A stretch of DNA of 30,992 nucleotides from a virus. Shown one piece after another: positions 1 through 30,992 of this stretch. The position numbers and the translations under genes are program-made. The stretch covers positions 1 through 30,992 of IMG/VR virus record IMGVR_UViG_3300005513_000018, one strand, 5' to 3'. Within the stretch, counting starts at the first letter, position 1, and every line of letters starts with the position of its first letter. A model generated the notes under the pieces. It searched no databases and had not been told where the DNA came from. It saw only the letters and a list, made by a program, of their open reading frames with translations.

Positions 1-2
1 CC

Positions 3-86
3 ACCGGCGGCGTCCGGATCCGCAAGCAGGACAGCGACGCCCTGCTCACCCCCGTCAAGACGGAGCCCTCCGGTGACGCCGCGTGA
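3..86 (+). CDS. C-terminal end of an unidentified upstream protein (partial)
   Basis: Only the last 27 codons are visible, ending in TGA at 84-86. The frame is open to the window edge and reads as a charged tail (RIRKQDSDALLTPVKTEPSG). The frame is chosen because its stop overlaps the GTG start of the next gene by 14 nt and the spacing matches the rest of the operon. The visible part shows no domain, so no function can be given. Confidence 0.55.
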   Translation, partial: TGGVRIRKQDSDALLTPVKTEPSGDAA

Positions 87-813
87 CGGGGCAACGCGCC
101 CGGCGATCATCCCCCTCCGCTGGGACAACCACGGCATCGACGTATGCGCCGTGCTCGACGGCCAGACCGTGACGTTCGTCGCCCGCGACGTGCTCGAAGC
201 GCTCGGCTACAGCACGGACAGCCTGCAGGCCAGCCCCGCCCACCCGTGGGCACAGGCAGCCGCCGCGCCCACGCTCCGCGACCATGCCGCCGGCGCCCGG
301 TGGTCCCGCCAGCAGATCCACGACGTGCTCGGCCACTCAGAGGACCCGCTCACCAGCGAGTTCCTCGCCTGGATCGGCGACCAGGTCGCCGAGTTCCACA
401 AGGTCGGCGTCGACAACCTCACCCGCATCACCGTCGAAGGCCCGCGGCCGCGCTCGCCGAAGCCGACCACCGCCCCCACCGACGGCCAGATCCCCGAGCA
501 CTACAGCGTGCTCGCGGCCGCCAACATCCTCGACCGGGATCCCGCGATCACCATCGGCCGCGACAGCCTCTTCGAGCTGCTCCACAAGTGGGGCTGGGCC
601 GAGAAGCACGGCGACGCCTGGAAGCCATCCCGCGACATGGTCTTCATCGGCTACCTAACCGTCGTCGACGCGCGCGTCCCCGGCAAGCAGGACCTCTACC
701 CGCAGATCTGCATCACCCCGCTGGGCATCACCGCACTTCACCAGCGCCTCGGCGGCGTCGCCGACCTTTCCCTCAACCGGCAGCACCTCACCCTCATCGG
801 AGATCCCGCATGA
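73..813 (+). CDS. Phage antirepressor-like protein (BRO-N plus KilAC-like C-terminus)
   Basis: 246 aa. Residues about 15-110 resemble the BRO-N domain: a short beta region, then VTFVARDVLEALGYS, and later a WSRQQIHDVLGHSEDPLTSE block where family members carry a serine-rich helix before 'F..W'. Residues about 140-240 resemble a KilAC-type antirepressor C-terminus, with a helix-rich SLFELLHKWGWAEKHG segment and a terminal ITPLGITALHQRLGG. Such proteins bind DNA or repressors and modulate the lytic switch. The GTG at 73 is chosen because ACGGAG lies 7 nt upstream; the frame itself is open further left. Its position at the head of the early genes fits. Domain assignment is by eye, and the exact target is unknown. 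Confidence 0.72.
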   Translation: MTPRDGATRPAIIPLRWDNHGIDVCAVLDGQTVTFVARDVLEALGYSTDSLQASPAHPWAQAAAAPTLRDHAAGARWSRQQIHDVLGHSEDPLTSEFLAWIGDQVAEFHKVGVDNLTRITVEGPRPRSPKPTTAPTDGQIPEHYSVLAAANILDRDPAITIGRDSLFELLHKWGWAEKHGDAWKPSRDMVFIGYLTVVDARVPGKQDLYPQICITPLGITALHQRLGGVADLSLNRQHLTLIGDPA

Positions 814-980
814 CCACCAGACGCGCCCCGCGCCCCGTCCAGCGCCTCGCCCAGTTCACCGCGGCCGCCATGATCCTCGGCCTCGTCCTCGCCATCCAGG
901 CGATCGACTGGTGGCTGCTCCTGGTCATCGCCGCCATCCTCTTCGCGATCGTCATCGGAGGTCAGCTGTGGAAGCTCTGA
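810..980 (+). CDS. Small membrane protein, two predicted helices
   Basis: 56 aa; start ATG overlaps the antirepressor stop (ATGA). An Arg-rich N-terminus (TTRRAPRPVQR) is followed by two hydrophobic stretches at about residues 15-30 and 33-51, separated by an IDWW turn. The basic N-terminus suggests N-in topology. It is the first of three tiny membrane proteins in a row. No family is recognised. Phage two-helix proteins of this size can be holins, but this gene sits in the early arm far from any visible lysin, so I do not call it one. Confidence 0.68.
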   Translation: MTTRRAPRPVQRLAQFTAAAMILGLVLAIQAIDWWLLLVIAAILFAIVIGGQLWKL

Positions 981-1126
981 CCACCGCCACCATCGTCGCC
1001 CTCTGGATCTTCACCGCGGCGCTCGCCGTCGCTGGTATCGCAGGCCTCGGCTGGGTGCTCGGCCGCGCCCTCCAGATCTGGCTTGACCAGCCGCGCGCGC
1101 GCCGCGCCACGTGGAGGGAGAACTGA
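968..1126 (+). CDS. Small single-helix membrane protein
   Basis: 52 aa. The GTG start at 968 has a GGAGGT Shine-Dalgarno at 957-962 and overlaps the end of the preceding gene by 13 nt. One long hydrophobic helix spans about residues 5-32 and ends in a basic tail (QPRARRATWREN). The stop overlaps the next ATG. The good ribosome site and tight coupling argue that it is translated. Function unknown; no catalytic motif. Confidence 0.65.
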   Translation: MEALTTATIVALWIFTAALAVAGIAGLGWVLGRALQIWLDQPRARRATWREN

Positions 1127-1353
1127 TGCCGATTCTCGAGACCACCGTCACCGTCACCACGTGGGTGTGCGACCTCTGCGGTCAGGGCACCGGCCAGCAC
1201 ACCAGCGGCACCGGCGCACCGATCGCCGCGCAGCACTTCATCGACGTCCTCGGCTTCCGGAAGGTCGGCGGCCTGGTCGTCTGCTCTCTGTGCCGCGTCC
1301 TCCCTGACGTCGCCAACCTCGAACCCGCCCGCTCCGAAGCCGGCGCCCTGTGA
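1126..1353 (+). CDS. Small protein with two CxxC pairs (zinc-ribbon-like)
   Basis: 75 aa, ATG overlapping the previous TGA, with GGAGGGAG just upstream. Two Cys pairs are visible, C15-x2-C18 and C53-x2-C56, flanking a Gly/Thr-rich linker and a short helix. This spacing is that of a small zinc ribbon that could bind nucleic acid or another protein. A longer GTG start at 1111 exists but lacks a ribosome site and would overlap the previous gene more. The family is not recognised. Confidence 0.7.
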   Translation: MPILETTVTVTTWVCDLCGQGTGQHTSGTGAPIAAQHFIDVLGFRKVGGLVVCSLCRVLPDVANLEPARSEAGAL

Positions 1354-1436
1354 GCGCCCGCGGCGCCGCCCGTCTGGTGGTCGCCTTCGTCACGGTCTGC
1401 GCCGTGCTCATCCTCATCAACCGCTGCATGTTCTAG
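1350..1436 (+). CDS. Very small membrane peptide
   Basis: 28 aa, starting at a GTG that overlaps the previous stop (GTGA) and ending in TAG at 1434-1436. The sequence is a short basic start (SARGAAR), one hydrophobic helix (LVVAFVTVCAVLILI) and a NRCMF tail. The evidence for translation is its coupling and exact fit between two good genes. The AGGAG that serves the next gene overlaps its stop. No homology-based claim is made. Confidence 0.5.
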   Translation: MSARGAARLVVAFVTVCAVLILINRCMF

Positions 1437-1445
1437 GAGCAACCC

Positions 1446-2537
1446 GTGTCCTCAGCCGACATCCTCGAAGACAGCTTCCCCCACGGCACACCCGCCGGTT
1501 TCGACCGCGGCTGTCAGTCCGGCGGCCTCTGCGCCAACAAGGGCACCGACGACATGACCTGCAAGGAGGCCAAGGCACGCTACGCCAGCGACCTCACCTT
1601 CCGCCGCCACCTCGACGCCGGCGGCATGTGGATCGGCCGCGGCCCCGTGCCTGCCGCGCTCAAGACCGCCGTCATCGTCGACACCGCCACGCCGCCGAGG
1701 CCGGCGCCGTCGAACTTCGAGACGTTCAAGAAGCCGTCCGCCGTCGTACCCGACGCGCTCCGCGAGAAGCTCGCTGCACCCGACTTTCCCCACGGCACCA
1801 ACGGCGGCTACCAGCGCGGCTGCAAGGCGGCCGTCGAATTCCTCTGCCCCGGCGATGACGACGGCCGCACCTGCGCTCAGGCGAACCGCGACTACAAGGC
1901 CAACTACGAGGCCAACAAGCGCACGCAGCAGGCGAAGACCGCGCTGCAGAACGCCGGTGTACCCGCGGCCGATCTCGACCAGGCTGCCGTCGGCGCCGTC
2001 GCGCTCGCCACCGCAGGCACCGTCACCGCAGTAGACGCCGCCGAAGGCCTCACACAACTCGCCACCGGCGGCCTTGACCTCACCGACTACACCCAGACCG
2101 AAGCCCCCGACGTCGCCGTCGACGCGCTCGTCGAAACCCTGGACGACACCAAGCAGCGCCTCGCCGACGCACAGGCGCAGGTCGCCTCGCTCGAGGAAGA
2201 GAACGAACGCCTGCTCCGCCTCACCGGCATGCAGACAGACACGATCATCGGCCTTCGCGAGAAGGTTGCCGAGGCCGAACGCATCATCGCTGCAGATCGC
2301 GCCGCCGCCGAAGCAGCCGCGAGTGACAGCCGCACCCTCAACGAAGAGATCGAGCAGCTGCAGCAGCGACTCCTCGACAGCCTACGCACAGAGCTCGCTG
2401 CGCCCACACCCGTCGTCGCCGAGATCATGGCCCCGCCGGTCACGTACGCCCCACAGAGCGACGACCGCGTCAACCTCAGCCTCGACCCGCAGCAGGCCGC
2501 CAACGTCATCCTCGCGCTCGCCGGGGGTGGACGCTGA
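1446..2537 (+). CDS. Protein with a duplicated HGT-Cys motif and C-terminal coiled coil
   Basis: 363 aa; GTG start with AGGAG at 1435-1439. Two copies of a possible metal-binding motif are visible. Copy 1 has HGT at 13-15 with C23, C29 and C39; copy 2 has HGT at 116-118 with C126, C134 and C143. Each copy ends in an A...Y helix. Residues about 163-191 hold a block (AGV..ADLDQA..GAVALA) shared with the 9675-9938 protein. Residues about 215-330 are rich in E/Q/L heptads (SLEEENERLLRL, LNEEIEQLQQRLLDSL), a clear coiled coil. This suggests a metal-binding head on an oligomerising stalk. The biochemical role is unknown; a DNA-associated or scaffold role is only a guess. Confidence 0.75.
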   Translation: MSSADILEDSFPHGTPAGFDRGCQSGGLCANKGTDDMTCKEAKARYASDLTFRRHLDAGGMWIGRGPVPAALKTAVIVDTATPPRPAPSNFETFKKPSAVVPDALREKLAAPDFPHGTNGGYQRGCKAAVEFLCPGDDDGRTCAQANRDYKANYEANKRTQQAKTALQNAGVPAADLDQAAVGAVALATAGTVTAVDAAEGLTQLATGGLDLTDYTQTEAPDVAVDALVETLDDTKQRLADAQAQVASLEEENERLLRLTGMQTDTIIGLREKVAEAERIIAADRAAAEAAASDSRTLNEEIEQLQQRLLDSLRTELAAPTPVVAEIMAPPVTYAPQSDDRVNLSLDPQQAANVILALAGGGR

Positions 2538-2893
2538 TGCCGAACAAGACAGGCGTCCGCCTCTGCGTCGAGTGCGGTCGTGACATGCGTCCCGCCGGCA
2601 CGAACGCTGAGCAGTACCCGATGACCGTCTCGTACGGCCGCGCTGGCGCTTGCACGACCTGCACCGCCCGCGTGACTCGCGGCACCGTGCGTACGCACGA
2701 CGACGTCTCCGAAGACCGCCTGTGGGCGGGCAAGCGGATGCAGCTCGTGCGATGGCGCCAGACCCGTGACGGGTGGGGGTACGACCTCGTCACCGGCCAG
2801 TACGGCGGCCTCGTCGACGGTCACTACCGCCTCGTGAGCGGCGGCACGGAGAAGTTCCTCCCGCGTAACGAGTGGGAGGTCTGCGCAGCGTGA
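2537..2893 (+). CDS. Zinc-ribbon-like protein of unknown function
   Basis: 118 aa, ATG sharing a base with the previous TGA. N-terminal Cys pairs C10-x2-C13 and C39-x2-C42 bracket a GRDMRP...YPMT stretch, typical of small actinophage zinc-finger proteins. The remainder is basic and aromatic (MQLVRWRQTRDGWGYDL). It lies directly before the replication initiator, whose GTG overlaps its stop. A nucleic-acid-binding role is plausible but unproven. Confidence 0.68.
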   Translation: MPNKTGVRLCVECGRDMRPAGTNAEQYPMTVSYGRAGACTTCTARVTRGTVRTHDDVSEDRLWAGKRMQLVRWRQTRDGWGYDLVTGQYGGLVDGHYRLVSGGTEKFLPRNEWEVCAA

Positions 2894-3813
2894 GCAACAA
2901 GGCCATCAACTGGGCGTACGCCCAGCACGGCATCAAGGGCGGCCCGAAGTTCGTCCTGGTGACGCTCGCCGACATGGCGGACCAGGAGCACTCGTGCTTC
3001 CCGGGGAACGACATGCTCGCCGAGCTCACAGAGTTCTCCGTCTCCGCTGTCCGCGAGCACATCAAGAAGCTGCATGCGGCCGGCCTCGTCCGCACCGAGC
3101 GGCGCCACCGGAAGAACGGCGCCCGCAACTCCGACCGCTACTTCCTCGCCGTCGACGGTCCCTTCGATACCCCAGAAATCCAAGCGCCAGATTCTGGCGG
3201 TACGTCCGAGAACCTAGCGCCAGAATCTGCGCAGCCTAGCGCCAGAATCTGCGCGGACCTACCTCCAGAATCTGGCGCTGCATATAAGGAAGAACCCAAA
3301 GAGGTTAACCCACAGACTGAACCCACAGATCTGACCCTCATCGCCGACGATGAGGTCGAGGCAGCCCCGACGATCTCGATCGACGATCTCTTCGACGAGT
3401 TCTGGAAGGCCTACCCGCGACGCGTCGAGCGCAAGGCAGCGGCGCGCGCCTTCGAGAAGGCCGTGGTCTCGATCGCGAAGAGGCGCGGATGGACACCGAT
3501 CCGCGCCGCGGACTTCCTCACCACGGTCATCCGGGCTTGGTCGATCCAGTGGGTGCAGCGCGAGCAGCGCACCCCCGACAAGATCCCCCACGCCGCCAGC
3601 TGGCTGAACGGCGAGCGGTGGACCGATGAGCTCCCGGCCGTCGCGGCCCCCCACGCGGCGGCCGGGTCCCCACCCCCGGGGCGGCATCCGTCCGTGACCG
3701 CCAACCTCAACCTCGTCCAACGCATCGCTCAGCAGGAGGCCAACCGTGAATCGTCTGGAGATCGCCCAGCTCTTGACCGTGGCATCGACGATCGACCACG
3801 TCACACGCTCTGA
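2890..3813 (+). CDS. Replication initiator (winged-helix, lambda O-like), contains the putative origin
   Basis: 307 aa. The GTG at 2890 is preferred over an in-frame GTG at 2872 because GGAGGT (2875-2880) is correctly spaced before it and it overlaps the previous stop. Residues 1-72 form a winged-helix DNA-binding domain with a helix-turn-helix around 40-68 (GNDMLAELTEFSVSAVREHIKK then LHAAGLVRTERR). Residues about 96-155 are a low-complexity linker whose DNA carries iterons. Residues about 165-245 hold the conserved initiator C-terminus: FWKAYPRR at about 171, KAAARAFEKA, IPHAASWLNGERW. By analogy with lambda O, the N-domain binds iterons and the C-domain recruits the helicase/loader. The next gene starts inside its 3' end and is the likely partner. 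Confidence 0.82.
   Translation: MSNKAINWAYAQHGIKGGPKFVLVTLADMADQEHSCFPGNDMLAELTEFSVSAVREHIKKLHAAGLVRTERRHRKNGARNSDRYFLAVDGPFDTPEIQAPDSGGTSENLAPESAQPSARICADLPPESGAAYKEEPKEVNPQTEPTDLTLIADDEVEAAPTISIDDLFDEFWKAYPRRVERKAAARAFEKAVVSIAKRRGWTPIRAADFLTTVIRAWSIQWVQREQRTPDKIPHAASWLNGERWTDELPAVAAPHAAAGSPPPGRHPSVTANLNLVQRIAQQEANRESSGDRPALDRGIDDRPRHTL
3185..3279 (+). repeat. Iteron array (putative replication origin) inside the initiator gene
   Basis: Four copies of a core CCAGAATCTG are seen. R1 is CGCCAGATTCTGGCG at 3185-3199, a palindrome with one central base, carrying the core in inverted orientation. R2 (3213-3232) and R3 (3235-3254) are identical 20-mers, CCTAGCGCCAGAATCTGCGC. R4 is CCAGAATCTGGCGC at 3265-3278. 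Centres are 33, 22 and 23 bp apart, close to whole helical turns, so all sites face the same side of the helix. A degenerate copy (CCAGAAATC) begins at 3172. The array covers codons about 99-130, the linker of the initiator. This is the arrangement of lambda ori within gene O. Confidence 0.75.
3281..3355 (+). other. A+T-richer segment and hairpin beside the iterons (putative DNA unwinding region)
   Basis: Immediately after the last iteron the sequence turns purine- and A-rich. Positions 3281-3330 are about 44% G+C by direct count, against a clearly G+C-rich surrounding sequence. They include CATATAAGGAAGAACCC and a GGTTAACCCACA stretch loosely similar to a DnaA box. Two ACCCACAGA copies follow. 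An 8-bp perfect inverted repeat, CCTCATCG (3336-3343) and CGATGAGG (3348-3355), closes the segment. The codons read KEEPKEVNPQTEPTD, a linker with little constraint on protein sequence. Unwinding function is inferred from position. Confidence 0.5.
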
Positions 3814-4171
3814 GGACGACGTCGACGGCTGGGCGCTCGTGCTTGGCGACGTCGACCGCGACGATGCGATGGAGGCGCTCAAGGCGCACTTCGCCGACCC
3901 GGTCACCGGTCGCGAGTTCCTCAAGCCGGCGCACATCACCGGGAAGATCGCGGCCGCAGCCCCGACCGTTGCGCTGCCGCCCCGTGAGCCCGCGACCTGC
4001 AGCCTGCACGACTACCCGCTGAACCCGGATGGGTCCTGCGACGGCTGCCGCAAGTGGCCGGAGGATCTCCTGCCCGGCGCGCCCGCCCCGCAGCGGATCG
4101 CGTTCCGCCAGGAGCTGCTCTTCGACCCGCGCATCCAGACCGGCAAGACCTACCCCGGGGAGGCGAACTGA
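3746..4171 (+). CDS. Helicase-loader-like / replisome organiser protein
   Basis: 141 aa; GTG start with GCAGGAGGCC just upstream, overlapping the initiator by 68 nt. Residues 1-68 are a compact helical domain (LEIAQLLTVASTIDHV...WALVLGDVDRDDAMEALKAHFAD...FLKPAHITGKI). This follows the pattern of small actinophage helicase loaders: helix pairs, then 'AL.AHY...WL.PAdI'. A Cys/His cluster follows (C85-x2-H88, C98-x2-C101). Adjacency to an O-like initiator mirrors lambda O-P and supports a loader role, delivering a replicative helicase, probably the host's since none of the DnaB type is visible. Assignment rests on pattern and context. Confidence 0.55.
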   Translation: MNRLEIAQLLTVASTIDHVTRSEDDVDGWALVLGDVDRDDAMEALKAHFADPVTGREFLKPAHITGKIAAAAPTVALPPREPATCSLHDYPLNPDGSCDGCRKWPEDLLPGAPAPQRIAFRQELLFDPRIQTGKTYPGEAN

Positions 4172-4437
4172 TGGAGCTCTTCGAGGTCACCGCGCATGCC
4201 GCCGGCACCACCCTGCAGTCGGGGTTCTTCACCATTCAGGCCGAGTACCTGCACCAGTTCGTCGGCCGGCGCGCCGCGCTCATCAGCGACCGCGGCAACA
4301 AGATTCCGTTCACGATCGGCGCCGTCACGTATCGGCCCGAGCGTCACCAGATCGAGGTCGACGCGCAGCTGCCCCACCAGATCGTCGGCTTCGCATTCGG
4401 TCCCGCCGACATCGTGGAGGTCCAGCATGCTGCATGA
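4171..4437 (+). CDS. Hypothetical protein, beta-rich
   Basis: 88 aa, ATG overlapping the previous TGA (TGATG). The sequence alternates hydrophobic and polar residues (SGFFTIQAEYLHQFVGRRAALISDRGNKIPFTIGAVTY), suggesting a small beta barrel, and has no Cys. Weak resemblance to single-domain nucleic-acid-binding folds is not enough for a call. Its place between replication and resolvase genes suggests a DNA metabolism accessory role. Confidence 0.62.
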   Translation: MELFEVTAHAAGTTLQSGFFTIQAEYLHQFVGRRAALISDRGNKIPFTIGAVTYRPERHQIEVDAQLPHQIVGFAFGPADIVEVQHAA

Positions 4438-4702
4438 CACCGAGCCCTCCGGCTCGCCCATCCCCGACGGCATCCGGCACCTCGACTTCGGCGTCTGCTT
4501 CCTGCAGCACACCCAGCCGACCGCCCCGGACTACACGCTCCGCTGCCGCCGCTGCGGAAGCACGGCCGAGATTTGCGAGAGCCACTACAACGCCCTCCGC
4601 GCGCACGCCCTCGCCTTCGACGTGATGTGCACCCGCTGCCAGGACGACGGCCCGCTCACCAAGGTGTTCGAACCGCGCCGCATCGGCGGGAGCGCATCGT
4701 GA
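4427..4702 (+). CDS. Zinc-finger-like small protein
   Basis: 91 aa; ATG at 4427 with GGAGG 4416-4420 five to six bases upstream. C40-x2-C43 and C68-x2-C71 are separated by a helix that also carries C50 and H53 (AEICESHYNALRAHAL), giving a four-Cys treble-clef-like pattern. The stop overlaps the GTG of the resolvase gene. A nucleic-acid-binding or adaptor role is plausible; no specific family was recognised. Confidence 0.65.
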   Translation: MLHDTEPSGSPIPDGIRHLDFGVCFLQHTQPTAPDYTLRCRRCGSTAEICESHYNALRAHALAFDVMCTRCQDDGPLTKVFEPRRIGGSAS

Positions 4703-5175
4703 CCGACTACCAGACGCAAGCCGCCGTCGAGCCGTCAGAGTGGACGCTCTACTTCCCCTACGCCACGAACCCGCTGAGCCTCAACGGCCCCCGCGGCCGG
4801 CACTACCTGAAGAACCAGTGGGTCAAGCGCGTCCGAAACGAGACCATCGCGTACATCCGCCAGGCCGGCATCCCGCCCCTCGGCCGCGCCCGCGCCGGCC
4901 TGATCTGGTTCGTGCTCACCAGCAACCGCCGCGACGTCGACAACCTCGCCCCGCTCGAGAAGGTCATGTTCGACGCAATGGTCCGCGCCGGCCTCGTCCC
5001 CGACGACACCCCCGACCTCCTCGAGAAGCTCCGCCCGCAGATCGTCACCGTCGACCGCATGACACACCGCGAAGCGTGGATGGAGCTCCGCATCACCCGC
5101 TGGGACGGCGCTGCCACCCAACCCGCACCAACCACCACCGGATACGTCCAGTCGACCATCACGAAGGAGTCCTGA
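4699..5175 (+). CDS. rusA-like: RusA-family Holliday junction resolvase
   Basis: 158 aa; GTG overlaps the previous stop (GTGA). RusA proteins are dimeric endonucleases that cut four-way junctions. The signature is clear: an N-terminal strand (TLYFPYATNPLSLNG) with R/K-rich helix, then RRDVDNLAPLEKVMFDAM and GLVPDD. D79, D81 and D102/D103 match the acidic catalytic positions, and K88 matches the conserved lysine of the family. The length is slightly above the usual 120-140 aa because of a short N-terminus and a Pro/Thr-rich tail. It probably resolves recombination intermediates before packaging. Confidence 0.85.
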   Translation: MTDYQTQAAVEPSEWTLYFPYATNPLSLNGPRGRHYLKNQWVKRVRNETIAYIRQAGIPPLGRARAGLIWFVLTSNRRDVDNLAPLEKVMFDAMVRAGLVPDDTPDLLEKLRPQIVTVDRMTHREAWMELRITRWDGAATQPAPTTTGYVQSTITKES

Positions 5176-5178
5176 CCA

Positions 5179-5364
5179 ATGGCGCACATCGCATCGGGAT
5201 CGCACATCTCGATCAAGTTCTCGGACGGGACCACCGTCGGCTATCGCACGGAATCGGACCTGCCCGTCGATCGCGTACTGCAGAGGATCCGCGACCTGGC
5301 AGATCTCGGCCCAGAACCGTTCCACGCCGACGCCCAAACCCACCACAACACCCAGGAGAACTGA
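5179..5364 (+). CDS. Small hypothetical protein
   Basis: 61 aa; ATG three bases after the resolvase stop, with AAGGAG at about 5164-5169. The first 45 residues look like a small beta-alpha unit (SHISIKFSDGTTVGYRTE then LPVDRVLQRIRDLADLG). The tail is His/Gln-rich and probably disordered. No family recognised. Confidence 0.58.
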   Translation: MAHIASGSHISIKFSDGTTVGYRTESDLPVDRVLQRIRDLADLGPEPFHADAQTHHNTQEN

Positions 5365-5366
5365 CC

Positions 5367-5618
5367 ATGTCGAACACCGAACGCAAAGCCCGCAAGCGCG
5401 CCGGGATCCCGCTGCACCGCGAGCCCAAGGTCGGCACCCCGATCGAGGACCGCGCCAAGCCCGGCTACGGCAAGCCCAACCCCATCGACCACGGCACCGA
5501 CAAGGAGCGCGCGCGGGCGCTCGCCGACGCCGCCCGCGCACGCCGCGCCGCCCGCACCACCGACGCACCCACCGGCCGCGCCCCGCGGAAGTCGACCGCC
5601 GCCCGCAAGGCCGGATGA
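5367..5618 (+). CDS. Small highly basic protein
   Basis: 83 aa, ATG at 5367 with CAGGAG at 5353-5358. It is very rich in Arg, Lys, Ala and Pro (ERKARKRAGIPLHREPK; ALADAARARRAARTTD; APRKSTAARKAG), with no hydrophobic core, so it is probably disordered and nucleic-acid-binding. It is coupled by ATGA to the DUF3263-like gene. Function not known. Confidence 0.58.
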   Translation: MSNTERKARKRAGIPLHREPKVGTPIEDRAKPGYGKPNPIDHGTDKERARALADAARARRAARTTDAPTGRAPRKSTAARKAG

Positions 5619-5857
5619 CAACACCTCCCGCGCTCGCCGCGGTGCTCGATTTCGAGGCCGAGCACCCGGCGCCGGGCGGGCGCAAGGAGGAGCTGATCCG
5701 GCAGGCGTTCGGAATCTCCGCCGCCCGCTACTACCAACTGCTCCACCGCTACGCCGACAGCCTCGAAGGCCAACAGCACGACCCACGCACCACCAACCGC
5801 ATCCGCCGGCAGCGAGAAGCCGATACCGCAACCCGAGAACGAAGGACCCGCACATGA
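5615..5857 (+). CDS. DUF3263-like DNA-binding-type protein
   Basis: 80 aa. The core (AVLDFEAEHPAPGGRKEELIRQ, then FGISAARYYQLLHRYADSLEG and a terminal R-rich helix) matches the actinobacterial DUF3263 pattern: 'ILdFE..W......KE.aIre.fgms.tRYYQ.Ln.l'. The ISAARYYQLL segment looks like a recognition helix, so a sigma/HTH-like DNA contact is plausible. Start overlaps the previous stop and the end overlaps the ParB-like gene. DUF3263 is largely restricted to actinobacteria and their phages, which is the best host hint here. Confidence 0.72.
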   Translation: MTTPPALAAVLDFEAEHPAPGGRKEELIRQAFGISAARYYQLLHRYADSLEGQQHDPRTTNRIRRQREADTATRERRTRT

Positions 5858-7218
5858 CCGAGACCGCCTACCTGGCCCACATCGAGCCGGGCAAGCTCAC
5901 CACCGACAAGAACGTCCGCAAGGACCTCGACCTGACCAAGGAGTTCCTCGCCTCGGTCAAGAACAACGGGGTGCTCGAGCCGATCGTCGCGTACCCGGAC
6001 GCGCTCAACGACGGGTGCTTCCGGATCCACCTCGGCCACCGTCGCGCCGCGGCCGCCGTCGAAGCAGGCCTCGCGACCGTGCCCGTGTACGTCATCAGCG
6101 AGCGGGACGCGTCCGAGCGCATCAGCGAGCAGCTCGTCGAGAACGTCCACCGCGCCGCGCTCAAGCCCGCCGAGACGGCTGAGGCGTACAAGGAGCTCGC
6201 CCTCTTCGGCCTGCCCGCGACGACGATCGCGAAGAAGACCAGCACCAAGCTCGCGGCGATCGGCGACGCCATCAAGGTCGCCAACAATCCCACCGCGGCG
6301 AAGGTGCTGCAGGAGCGGCAGCTCACCATCGACGAGGCGCTCGTGTTCGCCGAGTTCGATGACGACGAGCAGGCCATCGCCAGACTGGAGAGCGCAGCCG
6401 ACACCGGTCGCCTCGCCTTCACAGCGCAGGTGATCCGCAACGAGCGCGCTGAGGCGGAATCACTCGCCGCCGCGCGCGCCGAAGCCGAGGCCACAGGGTT
6501 CGAGGTCCTCGACGCCGTGCCCAGCTACGACGACCCCAAGTACCGAGCCATCGGCAGAGTGTTCGTCTCCGCGGACGACCTCTCGACTCCTGTCGCCGTC
6601 GAAACCGCCCTCGACGAGGCTCGCGAGGACCTCCGCGTCTTCGTGAGAGCCGTGCCGACGCCCTACGGTGAGCCCACCAAGTACAAGGTCGCCTACGCCC
6701 TGACCAACTGGGCCGACCACGGCTGGTACGCGACCGACTACGGCAAGCCGGCCACCGGCCCGCTCACCGATGAGCAGAAGGCCGAGCGCAGGGCCTTCCG
6801 CGAGAACGCCAAGCTCTGGACCGCAGCCACCCACGTCCGCCTCGACTGGGTGAAGGACTTCCTCCAGCGCCGCACACTCCCCACCGACATCACCAACCTC
6901 CCCGCACTCCTCTTCGCCAGCCGCGACCTCATCGACTACCGGACCCGCAAGATCGCCCGCGATCTCCTCGGCCTCGCCGACGACTACGACGCGCTCAAGA
7001 CCTTCATCACCGGCTCCCCCGCCCACGCACCGCACGTCATCACCGCGCTCGCCGTGGCCGGCTTCGAGCTGAACCTCGACCCGAAGAAGGGCTGGGCCAC
7101 CGACGACGCGCTCACGCCGCTCTACCTGCAGCAGCTGTCCCGCTGGGGCTACCCGCTGTCGGAGCTCGAGGAGAACCTCGTGAAGAGCGCCGCGAGCAGC
7201 GAGGGCGACGCTGCATGA
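5854..7218 (+). CDS. ParB-like nuclease-domain protein
   Basis: 454 aa. Residues about 10-115 form a ParB N-terminal domain: IEPGKL...NVRKDLDLTKEFLASVKNNGVLEPIVAYP, a GHRRAAAAVEAG box, then VPVYVIS and SEQLVENVHRAALKPAETAEAY. Residues about 120-160 are the usual helical HTH following segment (LPATTIAKKTSTKLAAIGDAI). The remaining roughly 300 aa are not recognisable; two WADHGWYATDYGK-like aromatic patches stand out. In phages such proteins occur in replication or regulation modules rather than partition. No ParA is visible here. The nuclease and helicase genes follow with ATGA overlaps. Confidence 0.8.
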   Translation: MTETAYLAHIEPGKLTTDKNVRKDLDLTKEFLASVKNNGVLEPIVAYPDALNDGCFRIHLGHRRAAAAVEAGLATVPVYVISERDASERISEQLVENVHRAALKPAETAEAYKELALFGLPATTIAKKTSTKLAAIGDAIKVANNPTAAKVLQERQLTIDEALVFAEFDDDEQAIARLESAADTGRLAFTAQVIRNERAEAESLAAARAEAEATGFEVLDAVPSYDDPKYRAIGRVFVSADDLSTPVAVETALDEAREDLRVFVRAVPTPYGEPTKYKVAYALTNWADHGWYATDYGKPATGPLTDEQKAERRAFRENAKLWTAATHVRLDWVKDFLQRRTLPTDITNLPALLFASRDLIDYRTRKIARDLLGLADDYDALKTFITGSPAHAPHVITALAVAGFELNLDPKKGWATDDALTPLYLQQLSRWGYPLSELEENLVKSAASSEGDAA

Positions 7219-7619
7219 TCACGTACGCCCGGCAACAGGTCGTCGAACAGGTCATCGAGCTCATCGAAGCGGCCACGCTCACATACAGCGACGAGACCAG
7301 CCTGCACATCCAGCTCGAGCAGCTCCTCGCGCCGGCTGGCTTCGACGTCGCGCGCGAGGTCCGCCTGTCCGACGGCGTCTCGCGCATCGACCTCCTCGTC
7401 GACGGCTGGCTCGGCATCGAGGTCAAGATCAAGGGCACCAGCCCCGAGGTGTACCGCCAGCTCGCTCGCTACACCCACTGCGGCGAGCTCGGCGCCGTTC
7501 TGCTCATCACCACCCGGGCCCGCCACGCCGGGATCGCGAACTGGCTCAACAGCGCCCAGTACAACGACGCCAACGCGTGCGTCGCCTACCAGGTCTCCCT
7601 GCTCGAGGGCGGCCTGTGA
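7215..7619 (+). CDS. PD-(D/E)XK-type nuclease
   Basis: 134 aa, ATG overlapping the ParB-like stop. The catalytic pattern is intact: E35 in an N-terminal helix (LHIQLEQLL), D59 in SRIDLLVDG, E69-x-K71 in WLGIEVKIKG, and a following Q helix (YRQLARYT). This is the minimal restriction-endonuclease-like core. Coupling to the SNF2-type helicase next door suggests the two act together on DNA, for example in replication, recombination or host DNA attack. A structural rather than catalytic role cannot be excluded, but all key residues are present. Confidence 0.75.
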   Translation: MITYARQQVVEQVIELIEAATLTYSDETSLHIQLEQLLAPAGFDVAREVRLSDGVSRIDLLVDGWLGIEVKIKGTSPEVYRQLARYTHCGELGAVLLITTRARHAGIANWLNSAQYNDANACVAYQVSLLEGGL

Positions 7620-9370
7620 ACCGCACCTACGGCACCTACGAGTACCGCCCGCCCGTGTGGGGCCAGCGGTCATCCCGCGGCGTCTGGGCGCTCAAGCTCG
7701 AACCCGCCGTCAGACAACGCGCTCGCCGCGTCTTCGGCCGTGTGCAGGCGACCCGCCAATCGACGATCCTCATCACGGACACCGTCGAGGTCGCCCGCGA
7801 CATCGCCTGGTTCATGGAGCGGTGGCCGCTGCAGCCGGCCGACGACCGGTCGCAGCGCTGGCTTGAGCAGGGCGCACGTGAGCACGCCGACCGCGAGGAC
7901 ACCGTCAACCAGATCCTCACGGGCGACCTGGTGCTCGACGTGCTCCCGCACGAACCGGCCAAGACGCCGCGCGAGTACCAGCGCACTGCCGTCGCGCTGC
8001 TCCGCGCGCGCGGGCGGCTGCTCCTCACCGACGAGGTCGGTCTCGGGAAGACGTTCACCGGCCTGCTGAACCTCGTGCACGAGGACGCGCTGCCGGCGCT
8101 GATCGTCCCGCCGACGCACCTCCCGCGCCGCTGGGTCACCGAGCTCACCGATGCGTTCCCGTGGCTGACATACGAGGTCGCCAAGAAGACCGAGCCGTCG
8201 ATCCGCGCAAAGACCGGCCTGCTCGCCGACGTCACGATCGTGCCGTATTCGAAGATCGACGGCTGGGCCGGCCACCTGCAGAACCAGGTCCGCTCCGTCG
8301 TGTTCGACGAGGTGCAGGAGCTCCGCCACGGTGAGGGCACGTCGAAGGGCGCGGCCGCCGGCCTCGTCGCCGACAACGCCAGCTACGTGCTCGGCCTCAC
8401 CGCCACGCCGGTCTACAACTACGGCGGCGAGATCTGGAACATCCTGAACATCCTCGCCCCGGGCGAGCTCGGCACCCGCGAAGAGTTCGCGCGCGAGTGG
8501 GGCGGCGCCGAGATGTCCAACGGTCGGATGATGGTGAAGGATCCGGCCGCGCTCGGCAACTACCTGCGCGAGCAGGGTCTCATGCTGGGCCGCACCCGTA
8601 CCGAGGTCGGCCGCGAGCTCCCCAAGACGATCAAGCACGCCATGCTCGTCGACACCGACACGACCGAGCTCGACAAGGTGAAGGGTGACTCGAAGAAGCT
8701 CGCCCAGCTGATCCTCAACCAGTCGGCCACGAAGCAGGAACGCTTCCAGGCGGCCGGCCAGATCGACTGGATGCTGCGCGAAGCCACCGGCGTCGACAAG
8801 GCCCAGTACGTCGCCGAGTTCGTCCGGCTGCTGCTGCAGTCGGAGGAGAAGGTCGTGCTCTGGGGCTGGCACCGCCGCGTTTACGACATCTGGATGGAGC
8901 AGCTCGCCGAGTTCAACCCGGCCATGTACACCGGCACCGAGAGCCCGAAGCAGAAGGCCGCCGCCGAGGATGCGTTCTGCACCCCGATCGACCCGGCCAA
9001 CCCCGACGCCGCCTGCCGCGTCCTGATCATGTCCCTGCGCTCCGGCGCCGGCGTCGACGGCCTGCAGAAGCACGCACGCGTCGGCGTCTTCGGAGAGCTC
9101 GACTGGTCCCCACAGGTACACGAGCAGGCCATCGGTCGCCTCCGCCGCGACGGCATGTCCGACGACCCACCCGTCATCTACTTCCTCAACAGCCCCGAAG
9201 GCAGCGACCCCGCGATCATGGACGTCCTCCAGATCAAGCGGCAGCAGTCCGAACCGATGCTCACCAAGGACGGCCAGCTCTTCGCCAACGCCACCACCGA
9301 CACCTCCCGCGCGCGCCGCCTCGCCGAGCAAGTCCTCGGCATCACCCCCACCGAAACGGAGACCCCATGA
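7616..9370 (+). CDS. SNF2/superfamily 2 DNA helicase
   Basis: 584 aa; GTG at 7616 overlaps the nuclease stop. Motifs in order: Q122 in TPREYQRTAV, Walker A DEVGLGKT (139-146), DEVQ box (231-234), GLTATP (260-265), and motif VI QAIGRLRRDG (about 503-512) with WSPQVHEQ before it. The DE.GLGKT and GLTATP forms are typical of SNF2-like ATPases. The first 100 aa resemble the HARP/SMARCAL1-type lead-in of phage helicases, but that is uncertain. ATP-driven DNA translocation or remodelling is expected, with the preceding nuclease as likely partner. Confidence 0.87.
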   Translation: MNRTYGTYEYRPPVWGQRSSRGVWALKLEPAVRQRARRVFGRVQATRQSTILITDTVEVARDIAWFMERWPLQPADDRSQRWLEQGAREHADREDTVNQILTGDLVLDVLPHEPAKTPREYQRTAVALLRARGRLLLTDEVGLGKTFTGLLNLVHEDALPALIVPPTHLPRRWVTELTDAFPWLTYEVAKKTEPSIRAKTGLLADVTIVPYSKIDGWAGHLQNQVRSVVFDEVQELRHGEGTSKGAAAGLVADNASYVLGLTATPVYNYGGEIWNILNILAPGELGTREEFAREWGGAEMSNGRMMVKDPAALGNYLREQGLMLGRTRTEVGRELPKTIKHAMLVDTDTTELDKVKGDSKKLAQLILNQSATKQERFQAAGQIDWMLREATGVDKAQYVAEFVRLLLQSEEKVVLWGWHRRVYDIWMEQLAEFNPAMYTGTESPKQKAAAEDAFCTPIDPANPDAACRVLIMSLRSGAGVDGLQKHARVGVFGELDWSPQVHEQAIGRLRRDGMSDDPPVIYFLNSPEGSDPAIMDVLQIKRQQSEPMLTKDGQLFANATTDTSRARRLAEQVLGITPTETETP

Positions 9371-9678
9371 CCGACCACACCAGCGCCCTGCAGATCATGC
9401 TCGCGGCCGCGGCCGCCGAGGAGGCGACCGAACAGACCGTGCTCGACGCGATCGCTCCGTTCGTCCCCGAGGACGCCGACACCGGCCGCCTCCGCGTCCT
9501 CGCCCGCGGCTTCATCAAGGACGCCGGCATCGCCCGCCACCGCGCCGAGCAGATGCAGAAGCACCTCACCGTCGCGCTCGCCGGCTACCCGCACAACCTC
9601 GGCCCGGCGCCGGTCATCGTCGACGCCGCACCGTTCATCGACCGCCCGTCGGTCTTCACCAGAAAGGACGCCGCATGA
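9367..9678 (+). CDS. Hypothetical alpha-helical protein
   Basis: 103 aa; ATG overlaps the helicase stop. Mostly helical and Ala-rich (LQIMLAAAAAEEATEQTVLDAIAPF), followed by a RLRVLARGFIKDAGIARHRAEQMQKHL helix pair. No catalytic or metal motifs and no recognised family. Possibly an accessory to the helicase by operon position only. Confidence 0.65.
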   Translation: MTDHTSALQIMLAAAAAEEATEQTVLDAIAPFVPEDADTGRLRVLARGFIKDAGIARHRAEQMQKHLTVALAGYPHNLGPAPVIVDAAPFIDRPSVFTRKDAA

Positions 9679-9938
9679 CCAACGCAGCCACAACCACGAT
9701 CAAAGACACCATGCACTGGCTCAACGGCGAGCGAGCAGCCCAGCTCGATCGCATCGAGCACCTACGGGTCGAGCACCAGCGTGCAGAAGCCCGCGTCCTC
9801 GAGATCGATCAGCAACTCGCTCAACTCGACGAAGCCGCCGCCATCCTCGCGAAGGCCGGGGTCGACGGCGGCGACCTCGACGAGGCCACCGCCGGTGCGG
9901 TCGCGCTCGCCGATGGCGGAGAGGGCGTGGCCGAGTGA
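9675..9938 (+). CDS. Small coiled-coil protein sharing a motif with the 1446-2537 product
   Basis: 87 aa. ATG overlaps the previous stop, with AAAGGA upstream. Residues about 18-58 are a coiled coil (LDRIEHLRVEHQRAEARVL, EIDQQLAQLDEAAAILAKA). Residues 61-79 read AGVDGGDLDEATAGAVALA, closely matching AGVPAADLDQAAVGAVALA at 170-188 of the 1446-2537 protein. That suggests a shared interaction module. Function unknown. Confidence 0.65.
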   Translation: MTNAATTTIKDTMHWLNGERAAQLDRIEHLRVEHQRAEARVLEIDQQLAQLDEAAAILAKAGVDGGDLDEATAGAVALADGGEGVAE

Positions 9939-10267
9939 GAAGCGACGCCGCCAAGCGCGAGACAACCACCATCGTCCTCGCCGCGGACCTCGATGACTTC
10001 GACATGGCCGTGCCCGCTCGCAACGGCCTTGCCGAGAAGGTCAGCAGCATCGGTCACGTGGTGACCCGTGGACCTTGGAAGTACGTCGTCGTTACCCCGT
10101 TCTCAATCCAGATGACCGCCGGCCTGGTCGCCGACGAGCTCATCGTCGCGCCGAGAATGCGCGAGAGTCCTGCACTGCGGCGTCAGATCGAGTACGTGCT
10201 CCCCTGCTTCGCGCGGGCGGCCGGTGGCCCTGCCGAGGTGCTCCGCCGCGCGGAGGTGGCTCTGTGA
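9935..10267 (+). CDS. Hypothetical protein
   Basis: 110 aa; GTG overlaps the previous TGA (GTGA). Pattern: an N-terminal strand TTIVLAADLDDFDMAV, a second strand pair GPWKYVVVTPFSIQ, then a helical C-terminus with the only Cys (YVLPCFARAAGGPAEVLRR). It looks like a single alpha/beta domain. No family recognised, and nothing suggests an enzyme. Confidence 0.6.
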   Translation: MRSDAAKRETTTIVLAADLDDFDMAVPARNGLAEKVSSIGHVVTRGPWKYVVVTPFSIQMTAGLVADELIVAPRMRESPALRRQIEYVLPCFARAAGGPAEVLRRAEVAL

Positions 10268-10974
10268 GCGAGTACCCGAGCTTCATCATCCCCACCCGCG
10301 CCGCCGTGTGCGTCCGTGGCGGCCGACGCGGTGGACACCCCGACGAGCGTCCAGTCGTGCCCGGCACGGACCTGTGCCGCGGCTGCCACGAACGCTTCCC
10401 CGGGATCCTCGCCGACCTGGTCAGCCTGTGGTCGACGCTGAGCGAGTCGATCGTCCGCCGGCCCGGCGCGAACTACATGCGCGATCGTGTCGACACGTCT
10501 GGCGGCGGCGACGCCGGCAACCTGTGGAACCCGTCCGCCGCCCGCGCGCTCGTCGAGCTCGCCGACTGGACCGGCTACCTGGTGCGCACCATCTACCGCG
10601 AGCACCCCGGTACGCCGTCGCTCGAGAAGGACGCACGCACCGACATCGCTCTCGCCACGATCGCGCGCTGGTACTCGCACTGGTTCACCGCATACCCGAC
10701 CGTCGGCCCGGCGCTCGTCGAGGACGCCATCACGCTCCGCCAGGCCGTGATGCGTGCCGTCGACGCGCCCGCCTACAAGCGTGTCGAGATCTCCGGCCAC
10801 TACTGCCAAGAGGTGCTCGAGGAGACCGACTACGGCCCCGTCGTCTGTCTCGGCCAGCTCGTCGGCATCCTGCGCCCCGGCGACCTCACGAACCCGTCCA
10901 CCATCGTCTGCTCACTCAACCCCGGCCACCCCCGACTCGACCGGAAAGACTGGCTCCTTGCCCACGCCCACTGA
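10264..10974 (+). CDS. Cys-rich hypothetical protein, helical core
   Basis: 236 aa; GTG overlaps the previous stop. N-terminal C16 with C38-x2-C41 (DLCRGCHERFP) and an intervening His form a likely zinc knuckle. Residues about 45-175 are helical (LADLVSLWSTLSESIV, ARALVELADWTGYLVRTIY, ALATIARWYSHWFTAYPTVG). The C-terminus has three more Cys in strands (HYCQEV, VVCLGQL, TIVCSLN) ending in a His, a second possible metal site. This layout, zinc knuckle - helical domain - zinc ribbon, recurs in actinophage proteins of unknown function as far as I recall. Confidence 0.68.
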   Translation: MSEYPSFIIPTRAAVCVRGGRRGGHPDERPVVPGTDLCRGCHERFPGILADLVSLWSTLSESIVRRPGANYMRDRVDTSGGGDAGNLWNPSAARALVELADWTGYLVRTIYREHPGTPSLEKDARTDIALATIARWYSHWFTAYPTVGPALVEDAITLRQAVMRAVDAPAYKRVEISGHYCQEVLEETDYGPVVCLGQLVGILRPGDLTNPSTIVCSLNPGHPRLDRKDWLLAHAH

Positions 10975-11161
10975 GCAGGCGCCTGGGGCGCTCAACTACT
11001 GGGTCGCGATCGATGTCGCGGCCGCCGCCCTCGACGTCACCGTCGCCAACGCGTACGTGATCGCCAAGCGCGAGCACTGGCGCCGCACACACACGAAGCC
11101 CCGCGGCTACCTCATGGCCGACATCCGCGCCACCGCGCTCAAGAGAAGGACCCGCACATGA
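10958..11161 (+). CDS. Small helix-turn-helix-like protein (TTG start)
   Basis: 67 aa. TTG at 10958 is the only start that precedes the conserved-looking region; GGAAAG at 10943-10948 is a usable ribosome site. It overlaps the previous gene by 17 nt. The sequence YWVAIDVAAAALDVTV, then ANAYVIAKREHWRR and PRGYLMADIRAT, looks like a MerR/excisionase-style helix-turn-helix that ends in 'GY...D'. It could be a transcriptional regulator or directionality factor, but no integrase is in view. The 3' end carries a 17-bp repeat shared with 5841-5857. Confidence 0.52.
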   Translation: MPTPTEQAPGALNYWVAIDVAAAALDVTVANAYVIAKREHWRRTHTKPRGYLMADIRATALKRRTRT

Positions 11162-11454
11162 TCAGCTACGTCTACGAAGTCGCACCATGGTGCCCGAGCT
11201 ACTGGCACGAACCCGAGACATTCACGCTCTTCAAAGGCCTCGACACGATGCCTGGGGACCCAAGCCTCGACGAGATCGCCATCAGCGTCGTCGTGGACGA
11301 GCATCTGCCCAAGGACCGCGACAGCTGGTCACAGCTGCCCGACGAGATTGCACGGGCAGCATGGGAGGCAGACCACCTCACAGTCGCCGCGTTCAACGTC
11401 ACCGGACCCCGCGGCACCTACCAGACCCGCCTAGCGAGGACCGTGTCCGAATGA
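11158..11454 (+). CDS. Hypothetical acidic protein
   Basis: 98 aa; ATG overlaps the previous stop, with GAAGGA upstream. Aromatic-rich N-terminus (YVYEVAPWCPSYWHEPETFTLF), acidic centre and a C-terminal strand segment (HLTVAAFNVTGPRGTYQTRL). No motif recognised. It is the last gene of the rightward early run and ends 5 bp before the stop of the oppositely oriented gene. Confidence 0.6.
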   Translation: MISYVYEVAPWCPSYWHEPETFTLFKGLDTMPGDPSLDEIAISVVVDEHLPKDRDSWSQLPDEIARAAWEADHLTVAAFNVTGPRGTYQTRLARTVSE

Positions 11455-11459
11455 CGCGG

Positions 11460-12011
11460 CTACCGATCGGAGGCCGGTCGATTCTCAGGATCGACCTCCG
11501 GTGTCTCGGCAGGAGGCTCGTGGTGCTGCTTCTCGATCTCGTCAACGATCTGGACGATGTCGTCGTGCGTCATCACGGGTGGCTGCTGCCCACCCAGGAA
11601 CATCTGGACGAGCATCAGCAGTACGGTGATCCACGTCGCAATAGAGGCACCACGCGTCGACAAGACTGCGTCGACAGCGCGACCAAGCGATGGGGCCTCC
11701 TTCTCGATCGTCTTGGTCAGCTTCCGCTTGACCTCCTCGACATCCGCGCCATCCTTCGCGATCTCGCGTTCGGCCCACTCCAGAGCCGTCTGCAGACGAC
11801 GAAGTTGCGCCTCGCTCGCGAGACTGTTCGGACTCAGCGTGGTGTCGTCCCCAGGACCCGAGCTGACATAGAACGCGTCGACAGCCCGGACGCCCCGACC
11901 ACAGATCGGGCAATCCACCGTCACCCGCGTGAGACTCGCGCGACCAAATCCGAGGAGCGCGTCATCGACGTTCACCCATCCATCCACCGGACACTCAGCC
12001 ACCAGTCTCAT
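11460..12011 (-). CDS. Cys-motif protein with coiled-coil helices and one membrane segment (opposite-strand moron candidate)
   Basis: 183 aa from ATG at 12011. C7 and C34-x2-C37 (ECPVDG; VDCPICGRG) form a small zinc-ribbon-like N-terminus. Charged helices follow at about 65-105 (EAQLRRLQTALEWAEREI, VEEVKRKLTKTIEKEA), then a single hydrophobic helix at about 123-141 and an acidic tail of about 40 aa. Upstream on the minus strand, TACGGT (plus 12019-12024) sits 7 nt before the ATG, so a leaderless transcript is possible. A longer reading frame from 12098 exists but would run into the oppositely oriented gene at 12071. It is the only credible minus-strand gene, suggesting independent expression, for example from a prophage. 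Function unknown. Confidence 0.72.
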   Translation of the reverse strand: MRLVAECPVDGWVNVDDALLGFGRASLTRVTVDCPICGRGVRAVDAFYVSSGPGDDTTLSPNSLASEAQLRRLQTALEWAEREIAKDGADVEEVKRKLTKTIEKEAPSLGRAVDAVLSTRGASIATWITVLLMLVQMFLGGQQPPVMTHDDIVQIVDEIEKQHHEPPAETPEVDPENRPASDR

Positions 12012-12070
12012 GCCCCGCACCGTAGCGAGCTTCACTCCGCCGCGCCAGAGCAGACGACCAGGAGACAACC

Positions 12071-12499
12071 ATGAGCAGACGATCACGCCGCCTCGCACGC
12101 CGACGACACACCCACAACCGCAACACCCGCGCTCGCCGAAACCAGAAGCGCTCGCCGATGCAGGTCACCTACTCGCTGTACATCCCACTCAGCCTCCGAC
12201 TCGCAGTTGGCGGCTGGGTCAACCCCTACTACGCCGCCGCGATCGCGCGGAGGGAGCACCTGCAGCGTGAGCTCGCGCTCGCCGACAGGATGGCCTCGCT
12301 CGGATTCGACATGCGCGACGAGCACGACGCCATCACCACCGACGTCGTCACGCTCGAGCGCGCGAAACTCCACATCCGCGGCCCCGAGATCTCCGCCGAG
12401 ATCGATGGCGTCCGGATCTGCATCACCGAGTACGGCTGGTGCGAACGCGAGTTCGGCCACGACGGCCCGCACGTCTACAAGCCATGTGAGCGATCATGA
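12071..12499 (+). CDS. Hypothetical protein with Arg-rich N-terminus
   Basis: 142 aa; ATG with CCAGGAG ending about 7 nt upstream. The first 27 residues are extremely basic (SRRSRRLARRRHTHNRNTR, ARRNQKR), likely RNA- or DNA-binding and disordered. A small folded part follows: WVNPYYAAAIARREHLQRELALAD, a beta segment (KLHIRGPEISAEIDGVRICI) and a C-terminal TEYGWCEREFGHDGPHVYKPCE with Cys and His residues. An internal ATG near residue 30 (MQVTYSLYIPL) could be an alternative start. It is divergent from the minus-strand gene, with 59 bp between starts. Confidence 0.62.
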   Translation: MSRRSRRLARRRHTHNRNTRARRNQKRSPMQVTYSLYIPLSLRLAVGGWVNPYYAAAIARREHLQRELALADRMASLGFDMRDEHDAITTDVVTLERAKLHIRGPEISAEIDGVRICITEYGWCEREFGHDGPHVYKPCERS

Positions 12500-12668
12500 C
12501 ACTGCTCGACGGGCTGTGGAGGTAGACGACGGCATTCCCCCGTAGTCGGCAGGTGCGCGGGTACTCGTGGGCGACAGATGCCACTGTGATGCCCCTCCGA
12601 CGGGTGGCTGCGCCGTCAGCCAACAGCCCGATAGTTTGTAGTGACGAATGCTCAGCAAGGAGAACCTG
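12500..12668 (+). promoter_or_regulatory. Non-coding upstream region of the lipoprotein gene; weak promoter candidate
   Basis: No credible gene here. A 6-bp hairpin, TGGCTG (12605-12610) with CAGCCA (12617-12622), could end early transcription weakly. An A+T-richer stretch, GATAGTTTGTAGT (about 12630-12642), offers a -10-like TAGTTT at 12632-12637, but no good -35 is visible. AAGGAG at 12657-12662 is the ribosome site for the lipoprotein. A promoter is expected because the lipoprotein gene is not coupled to the previous gene. Confidence 0.3.
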
Positions 12669-13253
12669 ATGGCCTCGAAGACCCGGACCCCACTGGCACT
12701 GACAGCACTCGCGTTGCTGGCGCTCACGGGATGCTCAAGCCAACCGTCGGGGCCTCGCGAAATGGTGACGGGGCTTCACTCCAAAGACCTATGCAGCATC
12801 GTCCAAGACCCGATCGCCACCGACGCGCTCGCGGGTGCCACCTTCAAGGAGCCCGAGACATACGACAGCGATGACGGCAACGCAGAGTGCCGCATCCCCT
12901 CCAGTGACGACACCCAGGGCGTCAAACTCAGCGTCGGATACGCCATGCGCACCGTCGGCGACAAACGGAGCATTTACAAGTCACTCACCGACGGAGGCGC
13001 CAACTCGAAGGAGCAGTGCTCCGACGGGGGATCCATGCCAGCAGTGACCGAGCATCTCACCGACGAGGTCGCGATGATCTGCAACAAGGGCGACAACAAG
13101 ACGAGCACCTTCGAGTACACCGGCGCCACCCGCAATGGAGGCTTCACGGTGAACGTCACACGGAATGCCACGGACGGCGCGATCACCGCCGAACAAGCCC
13201 AGAAATGGGTGGATGCAGTCGCATCCAAGGCACTGCAGCCGGCAGGCAACTGA
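12669..13253 (+). CDS. Secreted lipoprotein (candidate superinfection-exclusion / lysogenic conversion protein)
   Basis: 194 aa from ATG 12669, preferred over ATG 12648 because AAGGAG lies 6 nt upstream. A signal peptide (KTRTP, then LALTALALLAL) ends in the lipobox LTGC with lipid-bearing C22, so the protein should be anchored on the outer face of the cytoplasmic membrane. The mature part has Cys at LCSIV, AECRIP, EQCSDG and MICNKG, likely two disulfides. It resembles actinobacterial DUF3558-type lipoproteins (an early 'LCsl' and 'C.w' layout), though this match is only by eye. Phage-borne lipoproteins such as TP-J34 Ltp and T5 Llp block superinfection, which is the best guess for role. Confidence 0.75.
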   Translation: MASKTRTPLALTALALLALTGCSSQPSGPREMVTGLHSKDLCSIVQDPIATDALAGATFKEPETYDSDDGNAECRIPSSDDTQGVKLSVGYAMRTVGDKRSIYKSLTDGGANSKEQCSDGGSMPAVTEHLTDEVAMICNKGDNKTSTFEYTGATRNGGFTVNVTRNATDGAITAEQAQKWVDAVASKALQPAGN

Positions 13254-13330
13254 CGGTCCGCCCGGCGACCCACGCGCGAGCAACAGCACCGACCGACTCC
13301 TAACCCTTCCCCGTCTGACCCACCACGCGC

Positions 13331-13390
13331 TACCATGCATTCGCAGCGAGACGAGAGCCCCGGCCACCAACGTGAGCCGGGGCTCTTCGC
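13331..13390 (+). terminator. Strong hairpin terminator, possibly ending a very short transcript
   Basis: An 11-bp perfect stem, AGAGCCCCGGC (13354-13364) and GCCGGGGCTCT (13376-13386), with an 11-nt loop, followed by TTCGCG rather than a U-run. It lies 100 bp after the lipoprotein stop and isolates the lipoprotein from the following operon. A -10-like TACCAT at 13331-13336 sits just upstream, so a short RNA of about 50 nt is conceivable. The rest of 13254-13470 holds nothing else I can identify. Confidence 0.6.
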
Positions 13391-13476
13391 GAAAGATCCG
13401 ACCTCACGCCGTTGTGACGACGGCGCGCAGAACAGGGGTGCTCTGGGCGAACGCCTAGGGCGCGACCGTGCAGGCG

Positions 13477-13491
13477 TGCAATACTGACGCC
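13477..13491 (+). promoter_or_regulatory. Extended -10 promoter for a leaderless transcript
   Basis: TGCAATACT at 13477-13485 combines a TG extension with the -10-like hexamer AATACT (13480-13485). The ATG of the next gene begins 7 nt after the hexamer's last base, so transcription would start at or within a base of the start codon. No Shine-Dalgarno is visible before that ATG, which agrees with leaderless translation, common in actinobacteria. No convincing -35 is seen, as expected of extended -10 promoters. Confidence 0.5.
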
Positions 13492-13818
13492 ATGACCGAT
13501 CAGCCCACCAGCTTCAACGTTCAGTGGCTGCAGGATCCGACCGCCGTGCCCTCGCCGGTCAATCAGGTGTGGATTCAGGGCGGACCGGCGGCCGGCCAGA
13601 ACGCCACCACGGACATGTTCTACCTGACGCTCGGGCACGTCATGCCGCCCGCCGTGCAGCCGGGCAGCGATCAGGAAGCAATTGCTGAAGCGGCCGCAGC
13701 GATGACCCTGCTGATCACCCCCGTTGGGCGCTTCGCCATCACACCTGAGCGGTTGCGCGAACTCCGCGATCTGCTTACGGTCACGCTCGACCAGTACGAC
13801 GGGCAGGCCCAGGGATGA
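13492..13818 (+). CDS. First gene of a toxin-type operon; DUF3467-like small protein (tentative)
   Basis: 108 aa from ATG 13492, chosen for the promoter spacing; an in-frame GTG at 13468 lacks support. The pattern PVNQVWIQGG, DMFYLTLGHVMPPAV, VGRFAITPERLRELRDLLTVTLDQYDGQ resembles DUF3467-type proteins: strand with 'N.v.v', strand 'f.l.fg', then 'r..ltP.....l...L...l..YE'. The match is weak. It is coupled by ATGA to the next gene in a three-gene operon ending in a RelE-like toxin, so it may be an antitoxin component or regulator. Confidence 0.6.
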   Translation: MTDQPTSFNVQWLQDPTAVPSPVNQVWIQGGPAAGQNATTDMFYLTLGHVMPPAVQPGSDQEAIAEAAAAMTLLITPVGRFAITPERLRELRDLLTVTLDQYDGQAQG

Positions 13819-14135
13819 GCGCAACCGTCACCGTGACTCCCGGTCACGGCACTCTCGACACGTTCAACGTCATCGGTGTACGCCCGCACACTCTCGGTGA
13901 GCGGGTTACCTTCGAGGGCCCGTTCGAGGCGACGTGGAAGCCCAAGACGGCCAGCATCTACAGCTGGTCAATCGCCACCATCGCGAGCGTGGCGAGCGGC
14001 GACCAGTGGTACTACTGGACGCCAGCGTGGCAGCGAGAAGAAGCGCGCGCCGTCACCGAGTTGCGGAGCGGCCAGTACGTGGAGTTCAACGACGCGGAGT
14101 CGGCGATCGCCTGGCTGCTCGGACCGGACGAGTGA
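13815..14135 (+). CDS. Hypothetical protein, candidate antitoxin partner
   Basis: 106 aa, ATG overlapping the previous stop and stop overlapping the toxin GTG. It is mostly beta-rich with many Trp and Tyr (FEATWKPKTASIYSWSIATI, DQWYYWTPAWQREEARAVTE). It ends in a helix, YVEFNDAESAIAWLLG, reminiscent of C-terminal antitoxin segments that wrap a toxin. No DNA-binding domain is evident. Position directly before a RelE/ParE-like toxin is the main argument for an antitoxin role. Confidence 0.58.
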   Translation: MSATVTVTPGHGTLDTFNVIGVRPHTLGERVTFEGPFEATWKPKTASIYSWSIATIASVASGDQWYYWTPAWQREEARAVTELRSGQYVEFNDAESAIAWLLGPDE

Positions 14136-14398
14136 ACTACCGGTACCGCATCCCGCCGAACTTCAAGAGGGTGCTCAAGAAGAAACCGGCCGACATGCAA
14201 GCCGCCGTTGCTGAGTGCATTCGCCAACTCGCCAAGGACCCACGACACCCAGGGCTCCACACCCACAAGATGCGAGGCGTCAAGGACGTCTGGGAAGCGT
14301 ACGTCGACGCAGGCAATCGAGTGACCTTCGAGTACGACGGCGACACGATCGTGATGCGCAACAACTGCAACCACGACATCCTGACGCGCAACCCGTAA
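14132..14398 (+). CDS. RelE/ParE-superfamily toxin-like protein
   Basis: 88 aa; GTG overlaps the previous TGA. The fold pattern is clear: an N-terminal strand, a helix AAVAECIRQLAKDPRHPGL, then THKMRGVKDVWEAYVDAG, NRVTFEYDGDTIVMRNNC and NHDIL near the end. The motif set 'DPRHPGL..HKm.G....WEa.V....RvtF......i......HDIL' is that of a common RelE-like toxin family. Such proteins usually cleave mRNA on the ribosome or poison gyrase (ParE branch). Catalytic residues cannot be assigned with certainty; H81 and D82 are conserved-looking. Three-gene operon context is unusual. Confidence 0.78.
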   Translation: MNYRYRIPPNFKRVLKKKPADMQAAVAECIRQLAKDPRHPGLHTHKMRGVKDVWEAYVDAGNRVTFEYDGDTIVMRNNCNHDILTRNP

Positions 14399-14500
14399 CA
14401 GGTCACCAGCACACCTTTGGAAAGCGCCCACACGGACCTCCAATGCGCTCGCCGCATGCCGCGACACGCCGTCCTGCGGCGGATCCGCGTCGAATGGTGC

Positions 14501-14530
14501 TTGACATGGTGTAAGAATGACTTCGATAAG
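14501..14530 (+). promoter_or_regulatory. Putative late promoter upstream of the HNH/packaging genes
   Basis: TTGACA (14501-14506) is a perfect -35 hexamer, followed after 18 nt by GATAAG (14525-14530), a fair -10. The local sequence is A+T-richer than its surroundings. Transcription would start near 14537 and run rightward into the hairpin at 14556 and then the packaging genes. Nothing else is recognised in 14399-14500 except a GC-rich CGCCGC...GCGGCG inverted repeat around 14449-14483. Confidence 0.52.
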
Positions 14531-14555
14531 TTTGCGTCCCGCGCACCTAGAATCC

Positions 14556-14585
14556 AGACCTCGCTCCGGCGGGGTCTTCGTCGTT
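14556..14585 (+). terminator. Hairpin with T-rich tail, directly downstream of the late promoter
   Basis: AGACCTCGC (14556-14564) pairs with GCGGGGTCT (14569-14577) across a 4-nt TCCG loop, with one U-G wobble, followed by TCGTCGTT. It lies about 20 nt after the expected start of transcription and ends 12 nt before the HNH gene. A promoter with an immediate terminator is the layout of lambda pR'-tR', where antitermination controls the late genes. Confidence 0.5.
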
Positions 14586-14596
14586 AAGGGGCAGCG

Positions 14597-14929
14597 ATGG
14601 GCCGAGAGAGCCTGAACTACCGGCGCGGGCGCAGCGGCCGCCCGTTCGAGCGGGAGAAGGCGCGGTGCTACGCCACCGAGACCATCTGCCGAAAGTGCGG
14701 CCTGCCCGTCGACATGACGCTCCCGTACAAGGATCCCGTCACCGGCAAGGTCAACAACATGTCCAAGTCCTACGGCCACACCATAGAGCTCGATGCCAAC
14801 GGGCATCCATACGTCGGGCACCTCGAGCATCTGCACTGCAACACCAAAGCTGGGGCCGAGTACGGCAACGCCAAGCATGGGCGCGGCAAACAGGCACCGC
14901 CGCTGCGCACCTCACCGGACTGGGACTAG
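14597..14929 (+). CDS. HNH endonuclease (packaging-associated)
   Basis: 110 aa; ATG with AAGGGG just upstream. Features: C31-x2-C34 (ICRKCGLPVD), a SKSYGHTIEL block with H61 at the first catalytic position (the usual Asp before it is Gly here), and HLEHLHCNTKAG with H80-C81-N82. This is the small phage HNH type with a structural zinc site (a zinc ligand pair near the C-terminus would be expected as CxxC; only C81 is obvious). HNH proteins next to TerS/TerL are required for cos cleavage and packaging in several phages such as HK97, so a packaging role is likely. Confidence 0.82.
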   Translation: MGRESLNYRRGRSGRPFEREKARCYATETICRKCGLPVDMTLPYKDPVTGKVNNMSKSYGHTIELDANGHPYVGHLEHLHCNTKAGAEYGNAKHGRGKQAPPLRTSPDWD

Positions 14930-14945
14930 GTCACCCACCACAGCC

Positions 14946-14984
14946 ACCAGGTGCAGCGCGTCTCGGGTTCGTGCTGCACCTGGT
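14946..14984 (+). repeat. Perfect 12-bp inverted repeat between HNH and the next gene
   Basis: ACCAGGTGCAGC (14946-14957) and GCTGCACCTGGT (14973-14984) are exact reverse complements across a 15-nt spacer. It begins 16 bp after the HNH stop. No U-run follows, so a rho-independent terminator is not certain. A binding site for terminase or HNH protein near the packaging site is another reading. Confidence 0.7.
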
Positions 14985-15010
14985 CACACCACGAGAGAGC
15001 GAGCGCGACG

Positions 15011-15226
15011 ATGAGCACACTCAACCTCGGCGCTGCGTTCGCGTCTGCGGTGTTGCAGCTGGAGCAGCTGGGCGAAGCGACTGACGACCCGAACACCGTG
15101 GCCATTGACTACCTGCCGGCCGATGGCCCAGCGACGATCAGGGTGACTCGAGTGATCCAAGTCGACGCCGCGCAACTCCGACAGCTGATCGCCGACACCG
15201 CCGTCGAGCCTGGCTCAGTTTTTTAG
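15011..15226 (+). CDS. Small hypothetical protein
   Basis: 71 aa; ATG at 15011 with a weak GAGAGAGCGAG upstream. Start chosen because an in-frame ATG at 14951 falls inside the inverted repeat and would add a Cys/His-rich, non-conserved-looking segment. The protein has an N-terminal helix (LGAAFASAVLQLEQLGEAT), a central strand (TIRVTRVIQV) and a C-terminal helix (AAQLRQLIADTA). No family recognised. It lies between the HNH and TerS genes and ends before a terminator. Confidence 0.55.
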   Translation: MSTLNLGAAFASAVLQLEQLGEATDDPNTVAIDYLPADGPATIRVTRVIQVDAAQLRQLIADTAVEPGSVF

Positions 15227-15240
15227 GACAGGGGGCAGGC

Positions 15241-15268
15241 GGAAGACCGCGCCGTCTTCCATTTTCTC
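15241..15268 (+). terminator. Intrinsic terminator before TerS
   Basis: GGAAGAC (15241-15247) and GTCTTCC (15254-15260) form a 7-bp perfect stem with a 6-nt loop, followed by ATTTTCTCTC. This is the only hairpin in the window with a classical T-rich tail. It sits between the 15011 gene and TerS, so TerS expression needs read-through, antitermination or its own promoter. Confidence 0.68.
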
Positions 15269-15294
15269 TCTCCCCAGGGGGTTTGGAGGTCGAT

Positions 15295-15804
15295 GTGGGT
15301 ACGACGAAATTGCCCCGCCACGGCACCCTCCGCCGCTACAAGCTCGAGCTCGCCGAGGGCCAGACGTGCGAGAAGTGCCGCGCCGCGAATTCCCGGGCGA
15401 AAGCCGCCGAGCGAGCGAACAAGAAGGCACGCGAACAGCGCGCCGGCCTTCACATCGTCCCGGACCCACCAGCCGGCCCCACAGACGAGCCCACAGACAA
15501 CGTCGAAGCGCCAGCCCAGCCTCCGAAGACGACTCACCTCCCTCGCGACGTCCGCACTGACGTCGGAGGCGGCATCGAGAACGCCGTCCGCAACTACCTG
15601 AACAGCGCCGGAACCCAGGATCTACTAGCCCACGTCTACGGCGAAATCGTCATCGCCGTCGCACGGGTCATCTCCACTGCTGAGCCGAAGGACATCCCGA
15701 AGCTCACGGAGGAGATGGTCGACGCGGCGAAGCTCATGCGGCCGGCCGACAGCACCGCTGGAGGTAGCGATGACCCATTCGCTGGCCTCGGCGTCGCGAC
15801 CTGA
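15295..15804 (+). CDS. terS: Terminase small subunit
   Basis: 169 aa from GTG 15295, with GGAGGT at 15285-15290 (spacing short, 4 nt); an in-frame TTG at 15283 would add four residues. The N-terminus carries HGT (9-11) with C25-x2-C28 (QTCEKCRAANSRAKAAERA), a possible metal site of the type also present in the 1446 protein. A Pro/Thr-rich linker (about 60-90) precedes a helical C-domain (IENAVRNYLNSAGT, AHVYGEIVIAVARVIS, IPKLTEEMVDAAKLM) that should oligomerise and contact TerL. The call rests mainly on position before TerL and on the tail helix pattern. Confidence 0.72.
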   Translation: MGTTKLPRHGTLRRYKLELAEGQTCEKCRAANSRAKAAERANKKAREQRAGLHIVPDPPAGPTDEPTDNVEAPAQPPKTTHLPRDVRTDVGGGIENAVRNYLNSAGTQDLLAHVYGEIVIAVARVISTAEPKDIPKLTEEMVDAAKLMRPADSTAGGSDDPFAGLGVAT

Positions 15805-17272
15805 CCAGGGATGCGGAGCTCGCTACTTCACCCCGCGCTCACCGGAGCGCAAGACGTACGGCCCGGAGGTCTCGAAGATCTCCGCCGCGCTCGGCACACC
15901 GTTCATGCCCTGGCAGAACATGCTGGTCGACACCGCACTCGAGGTCGACCCGGCGACGGGCCTGCTCGCCTACCGCTTCGTCATCTTCAAGGTCCCCCGC
16001 CAGGCCGGCAAGACGACACTCACCCTCGCCGTCGCCGTCCACCGCGCGATCGCGTTCGCCAAGGTCAACGGCACCCCGCAGAACATCATCTACACCGCCC
16101 AGACCGCCCAGGACGCCTTCAAGAAGTGGTCCGACCAGTCGGACGAATTGCTTGCCGCGCTCGGTGAGCGTCGCGTCCACAAGCGCGGCGGCAACAACAC
16201 GCCAACGCTCACCTTCGCGAACAGGTCCGAGTACCGGCCCATCTCCGTCACCAAGAAATCTGGCCCCTCCCAGTCCAACGACCTGCTCTTCTACGACGAG
16301 GCTTGGGGACACGAGGACGGCCGCATCGAGGCTGGCCTCGGCCCGACCACCATCGCCCGCCGACAGCCCCAGAGCTGGATCTACTCCAACGCCGGCACAC
16401 GAGAGAGCCACTGGTGGAAGGGCAAGTGGACGATGGGCCGCGAGCTCGCGCTCGAAGGCAACACCACCGACGGCATCGCCTACTTCGAGTGGAGCGGCTC
16501 CCGCGAAGACGAGGACTACGATCCCTCCAACCCGGAATACGTCGCGCGGCACCATCCTGCAGCGGGCATCACGATCGACCTGGCGGGCTTCCGAGCCGAG
16601 TACCGCGCCATGCTCGCCAACCCCGACGAGGGCCTCGAAGGGTTCGAGCGTGCCTACATCAACGTCGAGCCCGACGAGACCGTCCGCACCTGGGAAGTCG
16701 TCACCGAAGAACGCTACCTGGCCACCGGAACCGACGAGTTCATCGCGGGGCCGCGCACGTTCGCTCTCGATGTCAGCCCTGACCGGGCGTGGGCCACGGT
16801 CGGCTGGGCCGGCCAGACGCCGACTGGCAGAGATCTTGCCGAGGTTATCCAGCACGAACGCGGCACCGGCTGGGTCGTCCCGTACTTCGTCGACAAGTTC
16901 TCGCGGAACCCGAAGTATGACCGCAGGGTCTACCTGGTGGCCAGGAGCGAAGCGTCGCGGCTCCAGGACGACCTGGAGAAGGCCGGAATCACTGTCGTCC
17001 CTCTCTCCAACGAGGACTACGCGACCGCCTGCTCGAAGTACTACGACGGCCTCACCGAACCTGACGGCCGGCAGCGTCACCGCGCCGAAGGCCAGGCGCC
17101 CCTCGACAAGGCCGTCGCCGGCGCCGTTTGGAAGGTCACGGGCGAGGCCCGCGTCTGGGACCGGCGCAAGTCCGCGACCGTCATCTCTCCCCTCGTCGTA
17201 TGCACGGTCGCCCAGCACGGTCGCCGCCTCTCGCTCGAGAGCGAATACGACGTCCTCGACTCGATCGCCTAG
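15770..17272 (+). CDS. terL: Terminase large subunit
   Basis: 500 aa; ATG with GGAGGT four nt upstream, overlapping TerS by 35 nt. It packages DNA by ATP hydrolysis and cuts the concatemer. Walker A is VPRQAGKTT (75-83), with the glutamine-containing form common in phage ATPases. Walker B is LLFYDEA with D176-E177. The nuclease domain begins with the acidic strand FALDVSPDRAW (D334), and DKAVAGAVWKV near 447 carries another expected metal ligand. Length and motif order are standard for HK97-type terminases. Confidence 0.93.
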   Translation: MTHSLASASRPDQGCGARYFTPRSPERKTYGPEVSKISAALGTPFMPWQNMLVDTALEVDPATGLLAYRFVIFKVPRQAGKTTLTLAVAVHRAIAFAKVNGTPQNIIYTAQTAQDAFKKWSDQSDELLAALGERRVHKRGGNNTPTLTFANRSEYRPISVTKKSGPSQSNDLLFYDEAWGHEDGRIEAGLGPTTIARRQPQSWIYSNAGTRESHWWKGKWTMGRELALEGNTTDGIAYFEWSGSREDEDYDPSNPEYVARHHPAAGITIDLAGFRAEYRAMLANPDEGLEGFERAYINVEPDETVRTWEVVTEERYLATGTDEFIAGPRTFALDVSPDRAWATVGWAGQTPTGRDLAEVIQHERGTGWVVPYFVDKFSRNPKYDRRVYLVARSEASRLQDDLEKAGITVVPLSNEDYATACSKYYDGLTEPDGRQRHRAEGQAPLDKAVAGAVWKVTGEARVWDRRKSATVISPLVVCTVAQHGRRLSLESEYDVLDSIA

Positions 17273-17283
17273 GAGGTGCCCCG

Positions 17284-17430
17284 ATGAAGGACATCCTCGC
17301 TGACGCTCTCATGTTCGTCGCACTCGCCCTCGTCACGGTTGGCGCGGTGCTGATCGCTCCGGCGGCCGGATTCATCGTCGCTGGTCTCGGCCTCGCCGGC
17401 ATCGCCTTCCGGATCGGAACCAAGGCATGA
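17284..17430 (+). CDS. Small membrane protein between TerL and portal
   Basis: 48 aa. ATG at 17284 with AGGAGGT at 17271-17277; its TGA overlaps the portal ATG. A short start (KDILADAL) leads into hydrophobic segments at about 8-25 and 27-44 with Gly/Ala-rich packing (LVTVGAVLIAPAAGFIVAGLGLAGIAF), ending in RIGTKA. Ideal ribosome site and coupling argue for expression. Similar tiny membrane proteins are often found here in actinophages; role unknown. Confidence 0.7.
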   Translation: MKDILADALMFVALALVTVGAVLIAPAAGFIVAGLGLAGIAFRIGTKA

Positions 17431-18593
17431 GTCTCCTCTTCCGCGGAACCACGCCGCCGCCGCGCATCGGCAACATGTTCCCGAGTCGGACGCGCAAGCA
17501 GGTCGGATCCGTCGCCGTCACCGACCAGACCGCCCTGCAGCACTCGGCGGTCTGGGCGGCGCTCCGCTTGCGTGCCGACCTCATCTCGTCCATGCCAGCA
17601 GACGCGTACCGCAAGGTTCAGGGCATCGACGTCGAGGTCCCCTCTCCCCCGGTGCTGCTCAACCCCGGCGGCGACGAGTGGGATCTCGGCACCTGGCTGT
17701 GGGCATCCCAGTTCGACCTCGACCGCGTCGGCAACTGCTTCGGTGTCATCACCGAGGTCGACGGATCGGGCCGACCGAAGGTCATCCAGCTGCAGGAGCA
17801 CACACAGGTCGCCGTCAAGGTCGCCCGTGACGGCACGGTCTCGTATCGAATCAACGGCAAGCCCTACAAGGCCGAAGAGATCTGGCACGAGCGGCAGTAC
17901 CGGCTCCCGGGTCAAGTCATGGGGCTCTCGGCGCTTAGCCTCGCCGCCTACTCCATCGGCCAGTACCTCTCTGCCCAGCAGTTCGGCATCGAGTGGTTCA
18001 CCAACGGCGGCGCAGTCCCCAGCGGCGTGCTCCGCAACAAGGACAAGGTGATTCCGGACGACGCTGCTGACGTCATCAAGGAGCGGTTCAAGGTAGCGAT
18101 CGCCGACCGCGACGTCTTCGTCACCGGCAACGACTGGGAGTACAGCACCCTCAACGTGTCCACCAACGAGGCGCAGTTCCTCGCCTCCCAGGAGTACAGC
18201 TCCACGGACATTGGGCGCTTCATCGGTGTCCCCGGCGACCTCATCGACCTGTCCGTCAAGGGCCAGAACGTCACCTACGCCAACATCAGCCAGCGCAACC
18301 TGCAGTTCCTGATCATGAACCTCTGGCCCGCCGTTCGGCGCCGGCAGGTCTCTCTCTCCAAGCTCCTGCCCGCTCCCCGCTACGTCCGGTTCAACACCGA
18401 CGCGCTGCTGCAGATGGATCCCGAGACCAAGTCCAAGGTGCTCGGCCAGCAGATCCGCGACCGGATGCGCACCGCTACCGAGGTACGCCGCGTCGACAAC
18501 TTCGAGCCATTCACCGATGACGACTACGCCGAGTTCGACCGGCTCTTCCCCAAGAGCCAGGCACCCCAGAAGTCCACCACGATCGGAGACTGA
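17427..18593 (+). CDS. Portal protein (HK97 family)
   Basis: 388 aa, ATG overlapping the previous stop. Portal proteins form the dodecameric ring at the head vertex through which DNA passes. Recognisable features are the N-terminal SAVWAALRLRADLISSMP, the LLN / FDLDRVGNCFGVI segment, LPGQVMGLSALSLAAYSIG, and the FIGVPGDLIDLSVKG...TYANISQRNLQFL block. The C-terminal part runs LLPAPRYVRFNTDALLQMD then DRMRTATEVRR. Order and length are typical of HK97-like portals. Confidence 0.92.
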   Translation: MSLLFRGTTPPPRIGNMFPSRTRKQVGSVAVTDQTALQHSAVWAALRLRADLISSMPADAYRKVQGIDVEVPSPPVLLNPGGDEWDLGTWLWASQFDLDRVGNCFGVITEVDGSGRPKVIQLQEHTQVAVKVARDGTVSYRINGKPYKAEEIWHERQYRLPGQVMGLSALSLAAYSIGQYLSAQQFGIEWFTNGGAVPSGVLRNKDKVIPDDAADVIKERFKVAIADRDVFVTGNDWEYSTLNVSTNEAQFLASQEYSSTDIGRFIGVPGDLIDLSVKGQNVTYANISQRNLQFLIMNLWPAVRRRQVSLSKLLPAPRYVRFNTDALLQMDPETKSKVLGQQIRDRMRTATEVRRVDNFEPFTDDDYAEFDRLFPKSQAPQKSTTIGD

Positions 18594-18595
18594 CC

Positions 18596-19363
18596 GTGAG
18601 CACACTCATCGCCGCCGACCTCGCCGGCCGCCGCGCCGCCGCCCAGGCCGACCCCTCAACGCTGCCCAGCGGCGGCCAGCGCGATCAGTCGTTCAAGACC
18701 GAGATCCGCGCCAAGCTCGTCGAACAGGACGGCAAGAAGTTCTACGAGCTCGCCGGGTGCGCGTCGACGGTCAACCAGACCTACCAGATGTACGACTTCT
18801 GGGGACCGTACGACGAGAAGATCGACCCTGGCGCGTTCGACAAGACGCTCGCGGCCGACCCGGATGTCGCGTTCCTGCTCAACCACCGTGGCACCACGAT
18901 GGCCAGGACCAAGTCCGGCACCCTCACCCTCTCCGTCGACGAGGAGGGCCTCCAGGTCGAGGCCCTCACGAACGCCGAGCGGCAGGACGTCCGCGACATG
19001 GTCGTGGCGATCAACGACGGCGACATCGACCAGATGAGCTTCGCCTTCCGTATTGTCCGCGGCCAGTGGTCGCCGGACTACACCGAGTACACGATCCTCG
19101 AGGTCGATCTCGATCGCGGCGACGTCTCGGCCGTCAACTTCGGCGCCAACCCCTACACGTCGATCAGCGCTCGCGCACAGCGCGCGCTCGACGGCATCGA
19201 CCATCTGGAGGGTCCGGTGCTGCGCGCAATCGTCGCGCGTGCCGAGGAGCGTCTCGCCGAGACCGAGCAGACCCGCCGGTCCGACGACGACGCCGCAGCC
19301 GCCGCGCCCGGACGACCGAGCGTCGCCACCCTGCGCGCCCAACTCGAGCTCGGTCGCGCCTAA
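18596..19363 (+). CDS. Prohead protease (HK97 / S78 family)
   Basis: 255 aa; GTG two bases after the portal stop. Catalytic candidates are H97 in FLLNHRGTT and S148 in MSFAFR, in the usual order and context (FDKTLAADPDVAFLLNH; DIDQMSFAF). The GRDVSAVNFGANP-like stretch (DRGDVSAVNFGANPYTS) is also standard. The last 60 residues are Ala/Asp-rich and probably disordered. It cleaves the capsid delta domain during maturation. Confidence 0.92.
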   Translation: MSTLIAADLAGRRAAAQADPSTLPSGGQRDQSFKTEIRAKLVEQDGKKFYELAGCASTVNQTYQMYDFWGPYDEKIDPGAFDKTLAADPDVAFLLNHRGTTMARTKSGTLTLSVDEEGLQVEALTNAERQDVRDMVVAINDGDIDQMSFAFRIVRGQWSPDYTEYTILEVDLDRGDVSAVNFGANPYTSISARAQRALDGIDHLEGPVLRAIVARAEERLAETEQTRRSDDDAAAAAPGRPSVATLRAQLELGRA

Positions 19364-19372
19364 CAAATCGTC

Positions 19373-19445
19373 CCCCGAAAGACCGGGGAGACCGCGATGC
19401 GTACCACCCCGAAGCCAGATGAGCCGAGGGAAGCCAGATGAGCCG
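19373..19445 (+). repeat. Small hairpin and tandem 16-bp repeat between protease and capsid genes
   Basis: CCCCG (19373-19377) and CGGGG (19384-19388) can form a short hairpin after the protease stop. GAAGCCAGATGAGCCG then occurs twice, at 19411-19426 and 19430-19445 (19-bp period). The 133-bp gap has no credible gene; ATG at 19397 would encode only 14 residues. The gap could hold regulatory structure for high capsid expression. Confidence 0.6.
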
Positions 19446-19495
19446 GCCGCGCGCGCACCCACCCATCCCACCCGATTCCATCGAAAGGAACCGTC

Positions 19496-20965
19496 ATGAA
19501 GTTCGCAGACCTCATCGCGGCCGCCGAGCGTGAGCTCGCCGCCGCCGAGGCCAAGCGCGCCGGCCTCGTCACCGAGCAGAACACCCTGCTCGACGGCAAG
19601 GACGAGCGCTCCTCGCTGTCCGAGACGGAGAACGCCCGCTTCAAGGAGCTCAGCACCCAGAAGGCCGCCGTCGACTCGGAGATCACGGCCGCCCGCGCCA
19701 AGATCGACGACCTCAAGGCCGAGGAGCGCGCCGACTCCGAGGCGGCCCAGCGCGCCAACGAGTCGAAGCCCGGCGCGGTCTCCCCGGCCGTCGTCGTCAG
19801 CGAGGCCCGCACGTACACCCTGGATACCGCCCGCCGCGGCGTCAGCTTCTTTGCTGACGCCTACCGGGCGCAGTTCAAGAGCGACTTCGAGGCCTCCGAG
19901 CGCCTCCGTCGCCACGACAACGAGGTGCGCGTCGAGCGCGAGGCCCGCGCCATCGGCACAGGCAGCGTCGGCGGCCTGGTGATCCCGCAGTACCTCACGG
20001 AGCTGCTCGTGCTCCCGACCCGCAAGGGCCGCGTGTACGCCAACCAGGTCACCAACCTGGAGCTCCCCGACACCGGCATGGTGCTGCAGATCCCGCGCTG
20101 GCAGTCGGGCACCACGGTGACCAGTCAGAACGGCGAGAACACCAACGTCAGCAACACCGACATCGTCGGCGACACCGACCTCCTGGTCAACGTCCGGACG
20201 ATCGCAGGCGAGCAGGACGTCGCCCGCCAGCTGCTCGAGCGCGGTGCCCCCGGCGTCGACCAGATCATCTACGCGGACCTGGTCGAGGCGTACCACGCCC
20301 AGCTCGGCTTCCAGGTGATCAACGGTGACGGCACCGCCAACACCCACCTCGGCGTCATGAACACGGCAGGCATCCCGAAGTCCACCGCCTTCGGTGCCGC
20401 GCTGACCGCCGCGCTCTTCTACAAGAAGATCGCCGGCGCGATCGCATCCGTCGCCTCGGGTGTCCGGGCCGCCAACGAGCCCCCGCTCGAGGCGAACCTG
20501 ATCACCATGCACCCGCGCCGCTGGGGCTGGCTGACTTCCCTCACCGACAGCGACGGCCGTCCGCTGGTCAACACCGAGTGGAACGGCCCGGCGAACGTCC
20601 AGGGCCTCAACCTGAACCCCGGACGCCAGTCGCTCGCGGACCAGGAGGGCGCGGGCGATCGCGTGGTCGGCCAGATCCACGGCCTGCCGGTGGTCACCGA
20701 CGCGCAGATCCCGACCAACGTCGGCACCAACAACGAGGACGTCGTCCTCGTCTCCGACACCGGCAAGTCGCTCCTGTGGGAGGACGGTGACGGCGCTCCC
20801 CGCGAGCTGCAGTTCGACCAGACCAACGCGTCGAAGCTCCAGATCAAGCTGCAGGTCTACGGCTACAGCGCCTTCACGGCCGGCCGCCGCCCGACCGCGA
20901 CCGCGATCGTCGGCGGTGCCGACACCGCGGCCGGCAACGGCCTGATCCAGCCCTCGCTCTTCTAG
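19496..20965 (+). CDS. Major capsid protein with N-terminal delta domain (HK97 fold)
   Basis: 489 aa; ATG with GAAAGGA upstream. Residues 1-90 are a charged coiled coil (AAAERELAAAEAKRAGLVTE, ARAKIDDLKAEERADSEAAQ), the delta/scaffold domain cleaved by the protease. The HK97 core begins around residue 155 with GSVGGLVIPQYLTELL, followed by the E-loop and P-domain (DLVEAYHAQLGFQVINGDGT, ITMHPRRWGWLTSL) and an IHGLPVVTDAQIP segment. Length and architecture are typical of a fused scaffold-capsid protein. No separate scaffold gene is seen. Confidence 0.93.
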   Translation: MKFADLIAAAERELAAAEAKRAGLVTEQNTLLDGKDERSSLSETENARFKELSTQKAAVDSEITAARAKIDDLKAEERADSEAAQRANESKPGAVSPAVVVSEARTYTLDTARRGVSFFADAYRAQFKSDFEASERLRRHDNEVRVEREARAIGTGSVGGLVIPQYLTELLVLPTRKGRVYANQVTNLELPDTGMVLQIPRWQSGTTVTSQNGENTNVSNTDIVGDTDLLVNVRTIAGEQDVARQLLERGAPGVDQIIYADLVEAYHAQLGFQVINGDGTANTHLGVMNTAGIPKSTAFGAALTAALFYKKIAGAIASVASGVRAANEPPLEANLITMHPRRWGWLTSLTDSDGRPLVNTEWNGPANVQGLNLNPGRQSLADQEGAGDRVVGQIHGLPVVTDAQIPTNVGTNNEDVVLVSDTGKSLLWEDGDGAPRELQFDQTNASKLQIKLQVYGYSAFTAGRRPTATAIVGGADTAAGNGLIQPSLF

Positions 20966-20977
20966 GGCTGACCGACC

Positions 20978-21013
20978 CGGGTGGGCCGCTCTTCCTGTCG
21001 AGCGGCCCACCCG
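20978..21013 (+). terminator. 13-bp perfect hairpin after the capsid gene
   Basis: CGGGTGGGCCGCT (20978-20990) and AGCGGCCCACCCG (21001-21013) pair perfectly across a 10-nt loop, starting 12 nt after the capsid stop. There is no U-tail. It could be a partial terminator or an mRNA 3'-end stabiliser that raises capsid over connector expression. Confidence 0.65.
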
Positions 21014-21045
21014 CTCCACCATCACCGACGCCACCGGAGGAAATC

Positions 21046-21561
21046 GTGAGCGAGAAGATCCTCAGCAACATCGCCCAGAACTACAAGGACATGGTCGCCA
21101 ACGGCGAGCGAACCTGGGCGGCGATCGCCGACCAGGCCGAGAAGAACGGCTCCAAAGAACTCGCCGCCTGGGCGCGCGCCCAGGACGTCACCGCCACGTC
21201 GACGGCGTCCACCGCATCCACCGCCATCGACGCGAAGCCGGTCGACGAACTCACCGTCAACGAGATCAAGGAGCGCCTCAAGGAGTTCCCGGACGTCGAG
21301 CCCAAGTCGTCGTGGGTCCGGCAGAACTACGTCGATGCGCTCGAGAGGGCGATCGCCGACAAGGCGGCCGCGGACAAGCGCGCGAGCGAGGGCGACTTCG
21401 CCGAGCTCGACGACGCCGACCTCCTCGAGTACGCGATCCAGGCCGGCGCGGCGACCGACGGCGAGCTCGTCAGCCGCGAGGACCTCATCGCGCGCATCCG
21501 CGCCGTCGAGGAGGACAAGGCAAAGACCGAGGCCGACGCCACGGGCCAGACCAGCAAGTAG
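21046..21561 (+). CDS. Head-associated hypothetical protein, HeH/SAP-like segment
   Basis: 171 aa; GTG with GGAGG upstream. Charged and helical. A Ser/Thr/Ala-rich spacer (about residues 47-62) separates an N-terminal helical part from VDELTVNEIKERLKEF...YVDALERAIA, which resembles a HeH/SAP helix-extended-loop-helix motif. The C-terminus (DDADLLEYAIQAG, then ATDGELVSREDLIARIRAVE) is acidic. Between capsid and connector genes it may be a head decoration or accessory protein, but there is no direct evidence. Confidence 0.6.
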   Translation: MSEKILSNIAQNYKDMVANGERTWAAIADQAEKNGSKELAAWARAQDVTATSTASTASTAIDAKPVDELTVNEIKERLKEFPDVEPKSSWVRQNYVDALERAIADKAAADKRASEGDFAELDDADLLEYAIQAGAATDGELVSREDLIARIRAVEEDKAKTEADATGQTSK

Positions 21562-21576
21562 CAGCGGGAGCAGCAC

Positions 21577-22143
21577 ATGGCCACCGGTGACATCGTCACG
21601 ATCGACGAAGTCCTCACCTCCCTGTTCGATCCGGGCGTTCCCGTCGACGAAGCCAAGAAGGCCGACGTCGATACCTATCGGGCGGCGGCGACTCCCGTCA
21701 TCGAGGAGATCTGCGGACCCATCGCGCGGAAGACTGTCACGGTCCGTCGCAACGGCGGCAAGACGGCCATCTCGCTCCCATGCTGGTTCGACGACGTCGT
21801 CTCCGTAACCGAGGACGACGTCGAGATCCACGACTATCTCGCCTCGCCGGATGCCGGCCTCATCTACGCCGGTGACAGGCATGCCTCCCGCCGGTTCGCG
21901 GCCGGCATCCGAAACGTTGTGGCGGAGGTCGTCACCGGCTACGAGCCGGACGACATCCCCCCGAACGTCAAGCTCGCCACGCGCGAGCTTGTCCGCTTCT
22001 GGTGGCAGCAAGGCCGGCAGGGCACGCGCCCCGGGTACGGCGAGCCGTCCGCGGACACGATCGATGTACCGTCCGGGTTCGCGGTCCCCCGCCGCGTCAT
22101 GGAGCTTTGCCGCCCCCACCGGCGATACGGGGGGTTCGCCTGA
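21577..22143 (+). CDS. Head-to-tail adaptor (gp6-like connector)
   Basis: 188 aa; ATG with GCGGGAGCAGC upstream. The pattern fits phage connector proteins: an N-terminal helix bundle (VDTYRAAATPVIEEICGPIARKT), a beta segment with ISLPCWFDDVVSVTEDD, then a central IYAGDRHASRRFAAGIRNVVAEVVTGYE and helix PPNVKLATRELVRFWWQQ. This '...VRN..V.YtaGy...P..vk.A...L....W' arrangement is typical of HK97 gp6-like adaptors that dock on the portal. Confidence 0.72.
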   Translation: MATGDIVTIDEVLTSLFDPGVPVDEAKKADVDTYRAAATPVIEEICGPIARKTVTVRRNGGKTAISLPCWFDDVVSVTEDDVEIHDYLASPDAGLIYAGDRHASRRFAAGIRNVVAEVVTGYEPDDIPPNVKLATRELVRFWWQQGRQGTRPGYGEPSADTIDVPSGFAVPRRVMELCRPHRRYGGFA

Positions 22144-22619
22144 TGCCAACGCCGCAGCCGCGGAACGCCACGCGCCTGAACGACTACCGGCAGGCCATCA
22201 TCGCGGCCTGCCACCAACTGTGGGACGAAGCACAGCCGGACCTCCTCATCGCTGAGGGCCACCCCGGCGTCGCGCAGAACGACAACATCGTCGGCTTCGG
22301 CCGCGGCACCGACGACCAGGACGACGCGACGATCGGCCCGCGTCGACAACGCGAATCGACCATGAGCCTCGCCGTGCTCTTCTCGATCTTCCGCGCCGGC
22401 GGCATGGAGGCCGAGAAGGTCGCCCGCGACTACGCGTACGACCGGCTCCGTGAGCTCGAGAACTACGTCCGCGCTACGGACACCGAGCTCGGCGGAGTCG
22501 TCCGCTACTGCTTCATCACCAGCATCCAGGACGAAGGCGTCGACCCGGCGCTCATCACCAACGGTCGCCTCATCGAGGTCCAGGCCATCTTCACCGCCCA
22601 CACCCGCATCACCAGCTAG
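22143..22619 (+). CDS. Tail terminator-like protein
   Basis: 158 aa; ATG shares a base with the previous TGA. A helix (RLNDYRQAIIAACHQLW), beta strands with MSLAVLFSIFRAG, a long helix (EKVARDYAYDRLRELENYVRATD), then TELGGVVRYCFITS and a terminal strand EVQAIFTAHTRI. The 'helix - strand - helix - D.tLgG.v....I.s...... v....' arrangement matches tail terminator proteins of siphophages, which cap the tail tube. Fold-level call; a head-closure role is the alternative. Confidence 0.6.
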   Translation: MPTPQPRNATRLNDYRQAIIAACHQLWDEAQPDLLIAEGHPGVAQNDNIVGFGRGTDDQDDATIGPRRQRESTMSLAVLFSIFRAGGMEAEKVARDYAYDRLRELENYVRATDTELGGVVRYCFITSIQDEGVDPALITNGRLIEVQAIFTAHTRITS

Positions 22620-22629
22620 GAGCGCACCC

Positions 22630-22953
22630 GTGTCCGACGCCATCACCTTCAAGAACGTCAGCCGCTTCGGCGACCTCGATCTGCCGCTCGTCGGCGGCGT
22701 CGTGGCTGCCGGCGAGGAGTTCGAGGTCACCCTCGACCAGGCGCGGCAGCTGCAGCAGCAGCCCGACCTCTGGGAGCACGTCAGTGGCGAGATCCCCGAG
22801 CCCGACGAGTACGCCTCGCTCAAGGTCGACGAGCTCAAGCAGCTGCTCGCCGACCGCGGCCTCGACACGTCCGGCAAGAAGGACGCGCTCATCGAGCGCC
22901 TCGAAGAGGCCGACGCGGCCGCCATCAACAACCCCGAGGGAGACCAGGCATGA
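22630..22953 (+). CDS. SAP-domain protein in the connector module
   Basis: 107 aa; GTG at 22630 with CTAGGAGC upstream. Residues 1-58 are beta-like (AITFKNVSRFGDLDLPLVGG, VVAAGEEFEVTLDQARQL). Residues 62-95 form a textbook SAP domain: SLKVDELKQLLADRGLDTSG followed by KKDALIERLEEAD. SAP domains normally bind A/T-rich DNA. Finding one between tail terminator and major tail protein is interesting. The stop overlaps the tail protein ATG. Confidence 0.72.
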   Translation: MSDAITFKNVSRFGDLDLPLVGGVVAAGEEFEVTLDQARQLQQQPDLWEHVSGEIPEPDEYASLKVDELKQLLADRGLDTSGKKDALIERLEEADAAAINNPEGDQA

Positions 22954-23975
22954 CCACCGCACTTGACTCGTCCATCGGCCTCAAGAAGGAGACGTCCTTC
23001 GCCGAGGCCGCCGTCCCGGACCACTTCTTCGAGTTCATCAGCGAGGACTTCAGCTGGAACCCGACGTTCAACCAGTCGACCGCGCAGCGCTACGGCCGCC
23101 GGGTCGACGCCGGGGATCGCCGCGTGCTGGTCAAGAGCGAGGCGAACGGCTCGCTCGAGGTCGACATGCTCGCCAAGGGCCTCGGCGCGCTCTTCGAGGC
23201 CGCGCTCGGCTCGGCGTCGTCGGCCGTCGCGTCGGCGCCGGCGTACCAGCAGCTGATCGTCCCGTCGTCCGGCAACGACTTCCTGCCGTCGTACACGATC
23301 CAGAAGGGCATCCCGATGCTCGGTGGGGGCATCAACCCCCAGACGTTCAAGGGCTGCGTGTGCTCCGGCTTCGAGCTCACCGTCGGCAACAGCGGCATCC
23401 CATCGCTCAAGTTCAACTGGCTCGGCCAGGACGTCGACACCTCCACTGCCTTCCAGGTGCCGTCGTACATCGCGAGCAACCAGGAGCTCTCGTTCGTCAA
23501 CGGCGCGATCGTGCTCGGCGGCACCCTCACCGTCCCGACTGCCACCGCGCTCGGCAGCTCCACCGGGACGCCCGCCGCGGACATCCGCGACATCAACTTC
23601 ACCTGGGACAACGGCCTGGACGGCGGCGGCTTCAACATCGGCGGCAAGGGCAAGCGCACGCGGCCGCCGGCGCTCGGCCTGCGCAGCGGCAAGGGCACGC
23701 TCACCGCGGAGTACGACAACAACACGCTCCGCGACGCGTTCCTCAACCAGACCGACCTCGCCCTGGTGCTCACGTTCCAGGCGGCGCAGCCGATCATCAC
23801 GACGTACTACCCCACGGTGCAGATCGTCATCCCGAACATCCGCCTCGAGGGCGAGCTGCCGAAGGCGAACGGCGGCGACGTCGTCACCCAGTCGGTCGGC
23901 TACACGCTCCTTGACAACCGGACGGCCACCCAGCCGCTCTACGTGGCGATCGTCACGACCGAGACCGCCATCTGA
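22950..23975 (+). CDS. Major tail (tube) protein
   Basis: 341 aa; ATG overlaps the previous stop. N-terminal SSIGLKKETSFAEAAVPDHFFEFIS is a typical tail-tube start ('gvk.Ets.gt.a.p...... s......'). The rest is beta-rich with Gly/Ser/Thr turns, e.g. FKGCVCSGFELTVGNSGIPS, DIRDINFTWDNGLDGG and a closing DVVTQSVGYTLLDNR. It should polymerise into the tail tube. Position before the chaperones and tape measure agrees. Confidence 0.85.
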   Translation: MTTALDSSIGLKKETSFAEAAVPDHFFEFISEDFSWNPTFNQSTAQRYGRRVDAGDRRVLVKSEANGSLEVDMLAKGLGALFEAALGSASSAVASAPAYQQLIVPSSGNDFLPSYTIQKGIPMLGGGINPQTFKGCVCSGFELTVGNSGIPSLKFNWLGQDVDTSTAFQVPSYIASNQELSFVNGAIVLGGTLTVPTATALGSSTGTPAADIRDINFTWDNGLDGGGFNIGGKGKRTRPPALGLRSGKGTLTAEYDNNTLRDAFLNQTDLALVLTFQAAQPIITTYYPTVQIVIPNIRLEGELPKANGGDVVTQSVGYTLLDNRTATQPLYVAIVTTETAI

Positions 23976-23979
23976 GCTG

Positions 23980-24507
23980 ATGGCGTTCCTGCAGGCTGAA
24001 TCGGGCTACAGCGTCGTCATCGACGGCGAGCAGTGGTACCGGTTCAAGCAGGAGCTCGACAAGTTCGACCCGGAGCTCGCGCGATCGCTCCGCCGGCGCA
24101 TCAAGGCTGCCGGCGAGACCGCCGCGAAGAAGGTGCAGGAAGAGCTCGGCCTCCCCAGCCCTGATGGGGGTCCAGACAGCGGCGCAGGCCGCCGGGCCCT
24201 CATCGCGGCCACCAAGGTCTCGGTCTCGTTCTCCAAGCGCTCCTCCGGCGCTCGCATCGTCACCAGCGGCCGCGGCCTCCCGGCCGGCCACGAGGGCCTG
24301 CTCAAGGTCTACAACAAGGCCAGTTTCCGACACCCCGTCTACCCGCGCCAGGGCATGGAGCGAAGCGACTGGACGTGGGTCAACCAGAAGGGCCGGCCGT
24401 ACTTCGGCTCGGTGATCATGCGTGCGATGGACGAAGCCGTCGCCCGCGAGATCTTCGACGCCGTCGACGACGCCGTCCGCGTCATCGGCGCGAAGGGACC
24501 GCTATGA
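23980..24507 (+). CDS. HK97 gp10-like tail completion / connector protein
   Basis: 175 aa from ATG 23980. The layout is typical: WYRFKQELDKFDPELARSLR, helix RIKAAGETAAKKVQEEL, a strand region VSVSFSKRSSGARIVTSGRG, then FRHPVYPRQG and FFGSV-like YFGSVIMRAMDEAVAREIFDAV. The pair 'F.HPv.G....w....g.pyf...i....'is diagnostic of this group. These proteins usually lie before the major tail gene; here the gene lies after it. Its stop overlaps the gpG-like ATG. Confidence 0.68.
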   Translation: MAFLQAESGYSVVIDGEQWYRFKQELDKFDPELARSLRRRIKAAGETAAKKVQEELGLPSPDGGPDSGAGRRALIAATKVSVSFSKRSSGARIVTSGRGLPAGHEGLLKVYNKASFRHPVYPRQGMERSDWTWVNQKGRPYFGSVIMRAMDEAVAREIFDAVDDAVRVIGAKGPL

Positions 24508-24896
24508 ACCTCGTCATCGGCGAGAACGAGTACCCGCTGCTCGACGCCATTACCGGCGCCAAGCTCTCCGACTTGCTCGTCGTGGCCAAGGAGTCGAAGA
24601 AGCTCGGCGCCGAGGTCAGCATCAAGCAGTTACGCGACTACGTCAGCAAGGACATCCTCGATTCCGTCGACGGCTTCACGTTCGTCGACGGCATCGAGCG
24701 CGTCGTCACCTTCATGAGCCTCGTCTACCTGTGCCGGCGCCACGTCGGCGAGGACGTGAGCTTCTCCGACGGCGAAACCGTCCAGATCGACCAGCTGCGC
24801 CTGTCCGTGACCGTCGAGGACGAACCGAGCGAGGCCGACCCAAAAGCACCAACGGATTCCGCTCCGGGCGTCGACGCCGCCGCGACGACGACCTGA
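24504..24896 (+). CDS. Tail assembly chaperone, short form (gpG-like)
   Basis: 130 aa; ATG overlaps the previous stop. Helical core (LLDAITGAKLSDLLVVAKESK, QLRDYVSKDILDSV, ERVVTFMSLVYLCRRHVG) and an acidic Pro-rich end (EDEPSEADPKAPTDS). It holds the tape measure protein during tail assembly. The slippery site at codon 113-114 lets a fraction of ribosomes make the long form. Position immediately before the tape measure is standard. Confidence 0.85.
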   Translation: MNLVIGENEYPLLDAITGAKLSDLLVVAKESKKLGAEVSIKQLRDYVSKDILDSVDGFTFVDGIERVVTFMSLVYLCRRHVGEDVSFSDGETVQIDQLRLSVTVEDEPSEADPKAPTDSAPGVDAAATTT

Positions 24897-25090
24897 TCGT
24901 CGACGACATCGCGGAGTCCGTAGACACCTGGCTGCCGTCGGTCAGCCACCTCTTCCCCGGGATCACACCGTTCAACGTGTGGGATCTCACCCTGCACTAC
25001 TGGCTCATCTACGTCGGCGCCGTGAAGGCCCGCCAGGACGAGGCCAAGAAGCTGCGGGACGAAGCCGAAGCACGGAGGCGTCGTGGCTAG
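24504..25090 (+). CDS. Tail assembly chaperone, frameshifted long form (gpGT-like)
   Basis: Programmed -1 product. The first 114 codons (24504-24845) are read in the gpG frame; after slippage the next codon starts at 24845 and continues to TAG at 25088-25090. This adds 81 residues, for a total of about 195 aa. The T extension starts STNGFRSGRRRRRDDDLIVDD and contains WLPSVSHLFPGITPFNVWDLTLHYWLIYVG, typical of the tape-measure-binding part, and a charged helix (RQDEAKKLRDEAEARRRRG). The T frame has no good start of its own and overlaps the tape measure GTG by 8 nt. Confidence 0.85.
24839..24845 (+). other. -1 ribosomal frameshift slippery site C CCA AAA
   Basis: The heptamer CCCAAAA is in the correct register: last base of a GAC codon, then CCA, AAA in the gpG frame. 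Slipping back one base re-pairs as CCC and AAA, the X-XXY-YYZ rule with X=C and Y=Z=A. The G-C-rich downstream stretch (about 24860-24890) could form a stimulatory structure. It is the only such heptamer that I see within the overlap of the two frames. Confidence 0.85.
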
Positions 25091-27851
25091 CAAGACGCTG
25101 TACTTCGACATCATCGGCCGGGACAAGTCCGGATCCGCCACCCTCACCAAGGTCGGCACCGGGCTCCTCGCGTTCGGCGCGGCCGCCGGCGTCGCGACGG
25201 GCGCCGCGATCAAGGCGTTCGCCGACTTCGACCAGAAGATGACGTCGGTGCAGGCGCTGTCGCACGCGACCGGCGCTGAGATGGAAGGGCTCACCTCGGC
25301 CGCCCTCTCGATGGGCCAGGCCATCGGGCTCAGCGCCGGCCAGGTCGCCGACGCAGAGACCGAGCTCGTCAAGGCCGGCGTCTCCGTCAAGGACATCCTC
25401 GGCGGCGGCCTCCGCGGTGCGCTCAACCTCGCCGCCGCCGGACAGATCGACGTCGCCGAGTCCACGCAGATCGCGACCGTGGCGCTCACCCAGTTCGGCC
25501 TCGCCGGCAAGGACGTCCCCCACGTCGCCGACCTCCTCGCGGCCGGCGCCGACAAGGCCCTCGGCGGCGTCGACCAGCTCGGCCAGGCGCTGCAGCAGGG
25601 CGGCCTCGTCGCGTCCCGCTTCGGCCTGACCATCGACGACACCGTCGGCACGCTCTCCGCGTTCGCCAACGCAGGCCTCCTCGGCTCCGACGCCGGCACG
25701 TCCATGAAGACGATGTTCCTGGCGCTCGCGTCCCCGTCCGGCAAGGCCGCGGACACGATGAAGCAGCTCGGCATCAACGCGTACGACGCGCAAGGCAAGT
25801 TCGTCGGCGTCACCAACCTCGCCGGCCAGCTGCACGACAAGCTCGGCCCACTCGCCGACGCCCAGCGTAACGCCGCCCTCGCCACGATCTTCGGCACCGA
25901 CGCCATCCGCTCCGCATCCGTCCTCATGGAACAGGGCGCCGACGGCATCCAAGGCTGGATCGACAGCGTCAACGACACCGGTTTCGCCGCCGAGCAGGCC
26001 CGCAAGAAGACCGACAACCTCAACGGCGACCTCGACAAGCTGCGCGCCGCGCTCGAGAACGACCTCATCAAGACCGGCGCCGTTGCCAACGACTCCCTTC
26101 GCGGAATCGTCCAGACCGGCACCAACCTCATCACCATGTTCGGCAACGCGCCGGCACCCGTGCAGGAGACTGCGCTCACCCTCGGCGCGGTCGCGGCCGG
26201 CGCCGCCGTCCTCGGCGGCGGCATGCTCATCCTCGTTCCCAAGATCGAGGCCACCCGTCAGGCACTTCGTCGGCTCAACAGCCAGGGCGTCAGCACCGGA
26301 AAGATCCTCGGCAAGGGCAGCGCCATCTTCCTCGGGGTCGCGGCGCTGGCCAGCGGCATCGGGGGCCTCGGCGCTGAGTCGGAGCTCTCGGCGGACAAGC
26401 TCGCCAAGGTCGACGCCGTCACGAAGAGCATGAGCAAGGCCGAGCTCAACCGGATGTTCAAGGACGCCGGTGTCGCGATCGTCGACGCCACCGCCTCGAG
26501 CGACAAGTTCAAGGAGTCGCTCAACGCGATCGCGACCGGCAACTTCTGGGAGAACGAGGCCGGATTCACCAAGTTCGTCGACGGCATCACCTTCGGCCTC
26601 ACCCACCTCTCCGACGTCTATAAGACGAACGAGGCCCAGCTCCGCCGCTTCGGGCAGAACCTCGGCGACCAGGCCAAGACGAACTTCCCCGCGGCCGTCG
26701 ACGGCTTCAAGAAGATGGTCGAGGCCGCCGGCGGCGGCAAGGAGGCCATCAGGCAGCTGCTCACCACGATGCCGGACTACAAGGCGGCGCTCATCGAGCT
26801 GAGCGGTCAGCAGGGGAAGACCCTGAGCGACCAGGAGCTGATGAACCTCGCCGTCGGCAAGGGCGCGGTCGCCTTCGCGCTGATGGACCAGCCGGTCGAC
26901 GACAACAAGAACAAGCTCGCCGACCTCGGTGGAACGGCCCAGACCACCAAGGGCGACATCGACGACCTCGCGGACACCATCCGCAGCTTCGGGAAGGCCC
27001 AGTTCGACCTGAACGCCGCCGAGCGCGATTTTCAGGCGGCACTCCAGGCAGTGACCGACTCGGTCAACCAGAACGGCACCTCGCTCGACATCTCTACTGA
27101 GGCCGGGCGCTCCAACCAGGAAGCGCTCGACAACATCGCCAAGTCCGCGCTCGACGTCGCCAGCGCCACCCTCCAGCGCACGGGCAGTGAGCAGCAGGCC
27201 CAGGCCGCGATCCAGGCCGGCCGCGACGAGCTCATCAAGCAGCTGGCACAGTTCGGAATCACCGGCGCAGCTGCCGATCAGTACGCCGATCAGCTGGGTC
27301 TCATCCCCGGGAACATCCCCACCGCAGTCTCGGTCACGGGCGTCGACACGGCGATCGCCGAGGCCGAGCGCCTCCGTGCCCGCCTGCAGAGCATCAAGAA
27401 CACGCAGTGGGCTATCGATGTCGCCGTCGCGCTTCACGGCGCCGACAACCTGGCCACCACTGGGGGCCTTCGCGTCGCCCGTGCGGGCGGTGGTGACCTC
27501 GACATGGCACCCGGACCGAAGGGCGTCGACTCGATGTTCTTCAAGGGTGCCAAGGGCGAGCATGTGCTCACCGCGGACGACGTCGACGCGATGGGCGGCC
27601 AGCAGGCCGTGTACGCGTTCCGCCGGCGCCTTCACGCCGTGAGCAATCGGGCGGCGTCGATCGGTCTTGCCCCGGAAATACAGGCTGCCCCGGTCCTCAG
27701 TATCTCCACCTCGGCGAGCCAGAGCGCGACTCCGGTGATCGTGCAGATCACGAACAAGACAGACGTGCGCCTGAACGATCTCATCGATGCTCGGATCCAC
27801 ACGGCGCAGGGTTGGCAGACCATCGAACTGAACAGTGGAGAAGGCCGATGA
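25083..27851 (+). CDS. Tape measure protein
   Basis: 922 aa; GTG with GGAGG at 25074-25078. It sets tail length; with about 0.15 nm per residue, the tail would be near 140 nm. A TP901-type tape measure core fills about residues 45-330: FDQKMTSVQALSHATGAEM, ETELVKAGVSVKDILGG, LLAAGADKALGGVDQLGQAL. Hydrophobic segments lie at about 27-45, 360-382 and 400-425. The C-terminal part has long helices (about 640-760), and residues about 800-840 include FKGAKGEHVLTADDVDAMGG, a conserved-looking end. No peptidase domain is recognised. Confidence 0.93.
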   Translation: MASKTLYFDIIGRDKSGSATLTKVGTGLLAFGAAAGVATGAAIKAFADFDQKMTSVQALSHATGAEMEGLTSAALSMGQAIGLSAGQVADAETELVKAGVSVKDILGGGLRGALNLAAAGQIDVAESTQIATVALTQFGLAGKDVPHVADLLAAGADKALGGVDQLGQALQQGGLVASRFGLTIDDTVGTLSAFANAGLLGSDAGTSMKTMFLALASPSGKAADTMKQLGINAYDAQGKFVGVTNLAGQLHDKLGPLADAQRNAALATIFGTDAIRSASVLMEQGADGIQGWIDSVNDTGFAAEQARKKTDNLNGDLDKLRAALENDLIKTGAVANDSLRGIVQTGTNLITMFGNAPAPVQETALTLGAVAAGAAVLGGGMLILVPKIEATRQALRRLNSQGVSTGKILGKGSAIFLGVAALASGIGGLGAESELSADKLAKVDAVTKSMSKAELNRMFKDAGVAIVDATASSDKFKESLNAIATGNFWENEAGFTKFVDGITFGLTHLSDVYKTNEAQLRRFGQNLGDQAKTNFPAAVDGFKKMVEAAGGGKEAIRQLLTTMPDYKAALIELSGQQGKTLSDQELMNLAVGKGAVAFALMDQPVDDNKNKLADLGGTAQTTKGDIDDLADTIRSFGKAQFDLNAAERDFQAALQAVTDSVNQNGTSLDISTEAGRSNQEALDNIAKSALDVASATLQRTGSEQQAQAAIQAGRDELIKQLAQFGITGAAADQYADQLGLIPGNIPTAVSVTGVDTAIAEAERLRARLQSIKNTQWAIDVAVALHGADNLATTGGLRVARAGGGDLDMAPGPKGVDSMFFKGAKGEHVLTADDVDAMGGQQAVYAFRRRLHAVSNRAASIGLAPEIQAAPVLSISTSASQSATPVIVQITNKTDVRLNDLIDARIHTAQGWQTIELNSGEGR

Positions 27852-29275
27852 CGCAGACCGTCAACCCGGTCAAGAATCCGTCCGCGGAGACCAACACGGC
27901 GGGCTTCTACGTCTTGCCCGGCACCTCAGGCGCTGCCGTCCTCAGCAACCCGACGGACGGCGGCGCCCCGGGAGCGAGCACGGACTACGTACGCTCCACC
28001 TGGTCGACCGCCTCCACGGCCGCCGGCGGCGGGATGCAGATCGGCCATGCGAGCAATGCCGGCGTCGAGCGAATCGACCTGGTCGCCGGCGCCCAGTACG
28101 TGGCCGGCGTGTGGGTTCGAGCCTCGAAGGCGAAAACGCTCGCACTCCAGGCCCTGATCTTCAACACGTCTGCCACACAGGTCGGTGCCACGGCCACGGG
28201 CGCTGCAGTCGACGTCCCGGCGAACACCTGGACGAGACTCTCCGTCTCCTTCACCACCGGAGTGGGCGGGGTGCGCGGTCAGCTGCGTGTCGTCGACTCG
28301 GACGCGACCAGGTGGCTCGCCGGCAACACCCTCGACGTCGACGCTGTCATGGTGTGGCCGGGCACCACCCTGCCGCCCTACAGCGACCCCTCGACGAATG
28401 GCTGGATGGCTTGGCAGGGAGTCCCGCACGCCTCGCCGTCGGTGCTGTTCACGCCTGTCATCCAGGTCACCCCGTTCCTGGACGAGAACCCGTCGCCGCG
28501 CGTCGAAGTGTTCATCCAGGACCCGCCGCCCGGGACGACCACAGTGAAGCGCACCGCCGATCGACGCACCATGACGGTCAGCGGCATGGTCGGAGTGCCC
28601 ACAGGGTCGGGCGTTACGCGGATCGACCCGGACGTTCCCTTCGGCGTCTCCGCCACCTACACAGCGGAGTTCGTCGACGTGAACGGCACACCGCTGGGCT
28701 ACGTCAGCAGCAGCCCCGTCACGCTCGACGTGGACGACGTCTGGATCTCCCAGCCACTCGACCCGCGACTGGCCGTCAAGGTCGACCTCACGGACGAATC
28801 GGCAACCGAGCTCAAGCGGGGGTTCGATGGCGACACCGTCTACACGCAGGGTGCCGCTCTCCCCCGTTGGATCGGTGGACGCCGGCGCGCGCTCGAAGGT
28901 CTCAAGCTCGTCGCCGAAACGGCGAACGACGCCGACGCCGACATGCTGCAGGACATCTTCGGCACGTACGAGACCGACCAGGTGCCCGTGATCTGCGTGC
29001 GGACTCCGCCGAGCTACTCCCGGATCCCCCGCACGCTCTTCCTGGCCGTGCCGGCACCCGCCGAAACGGACATCAACCGACGCTACGGCGGATCCCTCAC
29101 CGCGATGACCCTCTCCGGCGACGAGGTTCTCCGTCCCGCGCCCGGGCTCGTCGCGGCGCTGCTCCGCTACCAGGACACCGACGCGTTCTACGGCACGTAC
29201 TCCGCCATCGACACCGCCTACGGTTCGTACCTGGCCCGCGACCGCGACTACTCGAAAGCAGGGTTCGCCGGATGA
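27848..29275 (+). CDS. Distal tail-like protein with N-terminal carbohydrate-binding-like domain
   Basis: 475 aa from ATG 27848, with GGAG at 27837-27840 and overlapping the tape measure stop; an in-frame GTG at 27812 lies inside the previous gene. Residues about 8-190 look like a CBM_4_9-type jelly roll: NPSAETNTAGFYV, then GAQYVAGVWVRASKAK, NTWTRLSVSFTTG and DVDAVMVWPG near the end. The C-terminal 280 residues are beta-rich, with SVLFTPVIQVTPFLDENPSPR and DEVLRPAPGL, consistent with a baseplate/Dit role. The fusion suggests host surface glycan contact near the tail tip. Confidence 0.65.
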   Translation: MTQTVNPVKNPSAETNTAGFYVLPGTSGAAVLSNPTDGGAPGASTDYVRSTWSTASTAAGGGMQIGHASNAGVERIDLVAGAQYVAGVWVRASKAKTLALQALIFNTSATQVGATATGAAVDVPANTWTRLSVSFTTGVGGVRGQLRVVDSDATRWLAGNTLDVDAVMVWPGTTLPPYSDPSTNGWMAWQGVPHASPSVLFTPVIQVTPFLDENPSPRVEVFIQDPPPGTTTVKRTADRRTMTVSGMVGVPTGSGVTRIDPDVPFGVSATYTAEFVDVNGTPLGYVSSSPVTLDVDDVWISQPLDPRLAVKVDLTDESATELKRGFDGDTVYTQGAALPRWIGGRRRALEGLKLVAETANDADADMLQDIFGTYETDQVPVICVRTPPSYSRIPRTLFLAVPAPAETDINRRYGGSLTAMTLSGDEVLRPAPGLVAALLRYQDTDAFYGTYSAIDTAYGSYLARDRDYSKAGFAG

Positions 29276-30387
29276 GAACCGCCAGCGACAACTGCCGGCA
29301 GGTGCTGGCGCAGGGGTCGTTCTCGTTCTGGTACGAAGCCGACCTCTGGTACGACAACACCCGCCGGGCCGCGCTCCTCCCGATCGACGACATCCAGCTC
29401 AGCGAAGACGACAGCCGCGGCGTCAAGGCAAACGGCGGATGCACGATCGTCTGGCAGGACGACTTCGCACGCTCGATCATGCCGAACGCGATCGGCGATC
29501 TGTTCTCGCCCTTCGGTTCAGAGCTCGCCATCTACGCCGTCGTCAGCGCGGGAAGCTTCCAGGAGCGCGTCCCGCTGGCGTGGATGCAGATCGTCGACGT
29601 CCCGGCCATGCGTGACAGCACGATGTTCTTCAAGGGCACTCGGATCACCACTGGAACCGTGCTCGAGCTCAAGCTGCAGGACCGGTTCGTCCAGATCCAG
29701 GCGGACGAGTTCGACGTCCCCTCGTCCCCCTCCCAGCTCGCCTCGGTGTGGACGGAGATCGGCGCACTCACCGGCATGAAGCTCGTGCGATCGCTGCCCG
29801 ACGCGCCCATCACGCGCTCCGTCGTCTACCAGAACGACCGCCTCCAGGCGCTCCTCGACCTCGCCGACCTACTCGGCGGCGTCCCCTACGCGGCATCCGA
29901 CGGAACACTCACGATGAGACCGAAGGCGTGGACCTCGCCCGTCGACACCCTCCGCGCCGGCGACGACGGGACGTTGGTGGACATCCAGAAGGGCATGTCC
30001 GCGGACACCGTCTACAACAAGGTCACCTTCCGCGGTCAGGGAAACGCGCAAGACCAGGTGCTGGCGTTCAGCGAGATCACCGAAGGCCCGCTTCGCGTGC
30101 GCAACCCCGACGGCACACGTAGCCCCGCACACCGGAGACCCACCTTCCGGTCGAATCAGTTCGTCACCACGAGCGCCCAAGCCAAGGCTTACACCGAGAG
30201 CGAGCTTGCGCGCGTGTCAACGCTGTCAGCCGTCAAGTGGCCCATCGAAGAAGTCTGGAATCCGCTGCGCGAGCTGGGCGACGTGATCACCATCGTCGAC
30301 GAGCAGGACAACAGCGTCACGGCGCGTGTCGTCGGGATCGAGCGCTCGCAGAAGCCGACGCAGAGAGTGACGGTAGTCCGTGGCTGA
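29272..30387 (+). CDS. Minor tail / tail hub protein (DUF5047-like start)
   Basis: 371 aa; ATG overlaps the previous stop. N-terminal half (SFSFWYEADLWYDN, LLPIDDIQLSEDDSRGVKAN, IGDLFSPFGSELAIYAVVS, VPLAWMQIVDVP) matches the pattern of actinophage minor tail proteins of the DUF5047 type. The C-terminal half (LLDLADLLGGVPYAASDGTL, ADTVYNKVTFRGQGN, LGDVITIVDEQDNSVTARVV) resembles gp27/hub-type tail proteins. It probably forms part of the baseplate around the tube end. Exact subunit is uncertain. Confidence 0.72.
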   Translation: MRTASDNCRQVLAQGSFSFWYEADLWYDNTRRAALLPIDDIQLSEDDSRGVKANGGCTIVWQDDFARSIMPNAIGDLFSPFGSELAIYAVVSAGSFQERVPLAWMQIVDVPAMRDSTMFFKGTRITTGTVLELKLQDRFVQIQADEFDVPSSPSQLASVWTEIGALTGMKLVRSLPDAPITRSVVYQNDRLQALLDLADLLGGVPYAASDGTLTMRPKAWTSPVDTLRAGDDGTLVDIQKGMSADTVYNKVTFRGQGNAQDQVLAFSEITEGPLRVRNPDGTRSPAHRRPTFRSNQFVTTSAQAKAYTESELARVSTLSAVKWPIEEVWNPLRELGDVITIVDEQDNSVTARVVGIERSQKPTQRVTVVRG

Positions 30388-30992
30388 CTTCGACAAGACG
30401 GTTCGCAAGAAGCTCGCAGGTCTTCCGTCGGTTGCTCGCCTCGTCGGAACGTTCGTCTCCACGGATGGTGTGCGCGCTGTGGTCGACGTCGGCGGCGGCC
30501 GCATCCCCGCCGACATGACCGGCTACGTTCCCGAGGTCGGCGAGCAGGTCTTCGCGCTCTTCATCGATGGCACCGCCACCGTGATCGGCTCAACGGTGCC
30601 GAAACCAGGCAAAGGAACAGTCGCGTCCGCACCGCTCGACAACCTGGTGGCCGTCGACACCATCGTCGGACGCATAACCGTCCCGTACGCAGCAGGACTC
30701 AGCCTGTCCGCTGGCCAGACAGTGAAGCTGGGCGCTGCGAACGACGGGCTGTTCGTCTACGCGGTGATGTCGACCTCTCCGCCCCCACAGGCACCGCCCT
30801 CGCCGCCGTCCAGCGGAGGAAAGGTGCAGACGCAGGTCTTCATGCCGATCGACGCGGGGTCCTACCGCGCAGGCTGGTGGACGAATCAGGTGTACGCATC
30901 CGACACCAACGTTGGCGCTTGGTTCTACGGATCGCAGATCGCCGACACCATCCCGGACGGCGCAACGATCCAGTCGATCGCCATCAACATCT
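30380..30992 (+). CDS. Minor tail protein, truncated at right edge
   Basis: GTG at 30380 overlaps the hub stop by 8 nt; the frame is open to the end (204 codons visible). N-terminal VARLVGTFVSTDGVRAVVDVGGGRIPADMTGYVPEVGEQVFALFIDGT reads like the OB-like domain of tail proteins ('g.V...dg....v.v.G..... ... p.vGd.V.vl..g'). A Pro-rich linker (about 133-148) leads to a new beta domain (FMPIDAGSYRAGWWTNQVYA, AWFYGSQIADTIPDGATIQS) that resembles the start of a receptor-contact or fibre-like part. The end lies outside the window. Confidence 0.65.
   Translation, partial: MADFDKTVRKKLAGLPSVARLVGTFVSTDGVRAVVDVGGGRIPADMTGYVPEVGEQVFALFIDGTATVIGSTVPKPGKGTVASAPLDNLVAVDTIVGRITVPYAAGLSLSAGQTVKLGAANDGLFVYAVMSTSPPPQAPPSPPSSGGKVQTQVFMPIDAGSYRAGWWTNQVYASDTNVGAWFYGSQIADTIPDGATIQSIAINI

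Follow-up and report, generated by a model that had tools for sequence, protein, structure and literature searches.

An origin placed inside the gene of its own initiator is of an already known kind. In phage lambda, the initiator O binds its iterons as dimers (PMC7466680, PMC5043065), and the neighbouring A+T-rich tract is opened after the O dimers have bound (PMC5043065). In SPP1, the direct repeats of oriL and an AT-rich DUE lie inside gene 38, and the next gene encodes the helicase loader gp39 (PMC6316719). The Rep proteins of iteron plasmids bind their direct-repeat iterons as monomers (PMC5043065), and the tandem 13-mers of the RK2 DUE are bound as one strand by TrfA (PMC4081077). For actinobacterial prophages, Wetzel et al. 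found no repeats near repA and offered, as one possibility, a lambda-like site, either inside repA or ahead of it (PMC7157519).

The window analysed here is an entire IMG/VR virus record of 30,992 bp, which may itself be a fragment, and from its relatives and G+C content we infer a host among the Actinomycetota. We consider it very likely that positions 3183-3334, in the linker-coding part of an initiator gene (Table 1), are a theta-type origin working by the steps proposed below. The annotated start of this gene, which has a second in-frame GTG upstream at 2872, is supported by the alignment of its relatives, beginning at MSNKAINWAY. The protein matches Pfam HTH_36 (6.5e-10), PHROG 270 (replication initiation protein, 1.8e-38) and PHROG 391 (O-like, 1.9e-16), and its AF2 model consists of one winged helix (helices 3-11, 18-29, 40-47 and 51-63; strands 67-73 and 79-86) and a helical C-terminal domain of a sort common to many phage replication proteins. 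In a viral fold library the matches were phage HTH and replication proteins, with RepA-like initiators and the replication protein O of phage Min27 represented. Fold matches in the PDB were weak, the DnaD N-domain being among them, and Foldseek found nothing there below E 0.001; the wHTH assignment is accordingly based on Pfam, PHROGs, the AF2 model and the viral library, and not on Foldseek against the PDB. The protein is thus an O/DnaD-like wHTH initiator. Between its two domains lies a low-confidence linker, probably disordered to judge from the model, whose coding segment holds both the repeats and the A+T-richer stretch.

Table 1. Coordinates of the putative in-gene origin, its initiator and the adjoining loader gene in the window
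Feature	Position	Strand	Details
Initiator gene	2890..3813	+	307 aa; GTG start at 2890; VSNKAINWAY...
Winged-helix DNA-binding domain, residues 3-90	2896..3159	+	AF2 model; pLDDT mostly >90
Low-confidence linker, residues 92-160	3163..3369	+	AF2 pLDDT ~46-61
Iteron 1, GCGCCAGATTCTGGCGG, near-perfect palindrome	3184..3200	+	7/8 dyad pairs
Iteron 2, GCGCCAGAATCTGCGCA, within exact 20-mer 3213-3232	3217..3233	+	4/8 dyad pairs
Iteron 3, GCGCCAGAATCTGCGCG, within exact 20-mer 3235-3254, other codon frame	3239..3255	+	4/8 dyad pairs
Iteron 4, CCTCCAGAATCTGGCGC	3262..3278	+	6/8 dyad pairs
Putative unwinding module	3280..3334	+	GCATATAAGG, then three AACC repeats
8-bp inverted repeat, 4-nt loop	3336..3355	.	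Arms 3336-3343/3348-3355
C-terminal helical domain, residues 164-245	3379..3624	+	FDEFWKAYPRR...; AF2 model
Helicase-loader gene, SPP1 G39P type	3746..4171	+	Overlaps initiator 3' end

A preliminary description of the sequence had placed four copies of a repeat in the linker of a winged-helix initiator gene, two of them identical 20-mers and the first a near-perfect palindrome, and all of this was borne out. The common core is CCAGAWTCTG, with starts at 3187, 3220, 3242 and 3265 and centre-to-centre spacings of 33, 22 and 23 bp (array 3184-3278); as a small correction, copy 1 reads CCAGATTCTG, its central A/T being in the other orientation. The exact 20-mer common to copies 2 and 3 is CCTAGCGCCAGAATCTGCGC. 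The dyad is nearly complete in copy 1 only, and copies 2 and 3 keep just the 9-bp core; its presence suggests that dimers of the wHTH domain may plausibly occupy the iterons. When the core was searched on both strands with at most one mismatch, all eight matches in the 30,992-bp record fell within 3187-3275 (shuffle expectation 2.1, with no shuffle reaching eight), and a second, oriR-like cluster was not found elsewhere in this possibly fragmentary record. The helical phasing also claimed holds only roughly, since the spacings amount to 3.14, 2.10 and 2.19 turns at 10.5 bp per turn, and phasing was not used as evidence. Cumulative GC skew had no turning point near 3.2 kb and thus lends the proposed origin no support.

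Several observations indicate that the DNA sequence itself is constrained. In 300 synonymous-codon shuffles keeping the protein and its codon usage, the longest exact repeat was 15, versus 20 observed, and the repeat-family score of the gene was 10, the maximum among 100 synonymous shuffles being 6. Of the 51 codons in 3183-3335, 28 are AT-ending, versus 33 of the 257 in the remainder of the gene (p 5e-10). The repeat unit does shape the linker peptide, as had been described, copies 1, 2 and 4 being read in the same frame (PDSG/PESA/PESG); copy 3 is read in another (ARIC), so that the repetition belongs to the DNA and not to the peptide. The number of 10-mer copies was discarded as a statistic; four or more copies arose in 61 of 300 shuffles, and match quality was scored instead.

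Linker repeats were then sought in related initiators; their absence would have told against the reading, and the comparison gave the opposite result. The closest relative (L003, whose best segment is 67% identical) shows five sites at matching places with spacings of 33, 33, 21 and 24, the first decayed and read by eye; it keeps the core CAGAWTCTG, with different flanks. A more distant relative (L004, 41%) carries an unrelated palindrome, GTCGGAATCCGAC, at spacings of 34, 23 and 22. The best 12-mer repeat family of each of 47 non-redundant initiators from the fetched loci was scored against 100 synonymous shuffles: linker arrays beat all shuffles in 33 and reached 5% or better in 41, counts that are not independent events since about ten of the 47 come from one clade. 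Among 78 control long ORFs of the same loci, which are mechanical ORFs and not curated genes, none beat all shuffles and two reached 5%. The remaining six initiators (L058, L103, L098, L107, L118 and L007) had no array significant even at 5%, and in L097 the nominal repeat family lies outside the linker. As a positive control, lambda O put through the same procedure returned its four annotated iterons. Among the isolates, none of 100 shuffles came up to the array of SfV, Abidatro, Orcanus, Amelia, Kepler, RedFox or JBD68, three of 100 reached that of LZ35, and the linker arrays of Sansa and Vibrio D65 were not significant. The DNA of locus L191 gave no match to isolate phages.

The arrays nearly always start just behind the wHTH domain, and 48 of 98 adjacent iteron pairs are exactly 22 bp apart, with 13 at 17 bp; the commonest spacing is thus not a multiple of 3. 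The iterons themselves vary between clades (ACCGGT, AACGTT, GTCTCAGAATGAGAC, GTGCAGGAGGTGCAC, GGGGTGCAC, CCCCTTCGG, GTCCGCCAAACGGAC and others). Covariation of recognition helix and iteron was tried as a test and dropped: the raw Mantel statistic was reached in 20 of 1000 permutations, and the partial one, given the rest of the domain, in 118 of 1000, which is not significant. By eye and post hoc, R-[AST]-[VL] helices are paired with half-sites of GTGCA, and SVxTVRR ones with ACCGGT. The close relatives L100, L101 and L103, whose recognition helices differ at one residue (AVSTVRR versus AVITVRR) and whose iterons drift from ACCGGT to ACCGAT/ACCGTT, form a natural set for work on initiator specificity. 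The same kind of wHTH initiator also occurs on plasmids of Corynebacterium mustelae (L058), with two GAACCA repeats after its sites, and of Arthrobacter sp. U41 (L059), with three GTGCAGAATCTGCAC palindromes whose core resembles that of the window.

The A+T-richer stretch that had been reported behind the iterons is present (47-50% G+C, surroundings 66-70%; 47% over the 60 nt 3' of the iterons versus 66% for the gene), and it contains a structured tandem-repeat module that the preliminary description had missed. Three AACC repeats, GAACCCAAAG at 3292, TAACCCACAG at 3306 and GAACCCACAG at 3319, follow one another, the last two making a 13-bp tandem repeat. Across relatives the consensus is RAACC-NNYMA(G), repeated in tandem at about 11-13 bp (range 10-14 bp) on the iteron strand directly 3' of the iterons. 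The module is nearly identical in L003, where synonymous-site conservation of this segment (15/16 versus 139/182, p 0.09) is no more than suggestive, the codons being too few for a test. The 8-bp inverted repeat described further 3' exists as stated and is probably incidental; the window holds 13 of this kind, and one arm has a mismatch in L003.

In 41 genes, the 75 nt 3' of the iterons contained 58 DAACC words on the coding strand and two on the other, where synonymous shuffles gave 24.6 +/- 3.2 (maximum 32) versus the 58 observed; the spacing mode is 11 bp, and the frame counts of 29/11/18 mean that all three frames are used. The 60 nt past the last iteron average 49% G+C versus 63% for the genes, being lower in 40 of the 41, and AT3 is raised in 40 of 41. 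Since the motif was first noticed in this set, two further tests were made. In isolates and plasmids, 21 RAACC repeats were observed versus 8.1 +/- 2.2 expected. Viral contigs were also scanned by motif only, with the DNA pattern GAACCATCAG-N0-4-GAACCATCAG, and 20 of 28 scorable loci fell within wHTH initiator genes. Among the 17 non-redundant initiators so found, iterons beat all 100 shuffles in 16 and reached 5% in all 17, always lying 5' of the GAACCATCAG motif. The other eight loci had no wHTH initiator over the motif, and those inspected were mostly EPSD/EPSG-type coding repeats; in L192, L199, L186, L205 and L208, GAACCATCAG tandems stand in EPSG/EPSD-repeat proteins or away from long ORFs, and nothing there points to an origin.

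The RAACC module is common to phages of Actinomycetota and Pseudomonadota with unrelated iterons. One clade (L119-L161) has GGAAC-type words in its place, and lambda has neither. An exact GAACCATCAG tandem was not found in 396 actinobacterial genomes, and a BLAST search of isolate phages with the short element was set aside, its matches being too short to carry meaning. We found no description of the module in the open-access literature searched, where the papers listed for the element itself belonged to unrelated fields, an absence that is not proof of novelty. The module is probably the unwinding or ssDNA-binding element.

These data also bear on whether the DNA repetition could be the by-product of a low-complexity, repeat-expanded linker (PESA/PDSG), the feature then being one of the protein. 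Three of the four window copies do share a frame, GAACCATCAG tandems also serve as EPSD/EPSG coding repeats in unrelated proteins, and 15 of the 17 initiators picked by the exact GAACCATCAG motif use one frame (EPS). The explanation is nevertheless contradicted already, and we give it hardly any credence: the third copy departs from that frame, the favoured 22-bp spacing shifts frame at each copy, synonymous shuffling destroys the signal in the 33 initiators counted above, and each of the three frames is used by the RAACC repeats of the wider set.

The gene following the initiator encodes a putative helicase loader. Phages of Gordonia, Arthrobacter and Mycobacterium have homologues of it annotated as helicase loader or lambda P-like, a PDB profile search placed 1NO1 (SPP1 G39P) first (E 0.052), and VIA aligned its model to 1no1_A with Z 10.0 and an rmsd of 1.1 over 63 of 67 residues, the next match having Z 5.2. 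With Foldseek alone, 1NO1 ranked 16th (E 7.1), and it is the profile hit together with the VIA alignment, not Foldseek, that supports the assignment to the G39P type. A gene for a replicative helicase was not recognised among the window ORFs scanned. In L099 and L108 the following gene, its sequence read by eye, looks like a DnaB-type helicase, and annotated DnaB-like helicases adjoin the initiator in LZ35 and Sansa. Gordonia Lucky10, Arthrobacter Persistence and AbbyDaisy, Mycobacterium prophiGD53-3 and Gordonia Kenna (L177-L181) share the loader gene and have other initiator types; their initiator genes contain short tandem repeats (GGAACAGG-type 8-mers, ACAGA 5-mers and AATACCC units), with TCGCGA palindromes in some, which are perhaps unwinding elements of different initiators. 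Elsewhere in the window, an ORF just upstream of the initiator (2537-2893) matches a 2Fe-2S ferredoxin-like motif weakly (Fer2 E 0.0019, short of the Pfam cut-off), genes for a RusA-like resolvase (4573-5175) and an SNF2-type helicase (7577-9370) come after the replication module, and the stretch 15770-27851 contains genes for terminase, portal, major head and tape-measure proteins.

Near the replication module the phage also encodes a ParB-like protein (5854-7218; PHROG 6218, 3.1e-65). Partition sites of the parS type can be clustered palindromes, so the array fits a centromere for this protein in that respect. Such a site would have no reason to track an initiator linker or to precede the RAACC module, and dozens of initiator genes have their array immediately after the wHTH domain, among them lambda O, whose iterons bind O (PMC7466680); a partition centromere is therefore very improbable. 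Somewhat less remote, though still unlikely, is that the wHTH protein uses the repeats as operators to tune or repress transcription of the replication operon, the origin lying elsewhere. Proteins with wHTH domains are often repressors, and the fold here resembles MarR/ArsR-like regulators. In nearly all members, however, the sites are placed some 260-400 nt into the gene and not at a promoter; a conserved AT3-rich tandem module comes after them, helicase loader or helicase genes follow, and the same layout is an origin in lambda O and SPP1 gene 38 (PMC5043065, PMC6316719). Autoregulation is possible as a secondary role of the repeats.

For the in-gene origin, we propose an order of events taken by analogy from lambda, SPP1 and RK2. 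The N-terminal wHTH domain, probably as a dimer, would bind the four palindromic iterons, and the bound, roughly phased array would bend the DNA into an O-some-like complex, straining its weaker 3' neighbour. The tandem RAACC repeats would then open, and one exposed strand would be captured, with the initiator itself the probable agent. Its C-terminal domain and the G39P-like loader could finally load the replicative helicase of the host onto that strand.

What differs from the known kind is a family-wide rule, in which the iterons vary and both their spacing and the RAACC module stay constant. With slightly more doubt than confidence, we suggest that the RAACC tandem is a common sequence-specific element for unwinding and strand capture, shared by a very large group of initiators from phages and plasmids, whose origins would be modular: iterons and wHTH domain would change together and set specificity (incompatibility), and the RAACC repeats and 22-bp geometry would stay fixed because they contact unchanging machinery. 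Origins of most sequenced phages are unknown, and the rule, iterons about 22 bp apart just after a wHTH domain and followed by RAACC, would locate the origin of many uncharacterised phages and plasmids and open it to direct testing. The locus also illustrates clearly how a DNA site can dictate the linker sequence of a protein, and the natural initiator/iteron pairs offer material on the evolution of origin specificity and for compatible replicons in Actinomycetota.

Iteron plasmids (RK2/TrfA, P1, R6K) resemble the window in having phased iterons beside a DUE of short tandem repeats (PMC4081077), the 10-14-bp RAACC repeats being a possible counterpart of the 13-mers of RK2. They differ in that their origin lies outside the rep gene and their Rep has two winged-helix domains (PMC4081077), whereas the window repeats are inside an ORF whose product is modelled with one. 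In SPP1, the fold of gp39 matches that of the gene product next to the initiator here; this phage differs in having an additional oriR outside the gene, for which the window, with core matches only in 3187-3275, has no counterpart, and its own DnaB-type helicase, gp40. The PHROG 270/HTH_36 initiators of Arthrobacter phages Abidatro and Kepler, Pseudomonas JBD68 and Shigella SfV have the same domain order with linker iterons and RAACC repeats; their iterons are unrelated to those of the window, and the annotations fetched mark no origin within these genes. Lambda itself differs in iteron sequence, in having an A-rich tract where the window has the RAACC array, in its C-terminal domain, in the type of loader (of the SPP1 G39P fold in the window) and in lacking the 33-bp interval between copies 1 and 2; only the wHTH domain is convincingly shared with O, and lambda is absent among the tblastn matches listed. 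The layout is nonetheless that of lambda: an initiator with an N-terminal DNA-binding domain, dyad repeats as putative binding sites in mid-gene between this and the C-terminal domain (33/22/23 bp apart with 7, 4, 4 and 6 of 8 dyad pairs, beside 20/24/23 in lambda and roughly 20-24 bp for the type), a weaker, strand-asymmetric and presumably easily melted stretch directly 3' of them, and a helicase-loader gene next. The suggestion of a lambda-like origin with a different repeat is thus well supported by comparison with the relatives and with lambda O.
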